64,000 nucleotides of DNA from Odontesthes bonariensis. Taxonomy: Eukaryota > Chordata > Actinopteri > Atheriniformes > Atherinopsidae. A program made the position numbers and the translations under genes. Below the pieces are notes generated by a model, which was given only the letters and a program-made list of their open reading frames with translations, was not told where the DNA came from and made no database searches. The stretch covers positions 35,703,711-35,767,710 of the forward strand of contig NC_134507.1 of NCBI RefSeq assembly GCF_027942865.1. Reading direction: 5' to 3'. Position 1 is the stretch's first letter, and each line of letters starts with the position of its first letter. This document shows positions 1 through 64,000 of this stretch, in pieces.

Positions 1-80
1 CTCAAGCCAACTCTCTGGTAAAATAGGGGAAACGTATGGTTCCAGCACCTATGTAACACATATTTGTCACGGGGACTGTG

Positions 81-199
81 GCTTACGGCCACACCGCCCT
101 GAACATGCCCGATCTCGTCCGAACTCGGAAGCCAAGCAGGGTCGGGCCTGGTTAGTACTTGGATGGGAGACCGCTTGGGAATACCAGGTGCTGTAAGCA
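81..199 (+). rRNA. 5S ribosomal RNA, unit 1
   Basis: A 119-nt 5S rRNA gene starting GCTTACGGCC and ending GGTGCTGTAAGC, followed by a T5 Pol III terminator. The internal control region is present (A box around AAGCAGGGTCGGG, C box around GATGGGAGACCG). It makes the 5S RNA of the large ribosomal subunit, transcribed by Pol III with TFIIIA. Compared with the usual vertebrate somatic sequence it has several differences (for example CCGAACTCGG and ACCGCTTGGG). Units 1 and 6 alone carry C to T at about nucleotide 26 (GAACATGCCC). Confidence 0.93.
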
Positions 200-421
200 T
201 TTTTCTCTCTTCTCTCTGCATGTCTTTTGTTGAAACATCTGTTGATCACCCTGTGATCCATCTTGCTGATCCTGGATCTGCTAAGGTGTCCCAGGTCATG
301 GTTGCCTTTGATACTCATACATTTAACTTTGTCCTGACAAAGGAGCAGTTCCAAAAAGTCAAACAGGGACTGCCTTTGCATTTGACGCAGTCAAACTGCA
401 TGCGCCTGGAGAAGCCAAAAG

Positions 422-499
422 GCTTACAGCACCTGGTATTCCCAGGCGGTCTCCCCATCCAAGTACTAACCAGGCCCGACTCTGCTTAGCATCTGAGAT
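422..499 (-). pseudogene. Inverted 5S rRNA relic, unit 1
   Basis: The reverse strand matches the last ~80 nt of 5S (from about nucleotide 40 to the 3' end); the first third is missing. The A and C box regions remain, but the C box has an extra G (GGATGGGGAGACC). It keeps ACCGCCTGGG, the usual vertebrate form, where the plus-strand genes have ACCGCTTGGG, so it derives from a different 5S type. A T4 follows its 3' end. It sits 341 or 346 bp after each plus-strand 5S start. Confidence 0.85.
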
Positions 500-739
500 A
501 AAACTCTGGCTTTTAGTCTGCGAAAAGAGAGTGAAAGTGAACTCCACTTTGAGATGGTTCTGGGATTGGGCCGACTGGGAGAATTGCTTGAAAAAAACCT
601 CTACACCCAATGAGCGGTCAGAACAAAGCCTCAAGACCCCTAGTCTTTTGCACAGAGTAAAAGACAAAGCAGCCACTGAATAGGGCCCGATTGTTCCTAC
701 CTGGTCGGCCGAGGAGCGAGCGTCTTAACCAAGCAAAGC

Positions 740-757
740 TCACCGTGGGCAAGGTGG
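740..757 (+). promoter_or_regulatory. PSE-like element of U5 (unit 1)
   Basis: TCACCGTGGGCAAGGTGG at about -64 to -47 of U5, close to the vertebrate snRNA proximal sequence element (TCACCGTGAC...AAAGTG type) and at the expected distance. An octamer-like GTGCAAAAG lies on the reverse strand at 645-653 and could be the distal element. Type B units have GTGGGGAAGGTGG instead. The same position recurs in every unit. Confidence 0.65.
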
Positions 758-803
758 CTATACCAACTAGCCTGATGCACTGCTCCCGCAGTGTCAAATA
801 CTC

Positions 804-923
804 GTACTCTGGTTTCTCTTCATAACGTACAAGTCTTTCGCCTTTTACTAAAGACTTCCGTGGAGAGCAGCATTAATGAGTTGTTTCTATTTTTGGAAGG
901 CTTTACCTTTGCGGGTGAAGCCC
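804..923 (+). ncRNA. U5 snRNA, unit 1
   Basis: U5 small nuclear RNA, which aligns exon ends in the spliceosome through loop I. The sequence has TACTCTGGTTTCTCTTC at the 5' end, the invariant loop I GCCTTTTAC with its stem (AAGACTTCC...), a Sm site ATTTTTGG and a closing 3' stem-loop (GGCTTTACC / GGGTGAAGCC). Length ~120 nt is normal for U5. The exact 5' nucleotide is uncertain, because an ATACTC lies 7 nt upstream of the chosen start. Confidence 0.9.
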
Positions 924-1159
924 ATTCTGTCTGTGCAAAGGAAATCTTCTTGCTGTGCCAAGTGACTTCTCGGAGTAGAGTCACCTTATTTCTTGAGACC
1001 GTGCCCATGTTCAAAGCTGGAGCGCTAAATTGTTGTTGTTTGAATGGTGCTCAGTGGAGCGGGCGGGAGTGCAAAGTTGTACCATCTGAAACGGCTGAAG
1101 AGTGCTCACTGCAGCGGGTGGGCGGAGGTGCAAAGTGACGCTTTGTAGGCAAAAAAAGA

Positions 1160-1176
1160 GCACCGCCACAAGTGCG
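1160..1176 (+). promoter_or_regulatory. PSE-like element of U2 (unit 1)
   Basis: GCACCGCCACAAGTGCG at -61 to -45 of U2 resembles the snRNA PSE and the U5 and U1 boxes in this window. Further upstream, three GTGCAAAG boxes (933-940, 1069-1076, 1129-1136) may be octamer-type distal elements; the last two sit in an imperfect ~35-bp duplication that also has GC-rich GGGCGG-type motifs. Confidence 0.5.
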
Positions 1177-1220
1177 CATTGTGCCAGGAAGGGCTCTCGG
1201 ACGTGAAACAGTGGAGGGTT

Positions 1221-1408
1221 ATCGCTTCTCGGCCTTTTGGCTAAGATCAAGTGTAGTATCTGTTCTTATCAATTTAATATCTGATACGTCCTCTATATGA
1301 GGACTACATATTAAATGGATTTTTAGGCACAGGGGTTGAAAAAGGGGCTTGCTCCGTTCACTCCACGCATCGACCCGGTACTGCAGTGCCGCTGGGAACG
1401 GTGCACTC
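1221..1408 (+). ncRNA. U2 snRNA, unit 1
   Basis: U2 small nuclear RNA, which pairs with the intron branch site. The gene starts ATCGCTTCTCGGCC and carries GTAGTA, the stem IIa region, a Sm-type ATTTTTAGG, and the 3' stem-loops ending GGAACGGTGCAC. About 188 nt, as in other vertebrates. Unit 1 alone has CAATTTAATATC where the others have CAGTTTAATATC, which breaks one pair of stem IIa (ATCAG / CTGAT). The 3' end is placed by comparison with known U2. Confidence 0.93.
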
Positions 1409-1775
1409 TTCCCAACTCTTGTGAAATAACAAAACCAGCGGTACAGGGTGGTAGTTTCAGGGAGCCATTGTATTCTGACTTCTAAAATGGAACTATAATC
1501 TTTAGAAAAGACGCAGTTTATGAGCACGTCGTGGGATTGAGCTTCCCTGGTTTCTCTGTATGACCATGAACACCAAACTACACACAGAGAACAGAGGAGC
1601 TTGACAGACACACACTAAGTTATCTGAGAGTCCCATTTTCAGCTGCAGAGAACAATCACATCAGGGAAGTCGACGTGCAGGCACAACATCAGCCTCTCAA
1701 GCCAACTCTCTGGTAAAATAGGGGCAACGTATGGTTCCAGCACCTATGTAACACATATTTGTCACGGGGACTGTG

Positions 1776-1894
1776 GCTTACGGCCACACCGCCCTGAACA
1801 CGCCCGATCTCGTCCGAACTCGGAAGCCAAGCAGGGTCGGGCCTGGTTAGTACTTGGATGGGAGACCGCTTGGGAATACCAGGTGCTGTAAGCA
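1776..1894 (+). rRNA. 5S ribosomal RNA, unit 2
   Basis: Second array copy, same length and internal promoter as unit 1, with the common GAACACGCCC form and a T5 terminator. The following spacer has the extra TCTTC. Confidence 0.93.
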
Positions 1895-2121
1895 TTTTTC
1901 TCTCTTCTCTTCTCTCTGCATGTCTTTTGTTGAAACATCTGTTGATCACCCTGTGATCCATCTTGCTGATCCTGGATCTGCTAAGGTGTCCCAGGTCATG
2001 GTTGCCTTTGATCCTCATACATTTAACTTTGTCCTGACAAAGGAGCAGTTCCAAAAAGTCAAACAGGGACTGCCTTTGCATTTGACGCAGTCAAACTGCA
2101 TGCGCCTGGAGAAGCCAAAAG

Positions 2122-2199
2122 GCTTACAGCACCTGGTATTCCCAGGCGGTCTCCCCATCCAAGTACTAACCAGGCCCGACTCTGCTTAGCTTCTGAGAT
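2122..2199 (-). pseudogene. Inverted 5S rRNA relic, unit 2
   Basis: Same truncated inverted 5S as in unit 1. Confidence 0.83.
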
Positions 2200-2503
2200 A
2201 AAACTCTGGCTTTTAGTCTGCGAAAAGAGAGTGAAAGTGAACTCCACTTTGAGATGGCTCTGGGATTGGGCCGACTGGGAGAATTGCTTGAAAAAAACCT
2301 CTACACCCAATGAGCGGTCAGAACAAAGCCTCAAGACCCCTAGTCTTTTGCACAGAGTAAAAGACAAAGCAGCCATTGAATAGGGCCCGATTGTTCCTAC
2401 CTGGTCGGCCGAGGAGCCAGCGTCTCAACCAAGCAAAGCTCACCGTGGGGAAGGTGGCTATGCCAACTAGCCTGATGCACTGCTCCCGCAGTGTCAAATA
2501 CTC

Positions 2504-2623
2504 GTACTCTGGTTTCTCTTCATAACGTACAAGTCTTTCGCCTTTTACTAAAGACTTCCGTGGAGAGCAGCATTAATGAGTTGTTTCTATTTTTGGAAGG
2601 CTTTACCTTTGCGGGTGAAGCCC
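2504..2623 (+). ncRNA. U5 snRNA, unit 2
   Basis: Array copy of U5 with loop I, Sm site and 3' stem-loop all present. Confidence 0.9.
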
Positions 2624-2920
2624 ATTCTGTCTGTGCAAAGGAAATCTTCTTGCTGTGCCAAGTGACTTCTCGGAGTAGAGTCACCCTATTTCTTGAGACC
2701 GTGCCCATGTTCAAAGCTGGAGCGCTAAATTGTTGTTGTTTGAATGGTGCTCAGTGGAGCGGGCGGGAGTGCAAAGTTGTACCATCTGAAACGGCTGAAG
2801 AGTGCTCACTGCAGCGGGTGGGCGGAGGTGCAAAGTGACGCTTTGTAGGCAAAAAAAGAGCACCGCCACAAGTGCGCATTGTGCCAGGAAGGGCTCTCGG
2901 ACGTGAAACAGTGGAGGGTT

Positions 2921-3108
2921 ATCGCTTCTCGGCCTTTTGGCTAAGATCAAGTGTAGTATCTGTTCTTATCAGTTTAATATCTGATACGTCCTCTATATGA
3001 GGACTACATATTAAATGGATTTTTAGGCACAGGGGTTGAAAAAGGGGCTTGCTCCGTTCACTCCACGCATCGACCCGGTACTGCAGTGCCGCCGGGAACG
3101 GTGCACTC
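2921..3108 (+). ncRNA. U2 snRNA, unit 2
   Basis: Whole array copy of U2 with normal stem IIa; type B (GCCGCCGGG near the 3' end). Confidence 0.94.
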
Positions 3109-3475
3109 TTCCCAACTCTTGTGAAATAACAAAACCAGCGGTACAGGGTGGTAGTTTCAGGGAGCCATTGTATTCTGTCTTCTAAAATGGAACTATAATC
3201 TTTAGAAAAGACGCAGTTTATGAGCACGTCGTGGGATTGAGCTTCCCTGGTTTCTCTGTATGACCATGAACACCAAACTACACACAGAGAACAGAGGAGC
3301 TTGACAGACACACACTAAGTTATCTGAGAGTCCCATTTTCAGCTGCAGAGAACAATCACATCAGGGAAGTCGACGTGCAGGCACAACATCAGCCTCTCAA
3401 GCCAACTCTCTGGTAAAATAGGGGAAACGTATGGTTCCAGCACCTATGTAACACATATTTGTCACGGGGACTGTG

Positions 3476-3594
3476 GCTTACGGCCACACCGCCCTGAACA
3501 CGCCCGATCTCGTCCGAACTCGGAAGCCAAGCAGGGTCGGGCCTGGTTAGTACTTGGATGGGAGACCGCTTGGGAATACCAGGTGCTGTAAGCA
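3476..3594 (+). rRNA. 5S ribosomal RNA, unit 3
   Basis: Third array copy, common GAACACGCCC form, T5 terminator, no extra TCTTC. Confidence 0.93.
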
Positions 3595-3816
3595 TTTTTC
3601 TCTCTTCTCTCTGCATGTCTTTTGTTGAAACATCTGTTGATCACCCTGTGATCCATCTTGCTGATCCTGGATCTGCTAAGGTGTCCCAGGTCATGGTTGC
3701 CTTTGATACTCATACATTTAACTTTGTCCTGACAAAGGAGCAGTTCCAAAAAGTCAAACAGGGACTGCCTTTGCATTTGACGCAGTCAAACTGCATGCGC
3801 CTGGAGAAGCCAAAAG

Positions 3817-3894
3817 GCTTACAGCACCTGGTATTCCCAGGCGGTCTCCCCATCCAAGTACTAACCAGGCCCGACTCTGCTTAGCATCTGAGAT
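3817..3894 (-). pseudogene. Inverted 5S rRNA relic, unit 3
   Basis: Same truncated inverted 5S as in unit 1. Confidence 0.83.
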
Positions 3895-4198
3895 AAAACT
3901 CTGGCTTTTAGTCTGCGAAAAGAGAGTGAAAGTGAACTCCACTTTGAGATGGCTCTGGGATTGGGCCGACTGGGAGAATTGCTTGAAAAAAACCTCTACA
4001 CCCAATGAGCGGTCAGAACAAAGCCTCAAGACCCCTAGTCTTTTGCACAGAGTAAAAGACAAAGCAGCCATTGAATAGGGCCCGATTGTTCCTACCTGGT
4101 CGGCCGAGGAGCGAGCGTCTTAACCAAGCAAAGCTCACCGTGGGCAAGGTGGCTATACCAACTAGCCTGATGCACTGCTCCCGCAGTGTCAAATACTC

Positions 4199-4318
4199 GT
4201 ACTCTGGTTTCTCTTCATAACGTACAAGTCTTTCGCCTTTTACTAAAGACTTCCGTGGAGAGCAGCATTAATGAGTTGTTTCTATTTTTGGAAGGCTTTA
4301 CCTTTGCGGGTGAAGCCC
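4199..4318 (+). ncRNA. U5 snRNA, unit 3
   Basis: Array copy of U5 with loop I, Sm site and 3' stem-loop all present. Confidence 0.9.
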
Positions 4319-4615
4319 ATTCTGTCTGTGCAAAGGAAATCTTCTTGCTGTGCCAAGTGACTTCTCGGAGTAGAGTCACCTTATTTCTTGAGACCGTGCC
4401 CATGTTCAAAGCTGGAGCGCTAAATTGTTGTTGTTTGAATGGTGCTCAGTGGAGCGGGCGGGAGTGCAAAGTTGTACCATCTGAAACGGCTGAAGAGTGC
4501 TCACTGCAGCGGGTGGGCGGAGGTGCAAAGTGACGCTTTGTAGGCAAAAAAAGAGCACCGCCACAAGTGCGCATTGTGCCAGGAAGGGCTCTCGGACGTG
4601 AAACAGTGGAGGGTT

Positions 4616-4803
4616 ATCGCTTCTCGGCCTTTTGGCTAAGATCAAGTGTAGTATCTGTTCTTATCAGTTTAATATCTGATACGTCCTCTATATGAGGACT
4701 ACATATTAAATGGATTTTTAGGCACAGGGGTTGAAAAAGGGGCTTGCTCCGTTCACTCCACGCATCGACCCGGTACTGCAGTGCCGCTGGGAACGGTGCA
4801 CTC
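4616..4803 (+). ncRNA. U2 snRNA, unit 3
   Basis: Whole array copy of U2; type A (GCCGCTGGG near the 3' end). Confidence 0.94.
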
Positions 4804-5170
4804 TTCCCAACTCTTGTGAAATAACAAAACCAGCGGTACAGGGTGGTAGTTTCAGGGAGCCATTGTATTCTGACTTCTAAAATGGAACTATAATCTTTAG
4901 AAAAGACGCAGTTTATGAGCACGTCGTGGGATTGAGCTTCCCTGGTTTCTCTGTATGACCATGAACACCAAACTACACACAGAGAACAGAGGAGCTTGAC
5001 AGACACACACTAAGTTATCTGAGAGTCCCATTTTCAGCTGCAGAGAACAATCACATCAGGGAAGTCGACGTGCAGGCACAACATCAGCCTCTCAAGCCAA
5101 CTCTCTGGTAAAATAGGGGCAACGTATGGTTCCAGCACCTATGTAACACATATTTGTCACGGGGACTGTG

Positions 5171-5289
5171 GCTTACGGCCACACCGCCCTGAACACGCCC
5201 GATCTCGTCCGAACTCGGAAGCCAAGCAGGGTCGGGCCTGGTTAGTACTTGGATGGGAGACCGCTTGGGAATACCAGGTGCTGTAAGCA
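5171..5289 (+). rRNA. 5S ribosomal RNA, unit 4
   Basis: Fourth array copy, common form, T5 terminator, extra TCTTC in the spacer. Confidence 0.93.
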
Positions 5290-5516
5290 TTTTTCTCTCT
5301 TCTCTTCTCTCTGCATGTCTTTTGTTGAAACATCTGTTGATCACCCTGTGATCCATCTTGCTGATCCTGGATCTGCTAAGGTGTCCCAGGTCATGGTTGC
5401 CTTTGATACTCATACATTTAACTTTGTCCTGACAAAGGAGCAGTTCCAAAAAGTCAAACAGGGACTGCCTTTGCATTTGACGCAGTCAAACTGCATGCGC
5501 CTGGAGAAGCCAAAAG

Positions 5517-5594
5517 GCTTACAGCACCTGGTATTCCCAGGCGGTCTCCCCATCCAAGTACTAACCAGGCCCGACTCTGCTTAGCATCTGAGAT
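5517..5594 (-). pseudogene. Inverted 5S rRNA relic, unit 4
   Basis: Same truncated inverted 5S as in unit 1. Confidence 0.83.
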
Positions 5595-5898
5595 AAAACT
5601 CTGGCTTTTAGTCTGCGAAAAGAGAGTGAAAGTGAACTCCACTTTGAGATGGCTCTGGGATTGGGCCGACTGGGAGAATTGCTTGAAAAAAACCTCTACA
5701 CCCAATGAGCGGTCAGAACAAAGCCTCAAGACCCCTAGTCTTTTGCACAGAGTAAAAGACAAAGCAGCCATTGAATAGGGCCCGATTGTTCCTACCTGGT
5801 CGGCCGAGGAGCGAGCGTCTTAACCAAGCAAAGCTCACCGTGGGCAAGGTGGCTATACCAACTAGCCTGATGCACTGCTCCCGCAGTGTCAAATACTC

Positions 5899-6018
5899 GT
5901 ACTCTGGTTTCTCTTCATAACGTACAAGTCTTTCGCCTTTTACTAAAGACTTCCGTGGAGAGCAGCATTAATGAGTTGTTTCTATTTTTGGAAGGCTTTA
6001 CCTTTGCGGGTGAAGCCC
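5899..6018 (+). ncRNA. U5 snRNA, unit 4
   Basis: Array copy of U5 with loop I, Sm site and 3' stem-loop all present. Confidence 0.9.
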
Positions 6019-6315
6019 ATTCTGTCTGTGCAAAGGAAATCTTCTTGCTGTGCCAAGTGACTTCTCGGAGTAGAGTCACCTTATTTCTTGAGACCGTGCC
6101 CATGTTCAAAGCTGGAGCGCTAAATTGTTGTTGTTTGAATGGTGCTCAGTGGAGCGGGCGGGAGTGCAAAGTTGTACCATCTGAAACGGCTGAAGAGTGC
6201 TCACTGCAGCGGGTGGGCGGAGGTGCAAAGTGACGCTTTGTAGGCAAAAAAAGAGCACCGCCACAAGTGCGCATTGTGCCAGGAAGGGCTCTCGGACGTG
6301 AAACAGTGGAGGGTT

Positions 6316-6503
6316 ATCGCTTCTCGGCCTTTTGGCTAAGATCAAGTGTAGTATCTGTTCTTATCAGTTTAATATCTGATACGTCCTCTATATGAGGACT
6401 ACATATTAAATGGATTTTTAGGCACAGGGGTTGAAAAAGGGGCTTGCTCCGTTCACTCCACGCATCGACCCGGTACTGCAGTGCCGCTGGGAACGGTGCA
6501 CTC
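6316..6503 (+). ncRNA. U2 snRNA, unit 4
   Basis: Whole array copy of U2; type A. Confidence 0.94.
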
Positions 6504-6870
6504 TTCCCAACTCTTGTGAAATAACAAAACCAGCGGTACAGGGTGGTAGTTTCAGGGAGCCATTGTATTCTGACTTCTAAAATGGAACTATAATCTTTAG
6601 AAAAGACGCAGTTTATGAGCACGTCGTGGGATTGAGCTTCCCTGGTTTCTCTGTATGACCATGAACACCAAACTACACACAGAGAACAGAGGAGCTTGAC
6701 AGACACACACTAAGTTATCTGAGAGTCCCATTTTCAGCTGCAGAGAACAATCACATCAGGGAAGTCGACGTGCAGGCACAACATCAGCCTCTCAAGCCAA
6801 CTCTCTGGTAAAATAGGGGCAACGTATGGTTCCAGCACCTATGTAACACATATTTGTCACGGGGACTGTG

Positions 6871-6989
6871 GCTTACGGCCACACCGCCCTGAACACGCCC
6901 GATCTCGTCCGAACTCGGAAGCCAAGCAGGGTCGGGCCTGGTTAGTACTTGGATGGGAGACCGCTTGGGAATACCAGGTGCTGTAAGCA
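6871..6989 (+). rRNA. 5S ribosomal RNA, unit 5
   Basis: Fifth array copy, common form, T5 terminator, extra TCTTC in the spacer. Confidence 0.93.
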
Positions 6990-7216
6990 TTTTTCTCTCT
7001 TCTCTTCTCTCTGCATGTCTTTTGTTGAAACATCTGTTGATCACCCTGTGATCCATCTTGCTGATCCTGGATCTGCTGAGATGTCCCAGGTCATGGTTGC
7101 CTTTGATCCTCATACATTTAACTTTGTCCTGACAAAGGAGCAGTTCCAAAAAGTCAAACAGGGACTGCCTTTGCATTTGACGCAGTCAAACTGCATGCGC
7201 CTGGAGAAGCCAAAAG

Positions 7217-7294
7217 GCTTACAGCACCTGGTATTCCCAGGCGGTCTCCCCATCCAAGTACTAACCAGGCCCGACTCTGCTTAGCTTCTGAGAT
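7217..7294 (-). pseudogene. Inverted 5S rRNA relic, unit 5
   Basis: Same truncated inverted 5S as in unit 1. Confidence 0.83.
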
Positions 7295-7598
7295 AAAACT
7301 CTGGCTTTTAGTCTGCGAAAAGAGAGTGAAAGTGAACTCCACTTTGAGATGGCTCTGGGATTGGGCCGACTGGGAGAATTGCTTGAAAAAAACCTCTACA
7401 CCCAATGAGCGGTCAGAACAAAGCCTCAAGACCCCTAGTCTTTTGCACAGAGTAAAAGACAAAGCAGCCATTGAATAGGGCCCGATTGTTCCTACCTGGT
7501 CGGCCGAGGAGCCAGCGTCTCAACCAAGCAAAGCTCACCGTGGGGAAGGTGGCTATGCCAACTAGCCTGATGCACTGCTCCCGCAGTGTCAAATACTC

Positions 7599-7718
7599 GT
7601 ACTCTGGTTTCTCTTCATAACGTACAAGTCTTTCGCCTTTTACTAAAGACTTCCGTGGAGAGCAGCATTAATGAGTTGTTTCTATTTTTGGAAGGCTTTA
7701 CCTTTGCGGGTGAAGCCC
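7599..7718 (+). ncRNA. U5 snRNA, unit 5
   Basis: Array copy of U5 with loop I, Sm site and 3' stem-loop all present. Confidence 0.9.
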
Positions 7719-8015
7719 ATTCTGTCTGTGCAAAGGAAATCTTCTTGCTGTGCCAAGTGACTTCTCGGAGTAGAGTCACCTTATTTCTTGAGACCGTGCC
7801 CATGTTCAAAGCTGGAGCGCTAAATTGTTGTTGTTTGAATGGTGCTCAGTGGAGCGGGCGGGAGTGCAAAGTTGTACCATCTGAAACGGCTGAAGAGTGC
7901 TCACTGCAGCGGGTGGGCGGAGGTGCAAAGTGACGCTTTGTAGGCAAAAAAAGAGCACCGCCACAAGTGCGCATTGTGCCAGGAAGGGCTCTCGGACGTG
8001 AAACAGTGGAGGGTT

Positions 8016-8203
8016 ATCGCTTCTCGGCCTTTTGGCTAAGATCAAGTGTAGTATCTGTTCTTATCAGTTTAATATCTGATACGTCCTCTATATGAGGACT
8101 ACATATTAAATGGATTTTTAGGCACAGGGGTTGAAAAAGGGGCTTGCTCCGTTCACTCCACGCATCGACCCGGTACTGCAGTGCCGCCGGGAACGGTGCA
8201 CTC
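8016..8203 (+). ncRNA. U2 snRNA, unit 5
   Basis: Whole array copy of U2; type B. Confidence 0.94.
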
Positions 8204-8570
8204 TTCCCAACTCTTGTGAAATAACAAAACCAGCGGTACAGGGTGGTAGTTTCAGGGAGCCATTGTATTCTGTCTTCTAAAATGGAACTATAATCTTTAG
8301 AAAAGACGCAGTTTATGAGCACGTCGTGGGATTGAGCTTCCCTGGTTTCTCTGTATGACCATGAACACCAAACTACACACAGAGAACAGAGGAGCTTGAC
8401 AGACACACACTAAGTTATCTGAGAGTCCCATTTTCAGCTGCAGAGAACAATCACATCAGGGAAGTCGACGTGCAGGCACAACATCAGCCTCTCAAGCCAA
8501 CTCTCTGGTAAAATAGGGGAAACGTATGGTTCCAGCACCTATGTAACACATATTTGTCACGGGGACTGTG

Positions 8571-8689
8571 GCTTACGGCCACACCGCCCTGAACATGCCC
8601 GATCTCGTCCGAACTCGGAAGCCAAGCAGGGTCGGGCCTGGTTAGTACTTGGATGGGAGACCGCTTGGGAATACCAGGTGCTGTAAGCA
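8571..8689 (+). rRNA. 5S ribosomal RNA, unit 6
   Basis: Sixth array copy. Shares the GAACATGCCC variant with unit 1 only, along with two spacer variants, so units 1 and 6 descend from one recent copy. Confidence 0.93.
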
Positions 8690-8911
8690 TTTTTCTCTCT
8701 TCTCTCTGCATGTCTTTTGTTGAAACATCTGTTGATCACCCTGTGATCCATCTTGCTGATCCTGGATCTGCTAAGGTGTCCCAGGTCATGGTTGCCTTTG
8801 ATACTCATACATTTAACTTTGTCCTGACAAAGGAGCAGTTCCAAAAAGTCAAACAGGGACTGCCTTTGCATTTGACGCAGTCAAACTGCATGCGCCTGGA
8901 GAAGCCAAAAG

Positions 8912-8989
8912 GCTTACAGCACCTGGTATTCCCAGGCGGTCTCCCCATCCAAGTACTAACCAGGCCCGACTCTGCTTAGCATCTGAGAT
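8912..8989 (-). pseudogene. Inverted 5S rRNA relic, unit 6
   Basis: Same truncated inverted 5S as in unit 1. Confidence 0.83.
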
Positions 8990-9293
8990 AAAACTCTGGC
9001 TTTTAGTCTGCGAAAAGAGAGTGAAAGTGAACTCCACTTTGAGATGGTTCTGGGATTGGGCCGACTGGGAGAATTGCTTGAAAAAAACCTCTACACCCAA
9101 TGAGCGGTCAGAACAAAGCCTCAAGACCCCTAGTCTTTTGCACAGAGTAAAAGACAAAGCAGCCACTGAATAGGGCCCGATTGTTCCTACCTGGTCGGCC
9201 GAGGAGCGAGCGTCTTAACCAAGCAAAGCTCACCGTGGGCAAGGTGGCTATACCAACTAGCCTGATGCACTGCTCCCGCAGTGTCAAATACTC

Positions 9294-9413
9294 GTACTCT
9301 GGTTTCTCTTCATAACGTACAAGTCTTTCGCCTTTTACTAAAGACTTCCGTGGAGAGCAGCATTAATGAGTTGTTTCTATTTTTGGAAGGCTTTACCTTT
9401 GCGGGTGAAGCCC
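9294..9413 (+). ncRNA. U5 snRNA, unit 6
   Basis: Array copy of U5 with loop I, Sm site and 3' stem-loop all present. Confidence 0.9.
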
Positions 9414-9710
9414 ATTCTGTCTGTGCAAAGGAAATCTTCTTGCTGTGCCAAGTGACTTCTCGGAGTAGAGTCACCTTATTTCTTGAGACCGTGCCCATGT
9501 TCAAAGCTGGAGCGCTAAATTGTTGTTGTTTGAATGGTGCTCAGTGGAGCGGGCGGGAGTGCAAAGTTGTACCATCTGAAACGGCTGAAGAGTGCTCACT
9601 GCAGCGGGTGGGCGGAGGTGCAAAGTGACGCTTTGTAGGCAAAAAAAGAGCACCGCCACAAGTGCGCATTGTGCCAGGAAGGGCTCTCGGACGTGAAACA
9701 GTGGAGGGTT

Positions 9711-9898
9711 ATCGCTTCTCGGCCTTTTGGCTAAGATCAAGTGTAGTATCTGTTCTTATCAGTTTAATATCTGATACGTCCTCTATATGAGGACTACATA
9801 TTAAATGGATTTTTAGGCACAGGGGTTGAAAAAGGGGCTTGCTCCGTTCACTCCACGCATCGACCCGGTACTGCAGTGCCGCTGGGAACGGTGCACTC
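9711..9898 (+). ncRNA. U2 snRNA, unit 6
   Basis: Whole array copy of U2; type A. Confidence 0.94.
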
Positions 9899-10265
9899 TT
9901 CCCAACTCTTGTGAAATAACAAAACCAGCGGTACAGGGTGGTAGTTTCAGGGAGCCATTGTATTCTGACTTCTAAAATGGAACTATAATCTTTAGAAAAG
10001 ACGCAGTTTATGAGCACGTCGTGGGATTGAGCTTCCCTGGTTTCTCTGTATGACCATGAACACCAAACTACACACAGAGAACAGAGGAGCTTGACAGACA
10101 CACACTAAGTTATCTGAGAGTCCCATTTTCAGCTGCAGAGAACAATCACATCAGGGAAGTCGACGTGCAGGCACAACATCAGCCTCTCAAGCCAACTCTC
10201 TGGTAAAATAGGGGCAACGTATGGTTCCAGCACCTATGTAACACATATTTGTCACGGGGACTGTG

Positions 10266-10384
10266 GCTTACGGCCACACCGCCCTGAACACGCCCGATCT
10301 CGTCCGAACTCGGAAGCCAAGCAGGGTCGGGCCTGGTTAGTACTTGGATGGGAGACCGCTTGGGAATACCAGGTGCTGTAAGCA
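10266..10384 (+). rRNA. 5S ribosomal RNA, unit 7
   Basis: Seventh array copy, common form, T5 terminator, extra TCTTC in the spacer. Confidence 0.93.
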
Positions 10385-10611
10385 TTTTTCTCTCTTCTCT
10401 TCTCTCTGCATGTCTTTTGTTGAAACATCTGTTGATCACCCTGTGATCCATCTTGCTGATCCTGGATCTGCTAAGGTGTCCCAGGTCATGGTTGCCTTTG
10501 ATCCTCATACATTTAACTTTGTCCTGACAAAGGAGCAGTTCCAAAAAGTCAAACAGGGACTGCCTTTGCATTTGACGCAGTCAAACTGCATGCGCCTGGA
10601 GAAGCCAAAAG

Positions 10612-10689
10612 GCTTACAGCACCTGGTATTCCCAGGCGGTCTCCCCATCCAAGTACTAACCAGGCCCGACTCTGCTTAGCTTCTGAGAT
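10612..10689 (-). pseudogene. Inverted 5S rRNA relic, unit 7
   Basis: Same truncated inverted 5S as in unit 1. Confidence 0.83.
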
Positions 10690-10993
10690 AAAACTCTGGC
10701 TTTTAGTCTGCGAAAAGAGAGTGAAAGTGAACTCCACTTTGAGATGGCTCTGGGATTGGGCCGACTGGGAGAATTGCTTGAAAAAAACCTCTACACCCAA
10801 TGAGCGGTCAGAACAAAGCCTCAAGACCCCTAGTCTTTTGCACAGAGTAAAAGACAAAGCAGCCATTGAATAGGGCCCGATTGTTCCTACCTGGTCGGCC
10901 GAGGAGCCAGCGTCTCAACCAAGCAAAGCTCACCGTGGGGAAGGTGGCTATGCCAACTAGCCTGATGCACTGCTCCCGCAGTGTCAAATACTC

Positions 10994-11113
10994 GTACTCT
11001 GGTTTCTCTTCATAACGTACAAGTCTTTCGCCTTTTACTAAAGACTTCCGTGGAGAGCAGCATTAATGAGTTGTTTCTATTTTTGGAAGGCTTTACCTTT
11101 GCGGGTGAAGCCC
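10994..11113 (+). ncRNA. U5 snRNA, unit 7
   Basis: Array copy of U5 with loop I, Sm site and 3' stem-loop all present. Confidence 0.9.
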
Positions 11114-11410
11114 ATTCTGTCTGTGCAAAGGAAATCTTCTTGCTGTGCCAAGTGACTTCTCGGAGTAGAGTCACCTTATTTCTTGAGACCGTGCCCATGT
11201 TCAAAGCTGGAGCGCTAAATTGTTGTTGTTTGAATGGTGCTCAGTGGAGCGGGCGGGAGTGCAAAGTTGTACCATCTGAAACGGCTGAAGAGTGCTCACT
11301 GCAGCGGGTGGGCGGAGGTGCAAAGTGACGCTTTGTAGGCAAAAAAAGAGCACCGCCACAAGTGCGCATTGTGCCAGGAAGGGCTCTCGGACGTGAAACA
11401 GTGGAGGGTT

Positions 11411-11598
11411 ATCGCTTCTCGGCCTTTTGGCTAAGATCAAGTGTAGTATCTGTTCTTATCAGTTTAATATCTGATACGTCCTCTATATGAGGACTACATA
11501 TTAAATGGATTTTTAGGCACAGGGGTTGAAAAAGGGGCTTGCTCCGTTCACTCCACGCATCGACCCGGTACTGCAGTGCCGCCGGGAACGGTGCACTC
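11411..11598 (+). ncRNA. U2 snRNA, unit 7
   Basis: Whole array copy of U2; type B. Confidence 0.94.
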
Positions 11599-11965
11599 TT
11601 CCCAACTCTTGTGAAATAACAAAACCAGCGGTACATGGTGGTAGTTTCAGGGAGCCATTGTATTCTGACTTCTAAAATGGAGCTATAATCTTTAGAAAAG
11701 ACGCAGTTTATGAGCACGTCGTGGGATTGAGCTTCCCTGGTTTCTCTGTATGACCATGAACACCAAACTACACACAGAGAACAGAGGAGCTTGACAGACA
11801 CACACTAAGTTATCTGAGAGTCCCATTTTCAGCTGCAGAGAACAATCACATCAGGGAAGTCGACGTGCAGGCTCAACATCAGCCTCTCAAGCCAACTCTC
11901 TGGTAAAATAGGGGCAACGTATGGTTCCAGCACCTATGTAACACATATTTGTCACGGGGACTGTG

Positions 11966-12084
11966 GCTTACGGCCACACCGCCCTGAACACGCCCGATCT
12001 CGTCCGAACTCGGAAGCCAAGCAGGGTCGGGCCTGGTTAGTACTTGGATGGGAGACCGCTTGGGAATACCAGGTGCTGTAAGCA
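11966..12084 (+). rRNA. 5S ribosomal RNA, unit 8
   Basis: Eighth array copy, common form, T5 terminator. Confidence 0.93.
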
Positions 12085-12306
12085 TTTTTCTCTCTTCTCT
12101 CTGCATGTCTTTTGTTGAAACATCTGTTGATCACCCTGTGATCCATCTTGCTGATCCTGGATCTGCTAAGGTGTCCCAGGTCATGGTTGCCTTTGATCCT
12201 CATACATTTAACTTTGTCCTGACAAAGGAGCAGTTCCAAAAAGTCAAACAGGGACTGCCTTTGCATTTGACGCAGTCAAACTGCATGCGCCTGGAGAAGC
12301 CAAAAG

Positions 12307-12384
12307 GCTTACAGCACCTGGTATTCCCAGGCGGTCTCCCCATCCAAGTACTAACCAGGCCCGACTCTGCTTAGCTTCTGAGAT
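12307..12384 (-). pseudogene. Inverted 5S rRNA relic, unit 8
   Basis: Same truncated inverted 5S as in unit 1. Confidence 0.83.
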
Positions 12385-12688
12385 AAAACTCTGGCTTTTA
12401 GTCTGCGAAAAGAGAGTGAAAGTGAACTCCACTTTGAGATGGCTCTGGGATTGGGCCGACTGGGAGAATTGCTTGAAAAAAACCTCTACACCCAATGAGC
12501 GGTCAGAACAAAGCCTCAAGACCCCTAGTCTTTTGCACAGAGTAAAAGACAAAGCAGCCATTGAATAGGGCCCGATTGTTCCTACCTGGTCGGCCGAGGA
12601 GCCAGCGTCTCAACCAAGCAAAGCTCACCGTGGGGAAGGTGGCTATGCCAACTAGCCTGATGCACTGCTCCCGCAGTGTCAAATACTC

Positions 12689-12808
12689 GTACTCTGGTTT
12701 CTCTTCATAACGTACAAGTCTTTCGCCTTTTACTAAAGACTTCCGTGGAGAGCAGCATTAATGAGTTGTTTCTATTTTTGGAAGGCTTTACCTTTGCGGG
12801 TGAAGCCC
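12689..12808 (+). ncRNA. U5 snRNA, unit 8
   Basis: Array copy of U5 with loop I, Sm site and 3' stem-loop all present. Confidence 0.9.
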
Positions 12809-13105
12809 ATTCTGTCTGTGCAAAGGAAATCTTCTTGCTGTGCCAAGTGACTTCTCGGAGTAGAGTCACCTTATTTCTTGAGACCGTGCCCATGTTCAAA
12901 GCTGGAGCGCTAAATTGTTGTTGTTTGAATGGTGCTCAGTGGAGCGGGCGGGAGTGCAAAGTTGTACCATCTGAAACGGCTGAAGAGTGCTCACTGCAGC
13001 GGGTGGGCGGAGGTGCAAAGTGACGCTTTGTAGGCAAAAAAAGAGCACCGCCACAAGTGCGCATTGTGCCAGGAAGGGCTCTCGGACGTGAAACAGTGGA
13101 GGGTT

Positions 13106-13293
13106 ATCGCTTCTCGGCCTTTTGGCTAAGATCAAGTGTAGTATCTGTTCTTATCAGTTTAATATCTGATACGTCCTCTATATGAGGACTACATATTAAA
13201 TGGATTTTTAGGCACAGGGGTTGAAAAAGGGGCTTGCTCCGTTCACTCCACGCATCGACCCGGTACTGCAGTGCCGCCGGGAACGGTGCACTC
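13106..13293 (+). ncRNA. U2 snRNA, unit 8
   Basis: Whole array copy of U2; type B. Confidence 0.94.
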
Positions 13294-13660
13294 TTCCCAA
13301 CTCTTGTGAAATAACAAAACCAGCGGTACATGGTGGTAGTTTCAGGGAGCCATTGTATTCTGACTTCTAAAATGGAGCTATAATCTTTAGAAAAGACGCA
13401 GTTTATGAGCACGTCGTGGGATTGAGCTTCCCTGGTTTCTCTGTATGACCATGAACACCAAACTACACACAGAGAACAGAGGAGCTTGACAGACACACAC
13501 TAAGTTATCTGAGAGTCCCATTTTCAGCTGCAGAGAACAATCACATCAGGGAAGTCGACGTGCAAGCTCAACATCAGCCTCTCAAGCCAACTCTCTGGTA
13601 AAATAGGGGCAACGTATGGTTCCAGCACCTATGTAACACATATTTGTCACGGGGACTGTG

Positions 13661-13779
13661 GCTTACGGCCACACCGCCCTGAACACGCCCGATCTCGTCC
13701 GAACTCGGAAGCCAAGCAGGGTCGGGCCTGGTTAGTACTTGGATGGGAGACCGCTTGGGAATACCAGGTGCTGTAAGCA
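13661..13779 (+). rRNA. 5S ribosomal RNA, unit 9
   Basis: Ninth array copy, common form. It lies in the unit whose U2 gene is split by the first retrotransposon; the 5S itself is intact. Confidence 0.93.
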
Positions 13780-14001
13780 TTTTTCTCTCTTCTCTCTGCA
13801 TGTCTTTTGTTGAAACATCTGTTGATCACCCTGTGATCCATCTTGCTGATCCTGGATCTGCTAAGGTGTCCCAGGTCATGGTTGCCTTTGATCCTCATAC
13901 ATTTAACTTTGTCCTGACAAAGGAGCAGTTCCAAAAAGTCAAACAGGGACTGCCTTTGCATTTGACGCAGTCAAACTGCATGCGCCTGGAGAAGCCAAAA
14001 G

Positions 14002-14079
14002 GCTTACAGCACCTGGTATTCCCAGGCGGTCTCCCCATCCAAGTACTAACCAGGCCCGACTCTGCTTAGCTTCTGAGAT
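14002..14079 (-). pseudogene. Inverted 5S rRNA relic, unit 9
   Basis: Same truncated inverted 5S as in unit 1. Confidence 0.83.
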
Positions 14080-14383
14080 AAAACTCTGGCTTTTAGTCTG
14101 CGAAAAGAGAGTGAAAGTGAACTCCACTTTGAGATGGCTCTGGGATTGGGCCGACTGGGAGAATTGCTTGAAAAAAACCTCTACACCCAATGAGCGGTCA
14201 GAACAAAGCCTCAAGACCCCTAGTCTTTTGCACAGAGTAAAAGACAAAGCAGCCATTGAATAGGGCCCGATTGTTCCTACCTGGTCGGCCGAGGAGCCAG
14301 CGTCTCAACCAAGCAAAGCTCACCGTGGGGAAGGTGGCTATGCCAACTAGCCTGATGCACTGCTCCCGCAGTGTCAAATACTC

Positions 14384-14503
14384 GTACTCTGGTTTCTCTT
14401 CATAACGTACAAGTCTTTCGCCTTTTACTAAAGACTTCCGTGGAGAGCAGCATTAATGAGTTGTTTCTATTTTTGGAAGGCTTTACCTTTGCGGGTGAAG
14501 CCC
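14384..14503 (+). ncRNA. U5 snRNA, unit 9
   Basis: Array copy of U5. The RNA is intact, but the flank just downstream has private changes, including loss of a GTGCAAAG box. Confidence 0.9.
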
Positions 14504-14800
14504 ATTCTGTCTCTGCAAAGGAAATCTTCTTGCTGTGCCAAGTGACTTCTCGGAGTAGAGTCACCTTATTTCTTGAGACCGTGCCCATGTTCAAAGCTGG
14601 AGCGCTAAATTGTTGTTGTTTGAATGGTGCTCAGTGGAGCGGGCGGGAGTGCAAAGTTGTACCATCTGAAACGGCTGAAGAGTGCTCACTGCAGCGGGTG
14701 GGCGGAGGTGAAAAGTGATGCTTTGTAGGCAAAAAAAGAGCACCGCCACAAGTGCGCATTGTGCCAGGAAGGGCTCTCGGACGTGAAACAGTGGAGGGTT

Positions 14801-14825
14801 ATCGCTTCTCGGCCTTTTGGCTAAG
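14801..14825 (+). pseudogene. U2 snRNA 5' fragment, unit 9 (split by Keno 1)
   Basis: The first 25 nt of U2, with the full upstream promoter region, stop at GGCTAAG where the retrotransposon begins. The rest of this gene resumes at 21648. Confidence 0.93.
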
Positions 14826-15173
14826 TCTGCGATCGCCTCCTTTGGGTGGACTATTTTATGCCTTTTCGGCATTCAATTTTTCTCGCTTTGGAGGTTCTTT
14901 TTTGCGTTCGATCAAAGTATTCCAAGTCGTTTGTAGTTGGAGTTCTTTGTCTTTAAATTTTCTTGTATTACCCTTTTTTTTTCCAGGTTTTTGCTTTTTG
15001 AACGAGTTTCAGCTGAAACAGGGTCGGTGTCGGTGTTCCATTTTTTAGAGGAAGGTAAGTATCCCTTTTAGTACCTTTTTATCCACTTTTTACTCCTTAT
15101 TGGGTTTTTAGTGTGATATTTATTATTGTTCTTTTAAGCATTTTATTTAAAAACTGTTTGTGGTGCCTCCATC

Positions 15174-17687
15174 ATGTCGGCTAACTATGCTGGCATGAGG
15201 AGGCACCACAGCGCTAGATTTTTATTTAAAGAAAAAGAAGGAAAGCTTATAGAGATGTCAAGATTGGACTTCTCTCGGAAGTTAATTCAAAACATATTGA
15301 ACTTCAAGCCAGACGATTTGAATTGCATCCTGTCATTGCCTTTTAACAAAGGTTTCGATGTAAGTTTTCACACTGCAGCTTTGCTGCAGGAGTTTTGGAT
15401 GAGATTTGGTAATGTGCAAGCCCAGTTTTCTGCGTTTACTGTTGAGAAACTTACTGACAATACTCTGAAGACAGTAATTGTCAGAATGTTCAATGAAATG
15501 ATGAACGCAGAAGATATCTGTATATGGTTGGGAAGATTCTGCACTGTTAAAGGCCAGGCAATGAAGGTGAGGGATGTCGATGGCATCTGGAACTGCGCCT
15601 GGAGGGTCCCCATCCAACAATGGCAAGACCCCCAGGGCTTCCAGGGCCTGAAACATCTCCCATCAATGATTGTCTTGGGAGAAAACAGAGGCTACATCCA
15701 CTACCAGGGACAGCCCAAACTCTGCCGCAAGTGTGGGGAGCACGGGCACCTGGTGGAGGCCTGCACGAAGGTGTTTTGTGGCAAATGTAGAGGAATCGGT
15801 CACACCTTCGAAGAGTGTACGAATGGCAGAAAGTGCAATCTCGGTGGAGAATCAAACCACCTCTTCAGAGATTGCCCAAAATCCTTTGCCAACAAATTGA
15901 AATCCAAAAAAACGCGGGAAGGAAATGGAGGGCAGACCGAGGCAGTTAACGAGCTACTTGAAACAGCTGGGCTGGAAAATTCAAACTTCCCGCCAAAATC
16001 CCTGAATGGTGGACAGCAGTCAGGTGAGGCCGAGGAGGGGGAGGGGCCTGCTACACCCCCACCAATGGAGAGTTCTGGAGAGGAGGAGGAGGAGGAGGAG
16101 GAGGAGGTGGTGCAGGCAGAAGGCGGAGCTAGTTCAGAATGTGAAGAAGTCCAATCACAGGATGATAGCGAGGATGCCTCCCTCCCAGATGCCCAGCAAA
16201 CAAAGAGGCTTGCATCAGAATTGTCCTCTGATTCTCCTATAGTCTCAGAGAAGAGGGGAAGAGCTGGGACTACCTCAGACAGTTCATCTGTGGAGGAGCC
16301 CAGAGTTAGTGATGGCAAAATGAGGCTTTGTGAACCAATGAGGCTTTCCAGCCCAAAGGTTCGCCAAAAGGTTCATTACCCGAAGCCTCATTGAAACGGT
16401 CTCTCTAGTGACACCTGCTGTGCAAAAGGAATAGATGACAGACTAAATTAACCCTGAGTTAGAGCATCCTGCAATATAAAATAAACAATTGTTGTCACTG
16501 TGTCTCAATGAAAATAAATGTGTGAAAACTGCATATATGGAAGTATTATTGAGTGCTATGGTGTTGATCACTCAAATGAAATATATCAATGATGTACACT
16601 GACTACAGTGCTTATGGAACTAAAGTGCCATGGGACCGGGAGTCAGGAATAAACTGTAACAGAGCAGTATGGGCAACAAGACAAACATAAGTTATTGGTT
16701 TTTATTTTAAAAAATGTGTGTCAATAACGTTGCGGTTTAATATGCCCAGAAGAAAAAAGAGCGACAACAACTACCGATAACTATGTTCTTCTCTCGAAGA
16801 AACACACCTGCACCGCGGGCTTTAGAAGGAAAAAAAAACGCTGAGTCAGGATGCAGCGGCTCAATCAGAAGAGCAGTGAAATACACGCGAGTCACTATTT
16901 GTCCTACTGTAGCCTACTTTTTATTCTTTTTTCATAATCATTTTTCATTTTCTCCCGTTCTAATCCAATGACTCGGGTCGCGGTGCTGATCTCCGCAATT
17001 TGAAGCCTTCAGTTCGTATTGATTCAAATTATTATTTTACAGTAGGCCTACAGTAGTTATTTGTAAAAAAAAATAAAGGTTACTACTTCACGGATTTCGC
17101 CTATCACGGGTTCTTTTTGGAACGTAACCCCCGCGAAAAACGAGGGTTCATATCCTATATAACTATTCTAACACTATTCTAACCTAATTACGATATATTC
17201 TAATGCAGTATAATAATAATAATAGATGATATGACTGATATGACTGATATAATAACTGAACTTAACCACTAACTCTGATACAAGTGCCGCAAGGTTCAAA
17301 CCCTTTTTATGCGATAGTGACGCTCAAAATGAATCAGTGACGTGTACACTGAATCCGAGGCCTCGTTTGTCATCAGTCACGTGATTTTTATGGAAACGAT
17401 ACAAGCCTCGAACCAACGCTTCATCTGGCTCGCCCCTTTTTGCTCGACACATGCTCCGAGGCCTCGCTTCAAACGCCACATCACTACCCAGAGTCTTCCC
17501 CTCCAATTCACCAAATGAGGTCTCTTTTTTAAATGTAGTTCTGCAATCAACCCCTAGAGACTCAAAGTTTAACAAAACCTTGCAACAGAGGCCAACCCCC
17601 AGAGTCCGACCGGGGAATAGAGCTCAACACCCTCGCCTCTCACCTGTAGAAGTGAAGGAAGAGCTCCGTTCACAAGAAATTACATAA
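15174..17687 (+). pseudogene. Keno copy 1 ORF1, interrupted by hAT
   Basis: ORF1 starts at ATG 15174 ([10 protein letters not shown]) and its original stop is at 17685-17687. It is cut at codon ~378 by the hAT at 16307-17486, which ends the open frame at 16394. Two CCHC knuckles are intact; in the third (near residue 221) the second Cys is Gly ([14 protein letters not shown]). The acidic stretch has more GAG repeats than copy 2. The protein family binds element RNA and forms the retrotransposition particle; this copy is probably dead. Confidence 0.85.
16307..17486. mobile_element. Non-autonomous hAT-like DNA transposon in Keno ORF1
   Basis: Flanked by a perfect 8-bp duplication CCCAGAGT (16299-16306 and 17487-17494); copy 2 of Keno has this site once, which proves insertion. 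Inverted ends begin TAGTGATG (left TAGTGATGGCAAAATGAGGC; right end reads TAGTGATGTGGCG on the other strand). An 8-bp duplication and TAGTGATG ends are typical of hAT elements. 1,180 bp, no transposase frame seen, so it depends on a partner. Confidence 0.88.
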
Positions 17688-17736
17688 CTGCTTTTAAGAC
17701 ATTTTAATTGTTTTAACCCTCTTTTAGTCTTTTAAG

Positions 17737-20700
17737 ATGTCATACCTGTTGTTTTTAACCATACTCATGACACTCACTCTCTCAACTATTAATGTGAGAA
17801 GTGTAAAGTCGAAAGTTAGAGCCCACAGTGTTTTATCCTTTCTTAGTTCTTTTAAGTCAGATGTTCTTTTAATACAGGAATGCGGCCTACCGTTTTTAAA
17901 GCACTACAGACAGTGGGAGGAGATGTGGCCACAGACATCATTGTGGAGTGGATCCAACCAAAACAAAAATGATGGAGTGGCCATTTTGATCAAAAACCCT
18001 CAGGTTCTGGTGAAGGGCAGCACTGTGGTGAGAGACGGACGGGCACTTTTAGCACATTTGACTTTTATGGGACAAGATTTTAACCTCTTAAATATTTATG
18101 GCTTCAACGAAGAAAATGACCGGTATGACCTTTTAGAAGACCTGCAGTCCCACATGCTAGGTAGGGCACCACTAGTTTTAGGGGGTGATTTTAACTGTAT
18201 TTTAAGCAGGAGTGACAGAAAAAGAGCAGGGGAATTTTTTAAAGTTGACAAAACATCGGTTTTATTACAGGGCATATGCAAGGATTTTAAACTTCAGGAC
18301 TGTTTTAAAACCATGCATCCCAGAGAGGAGGGCTTCACCTGGTTCAGTGGTGATGGCACCAAAGCCTCTCGTATAGACTACCTTTTTACACGGGACTGCC
18401 CACCAACCGATGCTAGATTGACCCCCGTTTTCTTTTCCGATCACCTAATGCTTTCCTGCACCCTATCACTCTCTTCGGGTGTGACTTCCGGAAGTGGTCT
18501 GTGGAAACTAAACTGCTCCCTTTTAGAAGAAAATGAAATAGTTAGTCAGTACCGGGAGCAGTACCACGAGTGGCAGACCCTTCAAGACTTTTACGATACA
18601 CGTGCACACTGGTGGGAAATGGTGAAGGAAAAGACCCAGACTTTCTTTAGACAGGCAGGTAGGAGAAAAAAGAATAGGGAAAACAGACGCATGATGGGAC
18701 TGCAGAAGCGACTACAGCGCTATTTTAAATTAAACCAACAAGGGATGGATTTTAAAGATGAAATTAAACAAGTGAAAACAGAGATGTCGATTTTAGCAGA
18801 TATTAAAAGTAAGGGTGTCATTTTAAGAAGCAGGGAACGAGAAATAGAGGAAGGAGAGAAGTGCACAAGGTATTTTTTTAAGAAAATTGTGAATAAAGGG
18901 GGGGCCATTTTAAAGCTAACAAAAGAGAACGGGTGCACAGTTGATTCAATGGAAGAAATTAAACAAGCTGTTGAACAATTTTATCGTGAATTGTACGAAC
19001 AAAAACCTGTTGAAATGGACACCATGACAGAAGTTTTAAATTTCATAGAAAAAACAGTAAAAGACAGTGTGCTTTTAACCCAAGATTTTACAATTTCAGA
19101 GTTAAATAAATGTTTTACAAATTTTAAGAAAGGGAAGTCCCCAGGACAAGATGGACTTCCCTTGGAATTTTATTTGACCTTTTGGGATATTTTAGCACCT
19201 GACCTGTTTACTGCTTTTATGGAATTTGAGCAACTTGAGCGACTTCCTGACAGTTTTAGAGCAGGGATAGTGACTCTTCTTCACAAAAAAAAAGACAAGA
19301 CTAACTTGAAGAATTGGAGACCGATTACACTTTTAAACTTTGACTGTAAACTTTTTAGTAAACTTTTAGCCTCACGTGTGTCCTTGTTTTTAGAAGACCC
19401 GATTCACCCGGATCAAGCCTGTGCCATCCCGGGGAGGAAGATAACCGACAGCCTCGTACTGATCCGAGACACCATCTGTTATGCGAGAGACAGAAACATT
19501 CGGCTAGCAGTCCTAAATTTAGACTTTGAGAAAGCCTTTGATCGGGTCTCGCACCAGTACCTTTTCCAGGTACTGCAAAAAATGGGGTTCCCAGAAAGGT
19601 TTATAGCTTGGGTGGGTCTGCTGTACCGGGGCATTACCAGCAAATTCCTTGTTAACGGGCATCTGACAAAAGCAGTAAACATCCACTGCGGTGTCCGTCA
19701 GGGTTGTCCGTTATCTGCCCTCCTCTACATCATCTGTGTGGAACCACTGGCACAGAGCTTGAGAAGGGACCACCGAATCAATGGGGTGAGAGTCCCGGGG
19801 AGCGGGGGACTATCGACAAAGTGTGTTTTATATATGGACGACGTAAACATTTTATGTACAGACCTAATATCCATCAATAGGACTCTGGACTTGACTGACT
19901 GGTATGGACGGGCCTCTGGGGCAAAACTAAACAGAAACAAGACCCAAGCCCAATTTTACGGGCCATGGACAGCGACTGAGACTGCAGGACTCCCCGTGAC
20001 TATAACCCAGACAAAACAGAAAATACTGGGGATTAATTTTGACAAGGAAGGGGGAGGGACATCAAACTGGCCAGACGTGGTAGGGAAAGTAAAGCAAAGA
20101 CTAGGATACTGGGGACTTAGAGGACTGACCATTGAAGGAAAGGTTTTAATCATCAAAGCCGTGATTTTACCTTTGCTTTTACTAATCAGTTCTGTTTTTA
20201 TCCCACCTAGAAAAGTGCTTTTAGACCTGGACCGAGCCATTTTTTATTTTCTGTGGGGCTCCAAGTGGGAAAGACTGAGGAGAGATGTAATGAAGAAACA
20301 AAAAGAGAAAGGAGGAAAAGGAGTGCCTGATTTTTATTTGTTTTTAGGAAGCAGATACACTACACTGCACATCCTACAGGCCACAGACCCATCCGGAAAC
20401 CCCAAAACTAAAGCAATGACACGATTCTGGATGGGTTCTTACCTCAGAAGACTGAAGATTTTACCCACCGACCTAAAAGTGCCTGTGTCTTTTAGCCTGC
20501 CACCATCCTATGCTTTTATCCAGACGTTCTTAAAGCATTTTAACTTGGAGGCAGAGGAGTTGCATGTTTTAACAAACCACCGCTCTTTGATTTCTGTTGT
20601 GCAGGAGCGGGAACCAGTGAGTCCAGTGCGTGGGCTCGCGTTCGGCGAGCCCTCAACAGTTTGGTGCAACGTCAACCATTCCGCTCTCCCAAACAGACTC

Positions 20701-21267
20701 CGGGACCTGTCGTGGATGGTGGCTCATGAGATCCTCCCAGTCAGGTCCGTTATGCACTCCCGGGGCATGTCAGCGATCTCAACCTGCCCGCGACCTGGTT
20801 GTGGCGCGCCCGAGTCGGTGAGGCACCTGCTCTGGGAGTGCAGCGCTGCTGCAGACCAGTGGGCAACAGCCGGCTCCTTGCAATTCCCGTACTTGCCAGC
20901 AAGGGAGGTCCTCACAGCACAACTCGTGCTCTATGGGGTGAGCCAAACAAAAATAAAAAAGAATGACTTTGCCAAGCAGTGGCTCACCCTAGCCGCCATG
21001 AAAGACGCCATGTGGACCTCCAGGAACTTGCTGGTGAGGAAGCGCATGCAGATCCCCCCCGTGGCTGTGATCCGGATGGCCGCAGCGGCGGCTCAAGCGG
21101 CCGGAGCTGCAGGCGGCGGGCCTAGGACACATCCACAAAGAGGAATCGCCTCTGTGCCCATTCGGATGAAGGAGCCGGAGCTACACACAAAAAGGTCAAA
21201 GCAGCGACGGCCTGGCTCTCCGGGTGAGGCAGGTGGGAAGGAGCAACAGGGTGGGGATCTCCTCTGA
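17737..21267 (+). CDS. Keno copy 1 ORF2: APE endonuclease-reverse transcriptase (intact, 1,176 aa)
   Basis: An uninterrupted frame. The N-terminal APE-type endonuclease has its key residues in order: N19, E48, Y121, D151 and N153 (GGDFN), S204, D214, D235 and H236 (SDH). The reverse transcriptase follows: [18 protein letters not shown] (D596), GVRQGCPLS, and Y699-MDD. YMDD replaces the more common LINE YADD. Near the C terminus is a Cys/His knuckle ([19 protein letters not shown]). The endonuclease nicks the target and the RT copies element RNA in place. The start at 17737 is the first ATG; L-rich residues 1-15 precede the endonuclease core. A basic tail (HTKRSKQRR) ends the protein. The coding DNA is unusually rich in TTTTA up to about 20580. 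Confidence 0.9.
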
Positions 21268-21647
21268 GCACCACGACAGGATCCCGAGAGACCTACTGTT
21301 TGGGGGAGCGAAATGAGTTTCCCTGGGTAGGGACTCACTGCGCTCCTGCACAAAAAATGGACTTGGAAGAGAGCATTTTAACTAATGCACTCCTTTTTAA
21401 AGAAACTCAATACAAACTGCTACTCGCATGAGAACTACTTCACATGTAGCTTTGAACCTTAGACGACATTGACTTTATCTGTAATATCCCATGAAAAAAC
21501 TTGTTTTATTGTTGTTTTAAATGTGGTTATACAGATTACACTTATTTATTGATGTTTTTATTCATAGGTAAAACATATGTCTTAAATATGAAGTTTTTAT
21601 GAAAATGTGATGTATTAGTGTCAATAAATTTTTTCAAAAGAAAAAAA

Positions 21648-21797
21648 TCTGTTCTTATCAGTTTAATATCTGATACGTCCTCTATATGAGGACTACATAT
21701 TAAATGGATTTTTAGGCACAGGGGTTGAAAAAGGGGCTTGCTCCGTTCACTCCACGCATCGACCCGGTACTGCAGTGCCGCCGGGAACGGTGCACTC
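21648..21797 (+). pseudogene. U2 snRNA 3' fragment, unit 9
   Basis: U2 from about nucleotide 39 (TCTGTTCTTATC) to the 3' end. Nucleotides ~26-38, including GTAGTA, are absent on both sides of the insertion. Confidence 0.93.
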
Positions 21798-22164
21798 TTC
21801 CCAACTCTTGTGAAATAACAAAACCAGCGGTACATGGTGGTGGTTTCAGGGAGCCATTGTATTCTGACTTCTAAAATGGAACTATAATCTTTAGAAAAGA
21901 CGCAGTTTATGAGCACGTCGTGGGATTGAGCTTCCCTGGTTTCTCTGTATGACCATGAACACCAAACTACACACAGAGAACAGAGGAGCTTGACAGACAC
22001 ACACTAAGTTATCTGAGAGTCCCATTTTCAGCTGCAGAGAACAATCACATCAGGGAAGTCGACGTGCAGGCTCAACATCAGCCTCTCAAGCCAACTCTCT
22101 GGTAAAATAGGGGCAACGTATGGTTCCAGCACCTATGTAACACATATTTGTCACGGGGACTGTG

Positions 22165-22283
22165 GCTTACGGCCACACCGCCCTGAACACGCCCGATCTC
22201 GTCCGAACTCGGAAGCCAAGCAGGGTCGGGCCTGGTTAGTACTTGGATGGGAGACCGCTTGGGAATACCAGGTGCTGTAAGCA
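22165..22283 (+). rRNA. 5S ribosomal RNA, unit 10
   Basis: Tenth array copy, between the two retrotransposon insertions. Its spacer has two extra TCTTC slips. Confidence 0.93.
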
Positions 22284-22515
22284 TTTTTCTCTCTTCTCTT
22301 CTCTTCTCTCTGCATGTCTTTTGTTGAAACATCTGTTGATCACCCTGTGCTCCATCTTGCTGATCCTGGATCTGCTAAGGTGTCCCAGGTCATGGTTGCC
22401 TTTGATCCTCATACATTTAACTTTGTCCTGACAAAGGAGCAGTTCCAAAAAGTCAAACAGGGACTGCCTTTGCATTTGACGCAGTCAAACTGCATGCGCC
22501 TGGAGAAGCCAAAAG

Positions 22516-22593
22516 GCTTACAGCACCTGGTATTCCCAGGCGGTCTCCCCATCCAAGTACTAACCAGGCCCGACTCTGCTTAGCTTCTGAGAT
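22516..22593 (-). pseudogene. Inverted 5S rRNA relic, unit 10
   Basis: Same truncated inverted 5S as in unit 1, here 351 bp after the 5S start because of two spacer slips. Confidence 0.83.
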
Positions 22594-22897
22594 AAAACTC
22601 TGGCTTTTAGTCTGCGAAAAGAGAGTGAAAGTGAACTCCACTTTGAGATGGCTCTGGGATTGGGCCGACTGGGAGAATTGCTTGAAAAAAACCTCTACAC
22701 CCAATGAGCGGTCAGAACAAAGCCTCAAGACCCCTAGTCTTTTGCACAGAGTAAAAGACAAAGCAGCCATTGAATAGGGCCCGATTGTTCCTACCTGGTC
22801 GGCCGAGGAGCCAGCGTCTCAACCAAGCAAAGCTCACCGTGGGGAAGGTGGCTATGCCAACTAGCCTGATGCACTGCTCCCGCAGTGTCAAATACTC

Positions 22898-23017
22898 GTA
22901 CTCTGGTTTCTCTTCATAACGTACAAGTCTTTCGCCTTTTACTAAAGACTTCCGTGGAGGGCAGCATTAATGAGTTGTTTCTATTTTTGGAAGGTTTTAC
23001 CTTTGCGGGTGAAGCCC
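22898..23017 (+). ncRNA. U5 snRNA, unit 10
   Basis: Array copy of U5 with two private substitutions: GTGGAGGGCAGC after loop I, and GGTTTTACC in the 3' stem (C to T, which allows a G-U pair). Loop I and the Sm site are unchanged. Confidence 0.88.
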
Positions 23018-23314
23018 ATTCTGTCTGTGCAAAGGAAATCTTCTTGCTGTGCCAAGTGACTTCTCGGAGTAGAGTCACCTTATTTCTTGAGACCGTGCCC
23101 ATGTTCAAAGCTGGAGCGCTAAATTGTTGTTGTTTGAATGGTGCTCAGTGGAGCGGGCGGGAGTGCAAAGTTGTACCATCTGAAACGGCTGAAGAGTGCT
23201 CACTGCAGCGGGTGGGCGGAGGTGCAAAGTGACGCTTTGTAGGCAAAAAAAGAGCACCGCCACAAGTGCGCATTGTGCCAGGAAGGGCTCTCGGACGTGA
23301 AACAGTGGAGGGTT

Positions 23315-23340
23315 ATCGCTTCTCGGCCTTTTGGCTAAGA
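23315..23340 (+). pseudogene. U2 snRNA 5' fragment, unit 10 (split by Keno 2)
   Basis: The first 25-26 nt of U2 (GGCTAAGA at the junction). The gene resumes at 28965. Confidence 0.93.
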
Positions 23341-23688
23341 CTGCGATCGCCTCCTTTGGGTGGACTATTTTATGCCTTTTTGGCATCAAATTTTCTCGCT
23401 TTGGAGGTTCTTCTTTGCGTTTGATCAAAGTATTCCAAGTCTATTGTAGTTGGAGTTCTTTGTATTTAAATTTTCTTGTATTACCCTTTTTTCCCAGGTA
23501 TTTACTTTTTGAAAGAGTTTCAGCTGAAACAAGGTCAGTGGCTTTGTTCCGTTTTTTTTTAGAGGAAGGTAAGTATCCATTTTTAGTACCTTTTAATCCA
23601 CTTTTTTTTCTTTTATTGGGTTTTAGTGTGATATTTATTAGTGTTCTTTTAAGCATTTTATTTAAAAACTGTTTGTGGTGCCTCCATC

Positions 23689-24999
23689 ATGTCGGCAAAC
23701 TATGCTGGCATGAGGAGGCACCACAGCGCTAGATTTTTGTTTAAAGAAAATGAAGGAAAGCTCATAGAGATGTCCAGATTGGACTTCTCTCGGAAGCTAA
23801 TCCAAAAAACATTGAACTTTAAGCCAGACGATTTAAATTGCATCCTGTCATTGCCTTTTAACATAGGTTTCGATGTCAGTTTTCGCACTGCAGCTTTGCT
23901 GCAGGAGTTTTGGACAAGATTTGAAAATGTGCAAGCCCAGTTTTCTGCGTTTACTATTGAGAAACTTACTGACAATACTCTGAAGACAGTAATTGTCAGA
24001 ATGTTCAATGAAATGGTGAACGCAGAAGATATCTGTATATGGTTGGGAAGATTCTGCACTGTTAAAGGCCAGGCAATGAAGGTGAGGGATGTCGACGGCA
24101 TCTGGAACTGCGCCTGGAGGGTCCCCATCCAACAATGGCAAGACCCCCAGGGCTTCCAGGGCCTGAGACATCTCCCATCAATGATTGTCTTGGGAGAAAA
24201 CAGAGGCTACATCCACTACCAGGGACAGCCCAAACTCTGCCGCAAGTGTGGGGAGCACGGGCACCTGGTGGAGGCCTGCACGAAGGTGTTTTGTGGCAAA
24301 TGTAGAGGAATCGGTCACACCTTCGAAGAGTGTACAAATGGCAGAAAGTGCAATCTCTGTGGAGAATCAAACCACCTCTTCAGAGATTGCCCAAAATCTT
24401 TTGCCAACAAATTGAAATCCAAAAAACCGCGAGAAGGAAATGGAGGGCAGACCGAGGCAGTTAACGAGCTACTTGAAACAGCTGGGCTGGAAAATTCAAA
24501 CTTCCCGCCAAAATCCCTGAATGGTGGACAGCAGTCAGGTGAGGCCGAGGAGGGGGAGGGGCCTGCTACACCCCCACCAATGGAGAGCTCTGGAGAGGAG
24601 GAGGAGGTGGTGCAGGCAGAAGGCGGAGCTAGTTCAGAATGTGAAGAAGTCCAATCACAGGATGATAGCGAGGATGCCTCCCTCCCCGATGCCCAGCAAA
24701 CAAAGAGGCTTGCATCAGAATTTTCCTCTGATTCTCCTATAGTCTCAGAGAAGAGGGGAAGAGCTGGGACTACCTCAGACAGTTCATCTGTGGAGGAGCC
24801 CAGAGTCTTCCCCTCCAATTCACCAAATGAGGTCTCTTTTTTAAATGTAGTTCTGCAATCAACCCCTAGAGACTCAAAGTTTAACAAAACCTTGCAACAG
24901 AGGCCAACCCCCAGAGTCCGACCGGGAAATAGAGCTCAACACCCTCGCCTCTCACCTGTAGAAGTGAAGGAAGAGCTCCGTTCACAAGAAATTACATAA
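23689..24999 (+). CDS. Keno copy 2 ORF1: CCHC RNA-binding protein (intact, 436 aa)
   Basis: Complete frame from ATG 23689. Three CCHC knuckles of CX2CX4HX4C form: C184-C187-H192-C197, C202-C205-H210-C215, and C221-C224-H229-C234. An N-terminal part (residues ~1-180) of the kind found in Tx1-type ORF1 proteins precedes them; a Glu/Ser-rich acidic stretch and a basic C terminus follow. ORF2 begins 49 bp after the stop in another frame, so ORF2 needs reinitiation or a similar mechanism. It most likely coats element RNA. Confidence 0.87.
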
Positions 25000-25048
25000 C
25001 TGCTTTTAAGACATTTTAAATGTTTTAACCCTCATTTAGTCTTTTAAG

Positions 25049-28000
25049 ATGTCATACCTGTTGTTTTTAACCATACTCATGACACTCACTCTCTCAACTA
25101 TTAATGTGAGAAGTGTAAAGTCGAAAGTTAGAGCCCACAGTGTTTTATCCTTTCTTAGTTCTTTTAAGTCAGATGTTCTTTTAATACAGGAATGCGGCCT
25201 ACCGTTTTTAAAGCACTACAGACAGTGGGAGGAGATGTGGCCACAGACATCATTGTGGAGTGGATCCAACCAAAACAAAAATGACGGAGTGGCCATTTTG
25301 ATCAAAAACCCTCAGGTTCTGGTGAAGGGCAGCACTGTGGTGAGAGACGGACGGGCACTTTTAGCATATTTGACTTTTATGGGACAAGATTTTAACCTCT
25401 TAAATATTTATGGCTTTAACGAAAAAAATGACCGGTATGACCTTTTAGAAGACCTGCAGTCCCACATGCTAGGTAGGGCACCACTAGTTTTAGGGGGTGA
25501 TTTTAACTGTATTTTAAGCAGGAGTGACAGAAAAAGAGCAGGGGAATTTTTTAAAGTTGACAAAACATCGGTTTTATTACAGGGCATATGCAAGGATTTT
25601 AAACTTCAGGACTGTTTTAGGACCATGCATCCCAGAGAGGAGGGCTTCACCTGGTTCAGTGGTGATGGCACCAAAGCCTCTCGTATAGACTACCTTTTTA
25701 CACGGGACTGCCCACCAACCGATGCTAGATTGACCCCCGTTTTCTTCTCTGATCACCTGATGCTTTCCTGCACCCTATCACTCTCTTCGGGTGTGACTTC
25801 CGGAAGTGGTCTGTGGAAACTAAACTGCTCCCTTTTAGAAGAAAATGAAATAGTTAGTCAGTACCGGGAGCAGTACCACGAGTGGCAGACCCTTCAAGAC
25901 TTTTACGATACACGTGCACACTGGTGGGAAATGGTGAAGGAAAAGACCCAGACTTTCTTTAGACAGGCAGGTAGGAGAAAAAAGAATAGGGAAAACAGAC
26001 GCATGATGGGACTGCAGAAGCGACTACAGCGCTATTTTAAATTAAACCAACAAGGGATGGATTTTAAAGATGAAATTAAACAAGTGAAAACAGAGATGTC
26101 GATTTTAGCAGATATTAAAAGTAAGGGTGTCATTTTAAGAAGCAGGGAACGAGAAATAGAGGAAGGAGAGAAGTGCACAAGGTATTTTTTTTAAGAAAAT
26201 TGTGAATAAAGGGGGGGCAATTTTAAAGCTAACAAAAGAGAACGGGTGCACAGTTGATTCAATGGAAGAAATTAAAGAAGCTGTTGAACAATTTTATCGT
26301 GAACTGTACGAGCAAAAACCTGTTGAAATGGACACCATGACAGAAGTTTTAAATTTCATAGAAAAAACAGTAAAAGACAGTGTGCTTTTAACCCAAGATT
26401 TTACAATTTCAGAGTTAAATAAATGTTTTACAAATTTTAAGAAAGGGAAGTCCCCAGGACAAGATGGACTTCCCTTGGAATTTTATTTGACCTTTTGGGA
26501 TATTTTAGCACCTGACTTGTTTACTGTTTTTATGGAATTTGAGCAACTTGACCGACTTCCTGACAGTTTTAGAGCAGGGATAGTGACTCTTCTTCACAAA
26601 AAAAAAGACAAGACTGACTTGAAGAATTGGAGACCGATTACACTTTTAAACTTTGACTGTAAACTTTTTAGTAAACTTTTAGCCTCACGTATGTCCTTGT
26701 TTTTAGAAGACCTGATTCACCCGGATCAAGCCTGTGCCATCCCGGGGAGGAAGATAACCGACAGCCTCGTACTGATCCGAGACACCATCTGTTATGCGAG
26801 AGACAGAAACATTCGGCTAGCAGTCCTAAATTTAGACTTTGAGAAAGCCTTTGATCGGGTCTCGCACCAGTACCTTTTCCAGGTACTGCAAAAAATGGGG
26901 TTCCCAGAAAGGTTTATAGCTTGGGTGGGTCTGCTGTACCGGGGCATTACCAGCAAATTCCTTGTTAACGGGCATCTGACAAAAGCAGTAAACATCCACT
27001 GCGGTGTCCGTCAGGGTTGTCCGTTATCTGCCCTCCTCTACATCATCTGTGTGGAACCACTGGCACAGAGCTTGAGAAGGGACCACCGAATCATTGGGGT
27101 GAGAGTCCCGGGGAGCGGGGGACTATCGACAAAGTGTGTTTTATATATGGACGACGTGAACATTTTATGTACAGACCTAATATCCATCAACAGGACTCTG
27201 GACTTGACTGACTGGTATGGAAGGGCCTCTGGGGCAAAACTAAACAGAAACAAGACCCAAGCCCAATTTTACGGGCCATGGACAGCGACTGAGACTGCAG
27301 GACTCCCCGTGACTATAACCCAGACAAAACAGAAAATACTGGGGATTAATTTTGACAAGGAAGGGGGAGGGACATCAAACTGGCCAGACGTGGTAGGGAA
27401 AGTAAAACAAAGACTAGGATACTGGGGACTTAGAGGACTGACCATTGAAGGAAAGGTTTTAATCATCAAAGCCGTGATTTTACCTTTGCTTTTACTAATC
27501 AGTTCTGTTTTTATCCCACCTAGAAAAGTGCTTTTAGACCTGGACCGAGCCATTTTTTATTTTCTGTGGGGCTCCAAGTGGGAAAGACTGAGGAGAGATG
27601 TAATGAAGAAACAAAAAGAGAAAGGAGGAAAAGGAGTGCCTGATTTTTATTTGTTTTTAGGAAGCAGATACACTACACTGCACATCCTACAGGCCACAGA
27701 CCCATCCGGAAACCCCAAAACTAAAGCAATGACACGATTCTGGATGGGTTCTTACCTCAGAAGACTGAAGATTTTACCCACCGACCTAAAAGTGCCTGTG
27801 TCTTTTAGCCTGCCACCATCCTATGCTTTTATCCAGACGTTCTTAAAGCATTTTAACTTGGAGGCAGAGGAGTTGCATGTTTTAACAAACCACCGCTCTT
27901 TGATTTCTGTTGTGCAGGAGCGGGAACCAGTGAGTCCAGTGCGTGGGCTCGCGTTCGGCGAGCCCTCAACAGTTTGGTGCAACGTCAACCATTCCGCTCT

Positions 28001-28580
28001 CTCAAACAGACTCCGGGACCTGTCGTGGATGGTGGCTCATGAGATCCTCCCAGTCAGGTCCGTTATGCACTCCCGGGGCATGTCAGCGATCTCAACCTGC
28101 CCGCGACCTGGTTGTGGCGCGCCCGAGTCGGTGAGGCACCTGCTCTGGGAGTGCAGCGCTGCTGCAGACCAGTGGGCAACAGCCGGCTCCTTGCAATTCC
28201 CGTACTTGCCAGCAAGGGAGGTCCTCACAGCACAACTCGTGCTCTATGGGGTGAGCCAAACAAAAATAAAAAAGAATGACTTTGCCAAGCAGTGGCTCAC
28301 CCTAGCCGCTATGAAAGACGCCATGTGGACCTCCAGGAACTTGCTGGTGAGGAAGCGCATGCAGATCCCCCCCGTGGCTGTGATCCGGATGGCCGCAGCG
28401 GCGGCTCAAGCGGCCGGAGCTGCAGGCGGTGGGCCTAGGACACATCCACAAAGAAGAATCGCCTCTGTGCCCATTCGGATGAAGGAGCCGGAGCTACACA
28501 CAAAAAGGTCAAAGCAGCGACGGCCTGGCTCTCCGGGTGAGGCAGGTGGGAAGGAGCAACAGGGTGGGGATCTCCTCTGA
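25049..28580 (+). pseudogene. Keno copy 2 ORF2 (one frameshift)
   Basis: Same protein as copy 1 ORF2, but the frame breaks between 26185 and 26192, where copy 2 has eight T and copy 1 seven. The break lies between the endonuclease and the RT domain: 25049-26194 encodes the endonuclease half and 26202-28580 the RT half, each open throughout. All catalytic motifs (GGDFN, SDH, YMDD) are still present. The T run makes a sequencing or assembly error a fair alternative. Confidence 0.85.
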
Positions 28581-28964
28581 GCACCACGACAGGATCCCGA
28601 GAGACCTACTGTTTGGGGGAGCGAAATGAGTTTCCCTGGGTAGGGACTCACTGCGCTCCTGCACAAAAAATGGACTTGGAAGAGAACATTTTAACTAATG
28701 CACTCCTTTTTAAAGACACTCAATACAAACTGCTACTCGCATGAGAACTACTTCAAATGTAACTTTTTACCTTAGACAACATTGACCTTATCTGTAATAT
28801 CCCATGAAAAACTTGTTTTATTGTTGTTTGTTTTAAATGTGGTTATACAGATTACACTTATTTATTGATGTTTTTATTCATAGGTAAAACATATGTCTTA
28901 AATATGAAGTTTTTATGAAAATGTGATGTATTAGTGTCAATAAATTTTTTTTCAAAAGAAAAAA

Positions 28965-29114
28965 TCTGTTCTTATCAGTTTAATATCTGATACGTCCTCT
29001 ATATGAGGACTACATATTAAATGGATTTTTAGGCACAGGGGTTGAAAAAGGGGCTTGCTCCGTTCACTCCACGCATCGACCCGGTACTGCAGTGCCGCCG
29101 GGAACGGTGCACTC
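28965..29114 (+). pseudogene. U2 snRNA 3' fragment, unit 10
   Basis: U2 from about nucleotide 39 onward, after the second retrotransposon. The same ~12-13 nt of U2 are missing as in unit 9. Confidence 0.93.
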
Positions 29115-29481
29115 TTCCCAACTCTTGTGAAATAACAAAACCAGCGGTACATGGTGGTAGTTTCAGGGAGCCATTGTATTCTGACTTCTAAAATGGAGCT
29201 ATAATCTTTAGAAAAGACGCAGTTTATGAGCACGTCGTGGGATTGAGCTTCCCTGGTTTCTCTGTATGACCATGAACACCAAACTACACACAGAGAACAG
29301 AGGAGCTTGACAGACACACACTAAGTTATCTGAGAGTCCCATTTTCAGCTGCAGAGAAAAAACACATCAGGGAAGTCGACGTGCAGGCTCAACATCAGCC
29401 TCTCAAGCCAACTCTCTGGTAAAATAGGGGCAACGTATGGTTCCAGCACCTATGTAACACATATTTGTCACGGGGACTGTG

Positions 29482-29600
29482 GCTTACGGCCACACCGCCC
29501 TGAACACGCCCGATCTCGTCCGAACTCGGAAGCCAAGCAGGGTCGGGCCTGGTTAGTACTTGGATGGGAGACCGCTTGGGAATACCAGGTGCTGTAAGCA
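29482..29600 (+). rRNA. 5S ribosomal RNA, unit 11
   Basis: Eleventh array copy, common form, T5 terminator. Confidence 0.93.
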
Positions 29601-29822
29601 TTTTTCTCTCTTCTCTCTGCATGTCTTTTGTTGAAACATCTGTTGATCACCCTGTGATCCATCTTGCTGATCCTGGATCTGCTAAGGTGTCCCAGGTCAT
29701 GGTTGCCTTTGATCCTCATACATTTAACTTTGTCCTGACAAAGGAGCAGTTCCAAAAAGTCAAACAGGGACTGCCTTTGCATTTGACGCAGTCAAACTGC
29801 ATGCGCCTGGAGAAGCCAAAAG

Positions 29823-29900
29823 GCTTACAGCACCTGGTATTCCCAGGCGGTCTCCCCATCCAAGTACTAACCAGGCCCGACTCTGCTTAGCTTCTGAGAT
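29823..29900 (-). pseudogene. Inverted 5S rRNA relic, unit 11
   Basis: Same truncated inverted 5S as in unit 1. Unit 12 is cut before this position. Confidence 0.83.
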
Positions 29901-30205
29901 AAAACTCTGGCTTTTTAGTCTGCGAAAAGAGAGTGAAAGTGAACTCCACTTTGAGATGGCTCTGGGATTGGGCCGACTGGGAGAATTGCTTGAAAAAAAC
30001 CTCCACACCCAATGAGCGGTCAGAACAAAGCCTCAAGACCCCTAGTCTTTTGCACAGAGTAAAAGACAAAGCAGCCATTGAATAGGGCCCGATTGTTCCT
30101 ACCTGGTCGGCCGAGGAGCCAGCGTCTCAACCAAGCAAAGCTCACCGTGGGGAAGGTGGCTATGCCAACTAGCCTGATGCACTGCTCCCGCAGTGTCAAA
30201 TACTC

Positions 30206-30325
30206 GTACTCTGGTTTCTCTTCATAACGTACAAGTCTTTCGCCTTTTACTAAAGACTTCCGTGGAGAGCAGCATTAATGAGTTGTTTCTATTTTTGGAA
30301 GGCTTTACCTTTGCGGGTGAAGCCC
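30206..30325 (+). ncRNA. U5 snRNA, unit 11
   Basis: Last U5 copy in the array, loop I, Sm site and 3' stem-loop present. Confidence 0.9.
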
Positions 30326-30622
30326 ATTCTGTCTGTGCAAAGGAAATCTTCTTGCTGTGCCAAGTGACTTCTCGGAGTAGAGTCACCTTATTTCTTGAGA
30401 CCGTGCCCATGTTCAAAGCTGGAGCGCTAAATTGTTGTTGTTTGAATGGTGCTCAGTGGAGCGGACGGGAGTGCAAAGTTGTACCATCTGAAACGGCTGA
30501 AGAGTGCTCACTGCAGCGGGTGGGCGGAGGTGCAAAGTGACGCTTTGTAGGCAAAACAAGAGCACCGCCACAAGTGCGCATTGTGCCAGGAAGGGCTCTC
30601 GGACGTGAAACAGTGGAGGGTT

Positions 30623-30810
30623 ATCGCTTCTCGGCCTTTTGGCTAAGATCAAGTGTAGTATCTGTTCTTATCAGTTTAATATCTGATACGTCCTCTATAT
30701 GAGGACTACATATTAAATGGATTTTTAGACACAGGGGTTGAAAAAGGGGCTTGCTCCGTTCGCTCCACGCATCGACCCGGTACTGCAGTGCCGCCGGGAA
30801 CGGTGCACTC
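30623..30810 (+). ncRNA. U2 snRNA, unit 11
   Basis: Whole array copy of U2 with two private changes in the 3' half (TTTTTAGACAC after the Sm region, and CCGTTCGCTCC in stem-loop III). Possibly functional. Confidence 0.9.
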
Positions 30811-31208
30811 TTCCCAACTCTTGTGAAATAACAAAACCAGCGGTACATGGTGGTAGTTTCAGGGAGCCATTGTATTCTGACTTCTAAAATGGAACTATAA
30901 TCTTTAGAAAAGACGCAGTTTATGAGCACGTCCCACGACGTGCTCATAAACTGCGTCCCTGGTTGCGTCCCTGCGTTCCCTGGTTTCTCTGTATGACCAT
31001 GAACACCAAACTACACACAGAGAACAGAGGAGCTTGACAGACACACACTAAGTTATCTGAGAGTCCCATTTTCAGCTGCAGAGAACAATCACATCAGGGA
31101 AGTCGACGTGCAGGCTCAACATCAGCCTCTCAAGCCAACTCTCTGGTAAAATAGGGGCAACGTATGGTTCCAGCACCTATGTAACACATATTTGTCACGG
31201 GGACTGTG

Positions 31209-31327
31209 GCTTACGGCCACACCGCCCTGAACACGCCCGATCTCGTCCGAACTCGGAAGCCAAGCAGGGTCGGGCCTGGTTAGTACTTGGATGGGAGACC
31301 GCTTGGGAATACCAGGTGCTGTAAGCA
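31209..31327 (+). rRNA. 5S ribosomal RNA, unit 12
   Basis: Last array copy. The gene and its T5 terminator are whole, but array homology stops 43 bp downstream at 31370. Confidence 0.92.
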
Positions 31328-31626
31328 TTTTTCTCTTCTCTCTGCATGTCTTTTGTTGAAACATCTGTTGTGACACATATTTCTGAATAATATGCATCCT
31401 ATTCTAATACAAAGCTTTTATACTAGTCTCATGCCATTACTACATGGAACAATTTTCTATTAATATCCCATAGTTATACAGATTTATAACTACAGTAATG
31501 CAACCGTGTCAGCCTCTGTGCTTTTTTCCCCTCTATAACTTGTAAACTAAACAACTGGTTATACTATACAGGATGGCTGTGTGTGTGTGTGTTAGTGTGT
31601 GTGTGTCTGTCTGTGTGTGTTTACAG

Positions 31627-32752
31627 AAGCAAATGGATCCTCTGATGCCTGTGCTGTCCATCCTGGACACAAGCTTCCCTAAGGACAGGCAGCAGTGTGT
31701 GCTTGGGATGACCAAGGAGGCCAAGGACTTCCTTAAGGCACATGCACGGGACCGTGAGACAGTGGACAGTAGGCTGAGAGACTAAGACAAGGCTTACAAA
31801 GAAGGTGAGAAGAGTGCATGCACAACCCTGTGCTTACAACTGCACTACTGTCTAGACATGATTACTTTAATTTTGTTCCCCCTTATTTATCTGTCTACAG
31901 CTTTGAAGAAATGCCAGATCGTCACACCCTCTCCAACTGAGGCGCATGTCCTGGGGCAGCTGGTGATGACCTTTGGCCAGTACACCAGCAAGAGCTTCAA
32001 GTGGCTGGTCGAGAATGATGTCGGCTACTGCAAATAGTAAGTGTGGTACACTAAATGTGATCGCCATGTGAATAGTGTTATAACTTAATAGTACTGTATC
32101 ACTATGTTACATTACTATGCCATTTCAGCATCGTCGACCGCCACATGAAGGAGATGAGGCACCCTGAGAAGAGGAAGACCATCAACGACGAGTGGCTGAA
32201 GGAGCAGCTGGTCAAGTACGCGCACCTCTTCACCACCGTCTCGTGCCACCTGGAGGTGAATGTGGACCGGGCCATCTATGGACAGGGGAGGTTCAAGTCG
32301 TTCACCTCCCTGGAGATGTGGCAGTGGTACAGCCTGCACAAGAGGCTCCTGGCGGATCCTCAGGCTGGCAGCGACGCTGAGAGGAAGAGGGCGCAGGAGG
32401 CCTACACGTCGGTGACACAGTGGCTCATCATGAAGGAAGATGACACCAATTCAAAGGCCCTGAAGAGGTTCAGAAAGTACATTATGGACAAGGAGGTATG
32501 TGTGCAGGTGAACATGTGTATAAAGAAATAACATAACAAATGTATTGAGCACAACTGAAATGTAATATTCCTCCTAATACCTCAGCAGGGTGTAGCCACT
32601 CCTTCCACCGCATCTGCTTCCTCCAGCAAGCCCCCAGCAGCATCTGCAGCAGCAGCAGCAGCAGCAGCAGCACCACCCACCACCAGCAAGGCCCTCCATC
32701 ACCTCCTCCTCCTGCATCTCCCTCCATCACCAGCAAGGCCCCAGCAGCATCT

Positions 32753-32794
<42 letters not shown>

Positions 32795-33742
32795 CCCACT
32801 GCCACCATCAGCAAGGCCCCTCAATCACCTCCTCCTCCTGCACCTCCCTCTATCACCAGCAAGAATCGTCCATCAGCCACACCTACCTCCACCACAAAGC
32901 CCCCTTCAGCACCAGCAGCAGCAGCAGCATCCCCCACCACCACCGCGAAACCGAAGAAGAAGGCCTCCTCCAAGTCGGCTGCCCCAACACCATCGCCTGC
33001 CACCCCAGCATCCCGTGCAGCTGTGCCCACCTCTTCACCGGTACCCTCCTTCTTTGCGCCCCGTCCATCAGCCACCACTGCCAGCTCAGCAGACCCCAGC
33101 TGGGAAGACGACGCTCTGCTTGTGGAGGCTCTGTCCACCTACGAAACACAAGGTACATATTCATTTAACACAAGTTGTATTAGTTTACTGGCTAATAGCA
33201 CACAGATCGTGCATGTCACATCCAGTGGGCTGCTGTAATGAAAAGCCTCATTCCACAGTGTGGATATACTATAATCAATGTGTTTTGGGTTTTTTTGTAT
33301 TTACAGAGAGCCAGTCACAGGAGGCAGTTGGTGGTGAAGACGCCATCCTGTTTGAAGGATGGCACAAATCCTGGGAGGCTGAGGACAGCGGGCTGCCCGA
33401 GCAAGACATTAAGTGGCTGAAGGAGGATGAGGAGAGGGGGCTCTTTCTGAAGCCACGGCCCTTCTCTGACATGTACGGCAGGAAGAGGTGGAGGAAGGTC
33501 CTGGAGAGTGAAAAGATGTGGTTCCACCCTCCCGAGATGCCCGGTGTGGTGGATGGCAGCACGGTCCCCGTGGCAGACAGTTTCTTCCGACACCGCGTCT
33601 TCTTCTGGAGGCCAGTTGGTGTGTGGCGCTACAGCGTCCGCTGCACCGAGCCCGGCTGCCCTGCCAAGGACAACCCGAAGGCTTTCCTGTACCGCTGTGG
33701 CTACGGCAACAAGGTGAGGCCCATCTGTGACATCAACGGCTG
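31627..33742 (+). pseudogene. Multi-exon gene fragment, fish-expanded uncharacterised family (DUF6729-like)
   Basis: Five exons join with consistent splice phases: 31627-31804, 31901-32036, 32129-32495, ~32588-33152 and 33307-33742, each with GT/AG ends. The protein has FGQYTSKSFKWLVENDVGY across the exon 2-3 join, a basic helical stretch, a long Ala/Pro/Ser linker coded by CAG/CCA repeats (32640-33000), and a C-terminal FFRHRVFFWRPVGVWRYS...CTEPGC motif with paired Cys. From memory this resembles a large family of uncharacterised teleost proteins (DUF6729). The last exon ends at a donor (TG|GTAAAT) with no further exon before low-complexity DNA, and about two breaks are seen, so it is probably a truncated pseudogene that kept its introns. 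Confidence 0.5.
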
Positions 33743-33913
33743 GTAAATGACTGATACTGAGGCCCAGTGACTGATCTTGACTTGTCTGAACTTTTTTTTT
33801 CTCTTATCTTTGATGTCACTTTATGTTGTTGTTTGTGTATATAGTTTCCTGATTGCACTCCTACATGCACATGTATACAGTTCTCATTTTTATTGTTCAC
33901 TTACACTTGATTT

Positions 33914-34335
33914 CTTGTTTGTTCCCATATCTGCTGTGGCACATACTCCACATGGCTCTTCTGTCTGCCGACTGCTCCTGGTCAGTCAGTCTGTCTGTCT
34001 CTCTCTCTCTCACACACACACACTTAATTTCAAATATCTTTTCATGACAAATGTGCACTATACATGTCTTCACTTTGTTTACCAAATGAGCATGCAACTT
34101 GTTTGTTCCCATATCTGCTGTTGCACATGGCTCTCTCTCCTGTCTGCCCACTGCTCCTGGTCAGTCAGTCTGTCTCTGTCTCACACACACACACTCTCCC
34201 TCCACCTCCACCTCACCCCCCCCCCCCCCCCCCCCCCCTTCTCGCTCTCTCTCCCCCTCACACACTTAATTTCAAATGTCTTGTCATGAAAAATGTGCAC
34301 TATACATGTCTTAACTTTGTTTACTAAATGAGAAT
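33914..34335. repeat. Duplicated CT/CA-rich block with C22 run
   Basis: A ~185-bp block (TTGTTTGTTCCCATATCTGC ... CATGTCTTCACTTTG) occurs at 33914-34099 and again at 34100-34335. Each copy holds CT and CA runs; the second also has a pure C run at ~34217-34238. Confidence 0.7.
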
Positions 34336-35131
34336 GCACTTGAATAAATGCACTTCAGCCCTTAAAGTGCCTTGAATCGCAGTAGCAGTGTGTTGTGTCA
34401 TTTCTTATTCCAAGTCAACACTTTCAATGTTCTCCTTCAATCTATTCATTATAATGTAACCTACCAGTAATTATAATCATTCATGATATACCATCATCTG
34501 TAATAATAAACACATGAACAGCATACAACTGTGAAGAAATAAAAAAGTTTATTGACTTAATAGACAATGTTGCAGAGGTAACAGTGTGTCATTTCCCCCA
34601 TAATCAATGTCTCTATCACCATGTAGGCCTCAAACCAGCGGGTCGACCAATGGGAAGACAAAAATAAGAGCTTTAGAGGTTTTGTTTACGTTCACATCCA
34701 CATGTTTCTAAAAATAGCCACACCAATTAGTCTCGTGTCTTTTTTTAACCACCTTTTTCTTTTTTTCATACAATACCAAGTACCAGCTGGTGGGTGAAAA
34801 TAAATAAATCACTCAAATGAAGTGATCAATAGACAGCAATGCAAGCATTAAAACATGATTCAATGTCCAACACTCCCAATTAGACAAAACACTTGTATAA
34901 AACAATCATTTAAGTCGTATTTTGTACATTTCCCTAGATTCACCCTGAAACAAAACTTCACCTCATAGCCTGGCAGCTTTTGACAGCTAATTGACCAATA
35001 GTACAGCATGCCCATGATTTCCCATCCCTCCCTCTCCATGGATTTGATTGACAAATCTTTTAGCCATTAATATGCCTTATATGTCTTACAGTCTACATCC
35101 GATTTTGCACTTTGTACGCGCTGAGGGCCGC
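34336..35131. other. No gene recognised
   Basis: AT-rich DNA between the repeat block and the U1 array. Several short reverse-strand frames exist, but none looks like a known protein. Confidence 0.5.
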
Positions 35132-35225
35132 TCGCAAGAGTCAGCACAGCCGGTGTGCAATGGCTGAGTCTCATCCTGGGTGAACCACCTTCTTGATCAT
35201 GGTATCTCCCCTGCCAGGTAAGTAT
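35132..35225 (-). pseudogene. U1 snRNA copy A, 3' truncated
   Basis: The reverse strand starts ATACTTACCTGGCAGGGGAG (5' splice-site pairing end) and matches U1 for ~94 nt. Homology then ends, so stem-loops 3 and 4 and the Sm site are missing. The promoter side is intact, including the PSE at 35269-35286. Confidence 0.87.
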
Positions 35226-35268
35226 GAGTTGGAACTGTCAGAGGCTGACACCTCTTTTCCAGATGCCT

Positions 35269-35286
35269 CACTCGGCCGGACGGTGC
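35269..35286 (-). promoter_or_regulatory. PSE-like element of U1 copy A
   Basis: GCACCGTCCGGCCGAGTG (reverse strand) at -61 to -44 of U1. It repeats at 35980-35997 and 36692-36709 upstream of copies B and C. It shares CACCG and AGTG with the U5 and U2 boxes. Confidence 0.6.
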
Positions 35287-35772
35287 AGCAAATTCAACTG
35301 TCTGCAGTGCCATGCCAGCAGCTAACCTGAATCTGAAAAGCTTGCAGATTAAAACAGTCCGGCTTTTCTTCATCTTTCTGATCAGTTCTTGTTTCAACAA
35401 CCAAGGAACTTGGAGCACAAATTGATTTATTTTTCCACTCTCCCCATCTCTAGAGCCACACCCACCCACACTGGGAAAATTCTTAGTTGAGGCAAACCCT
35501 CACGGCTTAATATCTCCAGTGCAGAAATGCTGCCGTATTCTCATCTCGTTGTTGCCATCACTAAGGCAACGCCCACCTGCCTGGGGTGACTGCACTGTAT
35601 GACCTCACCTGACACCTGCGCAGCTGCATATCAGCTGTGCAGACCTGCCGCAGCATTCAGCAAACCTTGCAAAACATGGGTTTTAAAGATGGAAAGGTGT
35701 CGTTAAAGCAGCAACGGCAGGACAAAAACCAAGGTAGAGTTGCCCAGGGATATTTACGTTATACAGTCAAAT

Positions 35773-35936
35773 CAGGGGAGAGCTCGAACGCAGTCCCCCA
35801 CTACCAGAAATTATGCAGTCGAGATTCCCACATTTGGGGAATTCGCAAGGGTCAGCACAGCCGGTGTGCAATGGCTGAGCCTCGTCCTGGGTGAACCACC
35901 TTCTTGATCATGGTATCTCCCCTGCCAGGTAAGTAT
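35773..35936 (-). ncRNA. U1 snRNA copy B (whole)
   Basis: 164 nt, the normal U1 length. U1 pairs with 5' splice sites through ACTTACCTG. The U1A-binding loop ATTGCAC is present. Two sites differ from the common vertebrate sequence: loop I reads GATCAAGAAGG (usually GATCACGAAGG), and the Sm site reads AATTTCTGG (usually AATTTGTGG). Copy C shares both, so they are not random decay in one copy. Confidence 0.92.
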
Positions 35937-36484
35937 GAGTTGGAACTGTCAGAGGCTGACACCTCTTTTCCAGGTGCCTCACTCGGCCGGACGGTGCAGC
36001 AAATTCAACTGTCTGCAGTGCCATGCCAGCAGCTAACCTGAATCTGAAAAGCTTGCAGATTAAAACACTCCGGCTTTTCTTCATCTTTCTGATCAGTTCT
36101 TGTTTCAACAACCAAGGAACTTGGAGCACAAATTGATTTAGTTTTTCCACTCTCCCCGTCTCTAGAGCCACACCCACCCACACTGGGAAAATTCTTAGTT
36201 GAGGCAAACCCTCACGGCTTAATATCTCCAGTGCAGAAATGCTGCCGTATTCTCATCTCGTTGTTGCCATCACTAAGGCAACGCCCACCTGCCTGGGGGG
36301 ACTGCACTGTATGACCTCACCTGACAACTGCGCAGCTGCATATCAGCTGTGCAGACCTGCCGCAGCATTCAGCAAACCTTGCAAAACATGGGTTTTAAAG
36401 ATGGAAAGGTGTCGTTAAAGCAGCAACGGCAGGACAAAAACCAAGGTTGAGTTGCCCAGGGATATTTACGTTATACAGTCAAAT

Positions 36485-36648
36485 CAGGGGAGAGCGCGAA
36501 CGCAGTCCCCCACTACCAGAAATTATGCAGTCGAGATTCCCACATTTGGAGAATTCGCAAGGGTCAGTACAGCCGGTGTGCAATGGCTGAGCCTCGTCCT
36601 GGGTGAACCACCTTCTTGATCATGGTATCTCCCCTGCCAGGTAAGTAT
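36485..36648 (-). ncRNA. U1 snRNA copy C (whole)
   Basis: 164 nt, nearly identical to copy B, with the same loop I and Sm variants and its own PSE. Confidence 0.92.
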
Positions 36649-37196
36649 GAGTTGGAACTGTCAGAGGCTGACACCTCTTTTCCAGATGCCTCACTCGGCC
36701 GGACGGTGCAGCAAATTCAACTGTCTGCAGTGCCATGACAGCAGCTAACCTGAATCTGAAAAGCTTGCAGATTAAAACAGTCTGGCTTTTCTTCATCTTT
36801 CTGATCAGTTCTTGTTTCAACAACCAAGGAACTTGGAGCACAAATTGATTTAGTTTTTCCACTCTCCCCGTCTCTAGAGCCACACCCACCCACACTGGGA
36901 AAATTCTTAGTTGAGGCAAACCCTCACGGCTTCATATCTCCAGTGCAGAAATGCTGCCGTATTCTCATCTCATTGTTGCCATCACTAAGGCAACGCCCAC
37001 CTGCCTGGGGTGACTGCACTGTATGACCTCACCTGACAACTGCGCAGCTGCATATCAGCTGTGCAGACCTGCCGCAGCATTCAGCAAACCTTGCAAAACA
37101 TGGGTTTTAAAGATGGAAAGGTGTCCTTAAAGCAGCAACGCCAGGACAAAAACCAAGGTAGAGTTGCCCAGGGATATTCACGTTATACAGTCAAAT

Positions 37197-37317
37197 CAGG
37201 GGAGAGCGCGAACGCAGTCCCCCACTACCAGAAATTATGCAGTCGAGATTCCCACATTTGGGGAATTCGCAAGGGTCAGCACAACCGGTGTGCAATGGCT
37301 GAGCCTCGTCCTGGGTG
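37197..37317 (-). pseudogene. U1 snRNA copy D, 5' truncated by hAT
   Basis: The 3' ~121 nt of U1. The first ~43 nt, including the splice-site pairing end, are replaced by a hAT-like end starting at 37318. The promoter is lost. Confidence 0.87.
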
Positions 37318-38888
37318 TAGTGATGTTACCTCCAACACCGAAGCACGCTTCAAACTCGACAGGGTAGTTATAGTGAAGCAGTGTGCCGGAGCTTGCTTCA
37401 TGTGACGTCACTGATGACGTTTGAACCACTTCACTGCTTCATTCAAACCGAGTCAGCTGACTGCTTCGAGTTGACAGCGGAGCTTTGAACATTTGCTGTG
37501 ATTCAATGTATTCAAGATGGCTGAAGCCCCGGTTCATGTCCCCGTTCTACACGTATTATACGTTACGAACAGCTCACGTTTTTTGATATTCGGAGTTTTG
37601 GATTATTCTCTCATGGAGCAACCATCGAGGAAGCGTTCTTAAGTGTGGGAATATTTCGACCCAAACAGTTCCTTCAGCACACCAGCCTCCTCTGTTCCCT
37701 GTGACAGAGTATTTTCCAAAGCTGGAGAAATTGACTAAAAAAGAAAAAGAAACCGTTTGAGCCCTTCTACTGTGCAAAAACTTGTTTTCTTGAATAAAAA
37801 CACCTGAAATAACACAAGCACCCTCTTTATTACACCAAGCACACTCCCAAAGAAAATATGAATGACAAACCAAAGATTTTCACATTGTTTTTAAATTATT
37901 ATTCCATCCATCCATCCATCATCTTCCGCTGGCCCGGGGGTCGGGTCGCGGGGGCAGCAGCTTAAGCAGAGAAACCCAGACGTCCCTGTCCCCGGCCACT
38001 TCCTCCAGCTCTTCTGGGGGGACCCCAAGGCGTTCCCCTGCCAGAGATCCAACGTGTCCGGGGTCTTCCCCGGGGTCTCCTCCCAGTGGGACGTGTCTCA
38101 CCAGGCGTCCAGGAGGCATCCTAACCAGATGCCCGAGCCACCTCATCTGACTCCTCTGGATGCAGAGGAGCAGCGGTTCTACTCCGAGCCCCTCCCGGAT
38201 GACCGAGCTTCTCACCCTATCCACCTGTCCTGGCGGTGAATCGCCACGCAGCACACGCAACCGCCGGCAAAGCAAAATGAAGCATAAACGTCTCGAGCCA
38301 TTAACACAAGCGCAAGACGCAAGCGCAAGGGCAGTTAAAAGAGGTATAACTCAGCCTTAAGGGAGAGCCAGACACCCTGCGGAGGAAATTAATTTCGGCC
38401 GCTTGTATTGGCGATCTCGTTCTTTCGGTCTCTACCCACAGCTCATGACCATAGGTGAGGATAGGAACATAGATTGACCGGTAAATCGAGAGCTTTTCCT
38501 TCTGGCTCAGCTGATGGCGCACCGATCCGCCTGTCAACCTCCCGCTGCATTCGTCCCTCACTCGTGAACAAGACCCCGAGATACTTGAACTCCTCCACTT
38601 GGGGAAGGATCTCATTCCTGACCCGGAGAGGGCAAATTATTATTTCATGGGTAAATTAATCAATCTTTAATGAGGTACTACAAACCCATATGTACATCAC
38701 ACATACATACGTGTTATTATCGTGTTATTATATGCATCACATTCGCAGGGCTTCATATGGTGCAACAATCGCTACGCCAGTAGATGTCACCCAAGGGAAT
38801 TGAATGAAGCTTTGAGTAGTGAACCACTTTATGACACAATGGTTTAAAATGATTCAATGCTTCAAAAAGCCTCGTTTTGCCATCACTA
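37318..38888. mobile_element. hAT-like non-autonomous transposon with nested LINE
   Basis: Starts TAGTGATGTTACC and ends TTTTGCCATCACTA (reverse complement TAGTGATGGCAAAACGAGG). The inner part matches the ends of the hAT at 16307-17486 (CGAGGCTT, GTGAACCA-type stretches), so it belongs to a related family. Without the nested LINE it is about 830 bp. The 8 bp on each side (CCTGGGTG and AGAAACGT) do not match, so one flank was rearranged after insertion. Confidence 0.75.
37904..38633 (-). mobile_element. 5'-truncated RTE/Rex3-like LINE
   Basis: The 3' end is at 37904, with a GATG-type repeat tail, and the piece is flanked by an 11-bp duplication AAATTATTATT (37893-37903 and 38634-38644). Frames on the minus strand resemble an RT C terminus (YVPILTYGHELWV; RSQMRWLGHLVRMPPGRL). 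The tail and C terminus fit the Rex3/RTE group. A further ~135-bp insertion, perhaps a small MITE, interrupts it at about 38221-38355. Confidence 0.72.
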
Positions 38889-39367
38889 AGAAACGTGGAA
38901 GTCAGTTGTCAGTTGTGTATGCATGCCTGAGTGTGTGAATGTGTAAGCTATCACAAAGCAACAAAAATAGCCGCCGCCCTGCAAGTCAAAGGCAAGTCAG
39001 GAGGGATCGAAACTGGCAAGACAGGAGCTTTTGAAGCACAAGCCCCAGGTGTGCTCAATCAGTCTGACAAGCACTCCTTACTCTCTGCAGAAGGGAAGAA
39101 GCACTAAAGAGAACCGGGACATCTAGTGGAGCGGAGGGGTCGTCACAATATACATACATATTTAAATTATATTAAATTATTATATTATATTTTATATTAC
39201 TATATGTGTATTAGAATTAAACTATTGAAATATCATGGTATTTATAATAGCAGCAGGTGTTTGGATGTTTGTTTACATTTGTCTTCTGTATCAGAAGTTT
39301 TTGTTTGTGAAATGACTTTTTATTGTCAATTGCACTGTTGCTTGGATGTGAAAATCTTATGAGCATG

Positions 39368-39440
<73 letters not shown>

Positions 39441-39946
39441 ATATTTAAATTATATTATATTGTATGTATATGTATATCATATATGTGTTATTCCATCACA
39501 CATAATACTGAGTCATTATATTATGGTATTTATATTAGACTATTTAAATATTTTGAGATATGTATACTTTACTGCTATAGAAATATAGAAAGCTGCAGCT
39601 GTTTTGATGTTTGTTCACCATTGTCTTTTTTTGTAATGTTGTTTCTTGTCAATTGCACTGTTCAAGGTGGTTTCTCAATGCACATATTTGAAACGCAACT
39701 ATAAAAAACAGACCGACTGCAAGTGTCTCACTATTTGATTTGTATGCTATTTCTCTTAATGATGGTCAGTAGTAGCTAAACAAGCACCATTTCGATAGTT
39801 TAGATTTGTGCACGAGCTGTGGGAGTACAAGAAAAGTGAGCGTCTATCAGCGATTATCATAGACATATGCACATGTGTCTACTAAGGAGGTTAGAGCCTA
39901 ATTAGATAAAGATTCAAACATTGAGACAAATCTTTTGGGGGGTACT
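38889..39946. other. AT-rich DNA with TA microsatellite and old duplication
   Basis: A pure (TA)n run of about 33 repeats lies at ~39370-39436. The sequences on each side (39170-39360 and 39440-39665) are diverged copies, both ending TTGTCAATTGCACTGTT. No gene recognised. Confidence 0.6.
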
Positions 39947-40222
39947 CCACGTGGAAAATATCCAGTGAAAATGCCTTGTTGATGTGAGAGGTCAGAGGAG
40001 AATGGGCAGACTGGTTCCAGGTGACAGGAAGGCAACAGGAACTCCAATAAGCGCTCGTTCCAACCAAGGAAGGCAGAAGAAGCTGCGCTGCAGCAGCAGG
40101 AGACCACACCGGGTGCTGCTCCTGTCAGCTGACAGCAGGACACTGAGGCTCACTGGAACCGGGCAGTAGAAGATTGGAAAAACACTGCCTGGCCTGACGA
40201 GTCTCCATTTCAGTCGCAGTCG
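39947..40222 (+). mobile_element. Tc1-like transposase fragment
   Basis: Matches, from memory, a common fish Tc1-like element: GAGGAGAATGGGCAGACTGG, then a frame with SSRRPHRVLLLSA, and shifted remains of the EDWK..WSDESRF region. Badly decayed. Confidence 0.6.
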
Positions 40223-40795
40223 ATTTAGTGGCGGAACGGAAAAATGATATTTCCGCTATAGTTCCGCTGACGGATTAAATTTTTTTTTTTTTTTTTTGGG
40301 TCGATGCAGCTACCGGGTTAGTTTGTTCCATTGTGAGACCCCTGTGGAGGCTCTCAATTAAACAAAATAACTGAAATTGAAACCCTTTTTTTTACCCTTT
40401 TTACATAAAAATGAGCGTAAGCGCGTAGCGCTAATTGTTGAGGATGTGCGCAAAGGATGCTCCAAACAAAGAGGCAGCCAGGATAAACACGTGTATCCAT
40501 GATCAAAAGCAGGTATATTTCTGGCCTAAGAATGAAATAATAGAATCCTTGGACAACAAGCAACACTTTGCAGCCCTTTTTCTAGGTTTACATGAAGCTT
40601 GTGACACAGTGAATGTTAAAAGTTAATTAGACCTATTAGTGGAGGACTGTCTGAGGGCTCAATGCTGGGACCACTGGGGGGTCTCAAACTCAAAACAAAT
40701 GAACTGAAATTTACCATTTTTACGAAAAATGAGCTTTTCACACATGATTGACGTGCGCACGTTCTATAAATATGTCAAATTGAACGTGTTCATTT

Positions 40796-40960
40796 CTGAT
40801 CTGTTGGGATTTTCACCCACAGCCATCTCTGGAGTTGACAGAGAATGGTCCTAAAAACAGAAAATATCCAGTGAAAACGCCTTGTTGATGTGAGCGGTCA
40901 GAGGAGAATGGGCAGACTGGTTCCAGGTGACAGGAAGGCAACAGGAACTCCAATAAGCAC
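40796..40960 (+). mobile_element. Tc1-like fragment, second copy
   Basis: Carries TGGGATTTTCACCCACAGCC through GGAACTCCAATAAGC. It shares ~100 bp with 39955-40048 and covers a more 5' part of the same element. Confidence 0.6.
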
Positions 40961-41359
40961 CTGCATTCACAGCTGCTCTCCTCTCCCAACATCCAGGCTC
41001 TCGTGCCCTGTGCGCACACACATCCAGCCCGAGAGGCTCCAGGCCCTCCAGCCGGCCCTGTGTACCCACACTTAAGCACCCCTCCCCGGCTTACACTCCA
41101 GTCCGCACCCGCCGGAGCTCCGCGCCCCTGGTACTATGAAACACTTTGAAAATGTTTAAAATCACCAGGCTGCCTGGTCCAGGCACACTCACCTGAACTC
41201 AAGCACCAGGGATGCTCAGGGTTTCCTGAACATAACAATGAGTTCCCTGTACTCCAATGGCCTCCACAGTCGCAACTCAGTGCATTTAGGCATGTAGAGG
41301 TGACAAGACAACCTGCTGAAGTTCAACCCGAGCATCAGAATGGAGAAGAACGGGGATTA

Positions 41360-41405
41360 AAGGGACTTTGAACGTGGCATGGCATTGTTGGTGCCAGACG
41401 GGCTG
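41360..41405 (+). mobile_element. Tc1-like fragment, third piece
   Basis: ACTTTGAACGTGGCATGG ... GTGCCAGACGGGCTGGTC matches the 5' coding part of the same Tc1-like family. The three pieces are out of order, so they are separate relics. Confidence 0.45.
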
Positions 41406-41657
41406 GTCTGCCGGTGCACAGTGCAAGTGTGTGGTGGATATGTCTACCTGCCACAGTGCCACAGGATGGAAGAGTGTGCTAATGTGTGCCCCCCATTATG
41501 GGTCAGACTGGTGTGTTTCTCCAGATATCCTTTGAGGAGATATTTCAGTGTAATACCAAGGACTGAAATTAGTGACTCAGTAAATCAGTCATTCTGATAG
41601 ATTTTAACAATATGTGGTATTCATTTAAGGTTTTGCTGATGATACAAAGTCTAAAAA

Positions 41658-41741
<84 letters not shown>
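41658..41741. repeat. (CA)n microsatellite, about 41 repeats
   Basis: A pure CA run with no interruption. Confidence 0.97.
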
Positions 41742-41742
<1 letters not shown>

Positions 41743-44576
41743 TAAGAGATAAGACTTAATTCTCCCTCAGCAAGAAGACACAGCTTTGACAATTGAGTCT
41801 GTGATGCCCTCTGGTGCTACACAGAAGCCATTACGGGACACAACTTACAATTTTGATTGTTAACATTATTACCATCTTTTCATATTATTAGACAGTGATT
41901 CTGGATATTCACTGACCGACCAGCATTGCTTCGCTCTGCAGAAGATGAAACGTCGGCTTTGTTTGATTGACGCAATGTGTGAGCTGTGAATGTGAGACAT
42001 GTGTCAGTGGGCCTCTGAACTTGTGAGGTTTATGTGGGGTATAGTTCATACTGCAGACTCTACATACACACATTGTACATCTCAGTTGAATATCAAGTGT
42101 TTTGTCATTTAAGCCTTTATGCCCACTACTTTACTTTACTAGATTAAGTGATGCACTTTGTCAAAGCTTTCAAATCAATCTGTTTGAACTAAATCTGAAG
42201 CAAAAATGAAGTGTCAGAAATCCCTACCCTGATAGTTCAACAAAATGGCTGTGATGCAGGCTGAAAGCTACATTTGGATAAGTGATGCAAAATAAAACCC
42301 AATGTTAAGTATGACTTTTAGGCGTTTAAGTGTACAACTCATGTAAAAGACTTCTATATATTCATCAGTTATTTAAAACATTGGTTATTTTTTTATTAAT
42401 GTTTAACTTACAGTTGTAAAAATAAGTTTAACTCATTTTAGATAGCAAGTAAGCAATAAACTTAATCTTTTTTTTTGGATGGGTCAGTAAAAGGACCAAG
42501 TATAAGACTAGTGAACACTTGGCAGAGGCCAAGTACCTGTATCCCTGCCAAATGCAGGACCTGATCCAACCACTGACAAGAAAGTACTGTAGTTTAGTTT
42601 CTTTCTCTTTATCAGCAGATTGTGCGGTACTCTGCCGCCACCTACTGTTGACGCGCTTAGTACTGCAGTCTGTGGCACAAACTACATCTTAGTTGGGCTT
42701 CCTGGTGAAATGAACAAACAAAATTGACATATCTACGTTCTTTTGTGTGTCCCTATTATACTGTAAAATAATCTCTTAGGCTTTGATTATTTGAAAGCTG
42801 CAGTTCCTGTCAGGAGGTGTCACCATGAAGTCAAACCTGGAACCACCATCTGCTTGCAGTATCTTTCTTTGCTGATATTTTACCTGCGTAGAAGTAAAGG
42901 TACTGCTGTAAAATTCCAGTTCATTCAAATTCAGCACATCACATTTATGGACACCTCCGACGAGCTGTGGAACTAAATTGAAAACATACAGAAACAGTAC
43001 ATATATGTATATACTTTGAAGAATATCAATTCCAAATATAATAGATGAAGAAGGAATGTCACCCACTTACAGAATTGTGAGCATATCAATCAATTCCACC
43101 TTTGCTAATAAAGACATGAGTTTAACTTCTTTTATGCGCCCAAGATACACACAACACTAACTGAAAGAATAAAGTTACATCCTCTCTGCTTTTTGTTTAT
43201 AACCATCCAAAAAAGACCTAGTAGCGGTCAATTTCTAGTTCATGCTGGCGGCCACAGACTGCAGTGACAACAAAGTGAACAGTAGTTACATTCTAAACAG
43301 AAACGTGGACAAAGAAACACTTTTCCAGTTTGCTTCGGCATCTTAGTTACAGAAGCATGACCAAGATGCATGAGTTGCCGTCCTCTCATTCACTTCCACA
43401 GGCTGCTTGGTTACCACTGTCTGCTTATCTAATTTTGGTGACTGAAAAGTGGATGAAAAAGATTTTATGATTGAAACATGGTTTACATGAAGAAGAAATA
43501 ATGAGTAAACTGCTTAGGGGTAAATGTAGTCTCAATTTCGATGAGGACAGATATTTATGCCTGGATGAGGTACGATACTAGATGTATCGTTGAAATCATG
43601 TCAAGGGCTCATTAATCCAAAAAAAGTTGCAGTCATGGGAATGTGTTGGTGATGGACAAGAGGCTGAGTACTGTGAACTGGTCGTCCCATACATGGCATG
43701 GAAACAATTAGTTTCTCTTGAATGTCCGAGCCAGTGGCTCAAAGAAACTGAACTAACTAATAAAGAAGACTGACTTTGTGCTGGGTACTGCCCTGGAGCT
43801 GGTTGTGCACAGGAGAATGTTGCAAAAGCTGCTCAACATAAAGAACAACGCTACACGCTCTCTTCATAGTAATTAAAGAGTCACGTGTGTTCTGTCAGAG
43901 GCTTCTTCAGCTTTGCTGCAACATGGAACGATAGGGGCGGTGTTTCCTGCCAACAGCAATAATTCCATGCAATGAAACAACAACATTAGAATTTCACTCT
44001 TGTGTTGATAAAATATAATTTCATTCTATTCTATTTCATTCTATTGCATTCCATTTCAATACAAAACTGGGTAGCCAGGAGGAAACTGCACAAAGGACTG
44101 ATAGAAAGCTGGAAGTTTGAATACAACTGGGGATGATCAGGTACGTGGATGCAAGCATGCTGATTTCAGAACATGTAAAAAGTGAGGGAAGCGGCACCTG
44201 GGGACAGGGGAAGGAGACAAGGACAATGAAGACCTCTTTTAGGTGGAAAATAGCAAGACAGAAGAAAAGAAAAAGAATAAAAGTTCATGACCAAATAGGT
44301 GAGATGATAAGCCACCTGTATCCTAACATGGTACGGTCAGAATGATCACAGATTGAATGGCTTTTGTACAAGAAAAGCCACTTTCAGTCACCTTCAGACA
44401 GAAATACTAATACGACACGGCTATCCAAATAAAACCATCCTGCTGATCGTTGTTTTATGAAGAGAAAAACAAAGTTTACGAGGACATACTTGGCTTTGTC
44501 TTTATAACAATAGAAGACTTTATAACAGTGAAGACCATAAAGATGCTCAAAGCTAAATTCAAAAAGTAACATTAAT
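41742..44576. other. Long stretch without a recognised gene
   Basis: No convincing coding frame on either strand. Contains a short (TTCTA)n-like stretch near 44020-44060 and otherwise unique-looking AT-rich DNA. Confidence 0.5.
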
Positions 44577-45514
44577 GGCCCTGTCACACTGTTGCGTATG
44601 GCACTAGCGTATGAAAATTATCACTCATACGCTGGTATACGCTGACATACGCCAGGGGAACGTTAGGCATAGGTTGTATATGTTTCAAGCACGCTGGCAT
44701 ACGCTGGCATACGTTGGCATACGTTGGCATACGTTGGCATACGTTGGCATACGTTAAGGCAGAAATAAATTTTTGAACATGCTCAAAACTTTTGTGCGTA
44801 TGGTTAATACGCTAAGCATACGCTAAGCATACGCTAAGCATACGCTAGGCATACGCTGAATACGCTAGAGGTACGATATAGGTACGTTACTGATAGGTCG
44901 AGAACGCTGGACATAAATTGCCATATGTTGGCATGAAGGTGTACCGTACAGCTAGCGTATTTATAGCCTCCGCCCGTCTGCCGCCTCCATCTCCGCAAGA
45001 CGGGCGGAGATGGAGGCGGCAGGCAACCGACGATTCACGGGAGCGGTCAGGAGGAGGAGTTGGGGACCTTGATCGCTCAGAAGCATGTAACTCATCAGCC
45101 GCAGGTGCATCAGGCATTTCAGCAGGTTTGGGTGTGAATGATTCTTGTGTTTTTTTGCCTTTTCCTCGGCCCAGGGCCCGGGCAAACGACGATTGCTTCT
45201 TGGGAGGCATGATCGAGATGAATGTCTCGAGAGATGTTGATAGCGCGTCGTCTACTGCAATAATGGAGCAATGTGGAAAGGCTGCTGAGTTAATGGCGTT
45301 GCCCCTGGCAACCAATAGCGTCTTCTGCCAACATGGCCGACCGGCCGACCGGAGTCACGTGACTCCTCATTCTCAATAGGCGCGTTGAAACGTACGCTGG
45401 GCATGCGCAGTTCATATGCTACTCATACGCTAGTCATTCTTTATTTTCAAGGACTTTTCGTGCGTATGATTAATTTTCATACGCAACTCTCGTACGCAAC
45501 AGTGTGACAGGGCC
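44577..45514. mobile_element. Inverted-repeat DNA transposon with CATACG subterminal repeats
   Basis: A perfect 22-bp terminal inverted repeat (starts GGCCCTGTCACACTGTTG) bounds 938 bp; imperfect pairing continues to ~60 bp (GCGTATGAAAATTA inside both ends). The left half has six tandem 10-bp ACGTTGGCAT repeats (44691-44755) and about five 11-bp GCTAAGCATAC repeats (44808-44867). Flanking TTAA occurs on both sides (44572-44575 with one extra T; 45515-45518). Superfamily uncertain: TTAA suggests piggyBac- or Kolobok-like, while the GGCCCTGTCACAC start recalls Harbinger. Confidence 0.8.
44942..45210 (-). CDS. Possible short ORF inside the CATACG transposon
   Basis: A reverse-strand frame from the ATG at 45210: MPPKKQSSFARALGRGKGKK, then a Pro/Ser/Glu-rich stretch (SPTPPPDRSRESS). 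It could be a first exon of an element protein or a captured host exon. Not recognised. Its distal end runs into the hairpin at 44978-45022. Confidence 0.25.
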
Positions 45515-46565
45515 TTAAGGAAAACAGACTCATTTTCTCAGTTCTCTGATTTGAGTGATAATTGTTGTAATGACAAATAAAACGTGAGAGGTCTTACTTA
45601 AGAGTGGACTTAAGAGTCTTCTGAACAATAATTGAAGCGTGATGATGAATTGGCATTGCAATGAAGTTAGCCGGATCTTTACGACTACAAATACTAGTCA
45701 TGATTGTATTTTAGTTCAATATTTTTAGTATTTCACTGAGCTGACAAAAGAGCTACTGTAAAGCAGATATCAGAAATGCACTGCTGATAAAGAGTTGTGT
45801 TGCATGAATTGTGACAATGACAAACCCAAGCGACAACCACACAGTAGTGCAGACTCAGTACTACTGAGTTTTCCCATCAAAAGAACTTCACCCAAATGCT
45901 TAGCCAACTTTACACCACATATGCCATACAATACGTGCCTTAACACAGTACTTAACAGAACAAACATATATGTGGGAAGTCTTTAAAAGCAGCTTCAGAG
46001 CGGCTTTCTGAGAGGTTATTCAATTTCAGCTTTCAGTACTATGGACAGCGCAAACAAACAGCGCTGTCCGTGGTTCTGCTGAAACCCTACTCCCTTGATC
46101 CCAATATCTAATAAATTACATGCAACATGCGCAAACATCTTTACAATAACCGAGGATAACCGATAAGAGAATAACAGTACAGATAGACACAAAGTTGGAA
46201 TGGGGCATTTTGTTAGTAACAAATGAGCTTCTTGATCCTGTCAGGCAGCGTTTATGGAAGGTCTCGGATCCGTTTTTTTTTTTCCCTTTTGTATTTTTCC
46301 CTCTAATTCCTCATCATAAATTCCCAAATTTCAGCAACAATAGCTCAAGCTTTTGGCTGCTTGATTTTCTAAGACCAGAGATGATATTGAAAAGTTGCGT
46401 GCTCTGTGCCTTATAATCCACCTTCGAATTCGACTTTTTTTTCAATCGAGATCAGAACACGTGCGTAAGAGGGTGACGTCATTGGTAGGAACGCCCTTCT
46501 CAGAGGTGTCACTTTGATTTCTGTGTGTCCTGTTTCAGTTTGTTCTCGAACTTTTTTGGAGAAGA
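45515..46565. other. No gene recognised
   Basis: AT-rich DNA with short frames only; a T10 run lies near 46274. Confidence 0.45.
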
Positions 46566-47794
46566 TTTAAAGGGATACAAGATAATTTAGCGGCAGTATA
46601 GCGATCTCTACTGGTCAACCTGAAATTCTACACTGTCGTAAAAAATGCCCACCTCCCTCCCCCCCAAAGCACAATGAATGTATGAGACCTCTGACCTATT
46701 CGTGCAACCTGGCAGATAAACGATGTCTTCTATACATTGTCCGTTTTCCCTATGATAATTTGGTTGTTTTGCTTGTTTGTATTATACACATCCACTAACT
46801 AAACATCGGGGCGAATGCTGCCGTTGTGTTATTTAGTCAGTGCAGTTAGGTCATCTGATTCACAAGTGTAGACTGCCCACGTAAGATACTATAATCAGAG
46901 ATTTTCTAAAGAGAGAACTCAAGATAATATGCTATAATACTGTTGCTGGAGGAAGTGGCCGGGGACGGAGACGTCTGGGTTTCTCTGCTCAGGCTGCTGC
47001 CCCCGCGACCCGATCCCCGGACAAGCGGAAGATGACGGATGGATGGACTGTTGCTGATCTTGAATGGGATTCTTCCCTCAACATGGTGTATTTGTGGAGT
47101 GATTCCTTTGTATTAGCAGACACTTACAAAAGTTACATCTCAGACAGATGCGCGCAGGCACTACCAACATACACGCCGCAATAAACGCAGACTAGCTCTA
47201 GACTATTCCGATTACAATCATAATCCGAACAAATGAATCCATTTTCATGTGTAGATAACAATTCTTGTTCGGATCAAAACGCTATTCTTTTTCTAATCAG
47301 GTCAGTCCGTGTATTTCTGAAGCTAGGCTACGTCTCGAACTCAGGAGGAATTAGAGCACCATCATCAGAAGGGCCAGGCTAACCTGTCTCTTTACGATCT
47401 AAAACGCTAACGATCACTATGGTAGATGAACAAGATCACGCTTGGAAAAATTTCACAAAGATGGGAAGTGCCAACATCGAACGTTTCATATTCAGTCTGT
47501 GAAAGGCAGAATATGAAACGCTTGGTGTTGGCTCTTCAACGCAAGCAAACACATAGCCTACAACTAGCATACAGTACCTAGCTAAGTGCCGTAAACACAA
47601 ACGACTCTTCTCGCGCATCGCGAGACTTCAGAAGCGGGTCGCTCCTGCAGAAGTTACATATGGGATTCTCAGCATACAGACCCCTGTTGGGAGCGAGACA
47701 GGCTTCATTCGCTTACTATTGACTTGTTTAACCTTTGGTAAACTCCTGAAGGCTATAATTTTAGGTGAAAATGCTACCTAGTGCCCCTTTAAAT
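46566..47794. mobile_element. Possible MITE-like unit bounded by TTTAAAGGG
   Basis: Left end TTTAAAGGGATAC and right end (reverse complement) TTTAAAGGGGCACTAGG resemble ends of common fish MITEs. No target duplication established. It would enclose the LINE stub at 46949 and the hairpin at 47470. Confidence 0.3.
46949..47046 (+). mobile_element. 98-bp RTE/Rex3-like LINE 3' stub
   Basis: Same family as 37904-38633, opposite orientation, with the GGATGGATGG tail. A perfect 10-bp duplication ACTGTTGCTG flanks it (46939-46948 and 47047-47056), so it is a very short 5'-truncated insertion. Confidence 0.8.
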
Positions 47795-47956
47795 TTGATT
47801 ATACTGAAGCCATTTTTTTTGGAGACATACAACATTGAACAGAAATGGCGACCGGAATGTTCAATTTATCATTTAATGCCCTGTTTAAAAAAAATACGTT
47901 GAAAAAAAAAAAAAAAAAAAAAAAAACATGTTTATGCCCACTGAAAGCGGTGGTTA

Positions 47957-48252
47957 TGTCAGACGAATTCTTGGGTGAGGGTGTTTATGGGAAAGTGGCC
48001 AAGTGTAGAAATCTGCACACACAAGAAGTTGTGGCAGTCAAAATAGTGAGAAGAGACAGACGCGACATGGGAAGAAGAGAACATAACATCTTAAAGTCAG
48101 ATAGCTTGATCTTGAAAAGAACTTGGTTACCTTTCAAATACATGGGTCACGTTTGCTTAGTTTTTGAAAAGCTTGACAACTTTATTGGACCTACTCTACG
48201 GAAGGGATTTCATGCCACTGAATGTGTCTGAGATCAGCGTTATTGCTCAGGG
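47957..48252 (+). pseudogene. HIPK/DYRK-like kinase N-lobe fragment
   Basis: The frame reads LGEGVYGKVAKCRN (Gly-rich loop), then VVAVKIVRR (catalytic Lys), then GHVCLVFEKLD, and after a frame change DLLYGRDFMPLNVSEISVIAQ. This fits the N-lobe of homeodomain-interacting-protein-kinase-like proteins, which are expanded in fish. The C-lobe (HRD, DFG) is absent and at least one frame change is visible. A long A run (~47900-47927) sits just upstream, not at a 3' end, so retrocopy status is unclear. Confidence 0.55.
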
Positions 48253-48400
48253 GGCAGAGAGAGGGGGAACGACACGCAGAACAGGGCCGTCCAATGCGGG
48301 ACTCGAACCGGGGCCAGCTGCAGCAAGGACTATAATAATACATTTTAAAAAAAAAAAAAAAAAAAGCGCCTTTCAACGCTCAAGGGCACTTTACAAGACA
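48253..48400. repeat. tRNA-derived SINE-like repeat
   Basis: Contains GGGACTCGAACC (reverse of a tRNA B box), an A19 run and GCGCCTTTCAACGCTC, all common in fish short repeats. Confidence 0.4.
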
Positions 48401-48962
48401 TTAAGGAGTATCCAGCCAAGTATTTCAAGCACAATGTTTTTTGGTAAGCCTTCAGGTTGGCTACCGTGCACTCAGCAATCTGTGCCCAGAGTTACGTGGT
48501 GGCACAAAGTTGTACCAATTTGAAGCATGCATTGCATAGTAGGGGTTGTGTCTGGCTGCCATGTACAGGTGTAGAGAAATGGTTGTAAATGGATCAGCTG
48601 TAGCTGATTGCTATAGTCAATTGAGCAAAGTGTGCAACTATAACACTCCATAGCAATTCCTCTCAAGATGCAGAGCTTTGAGAAGCCATGTTTGAAACCA
48701 AAAGCAGAACGTCCGAGTCAAATATGACATGTGATGCCTGCCATTTGCCTTGAACCCAGATGGTGTTCACAGGACATCGTTTCTCTTAATCATTCTGAAG
48801 CGAGATCATTTGACAAGACTTTATTCATAGACTAAAAAGAATCTTATGCCGTTGGATTCAGCTTTCCAATCTGAAACAGAACCAGATTAGTTAGAGCATT
48901 GCGATTAAGACATCATTTGCAGGTACCACTTTCAACATACCCTCTGCACATCATGTTCAGCT
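48401..48962. other. No gene recognised
   Basis: Probably the 3' side of the minus-strand gene that ends at 48963. Reverse-strand AATAAA-type signals are not clear. Confidence 0.35.
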
Positions 48963-49683
48963 CTAGCGGGCACTTGGGATGAACTTTTTCTGCTGCCCAG
49001 AACCATGGCTGTCAGTAATATGCTCCTTCAAGTAGTGGACATCCTGAAAGTAGTCTTTGCCCTTCTCATGCTGCTGGCTGAAGGTGCTGTAGGTTCCAGA
49101 GGGGTACAAGCCGTACAAAAGCCTGTAGTCAAAGTCAGGAGATCCACCTACACCAAAGCGTGGCACCAGTACGGTTGCGGATCCCGGTCCAGACCCTTGG
49201 CGGTCACCCGGGTAGCCGAATTCCTCCGTCTGCTGCTGGTAATTCCCGAGTTCGGCTTCCTTCGTGACACTGGAGGTCTCCCCTGACTGGAGGACAGGGC
49301 CAGGTGGTGACAGAGGGGCTGCAGGGAGAATGTCAGTGAGGCTGAGGGCTTGGGCTGACGCATCCTCAAAGACTGAGGGAGCAATGGCCCACTGGGTTTC
49401 TGTGTGGAGACATTTCATCATTAGTCCTTTTCACAGCAGAAGTTCTGATAGCACAGAGTCTTAACATCCCAGTTTCCTAGGATGTAAAGTTAAAAGCTCC
49501 ACTCCAAACATATTTTGGGCCATCTACACTCCAAGCAGAAGATTTACCTTGTGGTCCAGGTTGGGCAGCTCCAGGTTGCAGAGCGCCAGATCCTACGTCA
49601 ACAGGCACATAAGTGACAGTAGAGTATCCTGTTGCAGGCAGGCCAGAGCTCAAGCTGCTCAATGCTGGACCCGTCTGAACAGC
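48963..49683 (-). CDS. Last two exons of an unidentified Pro/Gly-rich protein
   Basis: Exon 49683-49548 (starts after TCCCACAG, ends before GTAAAT) joins exon 49399-48963 (after CCACACAG) with matching phase, giving PGPQ-ETQWAIAPSVF. The product reads GYSTVTYVPVDVGSGALQ, then FEDASAQALSLTDILP, then SPDFDYRLLYGLYPSGTYS and a C terminus DYFQDVHYLKEH...QQKKFIPSAR. Rich in Pro, Gly, Ser, Gln and Tyr; no membrane segment in this part. The pattern suggests a secreted or structural fish protein, but I do not recognise the family. Upstream exons were not found to 50750, so the gene may be incomplete or have distant exons. Confidence 0.5.
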
Positions 49684-49699
49684 CTGTGGGACTTAAAAT

Positions 49700-50750
49700 A
49701 ATGCCACAGAGCAGCCCAGACCAATCAAAGCTTAACGTGCTAACAACAGACAGCTGCTTGTGAGGGACTATCAGGACAGGTGGACGCTGGAGGCTCATCT
49801 GGTTGGTCTGGTATCAGCCTCATTGTCTCCTCTCGCCTCCACCCTCCTGTCTGTGCTAAAGGCACTTAGTCACTGCCAAATATTTTACTCCTAAAAATCA
49901 CTTTATTTTGAGGCTTTTTCTTCAAATTAAAACCCAACTTTCATAATCACTCGGGACTCTTTGTAAAATGCAAATAAAACCAGAAAGATATGATCTTAGA
50001 ACTATTAAAAAGTTATATCTAATTAGAAATAGTGCCAGTTCTGTGCCATCTGTTGGTTTCCTTAGCTAGGAAATAGTTTTTGAATTGCTCTGTATGAATG
50101 AATTGGATTCATTCTGAATTGAATTAATTGGATTATAATTACAATGAATTGAACTCCAATTGGCCTGAATTGGACTTTATTACTGAAGTGCCCTGAGATG
50201 ACATTTGTTGTAATTGTAATAGTTTATTTTGGCAACATTTTAAACAAACTGACATTATTCTGTCTTGGAAAACACTGCTGGTGGAAAACATGATACTGGC
50301 TGCTGAAAAACTGGCAGAAGTGGACCTTCCAACGTGACAGTGACAGGAAGTAATCAGCTGAAGTCGTCCAGAGATTAACAGAGAACACAAATCAGCATTC
50401 TGGAATCCGGACTTCAGTTCCATCCAGAATCTGTGGTTGGAACCACAGACCAGAAGAGACAGAACAGAAGCCTTCACAAAGCTGTGATGTCATTACTGTG
50501 GTGACATCACAATCGATGTCTCTCTGATCTTGTTTGACATCATCATCTTCAGTTTGGATGCAAAACTGACCGCTACAGGAAATCTTTCCTCCCCACAGCC
50601 ATCAGCATCTATAATAACTCCTTGATTTAATTGAGCTACATCAACATTTAATTTCCCTCTGGGATAAATAAAGTATTTTTGAATTGAATTTGAATCACAA
50701 AGTTTATACAGGCCAGACATCTCCTCAAATCATCTCCTCCACTTCAGTGG
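49700..50750. other. Repeat-rich non-coding DNA
   Basis: AATTGAATT-type simple repeats at 50095-50175, and a fish LINE/SINE-type 3' end (TTTCCCTCTGGGATAAATAA) at ~50650-50695. No gene recognised. Confidence 0.45.
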
Positions 50751-50756
50751 TGTGAC

Positions 50757-51032
50757 ATGGCAGACGACGATTTGCCCGAGGGTTTCTACACGTGTCCCAT
50801 TACTTTTGGCAGTAAGGAAAGTTATGAGGAGCCCACCAACCTGTTGGAAAAAGAACAATCCCAGGTCTCTGCTGCAGCTGGGACTCCTCACTCAGAGGAT
50901 GTCCAGCTCCTGCAGGATCATCTCCAGGCCTCCGTAGTTCCTCGCGTCAAGTGGAAGTTTCCAGTTTCACAAACCGAGGGGATTCCATCTAGCGCCTCTG
51001 CTGCCGACCGAGATTATGGATCAGAGAAATGA
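50757..51032 (+). CDS. Small ORF MADDDLPEGFYTCPITFG (91 aa), hypothetical
   Basis: A 91-codon frame directly upstream of the coiled-coil ORF, acidic, with a Ser/Ala-rich end. No recognised domain. It may be the N-terminal part of the same gene as 51084-51554, separated by a stop at 51030; if so this is a pseudogene. Confidence 0.3.
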   Translation: MADDDLPEGFYTCPITFGSKESYEEPTNLLEKEQSQVSAAAGTPHSEDVQLLQDHLQASVVPRVKWKFPVSQTEGIPSSASAADRDYGSEK

Positions 51033-51083
51033 CAGAACTCTTACCCACAGAAGAATGACTAGATCAGCTATTTATAGCATGGG

Positions 51084-51554
51084 ATGGATATTCTCAGGAC
51101 AAAGCTGCTGAAGAAACATTTCTTTCTGACAGGAGAAAAAGACAGAAGAGTGGCAGCAGAGAGCGGCTGCTCCATGACTGAGGAAAAACTAAAGAAGGTG
51201 GAAAACTGTTTGACGCGTGAGCGTCATCTCCGTCAAAAGTGTGAGCAGGAGCTCAAGCAGTGCAACCGAGTCACTGCAGGATTGTGTGAAACTCTGAAAG
51301 CAGCAGCAGCAGAAACTGAATATCAGTCAGTTCTGAAAGAGGCAGAGAGCTGGAAAGAGCAACTGAAAGAAAAGACTGCCGCCGATATTAATCTGGCCTC
51401 CAGACTAACAGCACAGGAGGAGGCAACAAAGACACAAGAAAAGAAGGTGGCAGATCTCATGAAGGCTTTATTTCTATCCGTCATCATCGATCCAGAAGAG
51501 AACAAAGTGCTGTCAGTGTTCAGCTCTCAGACAGTTCACCTTCAGTTCCACTGA
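51084..51554 (+). CDS. Coiled-coil ORF (156 aa), hypothetical
   Basis: Residues ~30-135 (TEEKLKKVENCLTRERHLRQ onward) form a long heptad-like coiled coil rich in E, K, Q and L. Family not recognised. It could be an intronless copy of a host coiled-coil gene. Confidence 0.3.
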   Translation: MDILRTKLLKKHFFLTGEKDRRVAAESGCSMTEEKLKKVENCLTRERHLRQKCEQELKQCNRVTAGLCETLKAAAAETEYQSVLKEAESWKEQLKEKTAADINLASRLTAQEEATKTQEKKVADLMKALFLSVIIDPEENKVLSVFSSQTVHLQFH

Positions 51555-51710
51555 CACACTGATGCTGGGAATTCATTTTTATCAGTGCTGCAGTCTGTCC
51601 TTCACTCACATGGTGGGGACATGAGATTTCCTCTGACTCACAAACACAACTACATTGCTGTCACTGTGCTGCTTATTGGGCTGTGAATGTTGTCAGAACA
51701 GCTTTTCAGC

Positions 51711-52270
51711 AACAAGCTGCAGATGTGGCTGTTGTGCTGCTTCTGATTCACAGTCAGTGTGGACAATATGGAAAGTAGAGCTCAGGAGGAGCAGCTGAAG
51801 CTTCTGCTTCTTCCATCATTACTTAGAGAGATGACACTGGAATGACACTGAGATGCTTTGGTATTCAGAGCTTTTATTGATTCTTTAAGGGTGGCAGCTT
51901 CATGACACTTTCTCCAGTCTGACCCTCACTTGGAACACAATCAGAGATACTGGGACATGTGGGAAAGGATCACAGTGTTCATGCTGTACATATCTGAGAA
52001 CATCCACAGGAAGACACTTTATCATTTACATGTTGATTCTGTCTTTCAAAGTCAGATTTTTACTAGAATCCATGTTATACACTGTATGCTGACACGTAGA
52101 AATAATCCCATTCTGCTTGTAAGCAGCTCTTAATAGAAACCAGCATGACTACACTGTTATTACTGTATTATGTTGATGCATGAAAACAGCTGAATGATTG
52201 TGCTGTAAACACTGAGAGCAAGCTGCAGATGTGGCTGTTGTGTTACTTTTGCTTCACAGTCAGTGGAGAC
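51711..52270. repeat. Local direct duplication (CAAGCTGCAGATGTGGCTGT)
   Basis: A ~55-bp stretch at 51711-51765 recurs at 52218-52270 (GCTGCAGATGTGGCTGTTGT ... TTCACAGTCAGTG). Confidence 0.6.
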
Positions 52271-52344
52271 AACATACAAAACAGCTTCAAAGACACTTCC
52301 AGGTGAGGCGTGAAGAAAGCAGCTGTGAGCACCGTAACATACAA

Positions 52345-53556
52345 TCAGGGGCGGACTGGGGCAAAAAAGTGGCCCGGGAATTTACTACCTGACTGGCCCA
52401 CTCAGGGGCCGGGGCAGCAGAGCATGGTGGCGAATACTGGAGGCGGATGATGGAAGGTGGATGATGGAAGGTGGAACAAATATGTTGATTGTGGGAGACA
52501 AAAAAATATGCATGTAAACATTATTGAAGAGATAATGACACATAATTCCATCTGAGGCCTTGATTAGAATTAATATATAATAGTTTTCATAGTTACTTAG
52601 AATAGTCTGCAATAGTTGCTTAATAGTGTGAAGACAGCTGCAGGACTGACAAAAAGCTGACCAATCCAAACTCCTCTGGCCGAGGACATGAAACCTGTTG
52701 GCAGGTAATTATTATTTTTTGCTTTGGGGGGATTTGTTATATTCATGAAATATGTACAGGCAAATGAGACATGAGTCCCACCGTGAGATGCGCGTTCAAG
52801 TTTGTGGGGGCGTGGCTTTCCATGGAGCACTGATCCATCCCGCTTAGCGGAGGTGCTACTTTCAAATCTTGCTAGCTCTCCTGGATTACCCACCATGCCT
52901 TTAAATGTATTGAACATTCTCCTACATCGTGTTGTTTGATATCTATGTTTCACGCCTGGGCCTAGTCCACACACGATAATGACGTTTTTACAGCCAATCT
53001 ATCCGAAATGCGTTGTGCTAAAAGTTAGCAAGCTAGCAAAATAATTAAGATTAAGATTAAGATTAAGATCCGATTTATTGGTCATGCATACATGCATACA
53101 CACGAAATTTGTCCTCCGCTTTTAACCCGTCCAGGTTGGCACCTGTTGACACACACATGCACATGCACAGGGTCACACACTCAGAGACAGATGCCAACCT
53201 GGAGCGGTGGGCAGCCATTCAGCGCCCGTCATCACATTACAGCTGACTAGCATCCTCCTCCCTGTCACGTCATTTTCTGACACTTGGCCACATCTGCTTG
53301 TAGTGCGTGCCTTTTCTTTTCTCTCAATTTTTGCGCTCCTCCTTTACGTTTCTTCTCCATTTTTGCACTGCTGATTGATTGATGAATTGACAGATGAAGA
53401 GGAGGAGGGCCTATACCCTGGGCCCTCCAATGTTGATTAGCCAGACACTAGAGGAACTGTTAACATTGGTTATCACATCAAAGGCCAGCCCAACTACATT
53501 AAAACTCTACCGGCCCACTGACCCACCGGCCCACCCGGAAAAGTCCCAGTACTCTA
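52345..53556. repeat. Composite repeat region (GGGGCGGACTGGG type and others)
   Basis: GGGGCGGACTGGGGC at 52347 and a run of GGCCCAC/CGGCCCACC near 53510-53540 resemble a fish repeat whose pieces are separated. A GATTAAGATTAAG start with GAAATTTGTCCTCCGC at 53045-53230 is a second common fish repeat. Exact boundaries not resolved. Confidence 0.35.
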
Positions 53557-53712
53557 AATACATTATTACTGACATGGACAATGATGCATTCAGGTTCAGT
53601 TACTGTTGTCCCATTTTTAATCACATATATAAAAAGGATCACTGCTTCTGTTTTCATTTACATCTCATGCAGCATTCATACAACCCATGTTTGCCAGGGA
53701 CGGGAATGTTAC

Positions 53713-55020
53713 CATCCATCCCCCATGTTTTCAGACATTAACTCAAGCCCAAACTTGGACAAACTCCTTCACCACAGCAATGACGCTACATCCTCAGGAG
53801 GAACATTAAAAACAACTATTTCTAATAATCTAACAATTTCTATCTAAACTAAAAATAATTTTAGGGATTTTAATCTCATTCTCAATCGTGACAGGAGTGT
53901 CATCAGATGAATGAGATCAGCTCAGTCATGAAAACACAGTTTAAACTATATACAGTCTGTGGTTTACACAAGCCTCAGTGAAAATAAATACAATTATCAT
54001 GGGTGCCAATGCCAAAGGCATCAAGGCACACATATTACAATGTGCATACTTATTGTTCTCCCGTTTCCGTCACGAATTTCGGCAAGGAACTACTCCCTCA
54101 AAGTTGATCCGACCGGGATAAAAAGCATATCCCCACATGTCCACCGATAGGGACTGGAGTGCTATGACTTTTCTCTCTCATTACTCAAACAGATTCCCGA
54201 AAATTGGGAAATACTGTGAATTTTGCCCCATTGGAAATGCATTAGAATTCATATATAATGGGACAAAGGTAGCCCTATTTGGAGGCCTCACAACTCAGCC
54301 GTAGTTAATCATAGTGACATCATTCAAAGTTTAAACAGGACAGGAAAGACCCGGCTTTAACTGAACTAAATGGTTTGTTGATATATTTTATAACTTTGAC
54401 ATAATGGCAGTTTAAGTTTCAGGAAAAATCAGGACTTCTCTCACTCTGCTGTCCTAGGGCCTCACACTCTATCTTGACAAGCTCGAAATTAATACCAAAA
54501 TAACTTAAATAAACTTATCTCACATCCAAAATGTCTGCTGCACCTAGACAAATTATACTTCAAAATGTAGGTATTTTTGTCCTCTTTCACCCAATGTACC
54601 TGTCATTGTGCTTGGCCTCACGGTTTTCTCTCAAATGACCTCCGAGCGGAGAGAACGACCACTCGGGCTGCCATTGACGGCCATTATAGCCAGGTAACCT
54701 CATCTCCTTATCAAATCAATGTGAAGGCTGTTTTTAAAACTGGCAATAAAAAAATACCATACATAGGAGCAGAATAAAACTTACACCAGTGGCTTCTGCC
54801 GTCCCTTCTGGCACTCTCCTCTTACCCACTCTGATCACACAGCTGATATTCCTTCTGAGGGCACAGCCAAGATGGCTGACCTGTTATAACAGGTTTATGC
54901 CAGCCACTGTGTCATGTCTGCTCCCAATACAACATGACTATAGCATGACAGCGTCTGTCTCTCAGCGGCAGAAGCTCCATTGGCACCCATCAAAATTTCT
55001 TCAGAAATTTTCTTGTTCAT
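53713..55020 (+). repeat. Dispersed repeat, copy 1
   Basis: Starts TCCATCCCCCATGTTTTCAG. It shares ~900 bp with 58494-59436, and its right part (54476-55020) is shared with 60459-60780. GGGTGCCAATG (~54000) and its inverse CATTGGCACCC (~54980) could be the ends of an embedded transposon. Confidence 0.75.
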
Positions 55021-55604
55021 AATGTCCCTGCTGTTTTTTCTAATGAGTCATATACAAATAGTTCCTCACTTTTAAAGAACAAATGTCAGAACAATAAAAT
55101 GGTATTTCTTATAAAAACTTTAATTTGCTCTCACAATAAACATGATAACTGATCTCCTGATCCTAGAAATTAATTTCTGAACACCTCATAACAAACTTTA
55201 TCATTTCTTGGTTGATTTAGAAAACAACAAAAACATTTGATCTCTGAAACAAATCAAATTGTAAGTCCAGAATTATTTTTACATTTGCAAAGTGATGAAT
55301 TGAAAAGAATCTGTAATAAAGGAAGGTCTGTTGATTTCTATGTTCTGCTCCATGATGTGGAAGAGAAACAACAACAAAAAAATACATCAACACAAGGATC
55401 CAACTGATATTTATAGCTCAGAGAAGTTAATATTTTAGAGAATCTATCTCTATTTAGAGAATAGAGAAATATTTCTGTGAATCAAACTTATCATTAGCAG
55501 TGATATCCTCCATGGCTGCACAGACACAGGAAAAAGCAGCAAATAAACAACAGAACAGCAGTGCAGATACATCACAGCAATGAACTCCCAGCAACAAAAT
55601 ACCT
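55021..55604. other. 3' flank of the TRIM gene
   Basis: AT-rich, no frame recognised; includes the presumed 3' UTR of the minus-strand TRIM gene. Confidence 0.4.
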
Positions 55605-57287
55605 TTAATTCACTTCACAAAACTCAGCTGTGTCTCCAGTATCATAAACATAAACTCCAGCATAGAGCGGCTGAGTGAATGTGGTCTGGACTCTGTGGAG
55701 GAGAGTCATGGTTTCAGAGACGCTGTAGAAGGACAGAACACCTGCTCTGTGATCCAGGTACACTCCTACTCTGGAGGACTGAGGACCTGAGATGGAGGTT
55801 TTCATGTTGTTGAACCAAAATTCACAACTGTTTTGATAACAATCTAATGCCCAAGATTTGTCATTAAATCCAAATCCACCTTCATCCCCTGCTCTGCTGA
55901 TGTTCTTGTATGCGACTGCTACGTCAGCTCCTCCCCCTCTCATCTCCACCTCCCAGTAACAACGTCCAGTCAGACTCTCTCTGCTCAGGACCTGAAACCG
56001 ATCTCTGAATCTGTCTGGATGACTAGAGTAAGACTGAGGTTGTGTCATTAATGTCACTTTTCTGTTCCCCTCTGACAGTAACAGATATGTGTTTGCTGTG
56101 TTTGGATCCAGTGTGATTTCACATGAATATTTTAAGAAGTCAGCTCTGCTCTTTGGTTCTGGTTCTGGTTCTGACAGTAAAACATCCACAACAGTGACTG
56201 TCAGTGAGGTGTTTGTCCATTCCTCTCTCAGGATGTCCTGTAGTTTATCTCTGAGCTCTGACACAGCTGCTGTCACATCCTCAAAGTGCCTCAGAGGACG
56301 GATATGGATGCTGGGTGAGTGTGTAGACTCACTGAGTGCTGACACTGAGGGGTAGTTGTGCAGAAACTGGCTGTGATCCTCTGTGTGTGAGAGCTGCTTC
56401 AGCTCTGCATCTTTCCTCTTCAGCTCAGTGATCTCCTGCTCCAGCTTCTTCTGAAGCTCTTTGACTCGACTCACTTCTGCTTCCTGCTGGGATCTGATCT
56501 GCTGCTTCACATCAGAGCTTCTTTTCTGGATGAGACGGATCAGCTCAGTGAAGATCTTCTCACTGTGCTCCACTGTTTTATCAGCAGACTGATTGATGGC
56601 CTCCACCTCCTGCTGAAGCAGCTTCACATCTTTCTCTCTGTCCTGGATTCTCTGCTGGATCTGTTGTCGACTCCCCTCCAGCTCTCTCTGCCTCTCAGTC
56701 CTTTCTGCTGCAGCTGACACTGTGTCGTGGCCTTTATGTTCATCCACAGAGCAGAGATAACAGATAGACTTCTGATCAGTACGGCAGAACATCTTCATCA
56801 CCTCATCATGAACAGAGCAGATGTTCTCCTGGAGCTTCTTGGAGGGCTCCACCAGCTTGTGTTTCTTGAATGGAGCCACATCATAATGAGGCTGAAGGTG
56901 TTCCTTACAGTAAGAGGCCAGACAGAATAAACAGGACTTGATGGCTTTCAGCTTTCTTCCAGAGCAGAAATCACAGGCCACATCTTCAGCTCCAGCATAG
57001 CAGAGATCAGCAGGAGCAGCTTGGAGTCCAGTCTTCTTCAGCTGCTCCACTAAATCAGCTAACATGGTGCTTTTCTCCAGAATAGGTCTTGGTGTGAAAG
57101 TATTCATGCATTGAGGGCAGCTGTGAATTCCCTTCTTATTCTTTCCATTCCAGTAGTCTTTAATACAGTTCATGCAGTAGCTGTGTCCACAGGGAATAGT
57201 CACCGGCTCCTTCAGCACATCCAGACAGATCGAACAAGAGAAGCTTTCCAGGTCCAGTTTAACCATTTTCTTTGCCATTTCCTCCAT
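55605..57287 (-). CDS. TRIM family E3 ubiquitin ligase (intact, 560 aa, single exon)
   Basis: Intact frame. RING finger C18-C60 (CSICLDVLKEPVTIPCGHSY onward, C3HC4), B-box 1 from C105, B-box 2 ~154-185 (CSVHDEVMKMFC...CSVDEHKGH), coiled coil ~190-305, and PRY-SPRY ~375-560 (LDPNTANTYLLLSEGNRKV; LTGRCYWEVEM; FGFNDKSWAL). This is the layout of fish TRIM16/TRIM25-like and related expanded TRIM families, cytoplasmic ubiquitin ligases often linked to antiviral defence; the SPRY chooses the target. The start at 57287 puts the RING 17 residues in; a second ATG (MAKKMVK) lies three codons on. The 5' flank is duplicated in inverted form at 62650-63098. Confidence 0.92.
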   Translation of the reverse strand: MEEMAKKMVKLDLESFSCSICLDVLKEPVTIPCGHSYCMNCIKDYWNGKNKKGIHSCPQCMNTFTPRPILEKSTMLADLVEQLKKTGLQAAPADLCYAGAEDVACDFCSGRKLKAIKSCLFCLASYCKEHLQPHYDVAPFKKHKLVEPSKKLQENICSVHDEVMKMFCRTDQKSICYLCSVDEHKGHDTVSAAAERTERQRELEGSRQQIQQRIQDREKDVKLLQQEVEAINQSADKTVEHSEKIFTELIRLIQKRSSDVKQQIRSQQEAEVSRVKELQKKLEQEITELKRKDAELKQLSHTEDHSQFLHNYPSVSALSESTHSPSIHIRPLRHFEDVTAAVSELRDKLQDILREEWTNTSLTVTVVDVLLSEPEPEPKSRADFLKYSCEITLDPNTANTYLLLSEGNRKVTLMTQPQSYSSHPDRFRDRFQVLSRESLTGRCYWEVEMRGGGADVAVAYKNISRAGDEGGFGFNDKSWALDCYQNSCEFWFNNMKTSISGPQSSRVGVYLDHRAGVLSFYSVSETMTLLHRVQTTFTQPLYAGVYVYDTGDTAEFCEVN

Positions 57288-57384
57288 TTGGCAGAGCAGT
57301 GTGTGACTCTCAGAGCAGAAACACCGTCTGTGCTGTCTTACAAAACAAATTCCACCTCCTTTTATTGCAGCTGATCTTCACTAA

Positions 57385-57843
57385 AGACCTCCTCTACTGT
57401 CACACAATGGTTTCACACATCCTCCCACCTTCAGATCAGTTTGGGGAGGGAACAAGGAAGTTTCCTTCACTGAAAGGGACAGTGCTGGTTTCACCTCAAT
57501 CCTGCAGTAAAGTCTGGATTGTTCAAGGGCTTGTTAAATTATTCTTATTTGTTTTCCGTTGAAGGGAAAGATTCATTCATTAACCTTCCACTGAAAGTTG
57601 AACGTGAAGAAAATCTGTTTTCTCTTTGTCTATCAGACCAACATTGTTAGATACGTTTAGCAGGCAGCTGTACAGGAAATGTAAATGTAAATGTTTCTGA
57701 ATATTTTCATGCTTTTCATTTATATTTATATAATCAGCTCCGCTCTGCAGAGGTTGAAATTTATAAATCATGATCTTGTGCTGAGAGGCTCACCTAAATC
57801 TTCTGACTGATGCATTCAAGTGCATGAAATGAAACATGAACTG
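57385..57843 (-). promoter_or_regulatory. TRIM 5' flank, left arm of a large inverted repeat
   Basis: This flank, ~100 bp upstream of the TRIM start, pairs as an inverted repeat with 62650-63098 over ~450 bp. It probably holds the promoter or 5' UTR of the gene. No specific factor site is claimed. Confidence 0.7.
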
Positions 57844-58493
57844 TCGTATGTAGATGTAGATATTACTGATTAAAGGTTCCTTAAGACTGCATCAGACATG
57901 TTTGATCATCATCTATCTTTCGAGCTCTGTATACTGACTGGCGTCTTCAGGTCGAGCCTGATAGAAACCCTCTTTGTCTCTTTGTCACTGTGTATAAAAG
58001 AAGCTGCATCTTAAGATGGAGTTCCTTTGGTGTTCTGTCCACTCTTGTTCACACTGAAAACACAAACAACATAAACAGCAGAATAATGTGACGGTACTCT
58101 GACAACATCAGGGTCCATCTGATGCCAAAAAAAACCTGAACTCTAAACCACCGCAGGGATTTCAGTATATTTATAATGGAGGAGTGGGAGATGATATCAG
58201 AACTTCTATCTTTGATCAGTATCTGAAGCAGAAGATGTTTCACAGCTCAGATGGTTGAGGTTTGAAATGGAACTTGTGTGGGGACAGACAAAGGTGTAGA
58301 AGACAAAAAGTGGTGATAGAAGATAAACAGCTGTACTCTGAGGAACATCTCTGCTAACGACTGTTTCTTTCAACTGAGGCTTCAGACAGATTACAGACTG
58401 ACCTAAAGACTCCTGCATGATAATCACATCCATGCAGCCAAAGACCTGAATCAGTTGCACTGATCTGAAAGACAAAAGGACGCTGATGTCCCC
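57844..58493. other. No gene recognised
   Basis: Unique-looking DNA between the TRIM flank and the second dispersed repeat. Short frames only. Confidence 0.4.
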
Positions 58494-59436
58494 ATCCATC
58501 CCCCATGTTTTCAGACATTAACTCAACCCCAAAGTTGGACAAACTCCTTCAGCACAACAATGACTCCTCACGATGAACATTAAAAACAACCATTTCTAAC
58601 AATCTAACAATTTCTTTCTAAACTATAAATAATTTTAGGGACTTTAATCTCATTCTCAACAGTGACAGTTAAGGAGTGTCATCAGAAGAATGAGATCAGC
58701 TCAGTAATGAAAACCCAGTTTAAACTATATAGAATCAGTGGTTTACACAAGCCTCAGTGAAAATAAAGACAATTATTATGGGTGCCAATGCCAAAGTCAT
58801 CAAGGCACACATATTTCTATTGTGCAAACTTATTATTCTCCTGTTTCCGTCAGGAATTTGGCAAAGAACTAGTCCCGCGCGGTCGGTCCGACCGGGATAA
58901 ATAGCATATCCCAACGTGTCCACCGATAGGGATTAGTGTGCTATGACTTTTTTCTCTCATTACTCAAACAGATTCCTCGAAAATTGGGAAATACTGTGAA
59001 TTTTGGCCCATTGGAAATGCATTAAAATTCATATATAATGCAACAAAAGTAGCCTTATTTGGAGGGCTCATAACTCAGCCATAATTTATCATAGAGATAT
59101 CATTCAAAGTTTAAACAGGCCAAGAAAGACTCAACTTTAATTGAACTAAGGGGTTTGTTGATATATTTTATAGCTTTGACACAATGGCAGTTTAAGTTTT
59201 AGGAAAAATCAGGACTCCTCTCACTCTGCTGTCATGGGGTCTCACACTCTATTTTGACAAGCTCAAAATTAATACCTAAACAATTCAAACAAACTTCTCT
59301 CACATCCAAAATTTCTGCTGTACCTAGACAAATTATACTTCAAAATGTAGGTATTTTTATCCTCTTTCACCCAATGTCACCTTTATTGTGCTTGGCCTCA
59401 CAGTTTCCCCTCAAATGACCTCTGAGAGCAGAGTAA
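58494..59436 (+). repeat. Dispersed repeat, copy 2 (interrupted by a MITE)
   Basis: Same order and orientation as 53713-54640. The match ends where the Harbinger-like MITE at 59437 is inserted. Confidence 0.8.
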
Positions 59437-59956
59437 CGGTAGGCGTCCACTATTCCGGCACGTCAAGCCGTATCCAACGCATTCAATTCATTTTCAATGA
59501 AATCCGGCCGATCGTTGTCGCTGTGCTCGCAAAGCATGCTGGGATTCCGGCACGGCGAGCGGCGGACCCGCGGCACGTCAAAAAATTGGGCTCGGCCGGA
59601 CTTTATGCAAATTTGCCACGGCAGACGGAGTGCGTTATCCAATGACAGTAGATCATGTGTTCTCCTGTGTCGCAGCAGCAGCAGCAGCAGCACAGCAGCT
59701 CTCCTCGCTCGCAGATCCGGATCCATGGTACAATATGAAATAATGTTCCATTGCTGACGATTTATACACATTAATTTCCCTCCAAAACTCAAATTTTTAG
59801 AGGGAGAAACTTCGGTTGGTTAAAATCACAAGTTATTTACTTTCCCCCGGAGCCATTCTACACGCCCCACACACCCACTGTAGTAGCAACACGGCGACAA
59901 CTAGGCATCCAATCCGGCGAGTTACGTTGACGTGCCGGAATAGTGGACGCCTAGCC
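59437..59956. mobile_element. Harbinger-like MITE, 520 bp
   Basis: A perfect 27-bp inverted repeat (59440-59466 and 59927-59953, starting TAGGCGTCCACTATTCCGG), and the 3-bp TAA on both sides (59434-59436, 59957-59959). TAA duplication fits PIF/Harbinger. A CAG run lies near 59675-59700. No transposase seen. Confidence 0.82.
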
Positions 59957-60458
59957 TAAGTATATGACATGAGACATGAACTCTCGTACAGTTGTTGGAC
60001 TTCAGAAGAGGTAAAAAACCTGCAGAGTTGAGCTGTCTGAAAACTAAATCTGCCTCCTGTTAGATCGATTCTTTCAATGGCAGCTCTATAACAAGCCGGA
60101 GGAATCTCAAGTTAAATAAAGTGTTTATTGGTAGTCACATGTCAAGCATATCAGCGCTGGGCTCAGTGGAACAGAGCTCCCGCAGGAAGTCTGTCAGACC
60201 GAGCCGCGATTTCCGGGTATCATTTGTATTTATAGCCTCATAGGTTGGACTCACACTCGACCGAGTATGATTGGACATGAGTAGGTTCAACATGCTTCGT
60301 CATATTCTCTGGATCAGCCAAAACAATGTGTGTGTGTGAATCTGGCCTTGCTTTCCCAATTGTTTTGTCTTCCCATTCCTGGATCACTTTAGGTCATCAT
60401 GGAAAAGTACAGAGACTATTTCATTTATAATGTCTAAGAACAAAGCCAATTTTTACAC
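59957..60458. other. No gene recognised
   Basis: Holds an AATAAAG and a TATTTATAG-like stretch, but no paired repeats or coding frame. Confidence 0.4.
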
Positions 60459-60780
60459 AAGCTCGAAATTAATACCAAAATAACTCAAATAAACTTCTCT
60501 CACTTCCAAAATGTCTGCTGCACCTAGACAAAATATACTTCACAATGTAGGTATTTTTGTCCTCTTTCACCAAATATTCCCCTCATTGTGCTTGGCCTCA
60601 CGGTTTCCTCTCAAATGAACTTTGTTCATCTGTTTTAACAGGTTTATGCCAGCCACTGTGTTATGTCTACTCACAATACAACATGACAATAGCATGACAG
60701 CCTCTGTCTCTCAGCGGGTAGTAGCTTCATTGGCATCCATCAAAATTTCTACAAAAATTTTGTAGTTCTTTCTATCACTG
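60459..60780 (+). repeat. Dispersed repeat, copy 3 (right part)
   Basis: Matches 54476-55020 with an internal deletion: AAGCTCGAAATTAATACC through GGTTTATGCCAGCCACTGTG to CATCAAAATTTC. Confidence 0.75.
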
Positions 60781-60797
60781 CCCAGTTTGTGACCATA

Positions 60798-61470
60798 TGT
60801 ATTTGGCAGAAACTTTTATCCAAAGCAACTTACAGGTAGGCTCAAGGGCGGATTATACTTCTGCGTCTATCGTCTTGACGTGTTGCTTTGCTCTGGTCGC
60901 GAACAACTTTTCATGTTATGGTTCTGCAACCTCAGTCTGGAATTTCTCTGGACGCACAGCAGTTTCCCCTCGCGAGAATTTCGGTGGGCGGTGACGGGAA
61001 CTTCGGCGGCGCTGGCGGAAGTGTTTGTTTTTACAAAAAAAAAAAAAGTGTATGCAAGATATGGATCTGGAGTTGCTCGACATCGAAGAAGAACAGCTTT
61101 TTTTTTTGGAGTTGGCGAAAATGCAAAGGTGGAAGCCACACAGACAACCGGAAAGGCACACCGAGGACCAATCACAGCCGCTTTTGTCTGCGCACTTCCG
61201 TTGGTGGTCTGCGTCCGTCCGACGTGTAGTCAGGATTTTTCTGAGGTGCACGACGACGCGCGCAGAGCCTCTGCGTGGGGGAGTGGTCAAGATTTTGACG
61301 CTCGCAGAGGCTCTGCGTCCGAGCGTCAGAGGCTTTGCGCCTGAAGCATAAATCAGGCTTAAGGGGGTCTTTCCTAAGGACCCCAACTGGAGGTATTAGC
61401 TTTCATGTAGGGGATTTGAGCCCAGGTCACCTACAATAAAGGAGGGAGGGACTGAATGGCTTTTAACATT
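60798..61470. repeat. Fish short repeat split by a MITE
   Basis: ACTTTTATCCAAAGCAACTT at ~60810-60832 and GATTTGAGCCCAGGTC at ~61410-61427 are the two halves of a very common fish short repeat; the MITE at 60841-61363 lies between them. Confidence 0.55.
60841..61363. mobile_element. Harbinger-like MITE, ~523 bp
   Basis: Imperfect ~25-bp inverted ends: left CTCAAGGGCGGATTATACTT, right (reverse complement) CTTAAGCCTGATTTATGCTT. A frame inside reads MDLELLDIEEEQLFFLELAK, a possible trace of an element protein. The right end has GCAGAGGCTCTGCG palindromes. Confidence 0.6.
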
Positions 61471-61509
61471 GTGTGAGTTACACCAACTTCTTTTGTCTGA
61501 ACTACATGT

Positions 61510-61990
61510 ATAAGCTTATACGCTGAGGGTCGTTACAGTCACATGTGTCACTGAATACCCACCAATCTGCATGTCGTTAGTGTCTTTATCACCTCCGAAT
61601 TGTCTACCTGCCTGACAGAGTGAGTTTTGGTCACAGAATCCAAGGTGAGAATGATTCTCAAACTGCCTCTGGAGGAGAGACAATGCTGCATTGTAGGTGC
61701 TGGGAAGGTGAAACCTGAGACCACCTCCTCTGTTCAACGATGTTTTTTCCAGTTTTACATAGATGGGTTCTTTGATTCCTCTCTCAAACTACCTGTCTTC
61801 TCTGTCTAGAATGTGGACATTACGTCCTCCAAAGAGTGTCCCTTCTCCTTGAGATGAAGGTGCACTGCTGAGTCTTGACCTGAAGAGGTGGCTCTCCTGT
61901 GTTGTGCCATATGCTTGTTCAGCTGTTGTTTGGTCTCTCCTATAAAGAGGTCTGCACAGTCTTTGCTGCACTGCATACATGACACCACCC
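61510..61990 (-). mobile_element. Penelope-like retroelement remnant (GIY-YIG end)
   Basis: A decayed reverse-strand copy of the C-terminal part of a Penelope-like element: the CSKDCADLFIGETKQQLNKH region matches the GIY-YIG endonuclease, then AQHRRATSSGQDSAVHLHLK, EDR, and an LNRGGGL-type end. Broken in several places; old. Confidence 0.65.
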
Positions 61991-62649
61991 AGTTTGTGTT
62001 TGGGTGTTTAATCCTTTGGGTGAAGCATTCTCTGTCTGAGGGTGTTCTTGGGTTTACTGAAATTAGTTGTATGAACTCAGGTCAATGAGGCCTACAAGGC
62101 ATTAATACTTGAAAGAGACTTTAGGTAATATTTATGTATTACGGATTTAAAATAAACCAGGATGTTCTGGGTCAAAGTGGCCAGAACACAGGCAGAGTTC
62201 AGTGTAAATGAACAGAACAGGAGCTTTGACCTCCTCTGCATCCCTGTGAGCAGGATGAAGGCGCCCTCTTGTGTTAGTTTTCAGATTTCAGCTTTGAAAC
62301 TGCAGGGAGACATGAGAAAGCTTCACTGAGGCTTTGGCAGATTCAACAACATGAGGAAAGAGAAGTTTAAATATGTGTAACATAACACTGTGTCAGTTTG
62401 TTCACAGGACTCACAACCTGTAACACTGATGCTGCTTTCAGGGAACTTCTTCCTTTTATCATTATTTTTTTTGTAAACTTTAACTTATCAATAAGTGGCA
62501 GATTAAACAGCACAGTTACCTCTCCATCTGCAGCCTCCAAAGCCGACTGAAACTGAGGAGTCAGCTGGAAACTCCACCTTACTGTTACCTGCTCCACCCA
62601 AACTCGTACCTATGACGACCCTTAAACAATACGTGGAACAGAACAACGA
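61991..62649. other. No gene recognised
   Basis: AT-rich with short frames; no repeat ends recognised. Confidence 0.4.
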
Positions 62650-63098
62650 GAGTTCATGTTTCATTTCATGCACTTGAATGCATCAGTCAGAAGATTTAGG
62701 TGAGCTTATCAGCAGAAGATCATGATTTATAAATATCAACCTCCGCAGAGCGGAGCTGATTATATAAATATAAATGAAAAGCATGAAAATATTCAGAAAC
62801 ATTTACATATCCTATACAGCTGCCTGCTAAACGTATCTAACAATGTTGGTCTGATAGATGCAGAGAAAACAGATTTTCTTCATGTTCAACTTTCAGTGGA
62901 AGGTTAATGAATGAATCTTTCCCTTCAACAGAAAACAAATAAGAATAATTTAACAAACCCTTGAACAATCCTGACTTTACTGCAGGATTGAGGTGAAACC
63001 AGCACTGTCCCTTTCAGTGAAGGAAACTTCCTTGTTCCCTCCCCAAACTGATCTGAAGGTGGGAGGATGTGTGAAACCATTGTGGGACAGTAGAGGAG
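62650..63098 (+). repeat. Right arm of inverted TRIM 5' flank
   Basis: Reverse complement of 57385-57843. The match stops at AGTAGAGGAG, just before a TTAA, where the original continues with GTCTTTAGTGAAG toward the TRIM start. Confidence 0.85.
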
Positions 63099-63105
63099 CT
63101 CTTAA

Positions 63106-64000
63106 CACTCTGGAGTCTAAAACCCACTGGTGGTTTCTTTTGACACATCTAAAAAAAAAACAGTTTTTGTCATTCAAACATATGAGTGACACCATTAAAA
63201 ACCTTGAAACTTGTAGTTTTCAAATATATATAAATTAAAATAAATTATATAGCTGGCCCTTTTTAAAGAGAGTGAACAGACTCTTTGGATTTTCTGTAGT
63301 CTCTGACTGCAGCAGCTTCCAGGCCACACCTATCGCTATTATTCCCATGTAAAGTACCAGGTGATTGAGTGGCTATTCACAGGGGAGAACACACCCCATT
63401 CAGCCAGCATAAACAAAGCCACGCTTCTACTCACTTGTCAACACACCAACTTGGAGGAGAGACTATGACCAATGCAAGGAAGATGTCGCCTGCTGAAGCT
63501 GCACAGCTGATCCAGGAACAACTTGCTCTGGAGAGTGAGTCTGATGACGCCTTGTCAGATCTATCCAGTGACGATGAAGACGTGCATTTTGAGCTTCGTA
63601 TCGATCCTGCTGAAGAGTAAGTAGGCTTGTGTGTTTTACTAGCTGTTGTCATGATTTATCAGTTAGCTGTGGAGAATCTAAACAGCTACGGAGGTGCTGT
63701 CTAGCGATGGTTTATCTCCTCTGCTAATTTTGTATATGTGGAACGTGTAAAATGTAGGCATCAGAAAACTTGCATCATAATTGCATGAGAACTTTTGACC
63801 ATTCCCTTACGCAAAAAATAATGCATTGTGTATCAGGAGTACTGCCGTTCTTTCTGTGGTACAGCAATTGGTATGTATGAATGCCAAGCACGGTATACAA
63901 ATGCTAATGTGTGTCATAGTTGTTAGGTGAAGATAATGTAGGACCAATTTCTAAACAATGTCTCTTCTATTATTGTATTTACAGCGATGTGGAAAACATC
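63106..64000 (+). mobile_element. Probable piggyBac-like element, left end (runs off window)
   Basis: Begins right after TTAA (63102-63105) with CACTCTGGAGTC. It lies exactly where the TRIM-flank homology stops. Downstream is a two-exon acidic reading frame resembling a transposase N terminus. The other end is outside the window. Confidence 0.45.
63465..64000 (+). CDS. Transposase-like N terminus (two exons, partial)
   Basis: Exon 63465-63616 encodes MTNARKMSPAEAAQLIQEQL, then an acidic stretch ESDDALSDLSSDDED. It ends in a good donor (GAAGA|GTAAGT) and joins 63985 after TTTACAG with the frame kept (EDDVENI). An acidic N terminus of this kind is usual in piggyBac-type transposases. An ATG in the same frame at 63369 would add 32 residues. 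The catalytic part is outside the window. Confidence 0.4.

Follow-up and report, generated by a model that had tools for sequence, protein, structure and literature searches.

Loss of U2 nucleotides 27-38 at full-length Keno-type insertions and target duplication at truncated ones in Odontesthes bonariensis

Two U2 genes in an snRNA gene array of Odontesthes bonariensis are each interrupted by a Keno retrotransposon, and both lack the same internal segment of U2. This raises the question of whether the loss belongs to the way the element inserts, and what would set its boundaries.

Two interrupted U2 genes

The window, the whole stretch of 64,000 nucleotides analysed here, contains a tandem 5S/U5/U2 array (Table 1). 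U2 nucleotides 26-38 (ATCAAGTGTAGTA) are present in all nine intact U2 genes of the window and absent from both Keno-interrupted ones. At copy 1, U2 nt 1-25 are followed by a T and then by CTGCGATCGCC; at copy 2, U2 nt 1-26 lead directly into CTGCGATCGCC. After the A-run, U2 restarts at nt 39 in both. The first-pass annotation had stated that the branch-site pairing segment with GTAGTA is gone at both sites, and this is confirmed, with U2 nt 1-25 or 1-26 joined to nt 39 onward. It had put the loss at about 13 bp (U2 ~26-38); the deletion stands, but its most plausible size is 12 bp (nt 27-38). Copy 2 retains A26, and so do 55 of 56 canonical copies (a count that excludes locus L028), the sole exception being copy 1 with its T. 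The minimum loss is 11 bp, because A38 is indistinguishable from the A-tail. U2 downstream of copy 2 had been ended at 29114 and actually extends to 29117. Since the branch-site segment is removed, a canonical copy should not give a working U2, which supports what had been proposed.

Table 1. Positions of the Keno copies, the U2 remnants and two intact U2 genes in the window.
Feature	Position	Strand	Remarks
Intact U2 gene	13106..13296	+	comparison, one of nine in the window
U2 nt 1-25	14801..14825	+	5′ remnant at copy 1; position of nt 26 is T (14826)
Keno copy 1	14827..21647	+	includes A-tail and inserted 1180-bp hAT-like element
hAT-like insertion in copy 1	16307..17486		CCCAGAGT on both sides (16299-16306, 17487-17494)
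Copy 1 ORF2	17737..21267	+	1176 aa; APE-type endonuclease, reverse transcriptase, zf-RVT
U2 nt 39-191	21648..21800	+	3′ remnant at copy 1
U2 nt 1-26	23315..23340	+	5′ remnant at copy 2, canonical junction
Keno copy 2	23341..28964	+	full length, includes A-tail
Copy 2 ORF1	23689..24999	+	436 aa; two ZCCHC3-type RNA-binding domains and CCHC zinc knuckles
U2 nt 39-191	28965..29117	+	3′ remnant at copy 2
Intact U2 gene	30623..30813	+	directly downstream of copy 2

The element fits a Keno-like LINE that targets U2; the name was given in the first-pass annotation and agrees with target and domains. A domain-family search found Exo_endo_phos and RVT_1, and the best solved-structure match of ORF2 is LINE-1 ORF2p (1.1e-87). 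As in Keno, an APE-type endonuclease is combined with an L1-like reverse transcriptase, and the element is inserted in U2 with its 3′ flank at nt 39. A restriction-like endonuclease family, as Utopia would have, is not listed for it at E values up to 0.01. A search of viral_contigs gave no exact Keno/U2 junction and no confirmed relative of ORF2.

Divergence was compared for the window pair and for 13 of 20 ten-kb loci, those that align unbroken to copy 2. The 15 copies are star-like, 0.6-1.9% different. Copy 1 differs from each of the 13 other full-length copies by 0.9-1.2% and from copy 2 by 1.7%; being nearer to the other copies than to its neighbour, it makes the two window insertions look independent. 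The divergence led us to reject the idea that both arose when a single unit carrying Keno was duplicated in tandem.

Junctions of full-length and truncated copies

Of the 40 Keno 5′ ends with the best scores, 38 have the canonical junction, U2 1-26 joined to the start of Keno; this sample leans canonical, because the query began with U2 1-25 and the scored ends are the best 40 of 70 candidates. The exceptions are L028 and L038. When ends located by other means, in part biased, are added, 56 of 60 are canonical. The 20 additional ends are window copy 2, 17 ends found with a pattern that itself demands the canonical junction, and the heads of L052 and L064, which happened to lie in sequence retrieved for 3′ ends and are both non-canonical. 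Altogether, the four non-canonical ends represent three events (L028, L038, L052/L064). Contig C2 has 56 places at which U2 stops at nt 26 and the next base is not T; 55 are Keno heads, the remaining one is L018, and internal Keno sequence follows at none. The fetched stretches of L049-L051, L053, L055, L056, L060-L063 and L065-L067 contain no U2 5′ junction; for L050, L053, L056, L066 and L067, the coordinates alone would place a canonical head further up. Some Keno copies are array-amplified, so that not all are independent events. The recurrence of the junction in the best-scoring ends is not due to chance. Candidates at first look numbered 362 for the Keno 3′ end and 70 for the 5′ end, which is only suggestive as to the share of truncated copies.

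At the other end, all 43 Keno tails in the fetched sequence pass through A into TCTGTTC, at U2 nt 39. An earlier set of 42 tail junctions came from a pattern demanding TCTG; the set of 43 was obtained with a search that did not demand U2. The length of the A-tail varies between copies.

In the 5′-truncated copies with a readable U2 junction, all five events (nine copies) show a duplication of 11-16 bp and no loss. The duplications span U2 nt 39 to 49-54, and the target is intact up to the nick. The events are the second copies of L019, L027 and L025 (the latter in tandem) and the outer and the inner copies of L054/L057/L058; the 3′ junctions of the L019 and L027 copies lie outside the fetched stretch. 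Canonical loss in 38/40 full-length ends versus 0/5 truncated events corresponds to p = 1.7e-5 (Fisher test). Left out of the counts were the 5′-truncated copy of L052/L064, which abuts an inverted Keno tail and lacks a U2 junction, pieces of Keno in L010, L018, L027 and L028 that are inverted or rearranged, and the second U2 5′ end of L018 (U2 1-26 followed by CATTACAAC), which is not Keno at the junction.

Pattern counts gave 295 exact matches to U2 nt 31-49 versus 276 to nt 31-58, an excess of 19. Six of these 19 were read: four are truncated Keno junctions (L019, L027, L054, L058), and the others are L086, a Keno-free deletion that starts at U2 nt 49 and extends into the 3′ spacer, and window position 1221, an intact U2 gene with a point change.

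The three non-canonical events differ from each other. In L028, U2 1-38 is kept upstream of the Keno 5′ end with a 114-bp duplication, and U2 1-152 is joined to a U2 head at a shared ATCG. L038 keeps U2 1-38, followed by AGATCAAG (U2 24-31) and then Keno, with no loss. In L052/L064, spacer past U2 is followed by the head ATCGCTTC; the 3′ end of this insertion was looked for in one stretch (L059) and not found there. The ectopic U2 1-26 heads of L028 and L052/L064, two events, join other DNA exactly at U2 nt 1.

The first-pass annotation had described Keno insertion as target deletion instead of duplication and had proposed tabulating junctions for a constant loss. This holds for full-length copies, in which the loss is near-constant, but not as a general rule, as L028, L038 and the truncated copies differ. 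It had also named complete U2 or target duplications at full-length copies as contrary evidence; Keno 5′ ends with U2 1-38 upstream do exist (L028, L038), and by this criterion the simple version is refuted. Since truncated copies duplicate rather than lose target, the junctions are best read as showing a loss that accompanies full-length insertion and would not be a fixed result of cutting. This points to the 5′ end of the RNA and not to the cut sites alone.

A possible role of U2 sequence on the Keno RNA

We consider it likely that the Keno RNA carries U2 1-26, that the end of its cDNA anneals to the new target, and that the gap is in this way passed from donor to target. The promoter of an interrupted U2 gene would make the full-length Keno RNA, which would therefore start with U2 nt 1-26 followed by Keno. 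Judged by the junctions, the endonuclease would nick the bottom strand at a point that puts the 3′ junction at U2 nt 39, with the A-tail as the start point of reverse transcription. The truncated copies suggest a default top-strand break 11-16 bp downstream, near nt 49-54, which together with incomplete cDNA would lead to duplications. In complete cDNA, the last 26 bases, complementary to U2 1-26, would anneal at the new target; target past nt 26 would be trimmed, or the strand cut at nt 26/27, and second-strand synthesis would begin at nt 26. The RNA would thereby hand on the 12-bp loss, GTAGTA included, and no duplication would arise. The ectopic heads at U2 nt 1, the star-like recurrence of copies and an R1-like dichotomy speak for this mechanism. 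Against it, the head remnant of L038 stops at nt 31 and not at 26, and L028 and L052/L064 could have arisen later, when sequence between array units was deleted. In addition, an ordinary duplication followed by a U2 head within 30 bases, or by the Keno start, gave 0 hits in the genome with two exact patterns that miss variants, compared to about a quarter of full-length R1 copies. It is about evenly balanced whether what actually moves is a chimera of U2 and Keno, transcribed from the Pol II snRNA promoter that belongs to the destroyed gene and equipped with U2 1-26 as a working 5′ end that guides second-strand priming. In that case each full-length insertion would again set Keno under a U2 promoter and again remove the branch-site segment; truncated copies, unable to do so, would fall back to ordinary duplication.

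The cut sites could also produce the loss without any U2 sequence in the RNA. The near-constancy of the loss would fit, and, as the sequence reads, both cuts would lie in one motif, AGA/T (top AAGA/TCAA, bottom CAGA/TACT); a staggered cut of such sense is described as giving deletions (PMC6895275). However, the five truncated events duplicate and never lose target, and the ectopic heads at U2 nt 1 (L028, L052/L064) are left unexplained, so that we regard this explanation as improbable. A combination, in which the default top cut lies downstream and the 5′ end of full-length RNA redirects it to nt 26/27, which would be the site of cDNA annealing as well, covers the dichotomy and the AGA/T motif together and has been proposed for melanogaster-type R1 (PMC2718515). 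From the junctions, a redirected cut looks the same as a trimmed unpaired flap, and we rate the combination as very unlikely.

Two further explanations turn on the array itself. One founding insertion with a chance deletion could have been spread by unequal exchange among U2 units, and certain blocks were clearly copied (L054/L057/L058; L052/L064). The star-like divergence, the differing A-tail lengths and the fact that the adjacent window copies are not sisters make this a most implausible origin; for the window pair it is largely refuted. The ectopic heads at U2 nt 1 could be later deletions between array units, joined at short homology, and would then be uninformative on the RNA. Array units are repeated and rearranged, and L086 shows a deletion free of Keno; yet two separate events break exactly at U2 nt 1, and if breaks fell at random in a spacer of ~1.5 kb, even one such case would be rare. 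We consider later deletion unlikely.

Comparison with known elements

Keno is a Tx1-clade U2-targeting LINE (KenoDr1, Keno-1_SSa) described with the 3′ flank TCTGTTCTTATCAG at nt 39 and an APE-type endonuclease (PMC4640811, PMC6136364). The element described here shares the U2 target, the start of the 3′ flank, the endonuclease type and the destruction of the target gene. The passages of the open-access literature that were searched contain no report of a split between full-length loss and truncated duplication for Keno. Utopia, which also targets U2, has the same 3′ junction at nt 39 (PMC4640811) but a restriction-like endonuclease; its arthropod copies are described without duplications and its reptile copies with 20-bp ones.

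Completion of LINE insertion is poorly understood. For R2 with 28S sequence on its RNA, an annealed cDNA end is reported to yield precise 5′ junctions, with end joining otherwise (PMC11331408), which is like the mechanism preferred here, in which the cDNA end pairs with U2 1-26. Unlike the present element, R2 is of the restriction-like endonuclease type, and the 5′ end of its RNA is described as made by a ribozyme and not by transcription start. A 4-way junction can form when cDNA pairs with upstream target; its use by APE-type LINEs is said to remain to be determined, and some R1 elements are the named case of the proposed pairing (PMC6895275). A second APE-type element from another clade with the same split would make this question testable. 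Because the first base of the host RNA is precisely known, a head starting at nt 1 is a clear template mark.

R1 and Keno belong to different clades, and the likeness between them is one of mechanism and not of descent. Full-length copies of melanogaster-type R1 are reported to have a precise 9 bp target deletion and 5′-truncated copies duplications near 14 bp, with host sequence inferred at the RNA 5′ end (PMC2718515); near-constant deletion in full-length and duplication in 5′-truncated copies is also what we find. The target there is 28S rDNA and here U2. About 25% of full-length R1 copies have a duplication plus host head, whereas here there are only the atypical L028, L052/L064 and L038, and the ectopic heads start at the mature 5′ end of the host RNA. 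The pattern thus resembles that of melanogaster-type R1, but with a proposed snRNA promoter; if true, this would be a LINE living off such a promoter.

The two Keno copies in the 5S/U5/U2 array

The window contains a tandem array of 5S rRNA, U5 and U2 genes that repeats about every 1.7 kb. Nine of its U2 genes are intact and two are split by Keno, a LINE that targets U2. Taken together, the two copies contain ORF1 (RNA-binding and zinc-knuckle domains) and ORF2 (APE-type endonuclease and LINE reverse transcriptase). They differ in 102 of 5640 aligned bases, and copy 1 carries an additional 1188 bp, consisting of a hAT-like element of 1180 bp (ends TAGTGATG...CATCACTA) and its 8-bp duplication (CCCAGAGT). 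The element interrupts ORF1 of copy 1; similar ends are also present within the Keno sequence of two other stretches of the genome, L018 and L019. In copy 2, a T run that differs in length by one base from that of copy 1 disrupts ORF2. An inverted, degenerate 5S copy, just under the Rfam gathering score, recurs in the matching places of other units. Past the array, U1 is matched four times, strongly in two cases (155 bits) and weakly in the other two (97 and 74 bits), and the window also includes a TRIM-like gene, a 560-aa open frame with RING, B-box, coiled-coil and PRY-SPRY.

Positions of the features in the window and on contig C2 of the same genome
Feature	Position	Strand
Keno copy 1	14827-21647	
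Keno copy 2	23341-28964	
hAT-like element in copy 1	16307-17486	
T run in ORF2 of copy 2	26185-26202	
Inverted 5S copy	2121-2242	
U1 matches	35083-37371	minus
TRIM-like gene	55608-57287	minus
L055, U2-like copy	C2:45338980-45341380	
L086, U2 gene cut at nt 49	C2:33319280-33319420	

Loss of U2 sequence at full-length insertions

At both window sites U2 ends at nt 25 or 26 and restarts at nt 39; nt 26-38 are complete in all nine intact genes. The first-pass annotation had reported nt ~26-38 as missing at both sites. The loss itself is confirmed, but its extent is best taken as 12 bp (nt 27-38), since 55 of 56 canonical copies (U2 nt 1-25/26 joined directly to Keno) retain A26, the exception being copy 1. 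The lost segment includes GTAGTA (nt 33-38), the branch-site pairing stretch. A figure legend in PMC4640811 also indicates that U2 has such a stretch.

The 945-Mb genome was searched with the two ends of Keno, and the best 40 of 70 (5′) and the best 40 of 362 (3′) first-look candidates were scored. In 38 of these best 40 5′ ends, U2 1-25/26 lies in its normal promoter context and is joined directly to Keno; the exceptions are the stretches L028 and L038. Twenty 5′ ends were added: 17 from a U2-nt-26 pattern list, canonical by the pattern's own demand, the likewise canonical window copy 2, and L052 and L064, which were fetched for their 3′ ends and are non-canonical at the 5′ end. Altogether, 56 of 60 5′ junctions are canonical, in a sample biased to this form by a search query starting with U2 1-25. 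Each of the 43 Keno tails in the fetched sequence continues through A to U2 nt 39. A comparison of fifteen full-length copies gave a star-like pattern with distances of 0.6-1.9%, and copies 1 and 2 are not mutual nearest relatives among them; the loss therefore recurred across many insertions, part of the Keno copies having been multiplied by array amplification.

Extra U2 sequence is found at the Keno 5′ end in four copies, corresponding to three events. In L028, U2 is complete to nt 152, followed at a common ATCG by a second U2 start (nt 1-26) and then Keno; with the 3′ end at nt 39 this amounts to a 114-bp duplication. In L052, and in L064, which is related to it by amplification, spacer past the U2 end is followed directly by ATCGCTTCTCGG..., U2 nt 1-26, and then by a variant Keno head. 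L038 has an unbroken U2 up to nt 38, then AGATCAAG, which matches U2 24-31, and then Keno. About 5.6 kb on, U2 is back at nt 39 after a Keno tail; with this tail assigned to the same copy by distance, the target has lost no base.

The variant head has the same U2 1-26 junction and is 85% identical to copy 2 over the first 700 bases (L052), pointing to a putative second Keno subfamily in this genome. Far from the main array, a divergent U2-like copy (L055, about 86% over 74 bases compared) likewise has nt 39 as its junction with a Keno 3′ end. On the minus strand of L018, at about 7610, U2 1-26 is followed by CATTACAAC..., which is not Keno; Keno sequence is back about 1.2 kb beyond, adjoining a hAT-like end.

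Target duplications at truncated copies

In Keno copies without the 5′ end, the target does not stop at the insertion point but continues as far as U2 nt 49-54, followed by internal Keno sequence. Target duplications of 11-16 bp are present in all five truncated events with a readable U2 junction (nine copies) and the loss in none, the L019 and L027 copies being read at the 5′ side with the 3′ junction outside the fetched stretch. The events are the second copies in L019, L027 and L025 (that of L025 in tandem, behind the A-tail of the first) as well as the outer copy and the inner copy in L054/L057/L058. Terminal bases of the duplications are at times common to Keno. An extra truncated event, in L052/L064, abuts a Keno tail in inverted orientation and has no U2 at that end. 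U2 that stops at nt 26 and is followed by any base but T occurs at 56 places on C2, comprising 55 Keno heads and one other sequence; none continues into internal Keno sequence. On other contigs this pattern gave 19 places with unrelated sequence, versus 9 for the reversed control pattern.

The loss is found in 38/40 full-length versus 0/5 truncated cases (p = 1.7e-5), or 56/60 versus 0/5 with all sources (p = 1.5e-5). The first-pass annotation proposed that a constant ~13-bp loss would mark a feature of the insertion mechanism; the loss is near-constant in full-length copies but does not extend to the truncated ones. It belongs to full-length insertion and is most likely templated.

In L086, a U2 gene is cut at nt 49, the place of the inferred Keno top-strand break, and joined to spacer beyond U2 without Keno; it may be an abortive Keno insertion.

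Possible origin of the junctions and known systems

From the junction classes and counts observed, we infer that the U2 promoter yields a Keno RNA with U2 1-26 at its start. The complete cDNA would end in the complement of this head and anneal to U2 1-26 of a new target, where second-strand synthesis would begin from nt 26, an end produced by trimming or by a cut; nt 27-38, absent from the RNA, would be absent from the insertion. Incomplete cDNA, unable to anneal, would be attached where the top strand ordinarily breaks, and a duplication would result. In two events (L028; L052/L064) the U2 head starts precisely with nt 1, which is both position 1 of the Rfam U2 model and the 5′ end of mature U2. 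This fits the cDNA of an RNA starting there; an array-unit deletion would have no reason to break at this position. Fixed cuts on the target, or a mixed course in which the RNA 5′ end redirects the top-strand cut to nt 26/27, are less likely explanations of the loss, kept alive by the position of both inferred cuts within AGA/T.

The Keno element itself is already known, and its 3′ junction and target destruction are described in excerpts of PMC4640811 and PMC6136364. According to excerpts of PMC6136364 and PMC9323068, Keno was reported in U2 on the strength of U2 sequences that matched Keno-1_SSa, an entry of the repeat library; these reports could arise from a U2 flank within the entry, if present. 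The junction split and the U2-nt-1 head were not met in the literature passages searched, a scope outside which the 2004 description of Keno falls. For R2, a passage of PMC11331408 states that host homology on the RNA leads to 5′ junctions formed by annealing, and a passage of PMC6895275 calls the 4-way junction question for APE-type LINEs open. In the melanogaster group, as excerpted from PMC2718515, 75% of full-length R1 copies have a precise 9-bp deletion, the others have duplications plus 16-27 nt of 28S, and all 5′ truncated copies have duplications; its authors inferred 28S sequence on the R1 RNA. Keno differs from this R1 description in the duplication-plus-host-head copies: two exact patterns, which miss variants, for an ordinary duplication followed by the host head or by Keno's start gave no genome match. 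It resembles R1 in the split between deletion at full-length and duplication at truncated copies.
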